From an uncultured Microcaldota archaeon (lineage in GTDB: Archaea > Micrarchaeota > Micrarchaeia > Anstonellales > Bilamarchaeaceae): a stretch of DNA of 64,000 nucleotides. The stretch covers positions 1-64,000 of the forward strand of contig CAIKOA010000030.1 in the NCBI GenBank assembly GCA_903828955.1. The letters run 5' to 3'. The translations under genes were made by a program, and so were the position numbers. The notes below the pieces were generated by a model, which was given only the letters and a program-made list of their open reading frames with translations, made no database searches and was not told the origin of the DNA. Positions 1-64,000 of the stretch are shown here, one piece after another; the stretch's first letter is position 1, and each line of letters opens with the position of its first letter.

Positions 1-46
1 GCCGGCGCAACTCAACTTAGCAGGGTTTTTCTAAACGAGCCAAAAA

Positions 47-66
47 CCCCGCCCTTTAGGGCGGGG
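47..66. repeat. Perfect inverted repeat/hairpin CCCCGCCC-TTTA-GGGCGGGG
   Basis: Direct reading: 8-bp perfect GC stem with TTTA loop, upstream of the first secreted-protein gene; resembles IS200/IS605-type end hairpins or a terminator. Confidence 0.8.
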
Positions 67-113
67 ATAGAGTTTTTATACTTCACCTTCTTTATCTATT
101 CAAAGGTGTACAC

Positions 114-560
114 ATGAACAAAGGAATGATCATGCTGGGATTGCTCCTAATCGTGGGGCTTTCCTTCGCAGTTCCAGTTCCGGGAGGAACTTGGCAATAC
201 CCGTGGCAGAATACGACCTTCCTGCACTATGCATGCAGTTATGCCTACGTGTCCTACTACCAGTATGCGCTGGCGTACAGCTACATGGCTCCATACGCAG
301 GGCCGTACCAGATGGCGAACATGTACAGCGCGCTTTACTACATGTTGGGCCATGCGCGCAGTTTGTATTATGACTACCCCGCCACGGTTTTCAAAACCGA
401 CATGCTCGGCTACAACAGCGACAACTCGCTGTTCAGCGGGATTTTCAACAGCGTCCTGCGCGCATACATTGCGCATGCGGACTCTGGCGCAAGGGCAAAC
501 ATCCTTAGCTTGCTTCAGAGCTACAACAGCAACTATCGCGACTGCATAAGCCCTAGTTGA
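114..560 (+). CDS. Small secreted aromatic (Tyr)-rich protein, copy 1 of a tandem triplet
   Basis: Signal peptide MNKGMIMLGLLLIVGLSFA; shared leader and C-terminal core with the next two ORFs. Confidence 0.8.
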   Translation: MNKGMIMLGLLLIVGLSFAVPVPGGTWQYPWQNTTFLHYACSYAYVSYYQYALAYSYMAPYAGPYQMANMYSALYYMLGHARSLYYDYPATVFKTDMLGYNSDNSLFSGIFNSVLRAYIAHADSGARANILSLLQSYNSNYRDCISPS

Positions 561-668
561 GGTAGTTACTTAATTCTTTTTTCCTTTTTAATTTTCATTT
601 TCCCTAGTTTCGAGCAATAGAATAGCATTTTTAAACTTCACCTTCTTTATCTATTCAAAGGTGTACAC

Positions 669-1118
669 ATGAATAAAGGAATGATTATGCTGGGGATAAT
701 CCTGCTTGCAGGGCTTTCCTTCGCAGCTGCAATACATTGGGAATACCCGTGGCAGGGGGCAGTCTCGCATAACTATGGCTGTAGCTTGTTTGATGAGTCT
801 TACTACCACTACCAGATGGCGTATGCATACATGTACGCGTATGCCGGGCCCTCAGACCTGACGAACATGTACTACGCTTTCAACCAAATGAACTACTTCC
901 GTTCAAGGATGGCGAGCCCGTATTATGACTATTACGCAACCATATTCAAGTCAGACATGCTCAGCTACAACGGCCAGAACTCACTGTTCAATGGGATTTT
1001 CAACAGCGTCCTGCGCGCATACATGGCGCATGCGGACTCCGGCGCAAGGGCGAATATACTTGCCTTGCTTCAGGGCTACAATGGCCTGTACCGCACCTGC
1101 ATAAGCCCAATAGGATGA
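669..1118 (+). CDS. Small secreted aromatic (Tyr)-rich protein, copy 2
   Basis: Paralog of 114-560: same signal peptide and FNSVLRAYxAHADSGARANIL core. Confidence 0.8.
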   Translation: MNKGMIMLGIILLAGLSFAAAIHWEYPWQGAVSHNYGCSLFDESYYHYQMAYAYMYAYAGPSDLTNMYYAFNQMNYFRSRMASPYYDYYATIFKSDMLSYNGQNSLFNGIFNSVLRAYMAHADSGARANILALLQGYNGLYRTCISPIG

Positions 1119-1217
1119 ATTCCCAATTTTTCCTTTTTAATTTTCATTTTCCCCTTTTCCAACCGTAGAAGAGCATTTTTAAATTTCCCCTTCCTTGTAT
1201 ATTCAAAGGTGCACAAA

Positions 1218-1688
1218 ATGAACAAAGGAATGATTATGCTTGGGATTCTCCTGCTTGCAGGGCTCTCCTTTGCGTTCATAGCCGGGCCGTGGCAGTATGA
1301 TTGGCAGAATTATGTTTCCTGGAGATATAATTGCCAGTTTTACGATGTCGGCTTGCCGCAGTATTCCCTGGCGAATTACATGTATGCGTACGCACAGCCA
1401 TATGTGCAGTACTCCCAGCTCGCTTCCATGAATAGCTTCCTGAATTACATGGGTATTGCGGATACCGGGATGATGGGGCATTACTATATCTCCCCATTTA
1501 GCGCCGACATGAATACGTACAACTCAAACAATGCCGCATTCAAGGCAGTCTTCAACGCAGTGCTCCGCACTTATTTGCAGCACGGGGGGAACAGCGAGTA
1601 TATCCTTGGAATGCTGAATGCATTTAACGGCAACTACGGGGAATGCATTTCAGAAGGGCCCTGGAGCACAGGAATCATAACCACCTGA
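1218..1688 (+). CDS. Small secreted aromatic (Tyr)-rich protein, copy 3
   Basis: Paralog; ATG at 1218 matches the MNKGMIMLG start of the other copies (track start 1209 is GTG). Confidence 0.78.
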   Translation: MNKGMIMLGILLLAGLSFAFIAGPWQYDWQNYVSWRYNCQFYDVGLPQYSLANYMYAYAQPYVQYSQLASMNSFLNYMGIADTGMMGHYYISPFSADMNTYNSNNAAFKAVFNAVLRTYLQHGGNSEYILGMLNAFNGNYGECISEGPWSTGIITT

Positions 1689-2113
1689 TCTTTTCCTTTT
1701 TATTTTCTAATTTTCCATCAAATCCAGTATTCGGATTCTTCTACGATCAGATTTTTCGAAGAGCGCGTCAACGGCCAGCCCCGCATGATCGCGCCTGCCC
1801 GGGCGCACGGTATGCGATCGAGCATGCGCAAACATGCGAGACAAGCCACCGCAGTGGCTCTGTCATTCGAAAAATACTCTCTGAACCTCCACGGATGCGC
1901 GAAAGCCTTGGTTTTTAGGCCATGGATAAAGCGCACCCACATTCCAGTGGCTTTCGCCTAAAGCCAATCTTCTCGGAAGCCACGGGCTTTAGCCCGTGAA
2001 GGTTCACAAAGTCGTGCCGTCTATTCACCCGTGCGCGATGAGCACCGTACTCTCACCGACTTTGCGATAAGATTAAATACATTTGAATAGAGAATACTAT
2101 TGTGGTGTAGACA

Positions 2114-3181
2114 ATGGCAGCCCGCTCAGAGCAACCTCACGCTAAAAAAGACGCAGAAAGGCCCGCAGATGCCCATGGAAAAGGCATTTCAGGGGAAGAG
2201 GGGAAGATTGCAGGGATAAGGAAACCAAAGCACAGGCTGAGGGGGATAAAGCTCGCGGCAGCCGCAGCAGCCCTCGCAGTGGGCCTTGCAGCAGCGCCCG
2301 CTTCTGCAAGGGCGGTCAGTTCAATTGCCGGCCCTCCTGAAATTTCCTTCCGCCAGGGAGCAACCACGGTTTCCGAGCCGGAAAGCTACTCAATCAACCT
2401 GCCGGACGAGTTTGCCGCATTCCCTAAAGCGGATTCCGTTTCATCCCGCGCAAAAGCGCTCGAGGAGAAAAGCAAGAAATTCCTGGTGGGCAACAAGGAT
2501 GACGGAACAAGCATTTTTCAAGTGATGGAAAACAACGCCTACCTCAGGATTTTCGTGGGAAAGTCCTCGGCCACATTCCGCCCGATGGGCTCCGAGGGCT
2601 TCATGCTGGAGTTCTCTTCTTATGAAATGCAGAACCCTGTTGCAAGAATGGAAAAAGGGAACAACGGAAAGGTAATACTGCACATTCTCGATGCAGGCAC
2701 GAACACCGACCTTACGCTTTCTTTTCCCCCCGGCGTGTCCTCCGCAGAAGAGGTGAAGGCAAAGGCCTATCACCAGGGGACGCAAGCCGGCTCAGGAGAC
2801 CTGGTCTCCAGGAACATATCCAACATAGTCAATGCAGGGGAGGAAATCCTCCAGAGCGAAAAACCGAAAACAATCGAAGAGGCGCGCGAAGTCTACAGCA
2901 GGATGGGCGCAGAGATGGTGAACCAATTGAGGGAGGACTATTCTGCCGCGCCCCCCGGGCAGGCAACAGAGCTCGCAAAGAGGGGACAGGCGGTGATCAC
3001 CGCGGTACTCCTGCGCATCTACGTTTCCAAGGACGAGAACGCATTGATGAAGCTCGACACGCTCCGCACAGACCCGACCATTGACAAGAATAAGCTCGAA
3101 AGCTTTGCCAGGGAAAACGGAATAATTGATGAATTCCGGAAAATCTGGCCGCAGTGCAGCGCCTCTTCCGAAGACCAATAA
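2114..3181 (+). CDS. Hypothetical protein with one N-terminal hydrophobic segment
   Basis: 355-aa ORF; hydrophobic segment LAAAAAALAVGLAAAPASARA after a charged N-terminus. Confidence 0.65.
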   Translation: MAARSEQPHAKKDAERPADAHGKGISGEEGKIAGIRKPKHRLRGIKLAAAAAALAVGLAAAPASARAVSSIAGPPEISFRQGATTVSEPESYSINLPDEFAAFPKADSVSSRAKALEEKSKKFLVGNKDDGTSIFQVMENNAYLRIFVGKSSATFRPMGSEGFMLEFSSYEMQNPVARMEKGNNGKVILHILDAGTNTDLTLSFPPGVSSAEEVKAKAYHQGTQAGSGDLVSRNISNIVNAGEEILQSEKPKTIEEAREVYSRMGAEMVNQLREDYSAAPPGQATELAKRGQAVITAVLLRIYVSKDENALMKLDTLRTDPTIDKNKLESFARENGIIDEFRKIWPQCSASSEDQ

Positions 3182-3225
3182 TTTATTATTTTTATGTTCT
3201 TTTATAATTTACATGAAGTGAAAAG

Positions 3226-3783
3226 ATGGAAATCCTATTCATAACCGGGAACGCGGGCAAGTTTTCCGAAGCCAAAAAGATTTTAAAGCACTTCGGTCTG
3301 AATATTGTCCAACGTGATTCCTTAATAGAGGAAATCAGGAGCGATTCAATTGAAGAAATCGCCTCCGCATCTGCGCAAGCCGCATATGCGGAATTCGGAA
3401 AGCCGCTTTTCGTCGAGGATTCCGGCCTTTTCATCCCTTTCCTAAATGGATTTCCCGGAGCGTATTCCGCCTGGGTTTTTCGGAAGGTTGGGAACGTTGG
3501 GATTCTCGCCCTTGCAAAGGGGAAGGAAGCGGAGTTCCGCACCTGCGTTGCATACGCGGACGGAAAAGAAGTAAAGCTCTTCACGGGTTCCGTGAAGGGA
3601 AGGATTGCCGAAGAAGCCCGGGGAAAGGGCGGATTCGGCTACGACCCAATATTCATGCCGGAAAAAACCCCGGGAATTAACCATTCCGGGGAAAAGACCT
3701 TCGCCGAGGCTCCGGAAATGAAGGATGCGCTCTCGCACCGGAAGCGCGCCCTTGAGAAGTTAGGTGCATACCTCAAAAGGTGA
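3226..3783 (+). CDS. rdgB: XTP/dITP diphosphatase (Ham1/RdgB family)
   Basis: ITGNAGKFSEAKKIL N-terminus, FVEDSGLFIPFLNGFPGAYSAW, GFGYDPIFMPE, SHRKRALEKL. Confidence 0.93.
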   Translation: MEILFITGNAGKFSEAKKILKHFGLNIVQRDSLIEEIRSDSIEEIASASAQAAYAEFGKPLFVEDSGLFIPFLNGFPGAYSAWVFRKVGNVGILALAKGKEAEFRTCVAYADGKEVKLFTGSVKGRIAEEARGKGGFGYDPIFMPEKTPGINHSGEKTFAEAPEMKDALSHRKRALEKLGAYLKR

Positions 3784-3790
3784 ATAAAAA

Positions 3791-4246
3791 ATGGCAAAAT
3801 TGCATTCAAGAAAAAAGGGAAAATCCGGCTCTAAACGCCCGAAATTGACAGGCGCTCCGGAATGGTCCTCCTACTCAAAGGAGGAGGTAGAGGAGATTGT
3901 GCGCAAGCTTGCGCGCGAAGGCGTTTCGCCTACGAAAATCGGCCTCGTGCTCAGGGACCAGTACGGAGTCCCCCTGGTGAGCCGCATCATGGGGATGAAG
4001 ATGAAGGCGTTCCTCGAGAAGGAAGCATTAACCGCGAAATTCCCGGATGATTTGCTCAGCCTGATCAAGACCGCAGTCGGAATGAGGGACCACCTGAAAG
4101 AGTACCCGTCCGACACGCACAACCAGGTGAAGCTCCTGCACGTGGAATCCAAAATCCACAGGCTCGCAAAATACTACACTCGCATGAAGAGGGTCCCAAC
4201 AGGGTGGAAATATAATCCTGAAACGGCAGCCCTATTGATTAAGTGA
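3791..4246 (+). CDS. rps15: 30S ribosomal protein S15 (archaeal/S13e type)
   Basis: MAKLHSRKKGKSGSKRP...GLVLRDQYGVP...ESKIHRLAKYYTRMKRVPTGWKYNPETAALLIK. Confidence 0.95.
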   Translation: MAKLHSRKKGKSGSKRPKLTGAPEWSSYSKEEVEEIVRKLAREGVSPTKIGLVLRDQYGVPLVSRIMGMKMKAFLEKEALTAKFPDDLLSLIKTAVGMRDHLKEYPSDTHNQVKLLHVESKIHRLAKYYTRMKRVPTGWKYNPETAALLIK

Positions 4247-4258
4247 AGGTGCTCGTAA

Positions 4259-4858
4259 ATGGCAACAACTAAAGTTAAATCCAAAAGAACAATGGAGAAG
4301 AAAAAGGCAAAGGAATGGTACAAGGTAATTGCGCCTCCTGCATTCGACTCCCGCGAAATCGGGGAAGTCGTCTGCGTGGAGGAGCCCACCCTCATGAACA
4401 GGGTGATTTCCGTAAGCCTCATGGACATCAGCGGAAAAATGTCGCAGGCGAACATCTACACTTCACTTAAATTCCGCATAAAGGAAATTAAGGGGACAAA
4501 CGCCTACACCGAATTAATCGGGCACGAACTTGCCCCCGGCTACATCCGCACGCTCGTGCGCAGGAGAAAATCCGTCCTGCACACAGTAAGGGACATCCCA
4601 ACCAAGGATGACAAGGTTGTCCGCGTGAAGCTCATTTCCGTCACCCGCGACCGTGTAAGCGAAACAATGCGCAAGAACCTGCGCGTCGCAATAGAGGCCG
4701 AGCTCGCGGAAGCGGCGGTGAACGCAAGCTACTACGAACTCATGCAGGACATCCTTTTCGGAAAGCTCTCCACGAAGGTATTCAACAAGCTCAAGCAGAT
4801 TACTCCGATGAGCAGGGTTGAATTCCGCAAGACAGAATTGAAGGAGCAGTTCGAATAG
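4259..4858 (+). CDS. rps3ae: 30S ribosomal protein S3Ae
   Basis: KEWYKVIAPPAFDSREIGE..., GHELAPGYIRTLVRRRKS. Confidence 0.95.
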   Translation: MATTKVKSKRTMEKKKAKEWYKVIAPPAFDSREIGEVVCVEEPTLMNRVISVSLMDISGKMSQANIYTSLKFRIKEIKGTNAYTELIGHELAPGYIRTLVRRRKSVLHTVRDIPTKDDKVVRVKLISVTRDRVSETMRKNLRVAIEAELAEAAVNASYYELMQDILFGKLSTKVFNKLKQITPMSRVEFRKTELKEQFE

Positions 4859-4867
4859 TGATGCTGC

Positions 4868-5554
4868 ATGCATGCGGGCACTCTCAGCCATGAGGAATTC
4901 CAAACGGCCAAGAGGGGGAAGCCCGCAGTCATTGTTTTTGGCGCAATCGAGCCGCACGGAAAGCACCTTCCATTGGACACTGATTCAATAATCCCAATGG
5001 AAATTGTGCGCAGGCTCGAGAAAAAGGTTGGCGCAAACGCAATCTTCTTCCCTCCGGTGAATTATGGATATGTTTACACCCTGCGCCGCTTTCCGGGGGC
5101 AATAAGCCTCACTTCTTCCACGCTCCAATTGGTTGCAAAGGACATTTTTTCCGAATTATGCAGGGAGGGCTTTACCCGCTTCCTCATAATTATCGGGCAC
5201 GGAGGAAATACCGGCCTTGTGAAGAATGCATTGAAAGAGCTTTCGGATTCGCATAAATTCCGCGCCGCAGTTGTTGAATGGTGGAAGCTCACTGAAGTTG
5301 AAGCAGGGCACGCGGACGAGGTCGAGGCTTCGCTTGTGCTTGCGGCGGGCCATGCACTGCGCGCAAAACCAATCCAGGAAAAAAGCAAGAGGTATGTAGG
5401 AGAGATAGTTCCTGCCCCCGCCGACGCCTTTACTCCTTCAGGATATATTGGAAAAGTCGGAGACATAAGCAGGGAGAAAGGGGAGAAACTTTACGCGGAA
5501 ATAGTAACAAAGATGGAAAAAATGCTAGAGAAGGATTTATTGCTGGAGGAATGA
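4868..5554 (+). CDS. Creatininase-family amidohydrolase (FAPy deformylase-like)
   Basis: GAIEPHGKHLPLDTD, IIGHGGNTG, AGHADEVEASLVL motifs. Confidence 0.85.
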   Translation: MHAGTLSHEEFQTAKRGKPAVIVFGAIEPHGKHLPLDTDSIIPMEIVRRLEKKVGANAIFFPPVNYGYVYTLRRFPGAISLTSSTLQLVAKDIFSELCREGFTRFLIIIGHGGNTGLVKNALKELSDSHKFRAAVVEWWKLTEVEAGHADEVEASLVLAAGHALRAKPIQEKSKRYVGEIVPAPADAFTPSGYIGKVGDISREKGEKLYAEIVTKMEKMLEKDLLLEE

Positions 5555-5558
5555 TTCT

Positions 5559-5903
5559 ATGGTTGGCGGAATGGGGGGAATGGACCCGAAGCAGATGCAG
5601 AAGATGATGAAGCAGATGGGGATAAATAGCCAGGAAATCGCTGCAGAGCGCGTCATAATCGAGGCGGGGGACGAGCGCATAACCATCGAGCCTGCGCAAG
5701 TGGTTAAAATTACGATGCAGGGGCAATCCTCTTTCCAGATTTCCGGGGTTGTTAAAACCGAATCAGCAACGCGCGAAGAAGACATCACGCTCGTAATGGA
5801 AAAAGCGAACGTTTCACGCGAGAAGGCAATTGCCGCGCTCAAGGCCAGCAACGGGGATATCGCAGAGGCAATCATCCAGCTCCAGAGCGAAGAGGGCCAA
5901 TAA
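5559..5903 (+). CDS. nac: Nascent polypeptide-associated complex protein (NAC alpha)
   Basis: NAC domain ERVIIEAGDERITIEPAQVVKITMQGQSSFQISG plus C-terminal UBA VSREKAIAALKASNGDIAEAIIQL. Confidence 0.93.
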   Translation: MVGGMGGMDPKQMQKMMKQMGINSQEIAAERVIIEAGDERITIEPAQVVKITMQGQSSFQISGVVKTESATREEDITLVMEKANVSREKAIAALKASNGDIAEAIIQLQSEEGQ

Positions 5904-5947
5904 TTAATTGGATTCTTTTAAGAGAGTTTCAGGAGGAATACGAATTT

Positions 5948-6820
5948 ATGGGAGAAGGAAAAAGCCTTTCCAAGGCAATTCTTTTCGGGGAGCATTTTGT
6001 GGTCCATGGGACGCACGCAATAGGCGCAGCCCTCTCAAAGGAAATCCGCGTCCGCATTTCCAAATCCGATAAATTGAGCATAAACATCCAGACCGGGCAG
6101 ATTGTTCTCGATGCTTCGCGCAAAATTCTGGATTCAATGGATCTGCGCGGAAACTATTCCATAGAGGTGGATGCGGAAATCCCGAGCAGCGCAGGACTGG
6201 GCTGGAGCGCGGCCTACTCGGTTGCGCTTGCGCGCGCAGCCGCAAACGAAAAAGGCATAACTCTTACTCCTGAGCAGGCTTCCCAGTATGCGTACGTTGG
6301 CGAAAAGGTATTCCACGGAAACCCCTCAGGCTTCGATAATGCGCTCTGCGCACTTGGGGGCGCGCTCATGTTCAAGCGGGGAGAAAAACCGATTTCCGTA
6401 AAAATAGGCGCGCCTCTCCACTTAGTTGTCGCATACGTACCTCGCACAAGCGTCACACGGGACCTCGTAGCAGGAGTTTCGCGCATAAAGGAAGAGAAGC
6501 CGGAATTCTTCTCTTTGCTCATGAAAAAGGAAGAAGCGCTTGTCATGAACGCAAAGGATGCGCTTGCAAAAGGCGACATTCCTCTTCTTGGAAAACTGAT
6601 GGATGAAAACCAGGAATACCTCCGCCAGGTAGGGGTTTCCAACCCTGCCCTTGAAGAGATAATATCGCTTGCAAAGAAAGGGGGCGCAATGGGCGCAAAG
6701 CTCACGGGCGCAGGCGGAGGAGGGTGCGCAATTGCCCTTGCAAGGAGCAAAAACGATACCAAAACTATAATGCATGCTATAGGTACCAAGTACCTAGTTT
6801 TTGAGGCTCAGATAGGTTAG
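5948..6820 (+). CDS. mvk: Mevalonate kinase (GHMP kinase)
   Basis: ILFGEHFVVHGTHAIGAAL, PSSAGLGWSAAYSVALARA, GAKLTGAGGGGCAIAL. Confidence 0.9.
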   Translation: MGEGKSLSKAILFGEHFVVHGTHAIGAALSKEIRVRISKSDKLSINIQTGQIVLDASRKILDSMDLRGNYSIEVDAEIPSSAGLGWSAAYSVALARAAANEKGITLTPEQASQYAYVGEKVFHGNPSGFDNALCALGGALMFKRGEKPISVKIGAPLHLVVAYVPRTSVTRDLVAGVSRIKEEKPEFFSLLMKKEEALVMNAKDALAKGDIPLLGKLMDENQEYLRQVGVSNPALEEIISLAKKGGAMGAKLTGAGGGGCAIALARSKNDTKTIMHAIGTKYLVFEAQIG

Positions 6821-6859
6821 TTCAATCTAATTCAATTAGCCGCTGTTTTCTCTTCCAAT

Positions 6860-7516
6860 TCACTTCATTTTCGGAAGCCCAACCCTCTTGCAGCATTTCC
6901 TTATCGGGCATTCCGCGCATTTCGGATTCCTGGGGATGCAAAGAGTTTGCCCAAACGAGACCATTGAAATGTTGCATCTCTTCCAGAGCTTTTTCGGAAT
7001 AATCCTCATCAATTCAATTTCAGTCTCCTCAGGCTTCCGGGTTCTTACCCAGCCAAGCCTGTTCGAAATCCGGTGCACGTGCACATCCACCGCAATCGCG
7101 TCCTTCTCAAAAACCTGCCCGAGCATTACATTCGCAGTCTTCCTTCCCACTCCGGGAAGGGATGTAAGCCCCTCAAAGTGCGAAGGCACCTTTCCTTCAT
7201 GCTCAGAAATCAATTTCCTGCATAGCGCCTGAAGGTTGCGCGCCTTTGCGTGGTAAAACCCAACCCCATAGAGAATCTTCTCGAGTTTCCCCAAATCCAT
7301 TTCTGCAATCTCCAAAGGAGTTGAAGCTTTCCTAAATAGCCTTTTCGTAGCCCCAAGCGTGCTCTGGTCGCGGGTGCGCGCGGAGAGCATCGTGAAAACA
7401 AGCGCCTTGAACGGGTTGCAATTTATCTCTTCCCGCGCCCTCAGAACCGGGGCATCCCTCTCCGTGCCCTCTTTAAGCATTAAAGAAATCATTCTGGGCT
7501 TATCGCATCCTTCCAT
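6860..7516 (-). CDS. nth: Endonuclease III (HhH-GPD, FeS loop)
   Basis: LTSLPGVGRKTANVML, VDVHVHRISNRLG, C-x-Cys cluster near the C-terminus; ATG at 7516 preferred over the longer track ORF, which overlaps the neighbour. Confidence 0.9.
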   Translation of the reverse strand: MEGCDKPRMISLMLKEGTERDAPVLRAREEINCNPFKALVFTMLSARTRDQSTLGATKRLFRKASTPLEIAEMDLGKLEKILYGVGFYHAKARNLQALCRKLISEHEGKVPSHFEGLTSLPGVGRKTANVMLGQVFEKDAIAVDVHVHRISNRLGWVRTRKPEETEIELMRIIPKKLWKRCNISMVSFGQTLCIPRNPKCAECPIRKCCKRVGLPKMK

Positions 7517-7544
7517 AAAAACCAAAAAGGGAAAAAAGAAAAAT

Positions 7545-7922
7545 TTAGTCTTTTCCTGCTTCGTGGATTGCCTTAAGGGCAACAACCGCCGCAGCCGGTG
7601 CCGCAAATGCAGTCAGGTAGTAAAGAGTCCACCTCACCTGGTCTCCGATGTACGGAATCACGTAGGTGATGTTGCTGAGGCTTACCGCGCAGAAGAGGAA
7701 CGTGAGCGCGCCAAGGAGGAATTCCTTTATTTCCTTGTCGTCAATGTTCAATACCCCTACGATTACTCCCGCCGCTGCCAGGAAAGTTATTGAAGACACT
7801 TCAGGGACCATTGCAAACCCTGCAAGGATAGCGACTACTATTCCCACGAAGTATGCGGTCGGCCCGATCGTTTCTAAGCTTGATTTCATTCCCTTTTCGG
7901 CTTTCTTCATCATCTTTTCCAA
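7545..7922 (-). CDS. Small membrane protein, unknown function
   Basis: 125 aa with about 4 hydrophobic segments. Confidence 0.65.
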   Translation of the reverse strand: MEKMMKKAEKGMKSSLETIGPTAYFVGIVVAILAGFAMVPEVSSITFLAAAGVIVGVLNIDDKEIKEFLLGALTFLFCAVSLSNITYVIPYIGDQVRWTLYYLTAFAAPAAAVVALKAIHEAGKD

Positions 7923-8029
7923 GGTTTCACCCTTTCATTCGCCCTTAAACCTCTAACCTTTATAAATTTTACATCAGCCGGCCTAGGGCGAGTGTGAAAA
8001 TAACCTTCCCCACAGGATTCCAGCACTTA

Positions 8030-8623
8030 TTACTTTTGAGGGGCGTTCTGTTGCGGGGGCTGGGCCGGAGGCTCCTGCTTCTGCGGAGGGCGCTGCTCCG
8101 TGCGTTCCCGCTGGGGTTCGCGCCGGTCGCGCTCCTGCCGCTCAGGATATCTTGCATTCCCCTGCTGCTCCTGGCCCTTCACCATAATGAGTATGTCCGC
8201 GGTGTTTTTCAGCGCAACGCTGAAGCCCGGCTCCACTCCGACAATCAGGCTCTTCTTGCCGTACTTCTTTACCGTATTCAGCACGGGTATAAAGTCGGTA
8301 TCCCTGGACATGATTGCAATTATGTCAATATCCTTGTTCACAATCTGCTCGGTTGCCTCTACCGCAAGCGTTACGTCCACATCCCCGGTGGTTATCTTGG
8401 GTTCCAACCCCTGGTTCACCATCGCCTCAATCAATTTGTCCGAAGCGAACTGGTCCAGGTAGATGCGCGCGATGCGGATATCCCCATATTGAGAGACCTT
8501 CTGCTTCGCTTCGCGCAAATCTATCGATAACTGCTTCCTTATTACGTTAGGCCCGTCAACGAAAAATGCTACCTGGGGCCTGCGCTTGCCGAAAAGGCTG
8601 TCGAAAAGTGCCATATAAACCAC
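8030..8623 (-). CDS. NYN-domain (LabA/PIN-like) protein with Pro/Gln/Arg-rich tail
   Basis: AFFVDGPNVIRKQ, DIIAIMSRDTDFIPVLNTVKKYGKK; low-complexity C-terminus. Confidence 0.85.
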   Translation of the reverse strand: MVYMALFDSLFGKRRPQVAFFVDGPNVIRKQLSIDLREAKQKVSQYGDIRIARIYLDQFASDKLIEAMVNQGLEPKITTGDVDVTLAVEATEQIVNKDIDIIAIMSRDTDFIPVLNTVKKYGKKSLIVGVEPGFSVALKNTADILIMVKGQEQQGNARYPERQERDRREPQRERTEQRPPQKQEPPAQPPQQNAPQK

Positions 8624-8673
8624 TTCTAAAAAGCGATAATCATGATAAATCGTCGCCGTTCTGATTTCCCTAT

Positions 8674-9552
8674 TTATTGCTTAATATTAAAAAACTTTAT
8701 GGCGTTCTCCGCGGTCGCCTTTGCAACCGTTTCTTCCGGAATTTCCTTCACTTCCGCCACGTATTTTATCCCTTCATGGATTCCATCTATATTTCTGAAT
8801 GCGTACGGCGCATCGGTTTCCACGACAATCTTCTCCAGCGGAACCCGCTGGATTGCCTCCTTCCTCCCCTTGGAGTGCATTCCAATAATTGAAATAATCC
8901 CGCCCATGCGCACGGCGCGTTCCGCATCCGCGCCATTTCCGGAAAAGAAATGCATCATAAAAGGAAGTTTCCATCCAAATTCTTCCAGCGCATCCAGCAC
9001 CGCAGGGTCGGATTTGCGCGAATGAATCACCAGGGGAAGCCCCATCTCCTCCGCAAGCCCGATCATTTTCGCGAATACAATTCTCTCCTTTTCAATGTCC
9101 GCATCATTCTTGCTCCAGTGGAAATCCAATCCACACTCCCCGATTGCGTTCGGGGAATGCTTTTTTATGAAATCCACCCACTCGGGGAGCTTCTCCACTC
9201 CTTCGGAAAGCGCGGTCTGCGGCGCGATGCCCAGGCAGAAAGGAATCCGAAGCCTTTTTGCAATCTCCGCATTCTTTAAATTGGATTTGTGCGAGTATCC
9301 CGCAGTGACCGGAATTATCCCAGGCGGAAGCGAATCCAGCTTTTCCTGCGAAAAGCAGTCCAAATGGCAATGTGCGTCTACCAAAGGTTCAGGGTGCGCG
9401 GGAGCTGCGGTTCCACTAGGTGGAGCGCGACCCTGGGCTTGCAAAGGAAATTCAGTTCCCGCCTTGCAGCCCCGTGCACTTTGTTCAGAGCTGCTGCAAG
9501 CCCGGGGCTTTAGCCCTGAACCTTTGACCAGAACCTCGGAGGGCATGTTCAA
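8674..9552 (-). CDS. tatD: TatD-family metal-dependent hydrolase with an unusual N-terminal extension
   Basis: LVDAHCHLD, GECGLDFHW, LPLVIHSRKSD, VVETDAPY. Confidence 0.9.
   Translation of the reverse strand: MNMPSEVLVKGSGLKPRACSSSEQSARGCKAGTEFPLQAQGRAPPSGTAAPAHPEPLVDAHCHLDCFSQEKLDSLPPGIIPVTAGYSHKSNLKNAEIAKRLRIPFCLGIAPQTALSEGVEKLPEWVDFIKKHSPNAIGECGLDFHWSKNDADIEKERIVFAKMIGLAEEMGLPLVIHSRKSDPAVLDALEEFGWKLPFMMHFFSGNGADAERAVRMGGIISIIGMHSKGRKEAIQRVPLEKIVVETDAPYAFRNIDGIHEGIKYVAEVKEIPEETVAKATAENAIKFFNIKQ
9382..9526. repeat. MITE-like element with 13-bp perfect terminal inverted repeats (CAAAGGTTCAGGG...CCCTGAACCTTTG)
   Basis: Direct reading of TIRs at 9382-9394 and 9514-9526; lies within the extra N-terminal segment of the TatD ORF. 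Confidence 0.65.
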
Positions 9553-9604
9553 CCTTTTTAAACCGTAGGGTTATAAATCTATTGAGAATTTTAGGTGAAT
9601 TTAC

Positions 9605-9997
9605 ATGAGTGAAAAGATGTTCACCTTAGCAGGTGATTTAAAAGAAGGCAGATACCTCCTGATAGAGGACTTCCCGTGCAGGATTGTCAGCATCGACAAA
9701 TCCAAGACAGGGAAGCATGGTTCCGCAAAATTGAGAATCGTTGCAATTGACATATTCACAGGCCAGAAGAGAAATCTGCTCACGCAAAGCACCGCGGACG
9801 TCGAAGTCCCGATAATTGAGCGGAAGAACGCGCAGGTGCTCTCCGTTACCGGAACCAGCGCACAGGTCATGGACCCGCAGAACTACGAAGTTTACGAAGT
9901 CCAGATTCCCGAGGACCTCATCGGCCAGATAAGTGCAGGAGATGAAGTGGAAATGCTCCAGGCAATGGGCAGGAAGGCAATGCAGAGAAAGAGGTAA
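9605..9997 (+). CDS. eif5a: Translation initiation factor aIF5A
   Basis: CRIVSIDKSKTGKHGSAKLRIVAIDIFTGQKR hypusination loop. Confidence 0.96.
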   Translation: MSEKMFTLAGDLKEGRYLLIEDFPCRIVSIDKSKTGKHGSAKLRIVAIDIFTGQKRNLLTQSTADVEVPIIERKNAQVLSVTGTSAQVMDPQNYEVYEVQIPEDLIGQISAGDEVEMLQAMGRKAMQRKR

Positions 9998-10024
9998 ATT
10001 CATTTTCGAGAAATTACAGGTGAA

Positions 10025-10357
10025 ATGATGAACGTTGATATCAAGGAAAAGAAAGACAATGCGCTCCTAGGAAGGGCGGAAGTTGATGCGGTAATATCAT
10101 TCCCGGGGCCGACGCCCTCCACGCAGCAGATGAGGGACCTGATTGTGCAGAAGCTCGGCTGCATGCCGGAAATGCTCGTAATCAAGAACACCGTTTCGCG
10201 CTTCGGGACCAAGGAGCTCCACGTGCGCGCAAACATCTACAAGTCCGCAGAAGAGATGAAGAAGGCGGAGCCCAATTACGTGCTTGTTCGCAACAAGCTT
10301 GCGGAGAAAAAGGCAAAGAAGGCAAAGGAGAAGAAGGCTCCGGCTGCCAAGAAATGA
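10025..10357 (+). CDS. rps24e: 30S ribosomal protein S24e
   Basis: LLGRAEVDAVISFPGPTPSTQQMRDLIVQKLG..., KELHVRANIYKSAEEMKKAEPNYVLVRN. Confidence 0.93.
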   Translation: MMNVDIKEKKDNALLGRAEVDAVISFPGPTPSTQQMRDLIVQKLGCMPEMLVIKNTVSRFGTKELHVRANIYKSAEEMKKAEPNYVLVRNKLAEKKAKKAKEKKAPAAKK

Positions 10358-10373
10358 GTGAAGGTGCTTGAAA

Positions 10374-10532
10374 ATGGCTGAGAAAAAAGAGGCAAAGGCA
10401 GCGAAAAAAGAGAAAGCAGCGAAGCCTTACCAAAAAAAGAGGCACTGCCCGAAATGCGGGCCGGGCGTGAATCTCGCAGCGCACAAGAACAGGCTCTCCT
10501 GCGGAAAGTGCGGCTATTACGAGAAGAAATAG
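10374..10532 (+). CDS. rps27ae: 30S ribosomal protein S27ae (52 aa, zinc ribbon); absent from the supplied ORF track because it is short
   Basis: Manual translation [52 protein letters not shown]; directly follows S24e. Confidence 0.92.
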
Positions 10533-11267
10533 ATGGACCGCAGAATTTTTCTTTCAATTTTTATTTCCTCGTTCCTCTTTCTTGCCGGCTCTTACCTGAG
10601 CGCTTATCTGTATAAAAGTGCGTTCCTTCTTTCCACTCCTTTATTTGCAGTATTTCTTCTTGTTTCTACGATTGCCGCATATTTCCTTAATGGGGGAAGA
10701 AATCCCGCAATCGCATTCTTCATATTCTCGCTTTTCTATTTTCTTATTTCACAGCTCGCCGCAATCCAGACGCTCTTCCTGCACATTTCCCTGCTCTCGC
10801 TTGCAATCTATTTCCTCTGGGATGAGCGCGCGCAACTGATCCAGGGCTGCGGCAGCATGAAGAAGAGGGTTGCCTATGGATTCCTCATTTTCTTCATTCT
10901 TCTTGCGGCCGCATTTGCCGCAAACATAATTATCTATTTTACCGGATTCGCAGACCAGCTGAAAGTCCAGCAGGTGGTTAGCGGACTCCCAATCTACATA
11001 GTCCTGCTCACATTCACCCTCGGCCCATTCAGCGAGGAATTGTTTTTCCGCGCCCTCCTTGTCCCAAGGGTAGGAGTTCCTCTTTCAACTATCCTATTCA
11101 TGGCCACCCATTTTGCCTATGGTTCAATTTCCGAGCTTGCGGGAGCTTTCTTCCTGGGCTTCGTGCTCGCAAATGCCTACTATTACCTAAAGGACCCGCT
11201 CCCCTGCATAATTGCCCATGGCCTCTTTAACCTTCTTGCAATAATCATAATGCTCTGGGTGTTCTGA
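10533..11267 (+). CDS. CPBP-family intramembrane metalloprotease (CAAX-protease-like)
   Basis: Multiple TM; FSEELFFRALLVPR, IAHGLFNLLA motifs. Confidence 0.85.
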   Translation: MDRRIFLSIFISSFLFLAGSYLSAYLYKSAFLLSTPLFAVFLLVSTIAAYFLNGGRNPAIAFFIFSLFYFLISQLAAIQTLFLHISLLSLAIYFLWDERAQLIQGCGSMKKRVAYGFLIFFILLAAAFAANIIIYFTGFADQLKVQQVVSGLPIYIVLLTFTLGPFSEELFFRALLVPRVGVPLSTILFMATHFAYGSISELAGAFFLGFVLANAYYYLKDPLPCIIAHGLFNLLAIIIMLWVF

Positions 11268-12235
11268 TGATCACTTTGGGAATAGAAAGCACCGCCCATA
11301 CCCTTGGAATCGGAGTTTGCAGGGATGGGAAAATCCTTTCGAATATCCACCGCACCTACAAGCCCATAAACGAAGGCATAATCCCCAGGAAGGCTGCGGA
11401 CCACCACGCGGAGAATTTCGCTTCACTTATCAAGGAAAACCTTAAGGCTGCAAAAATCAAAATGGAAGATGTTGATTTGATTGCGTTTGCGCAGGGCCCG
11501 GGGATTGGAGCGCCGCTTGCGCTCGGCTGCCTAGCTGCAAAATACCTCGCCCTCAAATACGAAAAACCAATAATCGGGGTAAACCATCCGTATGCGCACG
11601 TGAAAATCGCGGAGCATTTTGCAAAGGTAAAGAATCCATTAATTCTCTACGTAAGCGGAGGGAATACCCAGATCCTTGCGGAAGAAAATGGAAAATTTCA
11701 TATTTATGGGGAAACCCTGGACATTGGGGTTGGAAACCTCTTCGATGCATTCGGGCGCGCCGCAGGAATGGAATATGCGCACGGCTCTGCGCTCGAAAAG
11801 CTTGCGCACGGAGGAAAATACATTCCCCTTCCATATACGGTTAAGGGAATGAACCTTTCCTTTACCGGTTTGCAGACCGCGGCAATAGCTGCGCTCTCCA
11901 AGCATTCCATGCAGGATGTTTCCTATTCCCTAATTGAGACTTCCCTCTCCATGTGCTGCGAAGCGCTTGAACGCGCCCTTTTCCTGAGCAGGAAGAAGGG
12001 GATAATCGTCTGCGGAGGGGTTGCGCAGAATAGGCGCCTCCAGCAGATGCTCGCGGCAATGTGCAAAGAGGATAAGGTTAAGTTCGGGGTTGCCCCGGAC
12101 GAATTCAACCGTGATAATGGCGCAATGATCGCATACGCAGGGGAAATCCTATTCAAAAAGCGGAAAAAGAAAACCCTTCCCCCTGCGAAATGGGAGCCAG
12201 ACCCGAACCAGAGGATTGACGGCTTTTCAATTTAA
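11267..12235 (+). CDS. kae1: tRNA t6A threonylcarbamoyltransferase Kae1 (not fused to Bud32)
   Basis: GIESTAHTLGIGV, NHPYAHVKIAE, YVSGGNTQI, FTGLQTAA, CGGVAQNRRLQ. Confidence 0.95.
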   Translation: MITLGIESTAHTLGIGVCRDGKILSNIHRTYKPINEGIIPRKAADHHAENFASLIKENLKAAKIKMEDVDLIAFAQGPGIGAPLALGCLAAKYLALKYEKPIIGVNHPYAHVKIAEHFAKVKNPLILYVSGGNTQILAEENGKFHIYGETLDIGVGNLFDAFGRAAGMEYAHGSALEKLAHGGKYIPLPYTVKGMNLSFTGLQTAAIAALSKHSMQDVSYSLIETSLSMCCEALERALFLSRKKGIIVCGGVAQNRRLQQMLAAMCKEDKVKFGVAPDEFNRDNGAMIAYAGEILFKKRKKKTLPPAKWEPDPNQRIDGFSI

Positions 12236-12285
12236 CCAATCTTTTTGTAGGCATATTTAAAACCTTCCATAAAGTAGATTTATCT

Positions 12286-13038
12286 ATGAAAACATATCCT
12301 TTGATTGCATGCGCCCTCTTAGCGGCGCTTGCATTTATCCTGCAGAGCTCCAACGGAATTCTTGGCTTTCCAACCGGCTTCGGAATGACTATTGATCTAG
12401 CCGCAGTCCCGATCCTGCTCGCGCTTTTCATATTCGGGGCAGAATACGCAATTCTTACGCTTGCGGTCCTCACGCTCATAATCCTTACGACTTCACCAAC
12501 CGGATATATAGGCGCGCTAATGAAGCTCGCAGCCACCCTTCCCATGATTATCGTCCCATACTTCATGACAAGGGAGAAAACCCCGTGGAAAGAAGCAGTG
12601 GACGCACTCTTAGTAGTAATAGGAGTCCTTGCCTTGTTCGCAATCTCGATTGAATTCGCAAAAATGCAGGGCCTTGAGATGCTTGCGGGAATAATTCCCC
12701 TGCTCGTGGTAATCGCAGGAGGCTACTGGATTGGAAAAGAAGGCGGAAAAGTAGATCTTTCCGACATAAAGCTCGCAGGGCTCGCACTCCTTGTTGCAGC
12801 AATTGCAAGAAGCACCCTGATGACCTTTGCAAACCTCTACTTTGCAGGGCCGGTCTTCTACCACCTCTCCCCGGCCGAGTTCATCTCGATGCTGAATGCG
12901 CTCTTCCTCCCGGTTCTTGGAGGCGGGATGGGCTGGTTCGTCATTTTCTTCTGGAACCTGGTTCAGTCTGTGCTTGAATTCGCGATTGCGTGGATTCCCG
13001 CATACTATTTCGGGCTTGCAAAGAGGCATTCCGAATGA
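12286..13038 (+). CDS. ECF transporter S component-like membrane protein
   Basis: ~6 TM protein, ATGA-overlapping with an ECF ATPase and followed by an EcfT-like protein. Confidence 0.75.
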   Translation: MKTYPLIACALLAALAFILQSSNGILGFPTGFGMTIDLAAVPILLALFIFGAEYAILTLAVLTLIILTTSPTGYIGALMKLAATLPMIIVPYFMTREKTPWKEAVDALLVVIGVLALFAISIEFAKMQGLEMLAGIIPLLVVIAGGYWIGKEGGKVDLSDIKLAGLALLVAAIARSTLMTFANLYFAGPVFYHLSPAEFISMLNALFLPVLGGGMGWFVIFFWNLVQSVLEFAIAWIPAYYFGLAKRHSE

Positions 13039-13769
13039 TTGAAGTGCAAAACCTTTCCCTTTCGCTTGGAAAACGGGAAGTCCTCAAAGGAATAAGTTTT
13101 TCGCTCGAGAAAGGCTCAGCCCTTGGAATATGCGGAAGCATGGGCTCGGGAAAAAGTTCGCTTCTTTATTCAATTAAAGGAATAATTCCTTCCCTAATGC
13201 CTGGGAAGATATCCGGGAAAATACTCGTAGGCGGGCAAAACGGAAGCGGAATGCGCAGGAATGTGGGAATTGTTTTCCAGAATCCCAACGACCAGATCTT
13301 CTCAAATACTCTTTATGATGAGGTTGAATTCGGGTTGAAGAATTTCGGATTTAGGGGGGAGGATTTGCGCGTTCGTACAGAATCCGCCCTTGCGCAAGTG
13401 GGCTTACTCGAAAGAAAGGACGAAAACCCATTCGAGCTTTCCCAGGGGCAGAGGCAGAAGCTCGCGATCGCATCCGTTCTCGCAATAGAGCCGGAAGTAA
13501 TTCTTCTGGATGAACCCGCCTCTAATTTAGACCACAGAAGCTCTCTTGAAATTTACAGAATGCTTGCAGAACTCCGGGACAAGGGAAAAACAATAGTGGT
13601 TGTGGAGCATGACACCGACCTTCTGCACGGGTTTGCAGATAAATTCCTTGTTCTTGATGAAGGGAGGCAGGTCGCATTCGGAGGGGAAGAGGTATTCTCC
13701 CATCCGCATACCGCAAAGGCAGGGGTGAAAATTCCATGGAAACAAATGCAAAAGGCAAAACAGGCTTAA
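13035..13769 (+). CDS. ecfA: ECF transporter ATPase (EcfA)
   Basis: GSMGSGKSSLLYSI Walker A, Q-loop FQNPNDQIFSNTLYDEVEFGLKNFG, LSQGQRQKLAIA, VILLDEPASNLD. Confidence 0.92.
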   Translation: MIEVQNLSLSLGKREVLKGISFSLEKGSALGICGSMGSGKSSLLYSIKGIIPSLMPGKISGKILVGGQNGSGMRRNVGIVFQNPNDQIFSNTLYDEVEFGLKNFGFRGEDLRVRTESALAQVGLLERKDENPFELSQGQRQKLAIASVLAIEPEVILLDEPASNLDHRSSLEIYRMLAELRDKGKTIVVVEHDTDLLHGFADKFLVLDEGRQVAFGGEEVFSHPHTAKAGVKIPWKQMQKAKQA

Positions 13770-14275
13770 TTATAGCCGCAGTCCTTACGCTTGCCGCAAT
13801 CCTTGCGCCATTAGAATATGCCCCGGCCGCCTTTATTCTCCTGGTTGGATGGGCCTTCTTAAATAAGGCAAACCCGAAAACAATTCTTGGAGGAGTCCTC
13901 CTCTTTGCAATCTCGATGGGAGTTGCCGGCTTCCTTCTTGGAATGGGCTTGGAAAACAGCGCTCTCTCAGCAATACGCGCATTCACAATCGTAATGCCAT
14001 TATTCATTTTCTTCTCCACTTCTTCGATGCACGAAACGATGGAGACGCTTTCGTCAGTCGGAGTCCCAAAGGACATCTCATTCATGTTTTCAATTTCAAT
14101 TCCTTATTCGAATGTGCTTGCGAGGAAGGCAAACTCAATCCGGGTTGCGCAGGCGAGCAGGAATTCAAGGAGCCCCTGGGCGTTCTTCGTCCCTTTCCTG
14201 AATTTCATTTTTGAACGCGCAAAAGTTCTCGCGGTTTCCCTTGAAAGCAGGGGCTTTGAGAGCGAGTCTTCCTAG
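13736..14275 (+). CDS. ecfT: ECF transporter T component (EcfT)
   Basis: TM-rich; C-terminal ARKANSIRVAQASR...RAKVLAVSLESRGF (coupling-helix ...SRGF motif). Confidence 0.85.
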   Translation: METNAKGKTGLIIAAVLTLAAILAPLEYAPAAFILLVGWAFLNKANPKTILGGVLLFAISMGVAGFLLGMGLENSALSAIRAFTIVMPLFIFFSTSSMHETMETLSSVGVPKDISFMFSISIPYSNVLARKANSIRVAQASRNSRSPWAFFVPFLNFIFERAKVLAVSLESRGFESESS

Positions 14276-14377
14276 TCCTGAATTTTCCCTGCACAACGAA
14301 CAGTGTTTGTTTCCCAAGCCCTGGTTCAAGCCAAGGATTTAAATGTTCCAATCAGATATGCTCCTCAGGTGTTTCAA

Positions 14378-14785
14378 ATGGCCTTTAAGGGATATACAAC
14401 AGCAATCGAGAAGGAAACCAGGAAGAATACTGATTTCCGGCGCGTCTTATACACCGGAAAGAACAGCCAGCTCGTCCTCATGAGCCTGGAGCCAGGCGAA
14501 GAAATCGGCATGGAGGTCCATCCGCACATCGACCAGTTCTTCAGGTTCGAGTCCGGGGAGGGAGCCGTAATAATAGACGGAAACAAATACCCGGTGAAGG
14601 ATGGAGACTGCGCAATCGTTCCCGCGGGCGCCAACCACAACGTGGTGAACACGTCCAAGAAGGAGAAACTTAAGCTCTACACAATTTATTCGCCTCCGGA
14701 GCACATCGACAAGACGATAAGGCACACGAAGGCGGATGCGCTGGCAAAGCCGGAAGAATACGACGGAAAGCCCACGGAAAAATAA
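14378..14785 (+). CDS. Cupin-domain protein
   Basis: GEEIGMEVHPHIDQFFRFESGEGAVIIDG...PAGANHNVVNTSKKEKLKLYTIYSPPEH. Confidence 0.88.
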   Translation: MAFKGYTTAIEKETRKNTDFRRVLYTGKNSQLVLMSLEPGEEIGMEVHPHIDQFFRFESGEGAVIIDGNKYPVKDGDCAIVPAGANHNVVNTSKKEKLKLYTIYSPPEHIDKTIRHTKADALAKPEEYDGKPTEK

Positions 14786-14913
14786 TCCCTGGGATAATCC
14801 TTTTCATATTGGAATTCCAGATGCGAGTTGCCTGCCTGAGCACCAATATCGCCGCGCCATAAATCGTTTTATAAAGACTTCCATCGTATTTCTCTTCGAA
14901 TAGGTGTATTTGA

Positions 14914-15138
14914 ATGACGGAGAAAAGACCCTTTGATGTTTTGAACAACGCGCTGAACAACACCGTGGTAATCGGTTTGAAGGGCGGCGTCTCGTTCCGG
15001 GGAATATTGGTTGCATACGACGTGCACATGAACCTCGTGCTTGAAAAGGCCGAGTTGCTTGTGAACAACGAAGTTAAGCAGGGGATAGGGACCTGCCTCC
15101 TTAGGGGAGATAGCGTAATCTACATTTCTCCTTCTTAA
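14914..15138 (+). CDS. LSm/Sm-like RNA-binding protein
   Basis: FDVLNNALNNTVVIGLKGGVSFRGILVAYDVHMNLVLEKAE...LLRGDSVIYISP. Confidence 0.95.
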   Translation: MTEKRPFDVLNNALNNTVVIGLKGGVSFRGILVAYDVHMNLVLEKAELLVNNEVKQGIGTCLLRGDSVIYISPS

Positions 15139-15179
15139 TTTTCTTAATTTAATTTTATCTTTCTTATCTCATTTGGACC

Positions 15180-15251
15180 GGGCTTGTAGCTCAGCAGCAG
15201 AGCGCTCCCTTGGCATGGGAGAGGCCGGGGGTGCGAATCCCCCCAAGTCCA
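15180..15251 (+). tRNA. tRNA-Ala (anticodon GGC)
   Basis: Folded by eye: acceptor GGGCTTG/CAAGTCC, D-stem GCTC/GAGC, anticodon arm CTCCC-TTGGCAT-GGGAG, T-arm GGGGG-TGCGAAT-CCCCC. Confidence 0.93.
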
Positions 15252-15392
15252 TGCCCCTTTTTTGACCAACTGCTCAAGTGCGGGCAAAAAATGGGTATCT
15301 AAAAAAGCCCTTCGGTCTTCTTACTGCTTCTTGCTATTTATCGAAATATTATTTCCGAGTAGAATTAAGAAGAAAAAGGAGAAAAAAAGAAA

Positions 15393-16088
15393 TTAAGTTG
15401 CGCTTGTGAAGAGGAATTCGCGCATATGCTCGATTGCTGACTTCATCGCCTCTTTCGCGTTCCGGTCGTGCGCATACACTGTTGCAAATGCCGCAAGCAT
15501 CGTGGTGCCAGCCCCGATTTTCTGCGGAACGTTGACATCCCCGAGTTCGTATTCGGTCTCCACTCCGTGGTCTATGAGCGTATATCTCCCCCCGCTCTTC
15601 CCCACGATGATGACCCCGTTCTTCCGTAAATGCGCAAGAAGGTTCTCCGGAAGGTAATGCATGTCCAATTGAGAGGTCTTGAGCACGGTTATCTTATCAA
15701 CGTTCTTCAGCTCCCACTTCCTCTTGCCTCCGAAGTGCTCAGGGTCCCTGACGAACCCGCGCGCATCAACATAGAGCTCCTTGAAGCTTCCCTTCAATTT
15801 ATCTATATTAATCTCATTTGCAATCGAAGAAACGAGCACGATGCTGGAAGTAATCGGCGCGCTAGCCAGCCTGCATGCCGCAGGGACCCTTCCCAGCTCC
15901 TGGCCCTTCTCGAAGTGGATTTCAACAATCCCCTTCTTGCCTTCCGCAATCTCGTAGTCTTCCCCCACCATGTCGAAAACCCGCTTCACATAGTGCGCGG
16001 GCCCGCCGGCCTTCTTTTCAATGCTATTCCGGTCCCGGTCGACAACGATGTCGTCCGTAAAACATCCTGCAACGTAGAACTTCGCCAT
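15393..16088 (-). CDS. PfkB/ribokinase-like protein, divergent (GAGT in place of GAGD)
   Basis: N-terminal AGCFTDDIVVDRD and C-terminal PQKIGAGTTMLAAFATVYA similar to the PfkB fold. Confidence 0.65.
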   Translation of the reverse strand: MAKFYVAGCFTDDIVVDRDRNSIEKKAGGPAHYVKRVFDMVGEDYEIAEGKKGIVEIHFEKGQELGRVPAACRLASAPITSSIVLVSSIANEINIDKLKGSFKELYVDARGFVRDPEHFGGKRKWELKNVDKITVLKTSQLDMHYLPENLLAHLRKNGVIIVGKSGGRYTLIDHGVETEYELGDVNVPQKIGAGTTMLAAFATVYAHDRNAKEAMKSAIEHMREFLFTSAT

Positions 16089-16389
16089 ATCACATCATCT
16101 CCTTTTTCCTCCCTTTCCCGTTTGTAGTGCCTTGCCTAAAGTTCTCCAATTACCAAACTATGCACATGCCACCTTTGCAAACTTACTTTCCTTCGTAAGT
16201 ATTTATTCCTGTCCCTTGCTTTTTTCGTAAAAAATCCAAAAGAGCGCATCAATTTTGAGTTTTTGAGCAAGTATTCCCCCCATTTTTCATTCCGAGGGGG
16301 ATTAAGTACATTATAATGCGGCGCAAATCGTATTTCACGAGAGAGGAGCCCTTCAGGGGGAGCGCCCCCTAAAGTGCTTCAGCCCCAGC

Positions 16390-16413
16390 AACCCCCCATA
16401 AATTTGGGGGGTT
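16390..16413. repeat. GC hairpin AACCCCCC-ATAAATTT-GGGGGGTT
   Basis: Perfect 8-bp inverted repeat in the divergent pfkB-like/smc intergenic region. Confidence 0.7.
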
Positions 16414-16497
16414 TATTCTTGAGAAACTGGAGGAAAAAACGCTATTTTTATAAATACAAAGCGAGAATATGCCCTCGTTGTTAAAGGGTAAGGCGGC

Positions 16498-19400
16498 ATG
16501 CACATTTCAGGGATAAAAATCAAAGGCTTCAAGTCATTTAAAAAAGTAGACATAGAGCTTCCGCCGGATTTCATCTGCCTCGCAGGCCCTAATGGAAGCG
16601 GAAAAACCAATGTCCTTGACGCGATAAGATTCGTGCTCGGAGAGCAATCCCTCAAATCTTTGCGCGCAAAGAAAGTGCGCGACCTCATTTCCCACAGTTC
16701 AAAATACGCAGAAGTAATCCTCTCATTCAACGACCAGCAGAAATACGAGCTGCGGCGCGCAATCCGCGAAGACGGGAAAATCCGCTACATGCTGAATGGG
16801 AAGCGCGTCACCCGCAGCGCAATCGTGGAGCTGCTCAAAAAATACAACCTGGACGACAGCGGAAGGAACGTGATCGCCCAGGGGGAAGTGCAACACATCG
16901 TGGACATAGGCGGAAAGGAACGCAGGACGATAATCGATTCAGTTGCAGGAATTTCAGAATTCGAAGACAAGAAAGGGGAAGCGATGGGAGAACTAGGAAT
17001 CGTGGATGGAAGGATGAGGGACGGAAACCTCGTCCTCGGCGAGCGCATAAACATCCTGAATGACCTTGCGCGCGAGCGCGAGCAGGCGCTCAAATATTCC
17101 TCTTCGCGCGACACGCTCAGGAAGGCGAAGGCAACCCTTCTGCGCCTCGAGCTTGAAAAGTCCAGCAAGCGCCTCTCGAAAATCCACGAATCCGTCGCGG
17201 AAGCGGAGCAGGCGGCCGGAGAGGCAAAATCCAAAATCGCGGAAATCGACTCCGAAGTTTCCAAAAAAGACAAGGAACGCGCAAAAATCTCAGAGGAAAT
17301 CAGCGTGCGGGGGCAGCGCGACAAGCTCTTCCGCGAAATGGAGGGGGTGAAGTCCGAGCTCTCCTCAAGGCGCCAGGCGCTTCAGGACACCGTTGATAAC
17401 CTGGCCAGGGTGCGCGGCTCGCTTGCGGCCCTCGCCAAGGAGGCCGAAGACGAACAGAAGGCGATAGAATCCCTCTCCAAGGACGCGGCGGGCCTGAAGA
17501 AGCAGCTCGCCCCGTTCGAAGGGCTAAGTTTTGAGCACAAGGAAAGCGAAAGCGTGGCGGCATTGCGCGCCTCGCTGAAATCCGCGGAAGACGAACGCAC
17601 ACTTGTACGCGAGCAGATGCTCCTCATCACCGCAGATATTGAAAAATCCGTCTCACTTGTTGCGGAAAAGGAAAAGGCCCTAGAGCAGGATGCTGGCGCA
17701 GACTCCGCGGCCCAGACCTTCGAATCACTTGAAAAGGAGCTTGGGAAGCTTCGCGCAAACGTGCAGGAAATAGTGGATTCACTGGACAGCCTCTTCTCCC
17801 AGGAAAAAGAGCTGAATATGCAGAATGCGGAACTGGACAAGGAAACCCTCCACATGAGGGAGAAGATTGCAACCCTCCGCGCGCAAACTTCCGCGGCGGC
17901 AATGAGCCCTTCTCTTCAATATGTCGCAGAGCTCAAGGCGGCCGGGGAAGTGGAGGGAATCCACGGAACGGTTGCGGAGCTGATTGAATTCAAGGCAGAT
18001 TACTCAAAGGCAATCGATGCCGCAGGGGGCACAAGGCTCCTCTACGTAGTGGTTGATTCCGCAGATGTTGCGATAAAGGCGATTTCCCTTCTCAAGAAAG
18101 CGGGAAGGGGAAGGGCGACCTTCATCCCGCTCCGGGAAGTGGTTTCCCCAAGAATAGATGCAAAAGGGGGGAAGGGCGCGCTTGCAGAACTCGTGAAATG
18201 CGACCCGCGCTACCGCAAGGCAATCGATTTCGTATTCGGCAACACAATCCTCATAGATGACTCAAAGGAAGCAAAGAAGATGGGGATAGGCGCAGAGCGC
18301 ATGGTCACCCTGGACGGAGACCTATTTGAAAAATCCGGCATAATCACCGGAGGCAATATGCGCTCGGGAATCGCTTCCGCGGCCCAGCTCTCCAAAATGG
18401 ATGCGGAGCTCGATTCCGCGCGCAAGCGGAAAACCGCAATAATGGATGAGCTCACCCGCCTGCGCGAAGAGATGATTGCGCTCCGCAGGGAGAAGGTGGA
18501 GGCGGAAATCGCGCACAAGAAGAAGGAAGTGGATTCCCAGGCGCTCCGCGAAAAGCACTCCGAGCTCGAAAAGAAGGAAAAAAGAAAGCAGGACGTGCTT
18601 TCCGAGATTTCCGCGCTCAAAAAATCCATGGAGTCCGCGCGCAGCAAGCTCGAATCCTACACGCAGAAATCCGAATCCGCGGAAGCCGCGGTGGTTCGCG
18701 TTGCACAGGAGCTCGAAAATGTGTTGAAAGCCGAAAGCTCGCGCATGCAGCTTCTCGAAAAGGAGCAGAAAGAGAAGGTGGAACTGCTTTCCTCGCTCCG
18801 GTCCCGGCACGAAGCCGCGGTGCGCGAAACCGAACTGCGCAAGGAGAGCCTTACGCAGAAAACCGAAAAAATTTCCGAATTCAAGAAGGAAGAGCGCGCC
18901 TTCACAACCAAGGAAGCCTCGATTAAATCCAAAATCTCGGAACTCGAAGGCGAATTGCAGGGAATCGAGACCCGCATAGGGGAAGCGGACAGCGCGGTAA
19001 GCAAGCTCATGGACAAGATAAAGGAATTCGAGGCGCTTCTCCAGGAACTCGGGAAAAAGAAAGGCAAATTCAATGAAGATTTCAACAAACAGGACAAGAA
19101 CCTGGCCACCTACAAGGTCGAGGCGGCTTCCCTTGAAACCCGCGTGGTCGACCTTACCGCAGAACTTGAGGAATTCAAGGAGGTCCCCTCTATTGAAGGG
19201 AAGAAGGAAGAACTCATGGAGCTCATGAAGTCCTCGGAATCCCTGCTTTCCGAGCTTGGGGCGGTAAACCTCTCCGCACCGGAACTCTATGAGCAGAAAT
19301 CCAAGGAAGTCGCGGAAATGAAGGAGAAGATAGAGAGGTTGCGCATAGAAAAGGAAGCAATCATCAACATGATTAACAGCATAGACGACAAGAAGAAGGA

Positions 19401-19914
19401 GGCATATTTCGAGACCTTCCACGCGGTGGACAAGAATTTCCGCGAGCTCTTCACGCACGTAAACATAGGGGAAGGCCACCTCTTCATGGACAAGCCCTCA
19501 ACCCCCTTCGAATCCGGCCTCTTCATAAAAGTGAGGAAGAATGGCCACGACCACGCCCTCGAATCCCTTTCAGGCGGAGAGAAGAGCCTCGTTGCCCTCA
19601 TGTTCGTGTTCGCATTGCAGTTCTACAAGCCCTCTCCATTCTATATATTGGACGAAGTGGATTCCGCCCTTGATAAAATAAACAGCAAGAACCTCGCCAA
19701 TTTGCTCATCCAGCTTGCGCCCCAATCCCAATTCCTGGTCGTAAGCCACAACGACATAATGATGAGCATGGCGAGCGCGGTCCTGGGCGTCTCCAAAGTG
19801 GATGGGGTTTCCAGGATAGTCGGGGTAAAGCTTGAGCGCAAGAGCCTCGCTGCGGTTGCGGCAAATCCCGCCCCTACCCCGCAGGCTCCCCCTCAATCCG
19901 GAAAACAGGCATAG
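16498..19914 (+). CDS. smc: Chromosome segregation ATPase SMC
   Basis: GPNGSGKTNVLDAIRFVLGEQS, coiled coils and hinge, LSGGEKSLVALMFVFAL, FYILDEVDSALD. Confidence 0.96.
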   Translation: MHISGIKIKGFKSFKKVDIELPPDFICLAGPNGSGKTNVLDAIRFVLGEQSLKSLRAKKVRDLISHSSKYAEVILSFNDQQKYELRRAIREDGKIRYMLNGKRVTRSAIVELLKKYNLDDSGRNVIAQGEVQHIVDIGGKERRTIIDSVAGISEFEDKKGEAMGELGIVDGRMRDGNLVLGERINILNDLAREREQALKYSSSRDTLRKAKATLLRLELEKSSKRLSKIHESVAEAEQAAGEAKSKIAEIDSEVSKKDKERAKISEEISVRGQRDKLFREMEGVKSELSSRRQALQDTVDNLARVRGSLAALAKEAEDEQKAIESLSKDAAGLKKQLAPFEGLSFEHKESESVAALRASLKSAEDERTLVREQMLLITADIEKSVSLVAEKEKALEQDAGADSAAQTFESLEKELGKLRANVQEIVDSLDSLFSQEKELNMQNAELDKETLHMREKIATLRAQTSAAAMSPSLQYVAELKAAGEVEGIHGTVAELIEFKADYSKAIDAAGGTRLLYVVVDSADVAIKAISLLKKAGRGRATFIPLREVVSPRIDAKGGKGALAELVKCDPRYRKAIDFVFGNTILIDDSKEAKKMGIGAERMVTLDGDLFEKSGIITGGNMRSGIASAAQLSKMDAELDSARKRKTAIMDELTRLREEMIALRREKVEAEIAHKKKEVDSQALREKHSELEKKEKRKQDVLSEISALKKSMESARSKLESYTQKSESAEAAVVRVAQELENVLKAESSRMQLLEKEQKEKVELLSSLRSRHEAAVRETELRKESLTQKTEKISEFKKEERAFTTKEASIKSKISELEGELQGIETRIGEADSAVSKLMDKIKEFEALLQELGKKKGKFNEDFNKQDKNLATYKVEAASLETRVVDLTAELEEFKEVPSIEGKKEELMELMKSSESLLSELGAVNLSAPELYEQKSKEVAEMKEKIERLRIEKEAIINMINSIDDKKKEAYFETFHAVDKNFRELFTHVNIGEGHLFMDKPSTPFESGLFIKVRKNGHDHALESLSGGEKSLVALMFVFALQFYKPSPFYILDEVDSALDKINSKNLANLLIQLAPQSQFLVVSHNDIMMSMASAVLGVSKVDGVSRIVGVKLERKSLAAVAANPAPTPQAPPQSGKQA

Positions 19915-19963
19915 GCAAACGGGGAAAAGGAAAAAAGAAAATTAGAATGGATCTATCCTTATT

Positions 19964-21052
19964 CTATTGTATCGCAATCCCCTTTATTCCGACTATGAAA
20001 TCCCCGGTTGCAGTTATGTTCATCGCAACATCCACGGTCTGGTTGTCGGAAAGCTCCTTATCCGAGGGAATGGAAATAGTCTGGTTTGTGCTCAGGTAGT
20101 ATCCGCCAACAACGTTCGGGAACCTCACATCATACACCGTATCCTTCGTATAGCTATAGTTGGAGCCCAGTTCAGGCTCCCCGCTCGCGGTTATCGTTAG
20201 CACCGAAGGCGGAAGCACAGCCTTGTCCCCGAAGTCCGCCTCAACCTGCGTCCTGTTCACGAAATCCGGAATAACCGTTGCGCTCGTTTCTGAAATGAAG
20301 GTCATGTACGCCTTCTTCATGGAAAGCGTTTCCGTTGCAGAAAGGGCCGGGCTGAACGTAAAGTAGTCCTTTCTAGAGTAGGTCACATTTCCCTTCCCAA
20401 ACTGCGCCTCGAGCTCGGTTGTGTTGAGTGCCCGCTCTTCCCAGGGAACCGAATAAACGTATTTGGCTTTCCCTTCCCCTTCGACTACCCCCTGCCCGGT
20501 AATCTTTGCATCATAGTAATACATCTTTGTCTGCAATATCTTGTCGGTAGTGTTCCCAACTGTTTGCACTGCGATTACGAAGCTTGCAGAATGCCCTGGC
20601 TCCATTACCGGCTCCATGAACAATTGCTGGTAGCCCCCGCTCACCTTCATGGCGCTTCCGTTGTCAAGGGTAAGCACATATTCCTCAGGAAGCCCGACCT
20701 GCACAATCGAAACGGTATCTATCCCGAGGTTCTTGAACTGCGTATAGACCTCTTTTGATTTTGCGGAGTCCCGCAGCGTAATTCTCACATTTCCGCCATC
20801 AAGGTCATCCACCGAAAGGACTTCCGGGTTCGCCTTTATCTGCGTTTTCTGCATGTCCGTCAATCCGTTTGCAAAAAGGAACGCGCCGTAAGAATAGATT
20901 GTAATGTTCACGTTTGCGGTGCCCGTGTGCTGCGAAGTGTCGGCGGTAGTGCGCACCCCGGCCCAATTGCTTACCGTCATTGCAAACGGCTCCAGCAGGA
21001 ACAGGAGCGCTAAACCTACGACTAACACTTTAATTAAGAGGCCGTTATCCAT
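19964..21052 (-). CDS. Membrane-anchored extracellular protein, unknown
   Basis: N-terminal TM LLIKVLVVGLALLFLLEPFAMTV, many NxS/T sites, beta-rich composition. Confidence 0.7.
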   Translation of the reverse strand: MDNGLLIKVLVVGLALLFLLEPFAMTVSNWAGVRTTADTSQHTGTANVNITIYSYGAFLFANGLTDMQKTQIKANPEVLSVDDLDGGNVRITLRDSAKSKEVYTQFKNLGIDTVSIVQVGLPEEYVLTLDNGSAMKVSGGYQQLFMEPVMEPGHSASFVIAVQTVGNTTDKILQTKMYYYDAKITGQGVVEGEGKAKYVYSVPWEERALNTTELEAQFGKGNVTYSRKDYFTFSPALSATETLSMKKAYMTFISETSATVIPDFVNRTQVEADFGDKAVLPPSVLTITASGEPELGSNYSYTKDTVYDVRFPNVVGGYYLSTNQTISIPSDKELSDNQTVDVAMNITATGDFIVGIKGIAIQ

Positions 21053-21141
21053 CAAAAGCACCACACTAGATTGGGGAGAAAACCATTTTAAACCAAACTG
21101 GGGCATATATACTTTCCTTATCGAGAGAAATAGGTGTATTA

Positions 21142-21786
21142 ATGGTAGAGAAAGGAGACTTTATACTCGTAGAAGTTGAAGGAAAGGACGAAACAGGAAG
21201 GGTTTTCGATTCCACCAAGGGAGAGATCGCAAAGCAGCTCCACGGGCAGGAAAGGCCCCTCCTTGTAATTTACGGGATGGACAAGCTCATCCTCGGGCTC
21301 CACAAGGCCCTCTCGAACATGAAGAAGGGCGAGGAAAAGAGCATCAAGATCAGCCCGAAGGAGGCATTCGGCGACCGGAAGAAGGAGCTGGTGCGCATAA
21401 TGTCGCTTTCAGAATTCGCAAAGCACAACGTAGAGCCCAAGCCCGGCCTCGTAATCCACGTGGATACGGATACTGGAAGGCTCTATGGAAACATAAAGAG
21501 CGTGAATGCGGGAAGGGTGATGGTGGATTTCAACCACCCGATTGCGGGGCAGAACGTTTCCTACGAGATAAAGCTCATTGATATTCTCGCAACTCCGGAA
21601 GCAAAAGTGAAAGCGCTCATGGACTACCTTGGCTTGGAAGGCACGTTTACGCTCAAAGACGGCATTCTTGAAGCAAAATGCAAGAAGAAGGAAGGGCAGG
21701 ATTACGAAGTGGGAAAGACGATGTTCCTGATTACCGCGCGCACGAAGATTCCAGGGGTTAAGAAAGTTGATTTGAAGGAAGATTGA
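21142..21786 (+). CDS. FKBP-type peptidyl-prolyl isomerase (SlyD-like)
   Basis: GDFILVEVEGKDETGRVFDST, GLHKALSNMKKGEEKSIKISPKEAFGDR, MVDFNHPIAGQNVSYEIKL. Confidence 0.92.
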   Translation: MVEKGDFILVEVEGKDETGRVFDSTKGEIAKQLHGQERPLLVIYGMDKLILGLHKALSNMKKGEEKSIKISPKEAFGDRKKELVRIMSLSEFAKHNVEPKPGLVIHVDTDTGRLYGNIKSVNAGRVMVDFNHPIAGQNVSYEIKLIDILATPEAKVKALMDYLGLEGTFTLKDGILEAKCKKKEGQDYEVGKTMFLITARTKIPGVKKVDLKED

Positions 21787-21790
21787 CTAA

Positions 21791-22576
21791 ATGTGCAGGA
21801 TTTGCGACTCGGCCTCAGCAAGCGTATCGTACCTCTCCATGCTTGAGAAGATGGGGAAGGAGGACGAGGGGCGTTTCGAAGCCGCAAAGCTCTTCCTGGA
21901 CAAGTTCCCTTCCCTCTCAAATAACCTCTATACCTCCTTGAAATGGCCCACAGCTTTCCTGAGGCCCCTTTTCGAGGCAAGGGTCGCATTCGCTGTGCCC
22001 ACAAATTATTTCCAGCAGCTTCTCCTGGACGGGGAGAAATCCGGAAACCATTTTTCAAACGGCTCCACGCGCTCCCTTTCCTTTTCCAAGGACAAGCTCA
22101 TTCTTTTTTCCAAAACGGTTGCGCAGGAAGCGGGAAAGCCTTTCCTTTCGAGCCTTCTTTTCACGCATTTTGAAAAAGGGGAGTATTCTGTTGCATACGA
22201 CGGGCAGGATTTGCACATTTCCGTTGATTGCGAAAAACCCCTGAAGAACCTGATTTCCGGGAATGTTGAAAAGAAGAATATAAAATTCGACTTTTTCCAC
22301 CAGAACATGGAAGGGAGAATCATCTCAAAGGAAGAGGCAATGCAATCCTCCTATGTGAAGAAGGCGCTTGGGACGCACGGGGACCCGCGCTCCCTTCTTG
22401 CTTCCTCGGACCTTGAAGGATACGTGGTTTCCGTGCACCACTTTTCGCCGCATCCGTTCATGCTCCAGAACTCCAAGGATTTCGGGTTCGAATCATTCAG
22501 GCAATTCCAGGAGAACACGCTTGACTATTTCCTCGAGCATTTAGGAATGAAGAAAGGCGAGCCCTACAAGTCCTGA
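21791..22576 (+). CDS. Hypothetical protein
   Basis: Coding-like 261-aa ORF in operon with the FKBP; no family recognised. Confidence 0.7.
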   Translation: MCRICDSASASVSYLSMLEKMGKEDEGRFEAAKLFLDKFPSLSNNLYTSLKWPTAFLRPLFEARVAFAVPTNYFQQLLLDGEKSGNHFSNGSTRSLSFSKDKLILFSKTVAQEAGKPFLSSLLFTHFEKGEYSVAYDGQDLHISVDCEKPLKNLISGNVEKKNIKFDFFHQNMEGRIISKEEAMQSSYVKKALGTHGDPRSLLASSDLEGYVVSVHHFSPHPFMLQNSKDFGFESFRQFQENTLDYFLEHLGMKKGEPYKS

Positions 22577-22604
22577 GAACTAAAAATAGAAAAAGAGAAT
22601 AAGC

Positions 22605-23465
22605 TCATTTCAATTTCTGAGGGAAAAGCGAATACCCCGCCACCTTGTACATCAGGTTTGCGGCGAAAAGCTCGCTCACAACGCTTCCCTTTATGGGCGC
22701 AAGCTCGACCAAATCAAACCCGACCACTTTCTTCTTTTTGCAAACTTCCTTGAGAAGTGAAATTCCCTGCCTGAAGCTTATCCCTCCCGGGCAAGGGGTC
22801 CCAACCCCAGGAACTTCCGAAGGGTCAAACCCATCTATATCTATTGTAATATATACAATATCTCCAAGAGCAGCAAGCACATCCTCATTCCTGAATTCGC
22901 TTCCCCAGACTGTTCCCTTCGCCCTTTTCCGGATGTAGTCTGCGCATTCTATGCTCATGCTCCGCACCCCGACCTGGGCGCACCTTGGCACCAAATCCCG
23001 GATTCTTCTCATTGCGCATGCATGCGAATATTTGCTTCCCTGGTATTCATTGCGGAGGTCCGCATGCGCATCAATCTGCAAAACCGAAACGCTAGGGTAT
23101 TTTTTCACAATTGCCGCAACCGCGCCCGAAGAGATCGAATGCTCGCCCCCGAGGGTAATTGGGAATTTGCCCGCATCAAGTATTTTCTTAACTCCTGCTT
23201 CCACATCCGCAACTACATCCTCAGGCTTCCTTTTCCCTCCCTTCACCGGCTTCATGACGTGGAATCCTTGCGGAAACGCCTCTCCTATTGTTTCCATTCC
23301 CAAGTCAATATCATACTCTTCAACTTCAAGGCTTCCTTCCATTATCGCCCTGGGCCCGTTCTCAGCGCCTCCCCGAAAGCAAACCGTTCCTGCATACGGG
23401 ACCGGAAGTATGCACACTCTGGCCTTCTCAAAAGGCGCATTCCGCTCTAAGAATTGCAATTCCAT
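22605..23465 (-). CDS. speB: Agmatinase/arginase family ureohydrolase
   Basis: GGEHSISSGAVAAI, DAHADLRNEYQGSKYSHACAMRR, ITIDIDGFDPSEVPGVGTPCPGG; ATG at 23465 preferred because the longer ORF overlaps the opposite gene. Confidence 0.9.
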   Translation of the reverse strand: MELQFLERNAPFEKARVCILPVPYAGTVCFRGGAENGPRAIMEGSLEVEEYDIDLGMETIGEAFPQGFHVMKPVKGGKRKPEDVVADVEAGVKKILDAGKFPITLGGEHSISSGAVAAIVKKYPSVSVLQIDAHADLRNEYQGSKYSHACAMRRIRDLVPRCAQVGVRSMSIECADYIRKRAKGTVWGSEFRNEDVLAALGDIVYITIDIDGFDPSEVPGVGTPCPGGISFRQGISLLKEVCKKKKVVGFDLVELAPIKGSVVSELFAANLMYKVAGYSLFPQKLK

Positions 23466-23517
23466 GCTCCCTTTTTTCTTCATACTCTTTTTATTGTTTT
23501 GCAGCCACGAGTTAACT

Positions 23518-24009
23518 ATGGAGAATCTCCTGCTGGATGAAATGCTCAGGCGCACCGCAACATGGTGCAGGATTCTGGGAATCGATACGGAATTCTTCGG
23601 GGGCGGAGGAGACGATGCGCTGCTTGCCCAGGCAAAGAAAGAAGGAAGGATTCTAATCACCCGCGACATGGCCCTTTCGAAAAGGTGCCCGAAACTCGGC
23701 ATAAAGTGCATCCTTCTCTCAAGCGAAAAAGCAGAAGAGCAGATTGCGCAGATTATTTCCGAAACAGGCGCGCAGCTATTTTTCCCGCAGGAGATGCGCT
23801 GCCCGGAATGCAACGGGGAGCTTGGGATTGCCCCGGCAGACTCCGTTAAGGAGGAAGTCCCCCCGCACATAGCAAGCGAGCACGAAGAGTTCTGGAAATG
23901 CAAAAAATGCGGCAAAATCTATTGGGAAGGGAGCCACTGGAAGAACATAAAAGAATTCTACGGCCGGGTTCTTGCACTTCTGGAAAAAGGAAAGACGGAG
24001 AAAACTTGA
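23518..24009 (+). CDS. Mut7-C RNAse-domain protein with zinc ribbon
   Basis: LDEMLRRTATWCRILGIDTEF, ILITRDMALSKR, CPEC...CKKCGKIYWEGSHW. Confidence 0.88.
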   Translation: MENLLLDEMLRRTATWCRILGIDTEFFGGGGDDALLAQAKKEGRILITRDMALSKRCPKLGIKCILLSSEKAEEQIAQIISETGAQLFFPQEMRCPECNGELGIAPADSVKEEVPPHIASEHEEFWKCKKCGKIYWEGSHWKNIKEFYGRVLALLEKGKTEKT

Positions 24010-24050
24010 GGGAAAGAAAAGCTTTAAATCCCCGCTTCCGAAGCGAACCT

Positions 24051-24962
24051 ATGGCAGAGAAGAAGGGACTTCCACCAATCGAGCCGACTCCCAGGGATTT
24101 TCTTTTCAAATTAAAGGAATATTACACTCTAGTCCGTTTTGAGCACGCAATAATGCTCGCAATTGCGGTATTGATCGGGATTACCGTTACTTTCGGAGGA
24201 ATTCCTCCAATCGATGTAATTTTTCTTCTTGCCCTGATAGTCCCGGTATTCAGCGAGATGGGCTCCTTTGCGCTCAACGATTACCTTGATTTGGAAACCG
24301 ACCGGATAAACGGGAAAACAGAGCGGCCGCTTGTTCGCGGCGCATTCCCCCCGATCCATGCGTTAATAATCGCAATATTCTCCTTTGCGGCTTCGCTCGC
24401 CGCAGCCTACTTCATAAACACAATCGCTTTTGCAATCGCAATCGCATACAATCTCTTTGCAATCCTCTATGACATCAAGTTGAAGGACCTTCCCCTTCTC
24501 GGCAACCTTTTCATCGCAACAACGATGGCGATTCCCTTCCTTTTCGGAAGCTATGCATATGGAATTGTGCCTTCCCAGACAATCTGGATAATTGCGGCAC
24601 TTGGATTCGTTGCAGGCCTTGCGCGGGAAATAGTGAAATCCGTTGAAGATGTTGAAGGAGATTCCAAGGCAAGGAAATCCATGACGCTCCCGATTGCAAT
24701 CGGAAAGGGCCCCTCAGTATTCTTTGCGGCAATCCTCTTCGTCCTTTTCATTCCGCTCTCAATAGTCCCGTATATGGTTGAGCTCAAGCTCTCCTTTGTT
24801 TCGGGAATATTCCTGGGGCTTGCAGATTCCGCAATACTAATCGTCGCGCTCTACCTCCTCTATATACGGAATGAGAAAAAGTTTTCAGTTGTGCGGAAAT
24901 ATTCGCTTGCCGCGCTTTTCTGCGGGCTGCTCTCCCTACTGATTGCATCGCTTGGCTTCTAA
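24051..24962 (+). CDS. UbiA-family prenyltransferase (candidate digeranylgeranylglyceryl phosphate synthase)
   Basis: LNDYLDLETDRINGKTERPLVRG, REIVKSVEDVEGDSKARKSMTLPI. Confidence 0.88.
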   Translation: MAEKKGLPPIEPTPRDFLFKLKEYYTLVRFEHAIMLAIAVLIGITVTFGGIPPIDVIFLLALIVPVFSEMGSFALNDYLDLETDRINGKTERPLVRGAFPPIHALIIAIFSFAASLAAAYFINTIAFAIAIAYNLFAILYDIKLKDLPLLGNLFIATTMAIPFLFGSYAYGIVPSQTIWIIAALGFVAGLAREIVKSVEDVEGDSKARKSMTLPIAIGKGPSVFFAAILFVLFIPLSIVPYMVELKLSFVSGIFLGLADSAILIVALYLLYIRNEKKFSVVRKYSLAALFCGLLSLLIASLGF

Positions 24963-26209
24963 GCAGAGAGGAATCTTTCCATTTTTTTTGCAATCTCCTC
25001 AGGATAAGCCTCCGAGGTGGCAAGTACCCTGTCAAGGTGCTTTACCGATTCTGCGTCCAGCGCATTTTCCTGCTCCAGCCTTGAAACGGAATACCGCACT
25101 ATGTTCTGCTCGCCCGGGTCCATGCCCTTCCCCCTCTGGTCCACCGGAACCGGGCCATAGAGCTCGTTTATTTTTCCGTCAGCAAGAATCTCCAGGGATT
25201 CCGCGCTTATTGAATCCCCGTCCAGCAGGAACACAAGCCCGCTTTTAAGCGATTCGTACATTCCCCGAAGCCTTTCCGAATTCTCCTCAATCTCCGCATC
25301 CCCGGAATTGATTATTGAATCAATCCTGTTTGCAATGTTCATGTTCGCCTGGAAGAGCCCCTCGATGCATATGCGCGCCATCTGCATCATCCTGTGCTGC
25401 CGCAGCGTTATCTCCGGAGGCAACAGGGGCCTCCCTCCGCACTCCCTTTTCCTCATCATCCCGGAGGAGGTGAAGGAATAGTTCTCAATGGTGGAAAATC
25501 TGGATAAGTTATGGGCAAGCTCTTCGTTTTTCGCATGCACCTGCCCGTCCCGTATGCTCATGCAGGAAACAAGGCGGCACAGGGCATCCATGAATTTTTT
25601 TCTGGCCGCTTCGTCTATCGAGGGCTCCCCGGCAATGCGCGCAATCGCACGCACCCCGTTCAACCCTCCGCAGCGCATGAGCCGCTCAAGGCCCTTCCCC
25701 TCAGGGCTCTTTAATGCAGCAATCCACGCAAGCAGGCCTGCAAAGGGTTCGCTGAGCCCGGTCGCCCTCTCGCTTCTTGAGACTGAAACGCACGCGTTCC
25801 GTACATCTATTTCCAGGTTTGCTTCCCCGAGAATCCCCCTCATCTCCTCGATGGAATACGTCTGGATGGGGAAACGGTCCCCGCAAAAGGAATAGTCTAT
25901 GGTGCCCCCGTAATCGATCGGGACCGCGGCACCCTGCAGCATGACCATGAGCCTTGCGGCCATCCTGTTTCGTGTTTCAAAATTCTCCCCGCCTTCGCTT
26001 TGCGCAAGAAGGTTAATTTTTTCCACGCGCAAAGCCAAGCCGTTCGAAATCTCGTCTTTAGTCCTTGAATGAGTGCGCAACTGAATTATTTCCCCAAAGC
26101 ATTTCTCTTCGCAGCACCTCTTGAATGCGCAGCCGCCCCTTTCCCTTTTAGGGGCGAGGGTAATCCTCTGCGAAATGGAATTCTTGAGTGTTCTTTCCTC
26201 AGCGCTCAT
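24959..26209 (-). CDS. Hypothetical Cys-cluster protein, paralog of 26206-27486
   Basis: Shared SIEE, LSRFSTIE, NMNIANRID, ELYG motifs with the neighbour; N-terminal GGCAFKRCCEEKC. Confidence 0.7.
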   Translation of the reverse strand: MSAEERTLKNSISQRITLAPKRERGGCAFKRCCEEKCFGEIIQLRTHSRTKDEISNGLALRVEKINLLAQSEGGENFETRNRMAARLMVMLQGAAVPIDYGGTIDYSFCGDRFPIQTYSIEEMRGILGEANLEIDVRNACVSVSRSERATGLSEPFAGLLAWIAALKSPEGKGLERLMRCGGLNGVRAIARIAGEPSIDEAARKKFMDALCRLVSCMSIRDGQVHAKNEELAHNLSRFSTIENYSFTSSGMMRKRECGGRPLLPPEITLRQHRMMQMARICIEGLFQANMNIANRIDSIINSGDAEIEENSERLRGMYESLKSGLVFLLDGDSISAESLEILADGKINELYGPVPVDQRGKGMDPGEQNIVRYSVSRLEQENALDAESVKHLDRVLATSEAYPEEIAKKMERFLSA

Positions 26210-27486
26210 TGGAAAATTGCCTCACTGCAGGATTGCGCCTTTGCCGCAATCCCATGTAGCTCAAGGATTTGCTTTTTGCGGGAAGCCCTCCCGTTTGCAA
26301 GAAGCCCGATGAGCCTTTCCGCGCATTCCCCATCCAGGACCCCTTCTTCAAGCATTTTTTCAACAACCGCTTTTGCAACCGCCTGGTCTTCCGTATCCAT
26401 CCGCTCCAGCGCAATCCGCCCTCTCTCCTCAGGGTTGCTCGCCGTGCCATACAGGTCCCTTTCCTTTCTTTCGCACATCTCTATTGCAAGATCAAGATTC
26501 CTGTTGCCGCGCCCGGCAATCATCCATATCGTTCTCCGTAAATTAAAGTAAAAGCCCGCAAGCATGTTCTTTGCGCACTCGCCTCCCTGCCCGGAATGAA
26601 TCAATGCGTCGATCCTTCCCGCGATATTCATCATCACCTGGAAAATTTCCCCGCTATATGCAAGGCACATCTGCCTCATTCTTCCCATATCTGGTTCCGA
26701 TGGCATAGGGGGCGCGTTCTTGCCCGTATGCGCCGCAGGGACAACCCCGCATTCGGTTTCGCAGATCACAATCTCCATTGTTGAGAATCTTGAAATTGAA
26801 AATGCGATTTCCCTGTCAATGATTTGGGGGGCATCTGCGCCAAAATCAACGCACCCCGCAACGTTTGCAAGCGAATCCAGGAACGCATTGCGAATGTAGA
26901 ACGGGGTCGTCGGCTCGGCCGCAATAAGGGAAATCGCCCTTGCGCCACCGAGCCCTCCCTCCACTTCAAGAATCCGCAAGGTATGCCGCCTCTCGTCAAG
27001 TTCATTTGCTGCAATCCTCGCAAGAAGCATTGCAAAGTGGCTGTTGAGCCCGGTCGGCTGAGGGCTTGCGGAAGCCGCATATGCCCCGACAAGGGGGATT
27101 GAGAAGTCCATTCCTTCAGAAGCATCCCTTATTTCCTCAATTGAAAAATTCTGCATAAGCCTTAATCCGAGAACCGGGACCGCATCCCCGCAGGCGCAAT
27201 ATTTGCCGTCCCCGATTCTTACCCCCGGTATTACGCTCCCTTGCAGGAGCAGCGTTAGTTCGTCAGCAGACCTGTTCCTCTCTTTCCAGAAGTCCCCTTT
27301 CCCGTCTTTTATTTTTTTCAGCCAATGGGAAATCTCATTCGAGAGCCTCTTCCTCATCAAATCGTCAAAATTTGCAAAATTCGGCGGGACGCACTCCCTT
27401 GTGCACCCCTTCCTGAAGCTGCACCTTCCCAATTCTTCGTTTTTGGGAAGCAGGAACACCGGCTGTGATATCCTTCTCCTGCTCAT
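26206..27486 (-). CDS. Hypothetical Cys-cluster protein, paralog of 24959-26209
   Basis: N-terminal GRCSFRKGCTREC, NFSIEEIRD, SRFSTME, MNIAGRIDALIHSG; ATGA overlap with next gene. Confidence 0.7.
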   Translation of the reverse strand: MSRRRISQPVFLLPKNEELGRCSFRKGCTRECVPPNFANFDDLMRKRLSNEISHWLKKIKDGKGDFWKERNRSADELTLLLQGSVIPGVRIGDGKYCACGDAVPVLGLRLMQNFSIEEIRDASEGMDFSIPLVGAYAASASPQPTGLNSHFAMLLARIAANELDERRHTLRILEVEGGLGGARAISLIAAEPTTPFYIRNAFLDSLANVAGCVDFGADAPQIIDREIAFSISRFSTMEIVICETECGVVPAAHTGKNAPPMPSEPDMGRMRQMCLAYSGEIFQVMMNIAGRIDALIHSGQGGECAKNMLAGFYFNLRRTIWMIAGRGNRNLDLAIEMCERKERDLYGTASNPEERGRIALERMDTEDQAVAKAVVEKMLEEGVLDGECAERLIGLLANGRASRKKQILELHGIAAKAQSCSEAIFQ

Positions 27487-27672
27487 TGGTTCGCCTCAGC
27501 GGCTATCCTATTATGTTGCATAATGTTTTTAAATATGGTATTCTGCGTTTTTTAGTGCGGAATCCGCCGTCTGGGCGCTGTTTGGGGTGTGCGTTCCCCT
27601 GCACAGGGCGGGAGGGAGGTTTTCCGCCTTGCATGCGCAACGTTTTTATACTTCCTGCGCGCTAAGTTAATC

Positions 27673-28182
27673 ATGGAAAAGGAAAGACTTGGCAATGAAG
27701 GGGGCTTAAAAGGCGGATTGGCCAAAGTGGTTGATCTTCGCCAGTTCCGCGCAAAAGCCCTCAAAAGGGACATGAAGCCGATTTCAGACTTCGTCTCTTC
27801 GCGCCTTGCATTCCTTGAGCCAAAGCTTCAGGGCGATGGCGCGGGATTCAAGGAGGAGCTCAGGCAGCACATCCTCAGCCTTTTCAAGGATGATAAGTCG
27901 AAGATAAGCGGAGTGGAATACGGGGACAAGGAAGAGTCCAGGTACCTGACTTCCATGATTTACATTTTTGTCGGCAAAGACGAGCCGAAAGAGGACCAGG
28001 AAAGGAAAATCAACCAGATTGTGACCTGGTGCACGCTGGTGGCCACCTCCGACATGGAGTTCCTGCAGAAAATGCGCGACAAATTAAAAATCGATGAGCC
28101 GCTTTCGAGTGGGGAAATCGAGAACATCCTGTCAATGAAGCAGGGAGACTGGGCTTCAAGGTACATAAAAGAAGTCGCATAA
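27673..28182 (+). CDS. Hypothetical protein
   Basis: ATG at 27673 after an A/T-rich promoter-like stretch; 169 aa. Confidence 0.65.
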   Translation: MEKERLGNEGGLKGGLAKVVDLRQFRAKALKRDMKPISDFVSSRLAFLEPKLQGDGAGFKEELRQHILSLFKDDKSKISGVEYGDKEESRYLTSMIYIFVGKDEPKEDQERKINQIVTWCTLVATSDMEFLQKMRDKLKIDEPLSSGEIENILSMKQGDWASRYIKEVA

Positions 28183-28238
28183 TTTATTCTGGGAAAAATT
28201 ATTCTTTCAAAATTCCACACAGTCTTTTTTATGCGCGC

Positions 28239-31200
28239 TCATCTTTCTTTCGCCCTTTTCTTCGCTTGCTCCGCCGCCATTTCCGCAAGCGTTTTTCCTC
28301 CTGTTGCTGCTTCAGCGGTAGGCGCGCTCTTTTGCGCTGCCATCTCCCCGAGCGTCATTCCGGTTTTCGGAGCCTCAGCAGCCGGGGCATTCCGTGCCGC
28401 CATCTCCCCGAGCGTGAGGCCAACACCAGCGGGTTTTTGCTCCACCGGCTCCTGCACAGGTGCAGCCTGCGGCTTTAGCGGTTTAGGGGCAGGCCTTTCC
28501 GGAACTCTTCCCGCTTCCGCCTGCCCGGCTGCTTTCCACGCATCAGTATAGCCGTTCTCCATCTTCACCGGGGAGCCAAACGGAAGCATTCTGGTCGGCT
28601 GCTCAATATTTCCGGGCGCGTCCCTTCTTCCCTGCACAACAAAATTTCCATCCCAGGCGTTCTTGTAGAGGATTCCTCCGCTCCAGTCTTTATAACCGCC
28701 CATGTATGCATCGCTGATGGCGCCATCTATGCAATTCACTTCCACTTTCCCTCCGCCAGCGGTTTCAAAATCGCCCATGTGCCTTACATTCGGCCCGGCA
28801 CGGTGGCCAACGGTTATGCTGGTTATCCCCATATTCTCTGAAAAGGCCCGGATGTTGGGGAGCGCCTCTGAATTTGTTATGGACCATTTCATATTATGCA
28901 TTATCGTATCTTTTGCCTTTGAGGAGACATACAACCCCGAATAGTCCCCATTCTTCATTCTTGGATATGTACCTAGCATGAATTTTTCCAGCTGAGCCTG
29001 GTCATTCGGGGGCATATTATACGCCCACCAGTTATCCACATCCCCAAGCATCCTCTCATAATGCCCCTCAAGCTGCCCGAGCGTTCTGACATCTCCATAA
29101 ACAACCTTTCCATTCGCATCATGGGCAACATTTCCGTCCGCATCAAGCATTTCGGTCCTGGTCACAGGGCCCCCGTGCGTGAACAGTTGCCTGCCATTGT
29201 CCCCGCTTAGTATTACGGCTGCCTTGGTGCCCCTCATAAAGGCTACCATGCCTCCTTCAGCCTGCACTCCCTTCACGGCTTCTGACCAGCTCCCATACCG
29301 GTTTAGCATGCTTTCAAAAGTGGATGCAAGCCCTATGCTAGAGATGCCGAGCCCATGCGTTTCAAATTCCCTTTCCATTATCTTATGCAATTCCGCATGG
29401 CGGGCCATCATTTCAGGGTTATTCTCGAATGCTTCTTGGTTATTATACTTGAAAATTTCCAATTTTGTATATTCGCTCATGTCCTTGACCAGTTGCGCCA
29501 TTTCCGCATCCGTTTTTCCCTTAACTATCTCGAATGCGCGCAGGAAGAGCGCCTCATGGTTTCCGCGCAGGGTGTGCACCTGCGAGCCATTTCCAAGTGC
29601 CTCCACCGCCTTGCCCAGCCACTGCACGAACTCGACCGCCTCAACGCTGTTTGCGCCGCGGTCAACGTAATCCCCGGTGAATATGATTTGCGTTCCCTTC
29701 GCAACCTCCGGATTCACCTTATACCTTTCCGCAAAAGCCAAGGACTTATCTGTAACCGGCAAATCCGGCCTCAAATCGATAATGACTCCGGCCCCTTTGA
29801 GCGTGCTTATCGGAACAACCGGGTCCCCGTGAACATCTCCAATTGCAAAGAACTGCGAAGCATCCTTCACTTCCGTTACATACTTTCCGTCGTATAAAAC
29901 TTCGGTCTTTACGCCCATCCTTTCCGCGGCTTCGGCAACCCCTTTCGGAAGCCCGATTCCGCGCTGCAGGTAAACCCGGTAATCCGAAACGAATTGCGAA
30001 GGCCGCAGTATCTCCCCGGGCTTTGCGCCTTCTTCAATGCGCGCGCTGTTGGCATCAAGAATCGTTCCCATTAAATTTCTCATTCGCTCGTAAGCGGGGC
30101 CCTCGGCTTCCAGAACGCGCAGGGGTTTTTGCTCCGCCCCCGCCCTTTCCGCAACCGCATCCTGGAATGCGATTTCCGCAACCTCATTGAACCGGTTGTT
30201 CAATTGGCTCTTGACGATTTCGTAGGGCTTTATCTCCTGCTCAGGAAGCGGCGTTTCATCAACCCTGCCCCTGTAAACCTCATCCCAGCCCCTGCGGGCC
30301 AGCTCCCTCAGGCGGGGCTCTCCAACCGCGGCTTTTCCTTCCGGAGTGCGCATCTGGACTGCGGAAAGAAGCGTATCTTCCACGGCTTTCGGCACTCCGG
30401 TTTCCGGAGGTTTAGGAGCCGCTTCCTTCATGGCCTCCTTCTCTTTAAACGGCTCTTCAAATTCAAGAAGCTTTCCTTCAGGCTTGGCAGCCCTTTCCCT
30501 CTCAAGGGCCTCCCCGACCTTTCTCTTCAAGGTGGGAAGAATCTCGGAAACGTCCTGCCCCCTGCGCGCAGGCACGAATATATTGCCCTCTGCCTCAGCC
30601 GCGGGAGTGACGCTGATGTACATCCCTTTCCCGCCAATTGCCCTTACTTCATTGAGCCGCACCCTTACCTGCTCTCCGTTTATGTCCAGCGTGAAGACCG
30701 GCTTTTCATTGGGCTCAAAACGGACCACTCCCGCCTTGTCCCCGATTGCCTGCACCTTCGGGATTACCTCTCCCCAAACCTCGTTAAAGGGCCGTGCCGG
30801 CACAGCAAGTGGAATAGTGCCCGGCACTTCCGCCTCCATCCCACCAGGAAGTTTTGCCTCCTCGCCCGCCTTCTCAAATGCCCGTATGTTAAGAAGCGTT
30901 CTTGCCGCAAGCGCATTGTGCGCATCCATCGCGTCCGCGTTCCTGTCCAATGCGACCCTTCCTGTGCTTCCGGTGCGCTCAACCGTATACGTAATGATGT
31001 ACTGCCCGCCCCCATATTCGGCAGGCCCTATGCTTTCAATCCTGACCCTCTCGCTCCTCAGGCCCCCCCCTTCCGCGGGAATGTCCACCCTGATGCTTTC
31101 CCCGGGCCCGAGCTCCCTCCATTCCCCGAAGCTGAACTCAATTGCCATTTTGCTTCCTTTATTCGCCTTAACCGCATCCTGCACTTCCCCAAGCGCATCC

Positions 31201-34200
31201 GCAATCTTGTTCCTGGATGCAACCTCTGCTTCATATTGGGCAGGGTTGTCCGCCCTTTCGAACTCCGCCCTTGCAAGCGAAATCTGGACCCGCCTGCTCT
31301 TCTCATAGAAATTGGAGAGCGTCCTTGGGTCGTATTCCGCACCTCCGCCCTTCCTTAATGCATCAATAACTTCGGTTGCGCGGACGAACTCCGGCTCAAC
31401 CGAAACCCTCTCCGCCATCCGTATTATTTCCGGAGGCATCTGGACAATTTCCCCGCGCACTATTTTCTCGGCATAATAGATTGCCTGCTCAATTTCGCCA
31501 ACCTGCCTCTCGCTGAAAGTTTTTTGTATCGCCCCGTCCTGAAGCAGATATTTTGATTGGATTTTTCCATCCGCCCCCTTGGACATCTCTATCCCGCTGA
31601 AAGAGTTCTCCACCGCATAATGGAGCGCCTGCGCCTCGGTGGGAACGGGCGAAATCCCCGCCCTTCCCGGGGCTGCTGCAACTGGCTCAGGCCCGGGCGC
31701 ATTCAAATCCACCACCACGCTTGGCGTTTCTGGCCTGGCAAATGCGCCTGCAATCGCTTCCGGAGCAGGGCTCCTCAGGTAATCCAGGCCCCTTCCAAAA
31801 GCCCTTCCAACATCATAACGCAAAAACTCCGCGCCCGGGTGCGCACTTTGCGCAAGGAAAGGAAGCGTTTGGAACATCGTTTGGGCTCCGGCTGCGGCCT
31901 TCGCTATGTCCCCGTTTTCTATTCCATCGTAGAGCATCTTTCCCCCTGCATACGTCCCTTCAGCAGTAAGCACGGTAAACGTAGTATTGTGGAATAGCAT
32001 GAGGCCCCTCTGCACCCCCGAGGCGGCTTCTAGCGCGTTCAATGCGCCCGCAAGCTTCCCCGCCCCAAGCGCCGCGCCCATTGCAATTGTTCCAAGAGGA
32101 ACTTTCCCGGTGCGCAAATATTCGGTTGATGCCCCGTGAATCATGTCCGCGCCGATGAATGCCATTGCAAGCGGGCCGGTAAGCGTTGCGCCCATGAATC
32201 TTGCCAATCCCTCAAGCCCAACCCCCACGCTGTAGTTCATTTGCGCATAGGCAATCTGGCTCTGGGTTTCGGAAATGGAAGCCCTTACGTCCATTGAATT
32301 GCTTCCGGAAGAAATTCTTCTCATGCTTTCAATTGCATTGTGGAAATTGCTGGAAGTTGATTCCCCGGAAACCTGCACTTCCAACGGATGCGAAGAAATC
32401 GTATAGGATGCAAAGAGGAGCGAATCCGCGGCAGATGCCCGCTGGGCCGCGCTTCCGGCATTCTTCTCGCTTTCAATTCCAATGGTTGAGGCAAACTGGT
32501 CCTCTTTATGTTTGGAATACGCCTCGGTTGCGGCAAGCCTCTGCTCTTCCCCGGTTCCATATTGCAATGTGGGGCTCCATTGGACCGCGAGCGCATGCCC
32601 CACCTCCGCCTGCGCGTCCTTGTATTTTGAATATGCCTCTGCGGAATTTCTTTTCCAGTCCCTAGCATCCGCAAGCGCATACGGGCTTTGTGCATACCTG
32701 TCGAATCCGCCAATGCCGTAGGATGCGCTCTCAAGGCTTCCCATCGCCCTGCTAATGTTCATGAAAGACATGTGGCGGACCTGGGCCTGCTCTGCAAACA
32801 GGCTTTCTCCCCCGGTCAGCGTAATCTGCATCAGCGAAAGCGCATCCCGGCTTATCAGGTCCATTCCCCTTCCGACCGCAACCAGGTACTTTCCCTTCTC
32901 AATCCCTTCCAGCTGCGCCTCCAAAATTTTTCTTCCCTCGCGGCCGCTTTCCGGAGTGGATTTTTCAGCCGATTCCCCCAAATGCTTTCCCTTGTATTCC
33001 TCGGTTTTTACTTCGAGCTCCTCGAGTTTCCAGGAGTGGCCGCGCAGCGAATCCGCAACAACCTGCGCGTTGGATGCGATAACCTGCGCCTTCGGCTTCA
33101 TGTCCTCCTCAAGAGTTTGCGCGCCCCGGAGCGCCTTCGCATTCGCCCCCAGGCTGTTTGCGAGGTTCCAGGTTTCCGTATTCATTGAGAGGACTTCCTT
33201 CTGCTTTATCGCAATCTGCTTTGCCAGCTCAGTAGTCCCAAGAGTATCGTATAAGCCGGACCGTTCGTCCGCAATCGCCAAGGAAGTTTTTTCAAGGCCG
33301 TGCTTCCAGACTCCCCACGCATCCCCTTTGAGGGCGAGCTTGCTCATTTCCCCGAGCTCCCTTTCAGCCCTGGAGGAATCCACTTCAACCCCGTTCTTTT
33401 TTGCCTCTGCCAAGACCCCCTCATGGGATTCCCGGGAAGTTTCCATCTGCATTCCGCCCGCCTTCACGGATGCGAGCGCGATTGCCGAGCCGCGAAGGTC
33501 GGCGCGGACATCATATCCCCCTCCCTTCTGGCTCTCCCCGTTCGAAATAATGTAATCGAGCGCCCTCCCAAGCTTAATCCTTCCCTGGAGAAGGTTGTCT
33601 CCCCCCGAATCGATCCCTGCCGCCCTCCTTGCCCCCTCAAGCGTTTCCTCTTCCGAGGCGATTCCCCCATACGAGCTTTTCTCGAAAGTTCCCTTGTATA
33701 TGAGCCCGAGGGATACCGCCTGCCTCGCCTCGTCGAATAGGCCCTCCCTGATTTTTTCCGAAGCAAAATCAACCGTTCCCTGCAGCCTTTTTCCCGCGGT
33801 TCCCTTATATCCCTCAATGGAGCTTTCCAGGCGAAGGAAGTCTGCCTGCGCAGAAGCCATGCTTATTGAATATGAATTTTCCGCAAAAACTTTTTGGATT
33901 GCCCCGGCGCTTTCCGCGTTCAGCCCGGACGCATCCAATTCCCCAGCCTTTTCCAGCCCCGCCCGCAACTCCGCGATGCCTTTATCCGCCTGCCCCATAA
34001 GTGCAGAGTATTCCTCTTTCCCTGCGCGCGCAGGGGGGTGCATCTGCCTTCTTAGTTCAAGGGCGGACACATAGTCTGCAATTCCCCCCATTATTAACTG
34101 GGACTGGGCTAAGGCAATCGCCGCATCGCCAGCCTTCCCTTCCCGCGAAAGCTCAGCCGCTTTCCGGGAAAGCCCCTGGGCAAGTGCCGCCTCATTGAAT

Positions 34201-34826
34201 ATGAATGACGCCTCGCCCTTCCCAAAAACTTTCTGGATTCTTGGACCGGAATCCATGAGCGCAAGCAGGGATTTGTCAATCACCCCGGCCTCCATTTCAA
34301 CATTGTAGGCGGAAATCAGCTGCTCCGCCTTTCCCGAAGAGAAAAGTTCCTCGAGCCCTTTAGCGCCCATTCCCTGCGCATCCGAAGCAGTTTGCCTTAT
34401 TTTTGCGGTTGCAGACTCCTCTTCAAAAGTTCCGGGGGCAAGAAGAAGGGAATTTCCGAACGCAAGGCAGGCATACGCCTTTCCGTATGCGCCCGCTTCC
34501 AGGTATTCGCCTGCCCTCTCCGCAAGCCACGCGGCATCCGCATTTTTCGTGCTTCCCGCCGCATTCTCCAATATGGAGAGCCCCATCTGGAGCTGCTGGA
34601 GCCCGGACTGCGTTTTTGCTTCCTTTACCTTTGCATCCGCTTCGTTTGTTGCGGCCAAAGAAATCGTTGAATAGGAAAGGCGCAGGAGCGCATCTATGTT
34701 CTTGTTTGCATCTTGAATTGAGAGCTGGGGGAGGTTTGTTTTTGAGGGGATTTGCTCAATGGCGTGCAGCGCTTCTTCTCTTGCCCTATTCTGCACCCCT
34801 TCTATTTCAGCCTTAGGCCCGGCCAA
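28239..34826 (-). CDS. Giant protein (2195 aa): helical repeats, hydrophobic segment, C-terminal PPP-type metallophosphatase domain, C-terminal TLxEMAA repeats
   Basis: IGDVHGD, TGDYVDRGA, LRGNHEALFLRAFE metallophosphatase motifs; single uninterrupted frame. Confidence 0.85.
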   Translation of the reverse strand: MAGPKAEIEGVQNRAREEALHAIEQIPSKTNLPQLSIQDANKNIDALLRLSYSTISLAATNEADAKVKEAKTQSGLQQLQMGLSILENAAGSTKNADAAWLAERAGEYLEAGAYGKAYACLAFGNSLLLAPGTFEEESATAKIRQTASDAQGMGAKGLEELFSSGKAEQLISAYNVEMEAGVIDKSLLALMDSGPRIQKVFGKGEASFIFNEAALAQGLSRKAAELSREGKAGDAAIALAQSQLIMGGIADYVSALELRRQMHPPARAGKEEYSALMGQADKGIAELRAGLEKAGELDASGLNAESAGAIQKVFAENSYSISMASAQADFLRLESSIEGYKGTAGKRLQGTVDFASEKIREGLFDEARQAVSLGLIYKGTFEKSSYGGIASEEETLEGARRAAGIDSGGDNLLQGRIKLGRALDYIISNGESQKGGGYDVRADLRGSAIALASVKAGGMQMETSRESHEGVLAEAKKNGVEVDSSRAERELGEMSKLALKGDAWGVWKHGLEKTSLAIADERSGLYDTLGTTELAKQIAIKQKEVLSMNTETWNLANSLGANAKALRGAQTLEEDMKPKAQVIASNAQVVADSLRGHSWKLEELEVKTEEYKGKHLGESAEKSTPESGREGRKILEAQLEGIEKGKYLVAVGRGMDLISRDALSLMQITLTGGESLFAEQAQVRHMSFMNISRAMGSLESASYGIGGFDRYAQSPYALADARDWKRNSAEAYSKYKDAQAEVGHALAVQWSPTLQYGTGEEQRLAATEAYSKHKEDQFASTIGIESEKNAGSAAQRASAADSLLFASYTISSHPLEVQVSGESTSSNFHNAIESMRRISSGSNSMDVRASISETQSQIAYAQMNYSVGVGLEGLARFMGATLTGPLAMAFIGADMIHGASTEYLRTGKVPLGTIAMGAALGAGKLAGALNALEAASGVQRGLMLFHNTTFTVLTAEGTYAGGKMLYDGIENGDIAKAAAGAQTMFQTLPFLAQSAHPGAEFLRYDVGRAFGRGLDYLRSPAPEAIAGAFARPETPSVVVDLNAPGPEPVAAAPGRAGISPVPTEAQALHYAVENSFSGIEMSKGADGKIQSKYLLQDGAIQKTFSERQVGEIEQAIYYAEKIVRGEIVQMPPEIIRMAERVSVEPEFVRATEVIDALRKGGGAEYDPRTLSNFYEKSRRVQISLARAEFERADNPAQYEAEVASRNKIADALGEVQDAVKANKGSKMAIEFSFGEWRELGPGESIRVDIPAEGGGLRSERVRIESIGPAEYGGGQYIITYTVERTGSTGRVALDRNADAMDAHNALAARTLLNIRAFEKAGEEAKLPGGMEAEVPGTIPLAVPARPFNEVWGEVIPKVQAIGDKAGVVRFEPNEKPVFTLDINGEQVRVRLNEVRAIGGKGMYISVTPAAEAEGNIFVPARRGQDVSEILPTLKRKVGEALERERAAKPEGKLLEFEEPFKEKEAMKEAAPKPPETGVPKAVEDTLLSAVQMRTPEGKAAVGEPRLRELARRGWDEVYRGRVDETPLPEQEIKPYEIVKSQLNNRFNEVAEIAFQDAVAERAGAEQKPLRVLEAEGPAYERMRNLMGTILDANSARIEEGAKPGEILRPSQFVSDYRVYLQRGIGLPKGVAEAAERMGVKTEVLYDGKYVTEVKDASQFFAIGDVHGDPVVPISTLKGAGVIIDLRPDLPVTDKSLAFAERYKVNPEVAKGTQIIFTGDYVDRGANSVEAVEFVQWLGKAVEALGNGSQVHTLRGNHEALFLRAFEIVKGKTDAEMAQLVKDMSEYTKLEIFKYNNQEAFENNPEMMARHAELHKIMEREFETHGLGISSIGLASTFESMLNRYGSWSEAVKGVQAEGGMVAFMRGTKAAVILSGDNGRQLFTHGGPVTRTEMLDADGNVAHDANGKVVYGDVRTLGQLEGHYERMLGDVDNWWAYNMPPNDQAQLEKFMLGTYPRMKNGDYSGLYVSSKAKDTIMHNMKWSITNSEALPNIRAFSENMGITSITVGHRAGPNVRHMGDFETAGGGKVEVNCIDGAISDAYMGGYKDWSGGILYKNAWDGNFVVQGRRDAPGNIEQPTRMLPFGSPVKMENGYTDAWKAAGQAEAGRVPERPAPKPLKPQAAPVQEPVEQKPAGVGLTLGEMAARNAPAAEAPKTGMTLGEMAAQKSAPTAEAATGGKTLAEMAAEQAKKRAKER

Positions 34827-34832
34827 TTAAGT

Positions 34833-35093
34833 TCACCCGAGCCTCACGCAGATTTCCTGGAATGCGCCGAGCCCTTCGGCCTTCTGCAGGACGTCTTCCG
34901 CTTCCCCGTATCTCCGGTCCCAGAGCTCAAGCTCCGCCTTCCAGAGGGTGAGCCTCTTCAGTTCCGGGGGCACCTTCTTTGCCTTCAGTTTTGCAGAATT
35001 CAGCTTCAGGGCGATTTCAATGGACTTCAGCGTTTCCTTCACTTGCTTTTTTGTCTTCTTATCCAGGTCGATTATCTTCTCGTCCAACGCCAT
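34833..35093 (-). CDS. Small helical protein in operon with the giant phosphatase-domain protein
   Basis: 86-aa charged helical ORF, 6-nt gap to the giant gene. Confidence 0.6.
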   Translation of the reverse strand: MALDEKIIDLDKKTKKQVKETLKSIEIALKLNSAKLKAKKVPPELKRLTLWKAELELWDRRYGEAEDVLQKAEGLGAFQEICVRLG

Positions 35094-35293
35094 GCTTATT
35101 TACGCTGCAGAAGAAGTATATAAATATATCGCGCGCGTTCTGTTTCCCGTTTTTGGCTTACAGCACTCCTACGACAAAAACGGGCATCCAAAAATCCTTA
35201 GGGTTTCCAACTGCCAATCTTATGGGGCACCCAAATGAAACCGACCGAACCCTTTTTAATTACTTTAATCCCAAAATGAAATTTACTTTTCAT

Positions 35294-35366
35294 GGGGTCA
35301 TGAGCTAACCTGGCATGCTGCAAGCTTCGGGAGCTTGTTGTCTGTGTTCAAATCACAGTGGCCCCA
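35294..35366 (+). tRNA. tRNA-Pro (anticodon CGG)
   Basis: Acceptor GGGGTCA/TGGCCCC, anticodon arm CAAGC-TTCGGGA-GCTTG, T-arm CTGTG-TTCAAAT-CACAG. Confidence 0.95.
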
Positions 35367-35393
35367 CTTGTTTTTTCCATCGGAAACCCGCCC

Positions 35394-35459
35394 TCGCATC
35401 GAGTAGCAAACCCCGCTGAAAGCGGTGAATGATACTGGAATATTTGCTACTCAATGCGA
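35394..35459. repeat. 17-bp inverted repeat (one mismatch) flanking a small inner hairpin, between tRNA-Pro and gltX
   Basis: TCGCATCGAGTAGCAAA ... TTTGCTACTCAATGCGA, inner CCGCT-GAA-AGCGG. Confidence 0.75.
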
Positions 35460-35499
35460 CCTCAATACCTTTTTAACCTATATTAAGTAAAACCGGATT

Positions 35500-37176
35500 A
35501 TGCTCACTGACATTATTCGTAAATATGCCTTGAAAAATCGAAAGGATTATGGGAAAACCAATGCTGGCGCCATAATTGGTAAAGTCATTGCGGAATATCC
35601 GGATTGCAAAAAGGACATGAAAACCGCAATGGCGGAAGCGAATAGGGTTTGCGCGGAAGTGAATTCCCTTCCCCCTGAAAAACTGGACGATGAGCTCTCT
35701 AAATATACATTTGCAGAGAAAAAAGAAGAGAGCAAGGAGATTGAAGTTGAAGGCGCGGAAGCTGGAAAAGTCGTCGTTAGATTCCCTCCCGAGCCCAATG
35801 GCTGGCCGCATATAGGGCACGCAAAAGCCTTCTGCCTTTCTGCGGAAATTGCGCGCAAGTATAAAGGAAAAACAATTCTCCGCTGGGACGACACGAATCC
35901 GGAGGCGGAAAAGGAGGAATTCGTGCATGCAATCCGCGACGGAATAAAATGGCTGGGTTTGCACTGGGATTCCGAAACTTATTGCAGCGACCACATGGGC
36001 GAAATGTACAAGCTCTGCGAGAAACTGCTTTCCCAAGGGGATGCTTACGGATGCACCTGCACCCAGGACGAGATTGCAAAAACAAGGGAAGAGAAAAAAA
36101 GGTGCGCCTGCGGCTCAAAAACCCCAAAAGAGAATTTGGAATTCTGGAAGAAAATGCTCTCGGATATGCGTGAAGGAGGGGGAACAATCCGCCTCAAAGG
36201 CGACATGGCCTCCGAAAATACGGTTATGCGCGACCCGACGCTTTTCCGCATAATCACCGCCCCGCACATAAAGCAGGGGACAAAATACAGGGTTTGGCCC
36301 ACTTACGATTTCCAGGGCGCAGTGATGGATTCAATTCTTGGAATTACCCACCCGATCCGCTCAAAGGAATACGAGCTCCGCGATGAGCTTTACATATTCC
36401 TTCTTAAAAAATTGAATTTAAGAATTCCGAAAATGCTCACAATTTCGCGCCTCACACTCAAGAATGCGCCGGTTTCGAAAAGGCTTCTGCGCCCGCTTGT
36501 GGAAAGCGGGGATTTGCTCGGCTGGGACGACCCGCGCCTCCCAACTTTAATGGGATTGAAGAGGAGGGGAATTCTTCCGGAAGCAATCCGCACCTTTGTG
36601 CTTTCTTTTGGCCTTTCCAAAGTGGAGAGCGAGCCGGGATGGGAAATTCTCCTTTCGGAAAACCGTAAATTATTGGATCCGGTTGCAGACCATTATTTCT
36701 TCGTTCCGAATCCGGTGAAATTAGTGGTGAAGGGAGCGCCTGAAAAAGAAGCGCACCTGAAAATGCACCCTAAAAAAGAGGGAGTCAGGACATACAAGAC
36801 CCACGGCACCTTCTACATTCCGCATGACGATTTGAAGGAATTGAAGGCAGGGGAGGTTTTCCGCCTCAAGGATTTATACAATGTGAAAATTGTGAAAAAA
36901 TCTTCCAAGGAAATTCAGGGGGAATTTGCGGGGGAAGAGATGGTCCCCGGAAAAAAGCTCCAGTGGGTAACTGACGAGCACCTTGAATGCGAGGTCTGGA
37001 AGATAGGCGATTTGCTGAAAGATGAGAAGTTCAACCCGGAAAGCCTGGTTAAGCAAAAGGGATACTGCGAAAAAGCGGTTGAAAAATTGAAGGAAGGGGA
37101 AACAATCCAGTTCGAAAGATATGGATTCTGCAGATTGGATTCCAAAGCGCCCCTTCTTTTCATCCATTCGTGCTGA
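35500..37176 (+). CDS. gltX: Glutamyl-tRNA synthetase (archaeal type)
   Basis: RFPPEPNGWPHIGHAKAF, LRWDDTNPEAE, GLKRRGILPEAIR. Confidence 0.95.
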   Translation: MLTDIIRKYALKNRKDYGKTNAGAIIGKVIAEYPDCKKDMKTAMAEANRVCAEVNSLPPEKLDDELSKYTFAEKKEESKEIEVEGAEAGKVVVRFPPEPNGWPHIGHAKAFCLSAEIARKYKGKTILRWDDTNPEAEKEEFVHAIRDGIKWLGLHWDSETYCSDHMGEMYKLCEKLLSQGDAYGCTCTQDEIAKTREEKKRCACGSKTPKENLEFWKKMLSDMREGGGTIRLKGDMASENTVMRDPTLFRIITAPHIKQGTKYRVWPTYDFQGAVMDSILGITHPIRSKEYELRDELYIFLLKKLNLRIPKMLTISRLTLKNAPVSKRLLRPLVESGDLLGWDDPRLPTLMGLKRRGILPEAIRTFVLSFGLSKVESEPGWEILLSENRKLLDPVADHYFFVPNPVKLVVKGAPEKEAHLKMHPKKEGVRTYKTHGTFYIPHDDLKELKAGEVFRLKDLYNVKIVKKSSKEIQGEFAGEEMVPGKKLQWVTDEHLECEVWKIGDLLKDEKFNPESLVKQKGYCEKAVEKLKEGETIQFERYGFCRLDSKAPLLFIHSC

Positions 37177-37769
37177 TAGATATGCCCACCTCCGCGCAGA
37201 AGAAACTGATTTATGCATTCGCAAAAAAGCGCGCGAGAAAGAATGATTTTTGCCACTCAATTTCGCACCTGGAGGAGACTGCGGGCCTTGCCATCATGCT
37301 CGCTAAAGCGGAGGGCGCGGATCCGGATTTGTGCTGGGCCGCCGCGATGCTCCACGATATTTGCAAGGCTGATGGCGGAAACCACGGAACAGAAGGCGCA
37401 ATAGAGGCAAGAAAATTTCTTCTGAAAATCGGGGTTGGGAAGAAAGAAGCGGATGCAATTTTTGATGCGGTCCACTTCCACAACAAGGAGTTCCGCGGAG
37501 GCCCTCTTTTGCGCCAAATCCTCTGGGATGCGGACAAATTGCAGATAATCGGCCCATACTATTTCCTGAAGAGGCACATTGCCTACTGGATTTGGAAAAA
37601 GGGGTTTTTGGATGGCGCCAATATTGCAATAAAAGAATACTATTTCTACGAAAAAAGGTTCAAGACAAAAACCGCAAAGAGAATTGTGAAATTGCACTCC
37701 AAACTGATGCACGCCTTCCTCTCCTCATTCAAAAACGAGCTCAAAAGGCGGGGTGAACTCCGTGCTTGA
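37170..37769 (+). CDS. HD-domain phosphohydrolase
   Basis: HSISHLEETAGLA...AAMLHDICKADGGNHGTEGA...HFHNKEF. Confidence 0.85.
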   Translation: MLIDMPTSAQKKLIYAFAKKRARKNDFCHSISHLEETAGLAIMLAKAEGADPDLCWAAAMLHDICKADGGNHGTEGAIEARKFLLKIGVGKKEADAIFDAVHFHNKEFRGGPLLRQILWDADKLQIIGPYYFLKRHIAYWIWKKGFLDGANIAIKEYYFYEKRFKTKTAKRIVKLHSKLMHAFLSSFKNELKRRGELRA

Positions 37770-39885
37770 GGAATATTCCCCAACAGAAGTAATAGAAAAA
37801 GCGAGGGAAGCCCAGTATGCAAACTATCCCCTTTCACCTACCGTAAAGAATGTTTTTGCAGACCGCGGAATAGTTTCCCTATATCGGCACCAGGCAGACG
37901 GAATAAAATACGTTGAAGAAGGCAAGAACATAGTGATTGTTGCGCCCACCGCCGGAGGAAAGAGCGAAGTTTTCATTGTTCCAGCAGTTGAAGCCGCATT
38001 TAAGGGAGAAAACACTCTCCTTCTTTACCCAACCAAGGCTCTTGCGCGCGACCAGCATTCCCGTTTTTCCGAGTTTGCGCTTTACGGAGTGCGCTGCGAA
38101 ATCTACGATGGGGACACCCCTCAGGGAAAAAGGGAGAAAATCCGCGAGCGCCCGCCCCAAATAATTATCTCCAATATGGACATGCTCCACTTCATTCTTC
38201 TGCACAACCGGCTTTTCTCCAAATTTTTCGAAAAGCTCAAGTACGTGGTTTTGGACGAAGTCCATATCTGCTCGGGGATTTTCGGCGCCCACTCCGCAAA
38301 CGTTCTCTGGAGGCTTAAGCGCCTAATGAAGAAAAAATACGGGCGCACCCTCCAATTCATCGCAACCTCCGCCACAATTGGAAACGCAAAGGATTTCTGC
38401 GAATCCCTCTGCGCTGAGAAATTCGAATTGGTTGAGGGGAATTCCTCTCCCCGCTCCGAATTCCACCACTTAATTGTTTCTCCTAACGAAAGTTATACAG
38501 TTGCCGCGCTCAGGATTGCGGAAGAAATCGGAAAGAAGGCGCTAATATTCGGAAATTCGCATTCGGTAGTTGAAAGAATGGGAGTGATGGGTTCGCGCAT
38601 GGACCTTCCGCTTGCAGTCTATAGGGCGGGATTAAGGCAGGAAGACCGCAGAAGAATTGAAGAGGAATTCAAGAAGGGAAAGACAAAATTCCTCGCAACC
38701 ACTTCCGCACTTGAATTAGGAATAGATATTGGGGATACGGACGTAGTAATCCTTGCAGGATTCCCCGGCACAATCACGCGCGTAAAGCAGAGAATAGGGA
38801 GATGCGGAAGGAAAGGAAAAGGATACGGGGTATTTGTCGCAAAGGAAAGCCCGCTCGACCAATACTATGTGGAAAATCCTAATGAATACTTATACGGAGA
38901 ACCGGAAAGCTGCTACGTAAACCCTGAAAATGAAAACGTCCGCAGATTGCACATACTTTCCGCGGCAAAAGACGCAATGATTTCCCCGGACGAATTGGAC
39001 GAAAAAACCCTTCATATGGTGCAGGGTCTTGAAGAAGAAGGCCTCATGAAGAAGTGGGGAAACCTCTATTGCATTACCAAAGAAGGGTCTAAGCGCGCCC
39101 GCCTGATTAATTTGAGAAGGGGCGGCGGCTCAATCCGCATCTTCAATACGGAAACCGAAAAGCAAATCGGAACCCGCGAGGTTTCCATGGGAATAAAGGA
39201 GCTCTTTGAAGGCGCAATCTACCTTCACGGAGGTCGCGCCTATTTCTCCCAGAAACTGGATTTAGAAAAGATGGAAGCCTGGGTTGAGCCGGTTGGCCAT
39301 CTTTCCGAGGAATACACTACCGCCTTAACCGAAAAGAGCGCAGAGGTGGTTGAGGAAAGGGCAACCCGCGAATGCCTGGGGCACAAGCTCTCTTTTGGAA
39401 AAGTGCACATTTCCGAAGAGGTTTACGGATTTACAATAAAGGATGTTTTCGGAGGAAATAGGTTGGGCGAGCACACTTTCGAAAAGCCCTACCTATTCGA
39501 ATACGATACTTATGCGCTCTGGATAGATTTGGAAGAGCTGGTTTACTCAATTCCAGAGTTTGGAGACGGATTGCATGCATTCGAGCACGTTTCCATAGGA
39601 ATGATGCCGGCAATCACGGGTGCGGACCCGAAAGAACTAGGCGGCCTCTCTTACCCGAGCGGAAGAATGTACGTATACGATTCAGTTGAAGATGGAAGCG
39701 GAGTTACGCAGGTAGTCTATAAGAAATTCGAATCCGTTACCCGCATGGCATTGAACAGGCTGGAAAAATGCGAATGCGAAAAGGGCTGCCCCAAATGCAT
39801 CCTTGACCCGATGTGCGGAAACGACAATAGGTTCCTGAATAAAGAGAGCGCGAAACTGATTGCTGAAAAATTGCTTAAAGAGTAG
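37753..39885 (+). CDS. DExH helicase with C-terminal DUF1998-like Cys motif (Hrq1-like)
   Basis: VAPTAGGKSEVF, LDEVH, ATSATIG, QRIGRCGRKGKGYG, CECEKGCPKCILDPMCGN. Confidence 0.9.
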   Translation: MNSVLEEYSPTEVIEKAREAQYANYPLSPTVKNVFADRGIVSLYRHQADGIKYVEEGKNIVIVAPTAGGKSEVFIVPAVEAAFKGENTLLLYPTKALARDQHSRFSEFALYGVRCEIYDGDTPQGKREKIRERPPQIIISNMDMLHFILLHNRLFSKFFEKLKYVVLDEVHICSGIFGAHSANVLWRLKRLMKKKYGRTLQFIATSATIGNAKDFCESLCAEKFELVEGNSSPRSEFHHLIVSPNESYTVAALRIAEEIGKKALIFGNSHSVVERMGVMGSRMDLPLAVYRAGLRQEDRRRIEEEFKKGKTKFLATTSALELGIDIGDTDVVILAGFPGTITRVKQRIGRCGRKGKGYGVFVAKESPLDQYYVENPNEYLYGEPESCYVNPENENVRRLHILSAAKDAMISPDELDEKTLHMVQGLEEEGLMKKWGNLYCITKEGSKRARLINLRRGGGSIRIFNTETEKQIGTREVSMGIKELFEGAIYLHGGRAYFSQKLDLEKMEAWVEPVGHLSEEYTTALTEKSAEVVEERATRECLGHKLSFGKVHISEEVYGFTIKDVFGGNRLGEHTFEKPYLFEYDTYALWIDLEELVYSIPEFGDGLHAFEHVSIGMMPAITGADPKELGGLSYPSGRMYVYDSVEDGSGVTQVVYKKFESVTRMALNRLEKCECEKGCPKCILDPMCGNDNRFLNKESAKLIAEKLLKE

Positions 39886-40372
39886 TTTCCTCTCCGCCTT
39901 CTTTCGGTTTATTTTCCTTTTTCTTCTGCTCTTCCACGTCCGGCCTTCTTCCGCCAATGCTTCCAAGCCTGCTCATCCGGTCATACATCTCAGGAGGCTT
40001 CTCTTCCCCCCTTGGCCTGTTCTCAGGTTTTTCCCGGTGATACTCTCCGGTGGGGGCCTCCCCCTCCATAACGGCCCTCAATATCTCCGATTGTTCATGG
40101 ATCCTTTGCGCACGGCTTATTTTCGCTTCTCCGGGCTTGTCTTTCAGTTGCGCAACCTTCAGCGGCTCAGCCGGTTTTTCCTCCGCGGGCTTTACTTTTG
40201 GGAGTTCGAGCTTTGGCACGTCCTGCAGCCTGCTCTGCTCGGCGCTTTCATACGGGTTTGCGGGCAATTGCGCAGGCTTAGGCAAAAAAGGATTGGGAAG
40301 GGGCTCCAGGGGCTTTTGGGCAGGCTGAACCTGCCCGGATTTATTCTTTGCCGCCTCTGAAGTGCTCTGCAT
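39875..40372 (-). CDS. Pro/Lys/Glu-rich low-complexity protein
   Basis: 165-aa ORF; coding support only from context. Confidence 0.5.
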   Translation of the reverse strand: MQSTSEAAKNKSGQVQPAQKPLEPLPNPFLPKPAQLPANPYESAEQSRLQDVPKLELPKVKPAEEKPAEPLKVAQLKDKPGEAKISRAQRIHEQSEILRAVMEGEAPTGEYHREKPENRPRGEEKPPEMYDRMSRLGSIGGRRPDVEEQKKKENKPKEGGEETTL

Positions 40373-40424
40373 AGTAATATTTTTCAGCGCAAATATAAAA
40401 ATAGGATGTGTGGGCCCGGAGAGG

Positions 40425-41051
40425 CTATTCGAATTTTGTGTAGATATCCCTCTGTTTGGGCTTCAAAGGAGCTACCTTCCCGTCAAAATCTACGACGTCT
40501 ATGTCCCGTCTAACTGGCCTGGTTATCATTATGCTTGCCTCGTTGCTTTCCAGGTTTATTGCGACCTCTTCGAAACGGTATGCAGGGTATTTCTTCTCCA
40601 AAGCTTCAACATCCATGCCCTTTGGCATTGGAAGGGTGATCTTGGTAAGCGTTCCCTCCCCAAGCGCTTTTTCGGTCTGTTTCCAGAGCATTCCTACAGT
40701 ATTGGCCCGGGTTTGCTCCAGGTTCGCCACATATTTGGAGAACTCCTTTGCCTCGCCGCTAAAAGAGAGCCTGAAATTTCCCTCGAGCTTTTTCAACTCG
40801 GCTATCCCAGAATCCAGGTTTTTTATTACTTCAAGAAGGACATCCCTGTATTTTTCAGCGGCTTCCGCCCGATCTTTAGGGCCCTTGAACTCGTTATCCA
40901 TAATATTTCCATATTTTTTCGCATCGTTCGCGAGCTGGTCGTATTTTGAAGAAAAGTCCCCTGTAACATTGTAATTGATCCATTCCTTTGCCTGGGGGCT
41001 GAGCCCATGAGTTATTTCCGCCTTCCCTTTCTCCGCCATCCCTTTCACCAC
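40425..41051 (-). CDS. Hypothetical helical protein
   Basis: 208-aa ORF, coding-like composition. Confidence 0.6.
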   Translation of the reverse strand: MVKGMAEKGKAEITHGLSPQAKEWINYNVTGDFSSKYDQLANDAKKYGNIMDNEFKGPKDRAEAAEKYRDVLLEVIKNLDSGIAELKKLEGNFRLSFSGEAKEFSKYVANLEQTRANTVGMLWKQTEKALGEGTLTKITLPMPKGMDVEALEKKYPAYRFEEVAINLESNEASIMITRPVRRDIDVVDFDGKVAPLKPKQRDIYTKFE

Positions 41052-41077
41052 TTATATTTCTCAAAACGAATTTTTAA

Positions 41078-41527
41078 TCATATTAGTTCAATCAAATCCT
41101 TCCCGTACAGTTCGGCTTTCTCCCAGGAAATTGAATAGCTCTTCTCGTTCCTGTTGAAAAATGCAAGCGGGACGAATTTCCACCGGTATTCCATCCCCAC
41201 TCCGCTTCTGCGCACGGATTCCGCAGACTCCTTGTCCGCCCCTTCCTCCAGTTTCTGCTTCTTCCTTCTCCATGCGACAAAGGTCTCTATTCCGGTGACC
41301 GAATGCCATTGCAATAGATTCTCGAACTGGTCCCTGTCCAGGGAAAGGTTTTCGGTCTCGTGGGCTTTCGCCTCAATCACATACTGCCGGATTCCCTTGA
41401 ATGCGAGCAGATCCGGGCTAAGCCCGGAAACTCCGCTTCCTGCCCCGCGCATGCACATGAAGCCGTGCTCGGTAAAATATTTGATTAGTTCCCGCTCCGC
41501 ACGCGCGCCCTTCTGGTAGGTCCTCAC
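41078..41527 (-). CDS. hjc: Holliday junction resolvase Hjc
   Basis: KGARAERELIKYFTEHGFMCMRGAGSG...SPDLLAFKG...VIEAKAHE. Confidence 0.92.
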   Translation of the reverse strand: MRTYQKGARAERELIKYFTEHGFMCMRGAGSGVSGLSPDLLAFKGIRQYVIEAKAHETENLSLDRDQFENLLQWHSVTGIETFVAWRRKKQKLEEGADKESAESVRRSGVGMEYRWKFVPLAFFNRNEKSYSISWEKAELYGKDLIELI

Positions 41528-41925
41528 TATTTCACCCGGAGAATCCCTTTATTCGCGTCCACTTCGACTAAATCTCCATCCTTAAGAATTGAGAAAACAT
41601 CCACATCCAGTTTATCCAGCATGGGAATTTCCGAAATGATTGCGCCCACCGCAATAATTGTTTCCGCTTCCTGATTGATTATCGCAACCGGGGCAACCCC
41701 GTTCTGCTTCATTTCCAGAATTACATAAGAGCCTACGGTGGAGCCCTTTCCGCGGGGAAAAACGAGCACCTTGCCCGCAAGGGATTTCCCTTCCAGAGGG
41801 TGCCCCTTCTCAACAACAATTCCGGTTTTTGGGTTCACATTCCCTAAGAAGGAGAGAGGCTCCCTGCTAAGGAGAACTTCGCCTCTTGCATGGCCCTTGG
41901 AGATTACGCGCCCGATTATTTCCAT
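41527..41925 (-). CDS. AcnX small subunit (DUF126 swivel; phosphomevalonate dehydratase small subunit)
   Basis: GRVISKGHARGEVLLS...PLSFLGNVNPKTGIV...GHPLEGKSLAGKVLVFPRGKGSTVGSYVI. Confidence 0.9.
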   Translation of the reverse strand: MEIIGRVISKGHARGEVLLSREPLSFLGNVNPKTGIVVEKGHPLEGKSLAGKVLVFPRGKGSTVGSYVILEMKQNGVAPVAIINQEAETIIAVGAIISEIPMLDKLDVDVFSILKDGDLVEVDANKGILRVK

Positions 41926-43124
41926 AAAATTTCCTCTATTTTTCCAAACAATAATTTCTGCTGGCACATCGTAGGTAAGTACACAGCCGCCTTCCCGGAA
42001 TCCACCGCGGTCCGCTTATACCCCATCCTTTCCAATGGAGCAACAACCATGCAGGTGTCCGCAACCAGCTTCCCGCCATTTTTCTCAATTTTTTGCGCAA
42101 GCCCCATCTCCTGCGCCTTGATTTTTATTTCGCGCGCAACGCAAATCCAGAGAGTTTTCTTAACCGGTTTCTTCTCCAGAAGCTGCGAAATCTCCACAAG
42201 TTCCGAAATCGATGCGTGCGGGCAGCCCAAAGTAATTATGTCCGCAGTATCCACCTCATTCAAAGCCTTCTTCGCCTTATCCATTTCCTTCTGGGTAATC
42301 GTAATCTGCTCCGCATCCTTAGAGACCCTCCACTCAGGAGTGAACTTTTCCACAAAGTAGAGCGGAACCGAACCCGAAGCCGCCATCGCAGCGCCCAAAT
42401 ATTTCAAATCATTTTCATTCGGGCGGGCTCCGGGGAAAGTTTTGAATGCGGGAATCCCTCCATTTGATTTCTTCCCAACAATCAATCCAAGAAGCCCGAA
42501 ATCCGACCTATTCGTAAGTTTCGCATCCACCTTTACAATCAGGTTTGCAACCCTGTTCTCATCCAAATGTAATCCATAATAGGGAGTAACCCCGCAAATC
42601 GCTGCGCAGAGCGCGGAAGGCCCGCCTTCCCTGTTCGTTTTCGCCCCAAGGACCGAATTCGCAAAAGAGATTGCCGAGCTTTCGCTCCACGCAATGTGCT
42701 CCCCGACTTTCGGCTTAATTCCAATTAAATACGGAGTGCAGGTGCAGCTCATCTTTATTCCCATTGTTGCGTACGCATCCAGGATTTCCATCTGCTTAAT
42801 TGCAAAATCCTGCGGAATTCCCAGGGCTTCCCATTGCTCGATGTCCATTCCCGCAGGATTCAGGAAAGAGGGGATTTCCACCTTCGCCCCGAGTGCGGCC
42901 ATGTGCTTCAGGTAGCCAAGGCCCGCATCCCCGATTGTCTTATAGGAAACTCCCGCAATCTGCGCAGAAGTAACCGGAATCATCTTATTAGCCCCATAGA
43001 TTTTGCCGAGGGCCACAAGGATTTCCATCGCCTTCTGCTTGCCCTGGCCCATCTCTCCATTGAGCATCAGTTGTTCATTAGTAGTGAGTTCCAATCTCTG
43101 CACCTTAAGCCGTATTCTCTGCAC
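41916..43124 (-). CDS. AcnX catalytic subunit (phosphomevalonate dehydratase large subunit)
   Basis: SAQIAGVSYKTIGDAGLGYL, AWSESSAISFANSVLGAKTNREGGPSALCAAI, CPHASISEL. Confidence 0.9.
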   Translation of the reverse strand: MQRIRLKVQRLELTTNEQLMLNGEMGQGKQKAMEILVALGKIYGANKMIPVTSAQIAGVSYKTIGDAGLGYLKHMAALGAKVEIPSFLNPAGMDIEQWEALGIPQDFAIKQMEILDAYATMGIKMSCTCTPYLIGIKPKVGEHIAWSESSAISFANSVLGAKTNREGGPSALCAAICGVTPYYGLHLDENRVANLIVKVDAKLTNRSDFGLLGLIVGKKSNGGIPAFKTFPGARPNENDLKYLGAAMAASGSVPLYFVEKFTPEWRVSKDAEQITITQKEMDKAKKALNEVDTADIITLGCPHASISELVEISQLLEKKPVKKTLWICVAREIKIKAQEMGLAQKIEKNGGKLVADTCMVVAPLERMGYKRTAVDSGKAAVYLPTMCQQKLLFGKIEEILWK

Positions 43125-43173
43125 CCTAATTTAATGTTTTCTTTTCCCGAAATTTAAAGGGGAAGAACATCGC

Positions 43174-43184
43174 TTTTTATATAT
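43174..43184 (+). promoter_or_regulatory. Candidate TATA box (TTTTTATATA) upstream of the sigma-like operon
   Basis: A/T-rich TATA-like string in the divergent intergenic region ~95 nt before the ATG at 43277. Confidence 0.35.
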
Positions 43185-43276
43185 TTCGTGGTCAAATGAG
43201 TACATATAGTTATATTCTGAATCTGCCCAGCCCCATTGAAGGCAGAGGCCGAAAACAAATTGCCCAGTTGATATGA

Positions 43277-45061
43277 ATGGAAGCCATCAGCAGAGCCTTG
43301 GCTGAGATGCCCGTGCAAAAGGCAAAGCGGCGCATAGGCGCGCTAGCAATGCCGCTGCATGAACCCGCATTTCCATCCATAAACGACATACGGAGGGCGC
43401 AGCTGATCGAGCTTGCAAAAAACCCCCCGAAAAGGATGAAGTGGCTCCAATTAACGAACGAAGAGGCCCTTCTTCTCGCATTCCAGTTCAACAAGGAAAA
43501 CGGAATCTCCGCAAGGTCGCAGCTGGAAAAGAGCTACAACAGCCTCTACGAAACCCTCGCAAAGAGGGGCCTCATGGGCGAGTGCTTTGGAAAGCCCCTT
43601 GGCGAAATGTCCAGGAGGGGGCTGGTCGAGCTCGGAAAGCGGCTCATGGAGGAAAACGGGATAAAAAACAAAACCGAATTCGACAGGAAATTCGACCACC
43701 TCTCCCGCGTTCTCAAGGAGAAGGGCGCATTCAAGGAGCTCGGCTTCGAAGAGTTAAGGCGGAACTTCCACTCTATGGATGACTCCTCCCTGCTTGCGTA
43801 TGCAAGGAAAAGAATATGGGAAATCGGAGCCAAAAGCAGGGCAAGCCTCTCCGAAAAAGACCCCAAGCTCTACGAGGTGCTCCATTCCCGCAAGCTGATG
43901 GATTCGATTCATTTCAGCAAAGAACTCACCAGATGGGGAACGCTGGACGACGACCATTTTGCCGCGGAGATAAACAAGGCTGCGGAGCGCAAGCAGATTT
44001 TCACTTTTCGCGAACTCGAATTGCGCTCAAGGAAGGAATACAGTGCGGTTTTCAAGAGGATAGGGACATCCCCCGGGATAACGCAAAAGCTAAACCTCCT
44101 CTACAAAAGGACCATTCCCTCAATTTCCGATTCACAACTCAGGGAATGGATAGGAAAATTCGTAAGGAGGGACAGGGTGGAAACCCTGGAGGGCCTCCGC
44201 GCCTCCGCCCCGCTGGTTTTGAGTGAGATAAGGAGAAGGGGCTGGGAACCCATGGAGGAAATCTTCAATCACGCCCACTACCCTGTAAAGGAGACGAAGA
44301 GAACCAGCAGGGAAGCGGAAGCGATGCTGATGAGGAACCAGGACCTTGTCCGGCACATAATATTCAAAAGAAGCCTCCTCAAGCTTTGCGACTACGACAC
44401 CTCCGCGCAGATTGCGAGGTTTTCCATTTTCAAGAGCGCATTGCGCTGGGACGGGGATAACCTGGACCCGAATTTCAGGCCGTTTGCAATCATGAACAGC
44501 AAGGACACCTGGCGCGAAATCATCTTTGAGCTGGAAAACGTCCACATTCCCGTGCACATCCGTAGCCACGTCGCCAGGTTCCATCGCCTCAGTTCCGGTA
44601 AGCCGGACTTTTCTTTTGATGAATATGCAAAAAGGGAGGGGCTGCAGGGGGAAGCTGCGGAAAACATCAGGCATGCCATTCCTATGCACACTGGTTCCCT
44701 CAGAAACGCGCTTCCGCAGAAGAAAGGGGGCGAGGAGGCGACTCCGGAATACCAGGATGCTTTCTTCACCAGGCATGGCAGGCCTGCAGGCGCGCCCTTT
44801 GAGGCCGAAGAGCGCATATTCGGGGCAGAGCTTAAGCAGAAAGTCGGCAAGGCACTTGGCCGCCTTTCGGAGAGGCACAAGAGAATAATCACGATGCAAT
44901 TCGGGCTGGGCAGGTACAGGCGGCCGCATACCCTTGACGAAATCGGAAGCCAGATCGGGGTCAGCCGGGAAAGGGTAAGGCAGATTTCCGATAAAGTGTT
45001 GGGAAGGCTGAAGAGGGACCCCCTCGTTTCAACGCTTTTCAGGGAGATGGTGATAGAATGA
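43277..45061 (+). CDS. Sigma-70 family-like protein A: N-terminal ~50-aa repeats plus sigma regions 2-3-4
   Basis: Region 4: LSERHKRIITMQFGLGRYRRPHTLDEIGSQIGVSRERVRQISDKVLGRLKRDP; region 2/3: NQDLVRHII...FKSALRWD...FRPFAIMNSKDTWREIIFELENVHIPVHIRSHVARFHRL. Confidence 0.88.
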   Translation: MEAISRALAEMPVQKAKRRIGALAMPLHEPAFPSINDIRRAQLIELAKNPPKRMKWLQLTNEEALLLAFQFNKENGISARSQLEKSYNSLYETLAKRGLMGECFGKPLGEMSRRGLVELGKRLMEENGIKNKTEFDRKFDHLSRVLKEKGAFKELGFEELRRNFHSMDDSSLLAYARKRIWEIGAKSRASLSEKDPKLYEVLHSRKLMDSIHFSKELTRWGTLDDDHFAAEINKAAERKQIFTFRELELRSRKEYSAVFKRIGTSPGITQKLNLLYKRTIPSISDSQLREWIGKFVRRDRVETLEGLRASAPLVLSEIRRRGWEPMEEIFNHAHYPVKETKRTSREAEAMLMRNQDLVRHIIFKRSLLKLCDYDTSAQIARFSIFKSALRWDGDNLDPNFRPFAIMNSKDTWREIIFELENVHIPVHIRSHVARFHRLSSGKPDFSFDEYAKREGLQGEAAENIRHAIPMHTGSLRNALPQKKGGEEATPEYQDAFFTRHGRPAGAPFEAEERIFGAELKQKVGKALGRLSERHKRIITMQFGLGRYRRPHTLDEIGSQIGVSRERVRQISDKVLGRLKRDPLVSTLFREMVIE

Positions 45062-48000
45062 ATCCGGCGCAGGGTTCCGCATGCAGGAAGGAGGAAATTT
45101 CCAGAGCCCCGCGCAAAATTTCCGAGCTCCCGAAAAAAAGCAGGCGGGAGGTCTGGGCCCTTGCCCTTGCAAATGAGGAAATAATAAAAAAGGCATTCCA
45201 TTGCTACGGCTTCACACTTCTTCCCGGGGTTTTGGAGCACGGCAGGCTCTCCGATGATGCAAGGCAGATAGGGATGCTGAGGCTCATGGCCGCGGCCGAG
45301 CACTGGGACCCGGATGCGGGAATCCCCTTCAAATCCTACGCATACACATACCTTCAATCCGCAGGGAGCGACCTCTCAAGCGCATTTCCCCTCACCGGAT
45401 TCAGGGTTCCTCCAAAGGAAAGGGAGGCCGCGATGGGCCTTCAGAAATGGATGCGGGAAAACCCCGGAAAGGAACTTTCGGATTTCGCATTAGAAAAAGG
45501 GATTGCGCCCGCGGAGGCGCTTAAGATCGAAGGCTGGCTGGAGAGCTACCGCGCATCAATGCGCGCAATAAGCGGCGACCAGCTGTTTTTCGGAGGGAAA
45601 GCGGAAGCCCCGGAGAACTCCGGCTTCATTCGGAAATGGGCGGAATTTTCCATGCTTCCCCCGGATGCGGAATTCCAAAAATGCTCGGAGGCGGGCGCAA
45701 TAGATTCGGATTCCGCATCCAAGCTCCGTTCCGCAATTTCATCCCTTTCAAAAACACAGAGAAAAGTGGTCTCGCTCCTTTACGGGCTGGATGGAAACCC
45801 TGAGCACACCCCGCTTGAGGTTTCAAGGATTGCGGGAATAGGGCCGCACCTTGTAGGAAAAATGGAAAAGGAAGCAATCGTAACTTTGAGAACGCTGCTT
45901 GATGCTCCTGTGCAGGAACGCGAAGAAAACAGCGAGGGCTATGTTTTCAGGAAGCAGGATCTCCTTTGCCTCCTTCCGGTTGAAAACGAAATCGCATTGA
46001 GGCTAAAATTCGGAATCGGCTTCGAAGGGAAGTGGAGCGCAGAAGAAATCTCAATATTGCTCGGCACAAATGCCGCTTCCGCAAGGTGGACTGCGGATTC
46101 GGCGTTGAAGAAGGCGCAGAGCCTCCCGCCCACAGGTGCCTGGGGTGCGCGCCTCCTCGGGATGCGCGAATTCCTGATAACCAACCACGACCTCCTGGAC
46201 TCGCTTGAACCTAGAAGAAGCGCAATATTGAAGGCGCGCTTCGGGCTGGAAAACGGGAACCCGAAAACCCTGGAGGAATGCAGGAATCTCCCGGAGTTCG
46301 GAGGGAAGGCGATCACAAGGCAGAGGGTGAACCAGCTCCACTACTCCGCAATCGGGCAGATAATATTGCTCTCTTTCCGCAGGGAAGGCCCTTCCGCATT
46401 CCATGAATTCCTTTCCAGGAACTACTCACTTGCGCAGGAGAGAATTTTTCCGCAGGATTTGAAAAGGATTCTTGAAGTTGCGGATTGCGAGAGGCCGGGA
46501 AAAACCCGGAAATCCATTGGAAAAAACAAAAGCGCCGCCCTTCCTCCGCTGGATGTGCTCAGGCTCATAGGGAAGGAGGTCGCGCCGCTGATAGATTCCG
46601 AATATTTCCTTCCATATGCAGGGAGAAGCGCGAATGATGCGCCCCTCTTCAAATTCGTTTCTGAAAATTTCCACCTTCTTGGCTCGATTGATGAAAAGGA
46701 GCGGAAGGCGATTTCCCTTCGTTTCGGCCTTTATGGAATGGGGAGGCACTCATTTGATGAATTGGGCTCTGCGATGGGCGTATCCAGGGGCTACGACCTT
46801 CCCAGGAGAATTTTCTCCGCGGGAATACGCTCGCTCCTTGAGAAATCCCTTGAGCGGAAATACGGGAAGGGCTTTGATGCGGATTCGGCCATGAAGGAAT
46901 TCATATCCTCGCATGGCAGGGAGTTTTCGCTTCTTAGCCCCAAACAGAAGGAAGCGCTCAACGCAAAATTCGGGAAGGAGGGGGAAGCCCCGCGCTCTTA
47001 CTCAGAAGCCGGCAAGCTTCTCGGAATCCCGAACCAGATGGTAAAGGAGCACGAGCTGGAGGCGGTTTTCAAGCTCCTTAAAAAAAGCCCCGGAGGGGTA
47101 AAGGCCTTCCTTCTTTCAAATCCGAAAATCCTCTCCGGCCTCGATAAGGAAAAACAGGATATTCTCTCGATGCATTTTGGCCTCTCGGGTAAGCCGCCAG
47201 TTCCCATAAACGAAATCCTCAACTCCACAAAAGAGCCCAGCATGAGGAGCCTGAGGAGAAAGATGCTCAGGTGGATTCATGGCATTCTGCTTGATTCCCT
47301 TCGTGTGCAGGCAGGTTCGGGAGGAAAGGGCACTTCCCCGGTCTCGCGCTTCCTTGCCGAAAACCCGAACCTTCTCCAGGGCCTCCCTGAGAAAGAGATG
47401 AGTGCGCTCCTGTTCCGGAATTTCAGGCAGGGCGAAGCCGGCGCCAAAGGCGGCAAGATAAGTTACGGCCTGATTAATGCGAGAGAATCCGCGGCGATTG
47501 CAAAAATAGTTTCGGCCTGGCAGCTTTCCGGCCCGGCGCAGGCCCATGCAGAAAGCAACGAGAAATTCCTTTCCGCGCACGTTTCTGCGCTTGCTGCCCT
47601 TTCCCCAAGGGAAGAGATTGCAGCGCTTCTTTACTTCGGAGTTGAAAAATGGAGGCGGCACGCAGAATCTGAAATTGCGGATGCGCTCGGTTTGCGCAGT
47701 TCTGCCGAAGCAGGCAACCTCGTAGAAGAAGGAATAGCCCTCCTTAGGCGCGCAGGCTGGAACAGGGCAAAGGGGATTTACCCGGAGCCGAAAATGAAGA
47801 GCTTCTTCCTGAAGAATCCGGAAATCTCCAAAATCCTCTCCCCGAAAACCGAAGCCTGCGCAAGGTTGTTCAGCGGGTCGGGGGGCGGAAAGGAATGCAC
47901 AGTGCGGGAAATTTCAGAAGCGCTCGGGATGCCTGAGAAAAGCGTCCGGAATGCAATTTTCCGCGCATATTCCCTTGCAATCCTTTACTCCAAAAAAGCC

Positions 48001-48090
48001 GAATCCGCAGGCAACGTATACGTCCTGAATGTGGGAAAAGGCAGAAAGGGCTCCAAGGAGCCGCTTTGCGAAGGGATAATTCACTCGTAA
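45058..48090 (+). CDS. Sigma-70 family-like protein B: sigma regions 2-3-4 plus a tandem array of region-4-like units
   Basis: Region 2: QIGMLRLMAAAEHWDPDAGIPFKSYAYTYLQS; region 4: LSKTQRKVVSLLYGLDGNPEHTPLEVSRIAGI...; further FLxxNxxLLxxLxxxExxALxxxFG units. Confidence 0.85.
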   Translation: MNPAQGSACRKEEISRAPRKISELPKKSRREVWALALANEEIIKKAFHCYGFTLLPGVLEHGRLSDDARQIGMLRLMAAAEHWDPDAGIPFKSYAYTYLQSAGSDLSSAFPLTGFRVPPKEREAAMGLQKWMRENPGKELSDFALEKGIAPAEALKIEGWLESYRASMRAISGDQLFFGGKAEAPENSGFIRKWAEFSMLPPDAEFQKCSEAGAIDSDSASKLRSAISSLSKTQRKVVSLLYGLDGNPEHTPLEVSRIAGIGPHLVGKMEKEAIVTLRTLLDAPVQEREENSEGYVFRKQDLLCLLPVENEIALRLKFGIGFEGKWSAEEISILLGTNAASARWTADSALKKAQSLPPTGAWGARLLGMREFLITNHDLLDSLEPRRSAILKARFGLENGNPKTLEECRNLPEFGGKAITRQRVNQLHYSAIGQIILLSFRREGPSAFHEFLSRNYSLAQERIFPQDLKRILEVADCERPGKTRKSIGKNKSAALPPLDVLRLIGKEVAPLIDSEYFLPYAGRSANDAPLFKFVSENFHLLGSIDEKERKAISLRFGLYGMGRHSFDELGSAMGVSRGYDLPRRIFSAGIRSLLEKSLERKYGKGFDADSAMKEFISSHGREFSLLSPKQKEALNAKFGKEGEAPRSYSEAGKLLGIPNQMVKEHELEAVFKLLKKSPGGVKAFLLSNPKILSGLDKEKQDILSMHFGLSGKPPVPINEILNSTKEPSMRSLRRKMLRWIHGILLDSLRVQAGSGGKGTSPVSRFLAENPNLLQGLPEKEMSALLFRNFRQGEAGAKGGKISYGLINARESAAIAKIVSAWQLSGPAQAHAESNEKFLSAHVSALAALSPREEIAALLYFGVEKWRRHAESEIADALGLRSSAEAGNLVEEGIALLRRAGWNRAKGIYPEPKMKSFFLKNPEISKILSPKTEACARLFSGSGGGKECTVREISEALGMPEKSVRNAIFRAYSLAILYSKKAESAGNVYVLNVGKGRKGSKEPLCEGIIHS

Positions 48091-48151
48091 TCCTGCGGAT
48101 ATCCAAATAATCGGGAAGTCTAACATTTAATAACACTAACTAACAAATATA

Positions 48152-49504
48152 ATGCTGGGATTGGGAAATATGGGAAAAGCAATGCGATACCTGGCAGGGG
48201 GCGCAATCGTGGCCACTTTGGCTACCGCGAGCCTCCGCTGCAATAACGAGGATCAGGCTTCCCGGGGCTTCGGAGCGCAATGGATGCCCATGATTGGTGC
48301 GCAATGCTCTGCCTCTTTGGAAACCAGGGCCAAGGAAATCCCGAAATCCGAATTAGGGCAAATCGAGACGACCGCGCGCTCCTTCCTGGAAGAACTCAGA
48401 ACAAACCGCTCAAAATATCCGGACGATTGGTTTGCAGACCAGCTAAAAATCTGTGTCCTAAATGATAGCTGCTCCATCACCCGTTATCTGTATGCAGCCG
48501 CACTCTACACCCACGACACAGGCCTCGGAATCAAGTCAGTGGCGGCATTGGCGCGTTATCCGACAGAAAGCATGAGCGTTGGGGAACATTTTAAAGAGAT
48601 CATATTGAGGACCGTTTCGCTGGAAGCCAGGGACCCGAAGGTTGCAGCGGCCGCCAAGGAAGCCTCGCTGAAGCTCTCCAGATTCATCCTGAAAAAATGC
48701 ATATCCGGAGAAGACTGGCCGCGCGTTTATGACATGGCCGAGCATTCTGTGCACCCTGAGATAAAGAATAAGGCAATCAATTTGACGCTCAACCACGGCG
48801 GGCTTTATGCCTTGAAATATGTCGCCATCCATTCGTCAGATGCATCCAAAGCAGAAGGCGCATTGGACAAGATAGCAAGCAAAACACTGTGGGGCGAGGT
48901 GCGCGATGTCGCAGAAAACGCCCAGAACCAGCCAATACGCGCCAAGGCGCTTAAGGCGCTTGAAAATTCCGGAAGCTATTCCGAAATTGCGGGCGTTGCA
49001 GAAGATTCTAACGATGAAGAACTAGTCAACTCTGCAATAGCAGTACTAATCGATAAAGGCCAGGATGAAAGCATTCTGGAGGTTCTCAGAGATGCCGCTT
49101 GGTCTGGCCGCTTGATGGCCGGGAAAAATGCGATAACTGCCCTTGTGGCCAACAAAAAATGGGAAGTTATCGCAGGCATCCTGGAGGAACGTTTTTGCAT
49201 ATCATACGATCAATATAGCCCCTCCCACATTGCTTATGCCTATGAAATGATAGGAAAGCAAATACCGGATTTAGCTTTGGCAGGAGAATACAGCATTCTG
49301 AAAACAATTGCCTTGGGAGCAAATGATTACGAAACTAGGCAAGCTGCTTTGGATTCTTTAATTAAAGCGGGCAGGTGGCAGGAGGTTAGGTCTGTCGCAG
49401 AGTATCTGGAGTATGGGGAAAATTCCCAGAGCAGTGAATTAAGGGACCGCGCCCTGGGGTCCCTTCCATTGTATGAAAGGATATGCACCCATCTGGATTT
49501 GTAG
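48152..49504 (+). CDS. Predicted membrane-anchored/lipoprotein-like HEAT-repeat protein
   Basis: N-terminal hydrophobic segment ending in Cys (GGAIVATLATASLRC); repeated helical pairs (VAENAQNQPIRAKALKALENSG...). Confidence 0.65.
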   Translation: MLGLGNMGKAMRYLAGGAIVATLATASLRCNNEDQASRGFGAQWMPMIGAQCSASLETRAKEIPKSELGQIETTARSFLEELRTNRSKYPDDWFADQLKICVLNDSCSITRYLYAAALYTHDTGLGIKSVAALARYPTESMSVGEHFKEIILRTVSLEARDPKVAAAAKEASLKLSRFILKKCISGEDWPRVYDMAEHSVHPEIKNKAINLTLNHGGLYALKYVAIHSSDASKAEGALDKIASKTLWGEVRDVAENAQNQPIRAKALKALENSGSYSEIAGVAEDSNDEELVNSAIAVLIDKGQDESILEVLRDAAWSGRLMAGKNAITALVANKKWEVIAGILEERFCISYDQYSPSHIAYAYEMIGKQIPDLALAGEYSILKTIALGANDYETRQAALDSLIKAGRWQEVRSVAEYLEYGENSQSSELRDRALGSLPLYERICTHLDL

Positions 49505-49541
49505 GGGATTTTATGGTTCTCCGTATCCGTAAGGCTGCGGT

Positions 49542-50840
49542 CTATTCATAATCCTGCAAATTAACCTCCAAATACCTTGCTTTCTCGAATTCCTTTCCTA
49601 ATTTTCCAATCGGTTTTGTCGCATCAATCCCTACTTTGGTAGTTTCGCGCGTAAATGGATTCGCAGAAGGGTCCAAAGAGGAGCCTTTCTCGCCCTTTTT
49701 AACAACCAGCCCCTTGTCCCCCTGGAAGCGGGTCGCAATCGCCCATTCCACTTCCTGCATATTATGGATATCTACATCCTCATCCACAATCACTACGTGC
49801 TTGAGCGACTTATGCCCGATAAATGCGGCCTCTATTGCCTTCTTCCCATCATCCGCATTCTTCTTCTTTATTCCAACCACCGCGTGAAGCCAGGAGCACC
49901 CTCCCGGAGTAATGTTCACTCCAGTGCAGGGAACAACCTTATCCACTTCATCAAAAATCGTGGGCTCGCGGGGCATTCCCATCAAAACCTTGTGCTCCAA
50001 TCCACCTGGAAGGAGTGCGTGGAAAATCGGATTCTTCCTGTGATAGATTTTCTTGACCGTAAGCGTGGGCTGCTTCCGCACAACATCATATGTTTCCGTT
50101 AAATCCAGGAATGGCCCTTCCTTTTCCAGCTTATTCGAGCTCAAATGCCCAACGAATGCAAACTCCACTTCAGACGGAATCTCAATCCCATTCATGAGTT
50201 CCACGGTTTCAAAGGGCATGAGCGTATTCGCAATCTCCAGTTCGCTCTGGCCTATTTTTGTTGAAATTGCGGATGCGAGCAGCACATTTATCGGCGCTCC
50301 AATTATTACCGCAACTTCCAATTCTCCCCCGGCCCTTTTCAGAAACTCGTCCAGGTGCCGCGGAAGAATCCTCAAAACCAGCTTATTGTCCCCGGCCACC
50401 ATCATCCTGTGGAATGAGCAGTTCTGCCCAAGCTCCGGGTCCTTTGCAATCACTATTCCAGAACAAATGTACGGCCCTCCATCCTTCTTTGTATGTATTG
50501 GAATTGGAATTTCCTTTAAGGAAGAAGAAGTCTCCTCTAAAACCGGAGCAGTATTCGTTTTCCTGGGTTTGGATGGATTGTTTATTGCATGCACCATTTT
50601 CTCCTGGATTTCGGATGCCTCGCAGCCCAAATACTCCGCCACCTGCTCCCTCGTTGCAAAAATGTTTGATGCGCACCTCATCGGGGAGTCCGTCACATAT
50701 CCGATGCAGGGAGTCGGCTCCAGCGCATGGAAAACCCCTGCAATTTCCAATTTCCTTTTCAAAGGTTTTTCAATTACGCGCAGTTTCCCATCCGCTTTCA
50801 GCTGCTCAACAAAATCACGGAAAGATTTCATAATATTCAC
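49542..50840 (-). CDS. ubiD: UbiD-family decarboxylase (candidate anhydromevalonate phosphate decarboxylase)
   Basis: FRDFVEQLKADGKLRVI, HRMMVAGDNKLVLRILPRHL, GGLEHKVLMGMPREPTIFDEV, DEDVDIHNMQEVEWAIATRFQGDK. Confidence 0.92.
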   Translation of the reverse strand: MNIMKSFRDFVEQLKADGKLRVIEKPLKRKLEIAGVFHALEPTPCIGYVTDSPMRCASNIFATREQVAEYLGCEASEIQEKMVHAINNPSKPRKTNTAPVLEETSSSLKEIPIPIHTKKDGGPYICSGIVIAKDPELGQNCSFHRMMVAGDNKLVLRILPRHLDEFLKRAGGELEVAVIIGAPINVLLASAISTKIGQSELEIANTLMPFETVELMNGIEIPSEVEFAFVGHLSSNKLEKEGPFLDLTETYDVVRKQPTLTVKKIYHRKNPIFHALLPGGLEHKVLMGMPREPTIFDEVDKVVPCTGVNITPGGCSWLHAVVGIKKKNADDGKKAIEAAFIGHKSLKHVVIVDEDVDIHNMQEVEWAIATRFQGDKGLVVKKGEKGSSLDPSANPFTRETTKVGIDATKPIGKLGKEFEKARYLEVNLQDYE

Positions 50841-50870
50841 TTATGTTGGAAGATTTTAAAATCCGGCTAT

Positions 50871-51386
50871 TCATGGGTATAGCTTGCTTACTTCCCTCAA
50901 TAGGCCCAATACGCTCACAAAAAACATCCTCTTCTCAATGCTGCGCGCATGGAGGCTCTCATAATACGCTTCCAGCAGCTCAATCGCTTTCTTGGAGTCG
51001 AGTGTAAAGCACTTGTAGAAGACCCTCCTCCCCACTTCTATCTCCCCGTTGCCCACCGCTACCTTGAATGCAAAAAAGAGCTTGTTTACGTCCTTTTCTT
51101 CCCTTTCAACCTCCGCAAGCTCCTTTTCCGCATCCTCGCGAAGCCCTTCCCTGAAATCAGGGATTGATTCGCATATGAGGAAAAGCCGGTCTTTGGTAAG
51201 CCGGAAAAGCTTCTCAAATGCGTTCTTGGCAGCCTTGTTTTCGCCAAGCGCCTCGAGCGCGCTCGCATAAAAGAAAAGCAGGTCTACGTCCTCCGGCCTG
51301 AGGTCGAGCTCCGCTTTGCAGAACTCCTTGAGCTCTCTGCATTTGTTTTCTGAAAGCATCTGCTGCATCTTTTGCAGGAAGGCCAT
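50871..51386 (-). CDS. TPR-like helical protein
   Basis: CKAELDLRPEDVDLLFFYASALEALGENKAAKNAFEKLFRL. Confidence 0.65.
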   Translation of the reverse strand: MAFLQKMQQMLSENKCRELKEFCKAELDLRPEDVDLLFFYASALEALGENKAAKNAFEKLFRLTKDRLFLICESIPDFREGLREDAEKELAEVEREEKDVNKLFFAFKVAVGNGEIEVGRRVFYKCFTLDSKKAIELLEAYYESLHARSIEKRMFFVSVLGLLREVSKLYP

Positions 51387-51437
51387 TTCCCCATTTTCAC
51401 AACCAGGTTTTTAATAAGTAGCGGACCCAATACAGGC

Positions 51438-52211
51438 ATGAAGCAGTTTTCGGCACGGGCCAAGGGTGCTGCGGCGCTGGTTGCGATCGGCGCTTTCACC
51501 ACAACCCTCCTGGTTGAACCGATAAGCTGCTCAAGAAGGGATGATATGCAGTCTTTCGGAAGCGTTGCTGTTAAGGAAAAGGCACCCACACAGAAGGAAG
51601 TTCTCGACAAAATCCAGAACGCAAGGAATATTGCGCAGGTTTCTTCAGTGGTTTTTGGATTTTTGAAGGAGGATGCCCCAAAGGAGCAGAAGTATTCGGT
51701 TGTGGATTCTTTCTCTGCAAAATTCAAGGAGGACGCGCTGAGGGAATTCTTCCGCAACGCCCATGTCGATTTCGGTTTTGAGTTCAATGGCGGCATAGAG
51801 AAATTCAAGGTTGAGGAGCCCGGCAAGATTTCGTATATGCAGGCGCTCACGCACGGTTTCTTCGACTTCGGCGATGCCGGCCTCAGGTATGTGGTTACTC
51901 TAATTTCAGTTCAGCCGGACCCCTCTCCGTTTGCGATATTCAAGGACAGGGATTCCCCACTTACCGCCCAGATCGGATTGATGGTATGCGCGAAACTCAA
52001 AAAATATGAAAAAATGGACGCGAAGGCCGCGGTGGAATACATAACGCCCTACCTTTCAAAAAAAGACATCACGGATACGGCCAAGAAAAGCCTCCTCGGG
52101 CTGCTGGGCATGATTGACCCTGCCTCGCTTGATGCAATCGCCAAGAACCCCTCCATAGACCCCTACCTGAAGGAAATCGCTGCTGAATTAAGAAACAAGA
52201 CGGGCAGGTGA
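51438..52211 (+). CDS. Predicted secreted/lipoprotein-like helical-repeat protein
   Basis: MKQFSARAKGAAALVAIGAFTTTLLVEPISC leader; ATG at 51438. Confidence 0.6.
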   Translation: MKQFSARAKGAAALVAIGAFTTTLLVEPISCSRRDDMQSFGSVAVKEKAPTQKEVLDKIQNARNIAQVSSVVFGFLKEDAPKEQKYSVVDSFSAKFKEDALREFFRNAHVDFGFEFNGGIEKFKVEEPGKISYMQALTHGFFDFGDAGLRYVVTLISVQPDPSPFAIFKDRDSPLTAQIGLMVCAKLKKYEKMDAKAAVEYITPYLSKKDITDTAKKSLLGLLGMIDPASLDAIAKNPSIDPYLKEIAAELRNKTGR

Positions 52212-52215
52212 GAAA

Positions 52216-53172
52216 ATGGGCGCAGTTTTCAAGACCCCGGAGCAATCGGTAGCCTCACTCCAGGTCGTAAGGGAAGTCGCAAAAGACCGGATGACCTCCC
52301 CCATCGTGGCCCCTGAGCGAGCCCACGAAACCTACGAGAAATACGGGGGCGCCATAGACAAGATGATAAATATTGGGGAGAATTTTGCCGCAGCCCAGAA
52401 ATCAATGCGCGACTTTGCCAACAAGGTTGAAGACAGCAAGCCCAGCCAGGCGAGCCAGGCAGGCGTAATGCTAGGAGGCGCCGTAATGGGCACTCTTGCA
52501 GCCCCATTCGTTCCGTTGACCGGAGGCACATTGGTGAGCTCCGAGGACATACGTGCTTCCTTTAAGCTGCCCGCCGAACATATCGTCGAGACATACGAAA
52601 GGCTCGATAAGGTAAAAAGTTCGCTTGCAACCTACGACAACTCCGTTAACAATTTCAAAACCGCGCTAAGTTCTTTTTCAGATGCCGTAGTAAGCGGAAA
52701 CGACCAACAGATTAAAGCCGCATATACGGAACTCTCAGGCGCCGTGGCTTCCCTGGATAAATCCGTCAAGTCGCTTACCTCTGACCTTCAAATGGCTGAA
52801 GCATATAGTGGCGCTACCAAAGGGGCACTGGCCGTTGTCGGAAAGTTTAGTGCGGAAGCCGTAGTAACAGTAGCCACCATGGGCGCTATGGGCCTGGCCG
52901 AGAAGGCGATCGTACATGTGGCTAAGACTGCCGTAGAAGCCGGGGAGGCTGCGCAGACCGCCGCGCTTCTTGCAGGGGACACTACTGCGGAGCTGTCGCT
53001 TGCCGTACGCGCTACAAGAACAGGTCTTGCTATAGCGAATAGCGAAGCGGTTCCGGGAGTCGTAGGTGTGGCGCGGGCCGGGGCAAAGGTGGGGGAAAAG
53101 GTTTATCATGCAAAGGAAAGCGCCAAAGAGCTCAGTGAGGATATCTCTGAGGCAGGACAAAATTTCGAATGA
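52216..53172 (+). CDS. Coiled-coil protein with Ala/Gly-rich hydrophobic segments
   Basis: LGGAVMGTLAAPFVPLTGGTLV and AVVTVATMGAMGLAEKAIVHVA segments flanking a coiled-coil region. Confidence 0.6.
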   Translation: MGAVFKTPEQSVASLQVVREVAKDRMTSPIVAPERAHETYEKYGGAIDKMINIGENFAAAQKSMRDFANKVEDSKPSQASQAGVMLGGAVMGTLAAPFVPLTGGTLVSSEDIRASFKLPAEHIVETYERLDKVKSSLATYDNSVNNFKTALSSFSDAVVSGNDQQIKAAYTELSGAVASLDKSVKSLTSDLQMAEAYSGATKGALAVVGKFSAEAVVTVATMGAMGLAEKAIVHVAKTAVEAGEAAQTAALLAGDTTAELSLAVRATRTGLAIANSEAVPGVVGVARAGAKVGEKVYHAKESAKELSEDISEAGQNFE

Positions 53173-53706
53173 TTATTCTTTCCATCTTTTATACATTTTA
53201 TGCTCGATTCCAAACTGGTCCAGGGTTTTCCCGCAAACAAAATCAATCAGATCCTGCACAGTCTCGGGCTTTGAATAGAATCCCGGGCACGCGGGCAGGA
53301 TAACTCCTCCCGCAAGCGTAACCGTTTCCATGTTCTTTATTGCAATATAAGAAAGCGGAGTTTCCCTCACAACCAGAACCAATTTCCTCCTTTCCTTAAG
53401 CATCACTTCCGCGCTTCTGGAAACCAGATTCGAGCCAATTCCATTCGCAATTTCGCCTAAAGTTTTCAACGAGCAGGGCGCAACAATCATTCCATCCATC
53501 TTATACGAACCCGAAGCTACCGGAGCGCCCAAATCCATCTCTTCAAAATCAGCCTTGGGAAGTTTCACTCCTTCCGCCTTCGCGACTATTTCCGCGCCAT
53601 CGCTGTTCACAACCCAGACTGTGTGCCCTAAGTTTTTCAGAATTTCGTGAAGCCGCAGCCCATACTGGAGCCCGGAGGCGCCGGTTATCGCAAGAAGAAT
53701 GCGCAT
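53173..53706 (-). CDS. ubiX: Flavin prenyltransferase UbiX
   Basis: AITGASGLQYGLRL, YKMDGMIVAPCSLKTLGEIANGIGSNLVSRSAEVMLKERRKLVLVVRETPLS. Confidence 0.95.
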   Translation of the reverse strand: MRILLAITGASGLQYGLRLHEILKNLGHTVWVVNSDGAEIVAKAEGVKLPKADFEEMDLGAPVASGSYKMDGMIVAPCSLKTLGEIANGIGSNLVSRSAEVMLKERRKLVLVVRETPLSYIAIKNMETVTLAGGVILPACPGFYSKPETVQDLIDFVCGKTLDQFGIEHKMYKRWKE

Positions 53707-53739
53707 AATCCGCTTTTCGTAAAATATGCTTTAAATAGC

Positions 53740-54018
53740 CTATGCTCTTGCGGTTTTCAATACGGCATGCGCCGGAACCTGTTCAGGAGCCTTCAAAACA
53801 AACTCGTGCCTTCTCCTTTCCCTTGCCGCGCGTATGTCATAAATCAGAATTCCGGAATGGGTTTCCGGCTCAAGCAGATCGTGCATGAACGTTCTGCAGG
53901 AGGGCCTTTCGGAAAATTCCCCGGTGCATCCCTTTGCCTTGCAGGAAGGCGGAAGTTCCCCTTTCCCCGGGGCATCAACAGTATTGCAATTTCTGAAAAC
54001 GCAAGAATATTTTTTCAT
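53740..54018 (-). CDS. Small Cys-containing hypothetical protein, ATGA overlap with upstream gene
   Basis: 92 aa; CVFRNC...CKAKGCTGEF...C. Confidence 0.5.
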   Translation of the reverse strand: MKKYSCVFRNCNTVDAPGKGELPPSCKAKGCTGEFSERPSCRTFMHDLLEPETHSGILIYDIRAARERRRHEFVLKAPEQVPAHAVLKTARA

Positions 54019-54782
54019 GCCTTATTCACCTTTCCTGAGCGCACAAAAGTATTTTCTGAAGAAGGCGGAGAAGAAGTTCTCCTCCTGCTCGCAGGGAAAT
54101 CATTCACTATTTCGACCGGGTTCTCCCCGAACCTTCTGCACAGCCTGTGCTCGGCCATGAGAAGCTTCCTTTTCACTTCAGGAAACTCGCCCCAGCTCCT
54201 GTTCCGCAGCGAGTCCTGGATTTGCGAAAGCGATTCCTTGTTTCCGAGCAATTCAAGGGCGGAAGCCGCCTCAAAAAGGATTTTTGCGTTGTTTTCGTCC
54301 CGCAGAGTCCTGAAAAGCAGAATTGAGAAATGTTCTTCATCATCGTATTGGAAACGGCCCCTTACAAAATGGTCCGCGAGGCACTTTATCGCCTTTGCAA
54401 CCTTTTCCGGGCCCCCATGAAGGTTTCCGGTCGTTAGAGTTGTCATAAGGCCTGAAATCGATTGCAGTTCCATCTCGTCCAGGAGCGCAAGCGCCTCCTT
54501 TGCGCTTTCTCCGACATCCTGCGCATGCATTTCCTGGAGCTCGCGGAGCGCCTCCGCCGCCTCCCACATGCTCGTATTCAGCTGCCTGGAAACAAACCTG
54601 TCCATCAATTCGTTTATTGCGCGCCGGTGAAAAACGGTAATTTCCCCGGTTTCTTTTCCTGCGGCGTCGAAGGCAACCCTGATTAAGCCAACGTCCGATA
54701 CTTCTTCCGGGTAAAGGCAGCGCATAAGCTCACGCTCGTCAACCTTGCTGGCTCTAATCGAACTGAAAGTCGCGGATTCCAT
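54015..54782 (-). CDS. HEAT-like helical-repeat hypothetical protein
   Basis: 255 aa; repeated helical pairs (AKILFEAASALELLGNKESLSQIQDSLRNRSW). Confidence 0.6.
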   Translation of the reverse strand: MESATFSSIRASKVDERELMRCLYPEEVSDVGLIRVAFDAAGKETGEITVFHRRAINELMDRFVSRQLNTSMWEAAEALRELQEMHAQDVGESAKEALALLDEMELQSISGLMTTLTTGNLHGGPEKVAKAIKCLADHFVRGRFQYDDEEHFSILLFRTLRDENNAKILFEAASALELLGNKESLSQIQDSLRNRSWGEFPEVKRKLLMAEHRLCRRFGENPVEIVNDFPASRRRTSSPPSSENTFVRSGKVNKA

Positions 54783-54981
54783 TCATATCACATCAATTGA
54801 CCTGGGAGGATCGATGCAGTTATCTTCAGTAAAAGGGTTTTTAAATCCAGTTATCTTGCTCTCTTTTTGCCCTTTTGAGTAAAACGGCCCCCATTTTAAC
54901 GCTTTTCTCCAAAACCAGGCTAATTCGAGGGTGCGCAGCCCCTTCTCCCAAATTTAAATATCTTGCCTTCCAATTCATTCC

Positions 54982-55740
54982 ATGCAGGTCCTCAAATTGG
55001 GCGGAAGCGCCCTCACGGATAAGACCGCCTACATGAAGGCGGATGAGAGAAATATTCTCTCCCTTGCAGGCATGCTCGGAAGGGTTTGGAAGGGCGGAGT
55101 TCACGATTTAATTTTAATCCACGGGGCGGGCTCCTTCGGCCACCCCCTTGTAGTCAAGTATAAGCTCCAAAACGGGGTTAAAACGCCCGAGCAGATGCTT
55201 GGCGCGGCGATTACGCACTCCGCCTGCTCGAGGCTCTCAGAGATGGTTGTGAGCGGCCTGAACTCATATGGGATTCCTGCGGTTTCCCTTCCTCCTTCGC
55301 TTCTTGGGCACATGGAGAATAAGCGGCTAACCAGGTTCAACCGAAAGCCCGTGGATGACCTTCTTTCCCTCGGCTACCTTCCCGTTCTTTACGGGGACAT
55401 GGTTCCGGATACGAAGCTTGGATGCGCAGCCTGCTCAGGAGACCAGCTCGTTTCCTGGTTTGGAAAGGACGCGGAGAGAGTAGTTCTGGGCACGAACGTG
55501 GACGGCGTTCTTGCGGAAGGAAAGCTAGTTCCTGAAATAAACAAGAAAAATTTCCCCTCAATTTCCAAGCACTTCAGCGACAAGGAAACAAAGCATGCGG
55601 ATGTAACTGGTGGAATGGAGGGAAAAATCCGGGAATTGCTCGGAATCGGAAAGCCCTGCTATATCGCAAACGCATTGCGCCCCGAGAGAATCGAGGCATT
55701 ATTGATGGGAAAAAGCGCCCCCTCAACCCTGGTAAAGTAG
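54982..55740 (+). CDS. ipk: Isopentenyl phosphate kinase
   Basis: MQVLKLGGSALTDK, LILIHGAGSFGHPLVVKY, LPVLYGDMVPDTKLGCAACSGDQLV, DVTGGMEGKIRELL. Confidence 0.93.
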   Translation: MQVLKLGGSALTDKTAYMKADERNILSLAGMLGRVWKGGVHDLILIHGAGSFGHPLVVKYKLQNGVKTPEQMLGAAITHSACSRLSEMVVSGLNSYGIPAVSLPPSLLGHMENKRLTRFNRKPVDDLLSLGYLPVLYGDMVPDTKLGCAACSGDQLVSWFGKDAERVVLGTNVDGVLAEGKLVPEINKKNFPSISKHFSDKETKHADVTGGMEGKIRELLGIGKPCYIANALRPERIEALLMGKSAPSTLVK

Positions 55741-55800
55741 CATTTTTTCATTTTTCCCCAACTCAACCATATTTATACTTTTCCCCACATAATACTATAT

Positions 55801-56904
55801 ATGAAAGATGGCGCAAAGCCACCACCGTCCGGCCCCGGGCAAGTGCAAATGCCAGGGGGAGAGGCCCAGATTCCAAGGGCTCCTCCGCCTTCACGCAGAT
55901 CTGACCCTTTTCTAAAATCTCCAACGAGCGGCAGCCCGCCTCCGGCTCCCTTTGCAAACAAGCCCCCAATTTCAAATGATCCACAAAACCTGCTGACCGA
56001 TGGAAAAGCCCCTGCAGGCGGAATTCCTGCAAGCGCTCCGGAATCTTCCGGTGCGGGGCGCCTTCCAACCCCGGCCGAGGGCTCAGCGGCAATTTCAGAA
56101 TCTTCCGGAGATCGGCGCCTTCCAACACCGCCCGGAGGAATACGGCCAAAGCGGCCGGATCCTTCAACACTTAGGCACACAGGAGCCAACCCTTTTGCAG
56201 CTCCAATCGAATCAAAACCGCCTTTCAATGGAGAGGCCCCGCTTACTGAGCCGCCCGCGGCAAAACCACAGCCTCCGGCTGCAAATGCTTCTCCGGTTCA
56301 AGAGGTTCCCGCTCCAAAGAAAGATTCCGTAATCCCGGTTGACGTTGCCTTTGAAGAGGACGAAACAATTGCAGGCGCAATTCCTGCAGTTGAACCTTCG
56401 ATTGAAGTCACTTTTGAAGAGGATGAGCCACCGCAGGAAGAAAAACCGGCGCTGGCGATATTGGCAATGCCTTCCTTTGGGGCAATTGATGCGAACGCAA
56501 AACTCGCCTTAGAAATCCTATTCAGCATTCTTCCCGAGAATAAGGGAAAGCAGGTTGAATTGAAGGAAGGAAAAGTATTCATAGGGGGAAAGGAATGCGG
56601 CGACATTTACTCCACGAAGGGTTCCGGGACAAACCTCAGGCTCTCCTTCAAGAAGCTCGGAATTACAAATGCGCAGCTCATCAAAAATGACGAGCACGGA
56701 AAGAACGGGCTTCGTTCAAAAATCAGCTCAAGCTTCAATACCATCAATGACGCGTTCCTTGTGCGCGCATGCGAAAGCGAAACCAATGAGTATGCCGCAA
56801 TCGTCGCAAGCGCCTCAGGAGTGCGGCTCTGCTTCTACAAGGCGGCCTCGGACGCACCGAGCAATTCATTCCCTTTAAAACAGAATAAGGAAGAAGATAA
56901 ATAA
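55801..56904 (+). CDS. Pro-rich protein with C-terminal domain shared with the next gene
   Basis: Low-complexity Pro-rich N-terminus, then LALEILFSILPENKGKQVELKEGKVFIGGKECG... Confidence 0.65.
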   Translation: MKDGAKPPPSGPGQVQMPGGEAQIPRAPPPSRRSDPFLKSPTSGSPPPAPFANKPPISNDPQNLLTDGKAPAGGIPASAPESSGAGRLPTPAEGSAAISESSGDRRLPTPPGGIRPKRPDPSTLRHTGANPFAAPIESKPPFNGEAPLTEPPAAKPQPPAANASPVQEVPAPKKDSVIPVDVAFEEDETIAGAIPAVEPSIEVTFEEDEPPQEEKPALAILAMPSFGAIDANAKLALEILFSILPENKGKQVELKEGKVFIGGKECGDIYSTKGSGTNLRLSFKKLGITNAQLIKNDEHGKNGLRSKISSSFNTINDAFLVRACESETNEYAAIVASASGVRLCFYKAASDAPSNSFPLKQNKEEDK

Positions 56905-56909
56905 CAGGT

Positions 56910-57638
56910 GTGCAGATGCAGAAAAACCGCCTTAATAGCGATTCAGGAAAACATGCGTTGGTTCCGCCTCCGCACTCAAGCACTCCGGCCAGTCCGGCAA
57001 GAATTCCTGCCCCTCCCTTCAGCAACCTAGGCATGCACAAAATTTTAAGGAACAGAAACCAGGGCGAGGATCCTCTAGGTTCCTCTCCGGATTCCAAAGC
57101 GCTTCCTATTCCCCGCGAGCCTTCCAAGGTTTCCAAATCTCCCTGTGATATGATAATTGACATTACTCCTTGCGATTCAGAACCGGAAACGCGCTCCGAA
57201 CGCGCTTCCTGGGGCGTTTTCCGGACTTCTGCAATTGAGCAGGTTGTCCATAATATTTATCCGGAATTCTCCGAAACGCCATTAAGGGTAGAAAAAGGAA
57301 AGGTGCTCCTTGGCTCAAGAAAGGTGGGCTCGCTCATAAAAAAGAGGGAAGGCCCGGACTGCATCCGCATCTGGGTCGACCAGGTGCTCACGAACGAACT
57401 TAAGGAGGCATACTGCACCAGGGAGGAGCCTTCAAAGGCAGAGAAACGCCTCTCAAGGATGCTCCCGCTTTCCGCAATATGCGGAATGGTATTCGTGAAC
57501 GCTTACACCCTTGCGCAGATTCTCGAATCCAGCAGCTATGCGGCGATAATTTCCGATGGATGCGCGGTAAGGCTCGAATTCCACGAAAAGAAACGCGCGG
57601 AGCCGACCAAATCCTTCATTCTGAAGACGCACATGTAA
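56910..57638 (+). CDS. Paralog of the preceding protein (Pro-rich N-terminus plus same C-terminal domain)
   Basis: EQVVHNIYPEFSETPLRVEKGKVLLGSRKVGSLI...SSSYAAIISDGCAVRLEFHEK. Confidence 0.65.
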   Translation: MQMQKNRLNSDSGKHALVPPPHSSTPASPARIPAPPFSNLGMHKILRNRNQGEDPLGSSPDSKALPIPREPSKVSKSPCDMIIDITPCDSEPETRSERASWGVFRTSAIEQVVHNIYPEFSETPLRVEKGKVLLGSRKVGSLIKKREGPDCIRIWVDQVLTNELKEAYCTREEPSKAEKRLSRMLPLSAICGMVFVNAYTLAQILESSSYAAIISDGCAVRLEFHEKKRAEPTKSFILKTHM

Positions 57639-57732
57639 GTGATAAATTCCGCTCAATATACACAGCAGGATTTCTGCAAAAAGCCCGCTTTAATTTTTAA
57701 TTCTTGCCCTCCAATGGTCTGCGGGTGGCAGG

Positions 57733-60700
57733 ATGATTTCCAAAGTACGGAAGAGGGATGGAACTTTAGCTGATTTTAATCCGGAAAAAATAGCGAACGC
57801 AATCTGGAAGGCCGCGGAATATGTTGGCGGCCACGACAAGAAGCGCGCAGAGGAGCTTGCGCAGAAAGTCGTGAAATTGCTCGAAGAAAAATACGATGGG
57901 GCCACCCCCAGTGTTGAAGATGTGCAGGATGCGGTTGAAAAAACATTAATTGAGGAGGGCCACGCCACCACCGCCAAGGCTTATATTCTCTACCGCCACC
58001 GCAAAAGCGTCGAGCGCGAAATGAAAAGGGTGCTTGGAGTTGAAGACGACCTCAAGCTCTCCGTAAACTCGGTGCAGGTCCTCCAACGCAGATATCTTCT
58101 GCGCAATGAGTTGGGCGAAATAGTTGAAACTCCGAGCGGCCTTCTCCAGAGGGTTGCGCATGCGATCGCTTCCGCGGAAAAATCCTATGAAGGCACCGAT
58201 GAAGACGTGAAGCATTATGAGAGCGCATTTTACGAAATAATGAGCTCTTTTGAATTCATTCCCAATTCCCCCACCCTTATGAATGCGGGAACGGACATAG
58301 GGCAGCTTTCCGCCTGTTTTGTTCTTGGGATTCCGGATTCGCTTTCCGGTATTTTTGATGGGGTAAAAAATGCTGCAATGATCCACAAAAGCGGAGGGGG
58401 AACCGGATTTTCATTTTCCCGCCTCCGCCCAAAAGGGGATTTGGTTTCGAGCACCGCAGGAGTCGCTTCCGGCCCGGTTTCCTTCATGACTGTTTTCGAC
58501 CACGCAACCCACGTAATCAAGCAGGGGGGGAAAAGGCGCGGCGCAAACATGGGCGTTCTCGCGGTTTCACACCCTGACATAGAGGACTTCATTACCGCAA
58601 AACAAACCAAGGGAATTCTTGAAAATTTCAACATAAGCGTAAGCGTCGACGATAAGTTCATGAAGGCGGTTGAAAAGGACGGGGAATTTGAGCTCCTGAA
58701 CCCCCGCGGAGGGGAAGTTGTGCGCAAAGTGAGGGCGCGCAGCATCTTCAACCTGATCGCATATTCAGCGTGGAAATCCGGAGAGCCCGGAGTTCTCTTT
58801 ATGGATACGATAAACAAAACAAATACCACTCCGGATTATCCGATTGAGGCGACCAATCCTTGCGTTTCAGGCAATACGCTCGTTTCAACCGATAATGGAT
58901 TAGTCCCAATTCGAGACGTCCACAACCCCTACTGGGTTCTTGGAGGCGAGGGGACGTATAACCCGGTGACCTGGGCAGGGGAGACCGGAGAAAAGGAACT
59001 ATTTCTGGTCAAAACCAGGGCAGGTTATGAAGTTGAAGCAACCGCAGACCACAGGCTGCTCACGAAGAGAGGATGGAAACGCGTAAGCGAGCTTTCCGGA
59101 GAAGACGAGCTTGTTCTCCAGAAAGAAGCAAACTTCGGGAAGAAGCACGTTGACCGCGAGATTGCCCTCATGCTTGGCTGGATAACCGGGGATGGCCTAA
59201 TCACAAAAAATATGCAGGACGTGATTTTCTATTTTGGCGGAAATGAAAAGAAGGAATTGCTTCCAATATTCAAAACCTACCTGGACCGCATTAACGGGGT
59301 TTCCGTAAAGCCAATTGAAGACAAGACCGAAACACGCCTTAAGTATTCATCAAAAATAGCAAAGATGTTTTGCGGTTTTGGCACGATGCCTGCCCCAGCC
59401 CACGAAAAGGAAGTTCCTGCCGCGGTATTCCAAATGGACCGGGATTCCGTCAAGCACTTCCTTTCGTCCCTTTTTGCCGCGGACGGCTCGGTCCAGGGAA
59501 ACAGGGTTAAAGGCGTTAGCATCAGGCTTTCCTCAAACTCTGCAAAATTGCTTAAGCAGGTGCAAGTGCTCCTCCTTCAATTTGGGATTCTCTCAAACCT
59601 GCATCTGGAAAGGAGGAAGGCCCATTCCAAGATGATGCCTGATTCGAAGAGGAATCCAAAACTCTACCAATGTCGCGCCCAGCACGAACTTATCATCAGC
59701 AGGAGGAGCATGTTTAGGTTTATGGATGAGATCGGTTTTGCGGTTTCAGGCAAAAATGAAAAATTTGCCAGGCTCAAGCCGGAAAAAGCATATTCCGATA
59801 ACATAAACGCCTCCATAGGTTCTGTCGCACCAATCGGAACTGCGAGAGTCTACGACCTTACTGAACCGGCAACTCATTCTTTTTCCGCAAACGGGATAAT
59901 TGTGCATAATTGCGGCGAGGTCCCTATGCCTAATTTCGAATCCTGCAACCTCGGCAGCATCGACCTTGCGCGCTTTGTGGAGTTGGACTGGAGCAATAAG
60001 CCCTGGAAGAAAAAGGTGAATTGGGATAGGCTCCGCTTCGTAACCCGCCTCGCTGTCCAATTCCTGGACAATGTAATCGAATTGAACAAATACCCTCTTC
60101 CGGAGATTAAGGAAGCAACGCTGCGGCACAGAAGGATTGGGCTCGGAGTGATGGGCTTTGCAAAAATGCTCTACAAAACAGGCGTCCGTTATGACAGCAA
60201 GGAGGGCCTGGAAGCAGGAGAAGAAATAATGAAATTCATCACCAGTGAAGCGCGCAAAATGAGCCATGAACTCGGGCGCGCCCGCGGCTCCTTCCCGGAA
60301 TTCAAGAAGAGCACCTGGGCGAAAAAATACGATGCAATGAGGAATGCGACAGTGACTTCCATTGCGCCCACCGGCACCCTCTCCATGATTGCGGAAACCT
60401 CTTCAGGAATAGAGCCCCAGTTCGCGCTCGCTTACATAAAGAATGTGATGGATGGCACAAAGCTCTACTATTCCGAGCCGGTTTTCGAGCAGGTTCTCCA
60501 GCAGAAAGGATTGGATACTCCGGAACTCATGAAGAAAATAATCGAGAGGGGAAGCATAAAAGAAATGGAGGAAATTCCAAAAGACGTTCGCAACGTATTC
60601 GTAGTCTCCTACGACATTCCTGTGGAATTCCACATAAAAATGCAGGCGGATTTCCAGAAGAATACCGACCTTGCGGTGAGCAAAACGGTAAATATGCCTT

Positions 60701-60849
60701 CCACCGCAACCGTGGATGATGTGGAAAAGGCCTACATGCTCGCTTGGAAGAGCGGATGCAAGGGAATTACCGTTTACCGGGATAAATCCCGCGAAGAGCA
60801 GGTGCTCAGCGCAGGGGGCGAGGAAAAGCTAAATAAAGAGGCAGGATGA
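57733..60849 (+). CDS. Ribonucleoside-diphosphate reductase (class II-like) with embedded intein
   Basis: ATP-cone IVKVRKRDGTLADFNPEKI-like start, NSPTLMNAG, GGGTGFSFSRLRP, NP/CGEVPM..ESCNLGS, SIAPTGTLSMIAETSSGIEP. Confidence 0.93.
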   Translation: MISKVRKRDGTLADFNPEKIANAIWKAAEYVGGHDKKRAEELAQKVVKLLEEKYDGATPSVEDVQDAVEKTLIEEGHATTAKAYILYRHRKSVEREMKRVLGVEDDLKLSVNSVQVLQRRYLLRNELGEIVETPSGLLQRVAHAIASAEKSYEGTDEDVKHYESAFYEIMSSFEFIPNSPTLMNAGTDIGQLSACFVLGIPDSLSGIFDGVKNAAMIHKSGGGTGFSFSRLRPKGDLVSSTAGVASGPVSFMTVFDHATHVIKQGGKRRGANMGVLAVSHPDIEDFITAKQTKGILENFNISVSVDDKFMKAVEKDGEFELLNPRGGEVVRKVRARSIFNLIAYSAWKSGEPGVLFMDTINKTNTTPDYPIEATNPCVSGNTLVSTDNGLVPIRDVHNPYWVLGGEGTYNPVTWAGETGEKELFLVKTRAGYEVEATADHRLLTKRGWKRVSELSGEDELVLQKEANFGKKHVDREIALMLGWITGDGLITKNMQDVIFYFGGNEKKELLPIFKTYLDRINGVSVKPIEDKTETRLKYSSKIAKMFCGFGTMPAPAHEKEVPAAVFQMDRDSVKHFLSSLFAADGSVQGNRVKGVSIRLSSNSAKLLKQVQVLLLQFGILSNLHLERRKAHSKMMPDSKRNPKLYQCRAQHELIISRRSMFRFMDEIGFAVSGKNEKFARLKPEKAYSDNINASIGSVAPIGTARVYDLTEPATHSFSANGIIVHNCGEVPMPNFESCNLGSIDLARFVELDWSNKPWKKKVNWDRLRFVTRLAVQFLDNVIELNKYPLPEIKEATLRHRRIGLGVMGFAKMLYKTGVRYDSKEGLEAGEEIMKFITSEARKMSHELGRARGSFPEFKKSTWAKKYDAMRNATVTSIAPTGTLSMIAETSSGIEPQFALAYIKNVMDGTKLYYSEPVFEQVLQQKGLDTPELMKKIIERGSIKEMEEIPKDVRNVFVVSYDIPVEFHIKMQADFQKNTDLAVSKTVNMPSTATVDDVEKAYMLAWKSGCKGITVYRDKSREEQVLSAGGEEKLNKEAG
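58861..59910 (+). mobile_element. Intein with LAGLIDADG homing endonuclease (350 aa) inserted at NP/CGE of the RNR
   Basis: Starts C-VSGNTLVST, block-B-like TADHRLLTKRGW, LMLGWITGDGLI and FLSSLFAADGSV DOD motifs, ends FSANGIIVHN|C. Confidence 0.94.
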
Positions 60850-60902
60850 TATAATATTGTGTGTGGAAAGAGGCGAAGAATATTACGATTAGGTGAGCAG
60901 AT

Positions 60903-62015
60903 ATGAAAACTACGATAAGCATAATCAAGGCGGACGTGGGAAGTTATTGCGGGCACCAGCTGCCGCACCCGAATCTCTTAAGGATTGCGAAATCCGAATT
61001 GGAAGAGGCAAAGAAAGCGGGCATTCTAATTGATTATTATGTTGCAAACTGCGGAGATGACATCGACCTCATCATGACGCACGATAAGGGAGATGCGAAT
61101 GCAAAGGTGCACAAGGTTGCATGGGATGCGTTCGTTGCCGCAACTGCGGAAGCAAAAAAACTGAAGCTCTACGGAGCAGGGCAGGACCTTCTTTCCGATG
61201 CGTTTTCCGGGAATGTGAAAGGCCTTGGCCCGGGGAGCGCGGAAATGACTTTTGAAGAGAGGAAAAGCGAGCCGGTCGTTTGCTTCCTGATGGATAAAAC
61301 CGACCCGGGCGCATTCAATCTTCCCGTATACAAAATGTTTGCAGACCCCTTCACAAACGCCGGGCTGGTAATCGACCCGAACATGCACGGGGGATTCGTT
61401 TTCGAGGTGTATGATATTGAAGAGCACAAGCGCGTTCTTCTGCACACGCCAACCGAACTCTACGATTTGCTCGCGCTAATTGGCTCAACAAGCAGATACG
61501 TAATTAAACGTGTATTTCCCGGAAAGGGAAACAAGGTTCCGGAAACCGAGCCTGCCGCCTGCGTAAGCACGGACAAGCTCTTCCAGATTGCAGGAGAATA
61601 TGTTGGAAAGGACGACCCGGTTGCGATGGCGCGCGGCCAGAGCGGCCTTCCCTCAGTAGGGGAATTGGTTGAGCCCTATGCATTCCCGCACCTAGTTTCA
61701 GGGTGGATGCGTGGCTCCCATGTAGGTCCGATACTCCCCTGCTCCATGAAGGATGCCATTCCAACCCGCTTCGACGGGCCCCCACGCATAGTTGCACTGG
61801 GTTTCCAGCTCTGCGAAGGCAAGCTGATTGGCCCCAATGATATTTTTGCAGATATCGCATACGACCATGCGCGCAGTAAGGCGCTGAAGATTGCAGATTA
61901 TATGCGCAGGCATGGCCCGTTCCAGCCGCACAGGCTGCCCCCAGGGGACATGGAATACACTTCCATGCCCAAAGTAATGGAAAAATTGAAAGGAAGATTT
62001 GAGGCACTGAAGTAA
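60903..62015 (+). CDS. Bifunctional fructose-1,6-bisphosphate aldolase/phosphatase
   Basis: TTISIIKADVGSYCGHQLPHP, THDKGDANAKVHKVAWDAF, SGWMRGSHVGPILPC, RFDGPPRIVALGFQL. Confidence 0.96.
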   Translation: MKTTISIIKADVGSYCGHQLPHPNLLRIAKSELEEAKKAGILIDYYVANCGDDIDLIMTHDKGDANAKVHKVAWDAFVAATAEAKKLKLYGAGQDLLSDAFSGNVKGLGPGSAEMTFEERKSEPVVCFLMDKTDPGAFNLPVYKMFADPFTNAGLVIDPNMHGGFVFEVYDIEEHKRVLLHTPTELYDLLALIGSTSRYVIKRVFPGKGNKVPETEPAACVSTDKLFQIAGEYVGKDDPVAMARGQSGLPSVGELVEPYAFPHLVSGWMRGSHVGPILPCSMKDAIPTRFDGPPRIVALGFQLCEGKLIGPNDIFADIAYDHARSKALKIADYMRRHGPFQPHRLPPGDMEYTSMPKVMEKLKGRFEALK

Positions 62016-62972
62016 ATGGCATCCCCGGCACGCGAGTTGCACGGGTCGCAGGGCCTAAAGCAACTCGTACGCAAGCTAGAGGTTCCCGAAAACCTCAGGT
62101 TGCCCTATTCCCTTCTCGAGAAGGACGATTCGGTAAAGGTTTTCCGAAGAATCAATTTGTGCGAAAAGAAGCTCGTAATTTTTGATTTGAACCGCACTCT
62201 TAGCGCAGATGCCCTATTCCACGAGGAATATCTCATCCGCTTTATCGAAAGCCTTGCGCGAAGAATTGAAGACCCCGTGCAGATGGAGAAATTCCTCAGG
62301 GGGGTAAACCGGCTCGGAGAGGAAGGCTGCCTCTACCAACGTGGAAACATCCTTCTCAACGACGGCCGCGTGATTACGGCCAGTGGAAAAATCGTTGCGC
62401 CAAATGGCGAACCTGCGCCTGCGCCTCCTTCTCCCCACATTAAAATACATACGATGATGGACCTTCCGGTCCAGATAAGGGGCCTTGCAATGCGAAGGGG
62501 CCTCACAATGGAAGAGATATTCCAGATTGCCGCTCTTTCCCTCAGAGATACAGGGGTTGCCCCGATCCTCGCAGGCTTCAATGATAAATTGGGGAATTTC
62601 CTTGAAAGCAACAGGTTCGGGAAAAAATATGCAATCATAACTGACAATGGCGAAATGGTTGCAAGAGCGATACTTCGCCTCATGAGAATGGAGAAATTCT
62701 TCAGAAGCGAAATAATCGCAGAGGCTGAAAAAAGCGTTAATCTCCACATGATAATTGTCGAATTAATGGACAGGCACAAAGTTTCCGAGACCGAGGTCCT
62801 CATGATAGGCGATAGCTGGGGAAGCGACATCGAGCCGCTCTCAATTTTGCAAGTGGATGGAATCCACATCGCCCCTCCATATACCTACTATCCCCCTGGA
62901 GGAAAGCCTTCGGTGCGCGCCTCTTCCCTGAATTCCGCAATAGATTACCTCGAAACCACTTCCCGCAAATAA
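62016..62972 (+). CDS. HAD-family hydrolase
   Basis: VIFDLNRTLSADALF, AIITDNGEMV, LMIGDSWGSDIEPL. Confidence 0.85.
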   Translation: MASPARELHGSQGLKQLVRKLEVPENLRLPYSLLEKDDSVKVFRRINLCEKKLVIFDLNRTLSADALFHEEYLIRFIESLARRIEDPVQMEKFLRGVNRLGEEGCLYQRGNILLNDGRVITASGKIVAPNGEPAPAPPSPHIKIHTMMDLPVQIRGLAMRRGLTMEEIFQIAALSLRDTGVAPILAGFNDKLGNFLESNRFGKKYAIITDNGEMVARAILRLMRMEKFFRSEIIAEAEKSVNLHMIIVELMDRHKVSETEVLMIGDSWGSDIEPLSILQVDGIHIAPPYTYYPPGGKPSVRASSLNSAIDYLETTSRK

Positions 62973-63009
62973 TTGAAAGCCTTAAAACCGTTTTGAAGGA
63001 TATCCACGC

Positions 63010-63618
63010 ATGCAAAAGGGATTTTTACTGCTGCTTATGCTCTTCTCATCTGCATTTGCAGCTTCCGCCCTTGAATATTCAACGCTCAATCTGACCGCCA
63101 CCGACCAGAACGGGAATCCCCTTCCCAGGGCGGAATTCTTCCTTACCTGCAAAATGAGCTTTGCAACGCCGGAAAGATTCCTGTGCGCAAGCGATTCCAG
63201 TGGGAGCTGCCTGAGCGCATGCATGGATTGCGCTCCCGGGGTTTCCGCGCTAGTCCGCGGAAGATACCTCAACCACACCATTGAGCAGAACATCTCTTCC
63301 TGGAAAGGGATTGAGGGCAATTGTTCGCCTTCCTCTTCTCCCTCAAATAAGCTGGATACGTTTGCCTTCACCGTAAGCGAAGAGGAGAAGAATCTCCCCA
63401 AGAACGAAACCCAAAACGAGACTGATGGCGCTTCCGGGAACATCCCCCTAAACACAAGCATAGAAACAAAAGATTTCCAAATTAGCGCAAACAACGGGAC
63501 CGATGCCGATTATTCCACGACCGAAGCCCAAAATGTGAAAACCAACGAATCCTGCCTTCCCGCATTTGGGCTCCTGCTTTCATCCCTTGCACTGGTTGGA
63601 TTCGGCAGGCCGAAATGA
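63010..63618 (+). CDS. Secreted/membrane-anchored protein, unknown
   Basis: Signal peptide FLLLLMLFSSAFAASA, N-glycosylation-type sites, C-terminal hydrophobic tail FGLLLSSLALVGFGRPK. Confidence 0.65.
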   Translation: MQKGFLLLLMLFSSAFAASALEYSTLNLTATDQNGNPLPRAEFFLTCKMSFATPERFLCASDSSGSCLSACMDCAPGVSALVRGRYLNHTIEQNISSWKGIEGNCSPSSSPSNKLDTFAFTVSEEEKNLPKNETQNETDGASGNIPLNTSIETKDFQISANNGTDADYSTTEAQNVKTNESCLPAFGLLLSSLALVGFGRPK

Positions 63619-63656
63619 GCAAATAGGCATACCCTCTCCTTTATGCCGGATTTCCC

Positions 63657-64000
63657 CTACTCCTCCTCTATCATTTTCAATACCCTTTCCACGGATTCCC
63701 TCGGGGTTTCAATCGTATTCAGGAGGTAGACCGGCACCTTGTCGAACAATTCGGCGAAGAACTCCTTCCTCATCCAGTTCTTCTTCGGGTTCCTGCTCAA
63801 CTGGTGCGGATTGCAGAAATCCTCCCTCACCATGAAGTCCACCGCCTCTTTTGCATCGAGCTCCCTGAATGCGGGGAGCCCCTTCTGCCGCGTTAACAGT
63901 ATTGCCGCACCCATCACCGAATTTTCCCTTATCCTGTCCTCCCCAAAAAGCATTTTCACATCCACAATCGAGCGGCCCATGTTGTCCTTCTTTATTTTCC
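63657..64000 (-). CDS. Hypothetical protein, probably truncated by the right window edge
   Basis: Frame stays open upstream of the ATG at 63980 to the edge (..KIKKDNMGRSIVDV). Confidence 0.55.
   Translation of the reverse strand, partial: KIKKDNMGRSIVDVKMLFGEDRIRENSVMGAAILLTRQKGLPAFRELDAKEAVDFMVREDFCNPHQLSRNPKKNWMRKEFFAELFDKVPVYLLNTIETPRESVERVLKMIEEE

Follow-up and report, generated by a model that had tools for sequence, protein, structure and literature searches.

Sigma factors are the hallmark of transcription initiation in bacteria, whereas archaea use TBP and TFB. What part a sigma protein plays in a cell without the bacterial polymerase is the question raised by the sigma-like genes of DPANN archaea, and the locus analyzed here makes this question concrete. 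It lies in a 64,000-nucleotide stretch (the window; positions 1 to 64,000 of contig CAIKOA010000030.1) from an uncultured Microcaldota archaeon, and encodes two adjacent sigma-like proteins, here called A and B. Sigma-70 homologs have been reported in DPANN archaea, where their role is unclear (PMC8204110), and a review gives Rinke and colleagues the credit for the first sigma factors of archaea (PMC6126073). In these two sources we found neither a tandem array of sigma region 4 (r4) nor a hypervariable sigma cluster described. The present case resembles these homologs in that sigma-70-like genes occur beside archaeal transcription factors in a small genome.

The host is archaeal: the window carries ribosomal protein S3Ae, AcnX, a UbiD-family decarboxylase and a GHMP kinase, and the 1.22 Mb genome (Micrarchaeota) holds TBP, TFB and one match to the RNA polymerase (RNAP) beta-type subunit model. 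Contamination or mis-binning was rejected, as the contig is 76 kb long, archaeal mevalonate-pathway genes flank the locus, and sister genomes share this arrangement. A weak Sigma70_r4 match on contig C12 proved to be archaeal TFB rather than sigma, so low-scoring archaeal r4 matches were excluded from the sigma counts. Elsewhere in the window, a ribonucleotide reductase large subunit (57733-60849) contains an intein with a LAGLIDADG domain, and a 2195-aa protein on the minus strand (28239-34826) has a calcineurin-like phosphoesterase near residues 1659-1777 as its sole Pfam match.

The reading frame of protein B starts with ATG, and the 1010-aa ORF given by the initial annotation was exact. 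Pfam detected Sigma70_r4 in four stretches of the protein (E 5.3e-23), and Sigma70_r4_2 also matched. The sigma region 2 that had been proposed from the letters alone was confirmed by Sigma70_r2 (PF04542) at 25.6 bits, above the cut-off of 24 (E 1e-5), and reached 28.8 bits in the genome-wide search. The RpoD/SigA-type model TIGR02997 (NCBIfam) spans residues 70-278, under its own strict cut-off. A region 3 and a region 4 had also been placed after region 2; the latter holds as r4 unit 1, whereas the region-3-like segment, through which a phmmer alignment runs, has no Pfam region-3 match of its own. The N-terminal third of protein B resembles the sigma-70 family (PF04542, PF04545; group 1-3 sigma factors such as SigA, RpoS and FliA) in its succession of region 2, region-3-like part and region 4. 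Unlike a sigma-70 factor, for which a single region 4 is expected, protein B has nine.

Table 1. Coordinates of the sigma-like locus and of the parts of protein B in the window.
Feature	Position	Strand	Evidence
acnX (archaeal mevalonate pathway), cluster border	41916..43124	-	Pfam AcnX 517.8 bits
Protein A, sigma-like partner, 594 aa	43277..45061	+	Pfam Sigma70_r4 48.9 bits; relatives in G004, G002
Protein B, sigma-like, 1010 aa, region 2 and nine r4-like units	45058..48090	+	ORF, Pfam, ortholog
Region-2-like domain, residues 62-99	45241..45354	+	Pfam; alignment to cyanobacterial SigB, PDB 7pp4
r4 unit 1, residues 216-285, usual sigma position, non-canonical recognition helix	45703..45912	+	Unit HMM, Pfam, helix score
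r4 unit 2, residues 291-360	45928..46137	+	Cross-species unit HMM; no Pfam match alone
r4 unit 3, residues 369-438, sole unit with sigma-type -35 recognition helix	46162..46371	+	PDB matches, helix score
Unit 3 recognition helix TRQRVNQLHYSAI, residues 420-432; ortholog SVERIRQLEGTAL	46315..46353	+	Helix-pattern score
Spacer between units 3 and 4, double length, starts near FHEFLSRN	46372..46644	+	Spacing; no r4 match
r4 unit 4, residues 530-599	46645..46854	+	Pfam 24.5 bits (cut-off 24.1); AF2, Foldseek
r4 unit 5, residues 612-681	46891..47100	+	Pfam 24.5 bits; unit HMM
r4 unit 6, residues 681-750	47098..47307	+	Unit HMM; no Pfam match alone
r4 unit 7, residues 762-831, degenerate	47341..47550	+	Unit HMM
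r4 unit 8, residues 834-903	47557..47766	+	Unit HMM; no Pfam match alone
r4 unit 9, residues 913-982	47794..48003	+	Pfam Sigma70_r4_2 27.9 bits (cut-off 25.7)
ubiD-family decarboxylase, other cluster border	49542..50840	-	Pfam UbiD 169 bits

An ortholog of protein B (992 aa, 25% identity) lies in the same neighborhood in the sister species G004 (L047, JAUWMC010000002.1). We cut nine units from each of the two proteins at the conserved helix-1 motif and built a unit HMM per species. The HMM from the ortholog's units found nine domains in protein B (full E 5.8e-56, domains 3.8-30 bits), and the reverse search found nine in the ortholog (E 4.7e-60). Across 200 shuffles the best domain reached 0.8 bits for protein B and 1.8 bits for the ortholog, and unit 9 of the ortholog (-0.2 bits) was the sole unit not exceeding the shuffles in the reverse test. 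All of the one plus eight r4-like starts noticed in the initial annotation are therefore real. Run against Pfam one at a time, units 4, 5 and 9 passed a family cut-off and units 1 and 3 fell under it; units 2, 6, 7 and 8 gave no match, so their support comes from the array profile. The unit is periodic, with starts 69-82 aa apart except for one double gap between units 3 and 4 (161 aa; 152 aa in the ortholog). No r4 match to Pfam was found in this spacer, which is possibly a worn-out tenth slot. Unit 7, already suspected of degeneracy at ~47344, is the weakest of protein B at 3.8 bits; in the ortholog it scores 14.4 bits and its helix-1 motif is intact.

The fold of the unit was examined with an AlphaFold (AF2) model of unit 4, for which the nine units of each species, 18 in all, were aligned as a guide. 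The model has five helices and a pLDDT of 94. Each of the best 50 PDB matches listed by Foldseek was a sigma chain containing r4 or a sigma complex; the probability was 1.00, query TM-scores were 0.57-0.76, and no E-value fell below 0.001. The modeled unit therefore has the r4 fold, in line with the HTH first supposed. The FLxxNxxLL motif ahead of most units does recur, but it is not the separate linker for which it had been taken: in the AF2 model it forms the first helices of each unit. The full-length model of protein B, built on a two-sequence alignment, was poor (pLDDT 49, pTM 0.27) and serves for the repeated helix pattern only, so the overall shape of the array is not readable from it. 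A Foldseek search with this model returned mostly sigma chains with meaningless TM-scores and was set aside.

We then scored the recognition helix of each unit against the pattern [ST]R[EQ]R[VIL]RQ[ILM][EQ]xxA[LIV] at 11 positions. Unit 3 scored 9/11 in the window (TRQRVNQLHYSAI) and 10/11 in the ortholog (SVERIRQLEGTAL). The remaining eight units of both species scored 3-6, which is background, as shuffled segments gave at most 7 in 5000 trials. Unit 3 is also the unit closest to region 4 of SigA/RpoD in the PDB (E 4.4e-6 alone, 7e-13 in profile). Unit 1, the r4 at the ordinary distance from region 2, has lost the -35 signature. These results indicate that eight units retain the r4 fold but not the -35 signature, which unit 3 alone keeps. 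Compared with the sigma-70 family, the -35 helix is still present in protein B but has moved to the third of nine units.

This distribution bears directly on the function first put forward for the array, namely that multiple r4 units grip multiple -35-like sites or flap tips simultaneously, and bridge DNA. The r4 profile signal common to all nine units, the r4 fold of the modeled unit and the basic character of protein B (pI 9.4, net charge +27) agree with such a role. However, eight of the nine recognition helices are without the -35 signature in both species, so the data do not support a reading of several -35 sites at the same time, and we consider this model as a whole very unlikely. The helix test sees the sigma -35 signature only; the remaining units might contact DNA through a different set of residues. 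The charge of units 2 and 8, close to neutral or acidic, argues against DNA being bound uniformly along the array.

Might protein B be an alternative initiation factor, with region 2 docked on the clamp of the archaeal RNAP, unit 3 reading an upstream element, and a second promoter class served beside TBP/TFB? Its region 2 above the Pfam cut-off and the canonical recognition helix of unit 3 fit this proposal, as do near-canonical sigma relatives of the same family in other genomes (for example 466 aa in G063 and 498 aa in G011), whose helices score 8-10; several paralogs within the cluster itself reach just 4-7. Against it, the Trp-Trp melting dyad of region 2.3 is replaced by Thr-Tyr in protein B (FKSYAYTYLQ, compared with FSTYATWWIR in SigB) and by Leu-Asn at the same site of the ortholog (FEAYAMLNLR). 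The Trp dyad is also absent from some alternative sigma factors, so its loss weakens but does not exclude the claim of an initiation factor. Together with the lost signature of unit 1, whose spacing from region 2 is the normal one, it argues against ordinary promoter melting, less strongly than the helix scores argue against several -35 contacts. The divergence of protein B is moreover extreme for a core factor. Taken together, we regard an initiation factor as unlikely.

The array has been kept intact between the two sister species: the ortholog has nine units in the order of protein B. Unit i is on the whole closest to unit i of the other species (diagonal sum, 20,000 permutations, p about 1e-4), single units being too diverged for one-by-one pairing. 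This conserved order implies that the array was complete before the two species split, and thus that region 4 was tandem-duplicated to nine units before that time. Identity between orthologous units was 37% in hydrophobic columns (24-35% in the register-shifted control) and 21% in the other columns (13-17% in the control); as both classes exceed the control, the unit surfaces appear to be under some constraint. A paralog under relaxed constraint that survived by chance, with no specific role, would suit the very low identity of the ortholog and the degenerate unit 7. It is hard to reconcile with a 3-kb ORF intact in two species with its nine units in the same order, with coding-like codon-position GC throughout, and with the specific retention of unit 3, and we hold it to be extremely improbable.

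Beyond these two species the array is rare. The unit profile had r4 matches in 32 of 295 genomes of the phylum, and nine-unit arrays in two of them, the window's genome and G004; no description of a tandem r4 array was found in the literature searched, largely outside subscription papers. This bears out the rarity suspected at the outset. A pattern scan of genome contigs returned just the known G004 ortholog, with degenerate patterns that reach close relatives only, so that arrays may exist in bacteria or other archaeal phyla. Viral contigs and plasmids gave zero matches to an r4 array, and the phage collection held no array and one r4 match, a Microcystis phage sigma factor. A two-unit form occurs in G064, of another genus, where a canonical-looking r2-r3-r4 protein (C41, L067:1862-3259) carries a second r4/GerE-like HTH at its C-terminal end. 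A 1074-aa ORF with r4 in another Micrarchaeota genome (G180, C100, L060:187-3408) was rejected as an array, having one unit only; the protein is helicase-like, with a sigma r4-like domain near residues 784-836.

Protein B does not stand alone. The stop codon of A overlaps the start of B (ATGA), and the order and strand of the pair are kept in G004. Protein A is composed of N-terminal repeats, a region-2/3-like part and a C-terminal r4. The repeats (window 43277-44350) have the form LTNEEALLLAFQFNKENGISARSQLEKSYNSLYETLAKRGL and no Pfam match; the G004 relative of A has them without r4, and the G002 relative has both. Sigma-like genes sit beside acnX in the genomes of the genus with a readable site, and between ubiD and acnX wherever one contig holds both borders. 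In G011, of another genus, two sigma genes adjoin ubiX-ubiD-acnX.

The content of this site differs from species to species. G004 has a 368-aa relative of A (repeats, no r4) and the 992-aa B; G002 has proteins of 698 and 327 aa; and G001 has proteins of 288, 316 and 579 aa, both halves of the last looking sigma-like. The 579-aa protein (C22, L025:36-1772) looks like a head-to-tail fusion of two sigma-like parts, with region 4 above and region 2 just below the Pfam cut-off in its first half. Between ubiD and acnX, G005 has seven tandem genes of 304-361 aa (C13, L048:1856-9137), five of them with r4 above the Pfam cut-off and mostly one another's best matches; this row is a lineage-specific expansion at the A/B site. 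The cluster is incomplete at contig ends in G001 and G002 and at the contig start in G003. The ubiD-acnX site is therefore a hypervariable sigma-like gene cluster, holding an array pair, a sigma-sigma fusion or seven tandem genes. In the window's own genome (G000), a third sigma-like gene is apparently split over two contig ends (C7 and C31; L014, L065), its pieces sharing the stretch SGIRKWKLNSIPGVSKEDAAQECLISLIQSAETW.

Sequence divergence is similarly concentrated here. Between the window and G004, housekeeping neighbors (AcnX, UbiD, helicase, GluRS and others) share 58-83% identity, whereas A and B share 24-25%; a TPR-like neighbor shares 45% and a lipoprotein-like neighbor 33%. Divergence is slower (42-62%) for a sigma-like gene located at another place in these genomes. 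Two lipoprotein-like proteins lie beside the cluster: one of 450 aa (48152-49504) lacks a Pfam match and by eye resembles a HEAT-repeat protein, and one of 279 aa (51372-52211) is the neighbor with 33% identity to its G004 counterpart.

Rapid divergence and changes in copy number, with two to seven genes at one site depending on species, favor a family driven by conflict with viruses, plasmids or host/symbiont factors, whose members might, for example, intercept foreign proteins that are sigma-like or bind RNAP, or act as decoys for them. A and B also weakly resemble MzaA (NF041931), a large protein of the anti-phage system MZA that carries a sigma r4 close to its C-terminus. However, the match is confined to this generic sigma end and reaches 39.4 bits for B and 60.8 bits for A against a cut-off of 800 (18.1 and 36.3 bits by PADLOC). 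No MZA partner gene was recognized at the cluster and no other defense gene beside it, and viruses, phages and plasmids offered no relative except the phage r4 match above. We consider a conflict-driven family rather improbable as it stands.

The kept unit order and the kept unit 3 favor a defined function. Our tentative preference, held at a little under even confidence, is that protein B is a sigma-70-derived regulator or scaffold, anchored by unit 3, that acts on the TBP/TFB/RNAP system and is no longer a promoter-melting initiation factor. This reading draws on the nine units, their kept order, the r4 fold, the unit 3 helix, the missing WW dyad and the TBP/TFB host, as well as on the basic protein, its constrained surfaces and the A-B order kept in G004. 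In such a scheme, the promoter-melting role would have been lost, and unit 3 would anchor protein B to DNA at a -35-like motif. The other units may form a long, basic, repeat-built surface for weak DNA contacts or for protein partners such as RNAP or protein A. Protein B would then work on the archaeal machinery as a regulator or scaffold and not as its replacement. The present data separate a regulator or scaffold from a conflict-driven family poorly.

Sigma-70 genes in DPANN archaea were already known; for the r4 array, a case of tandem domain duplication in the sigma family, we found no precedent in the literature searched. It is conceivable, if doubtful, that an archaeal lineage took over a sigma factor from bacteria, which then became a family diversifying rapidly at a single chromosomal site and including a nine-unit r4 repeat protein. 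If true, this would be a new sigma-derived modular scaffold class working on or against the archaeal transcription machine. The locus displays a sigma scaffold that has retained a single DNA-reading unit, with eight HTH units seemingly diverted to other use. Its close relatives form a natural series, with single r4, two r4, sigma-sigma fusion, nine-unit array and seven tandem genes, that is open to expression and comparison. The fast-changing cluster shows ways in which an initiation factor of bacterial type can be remodeled in an archaeal host.
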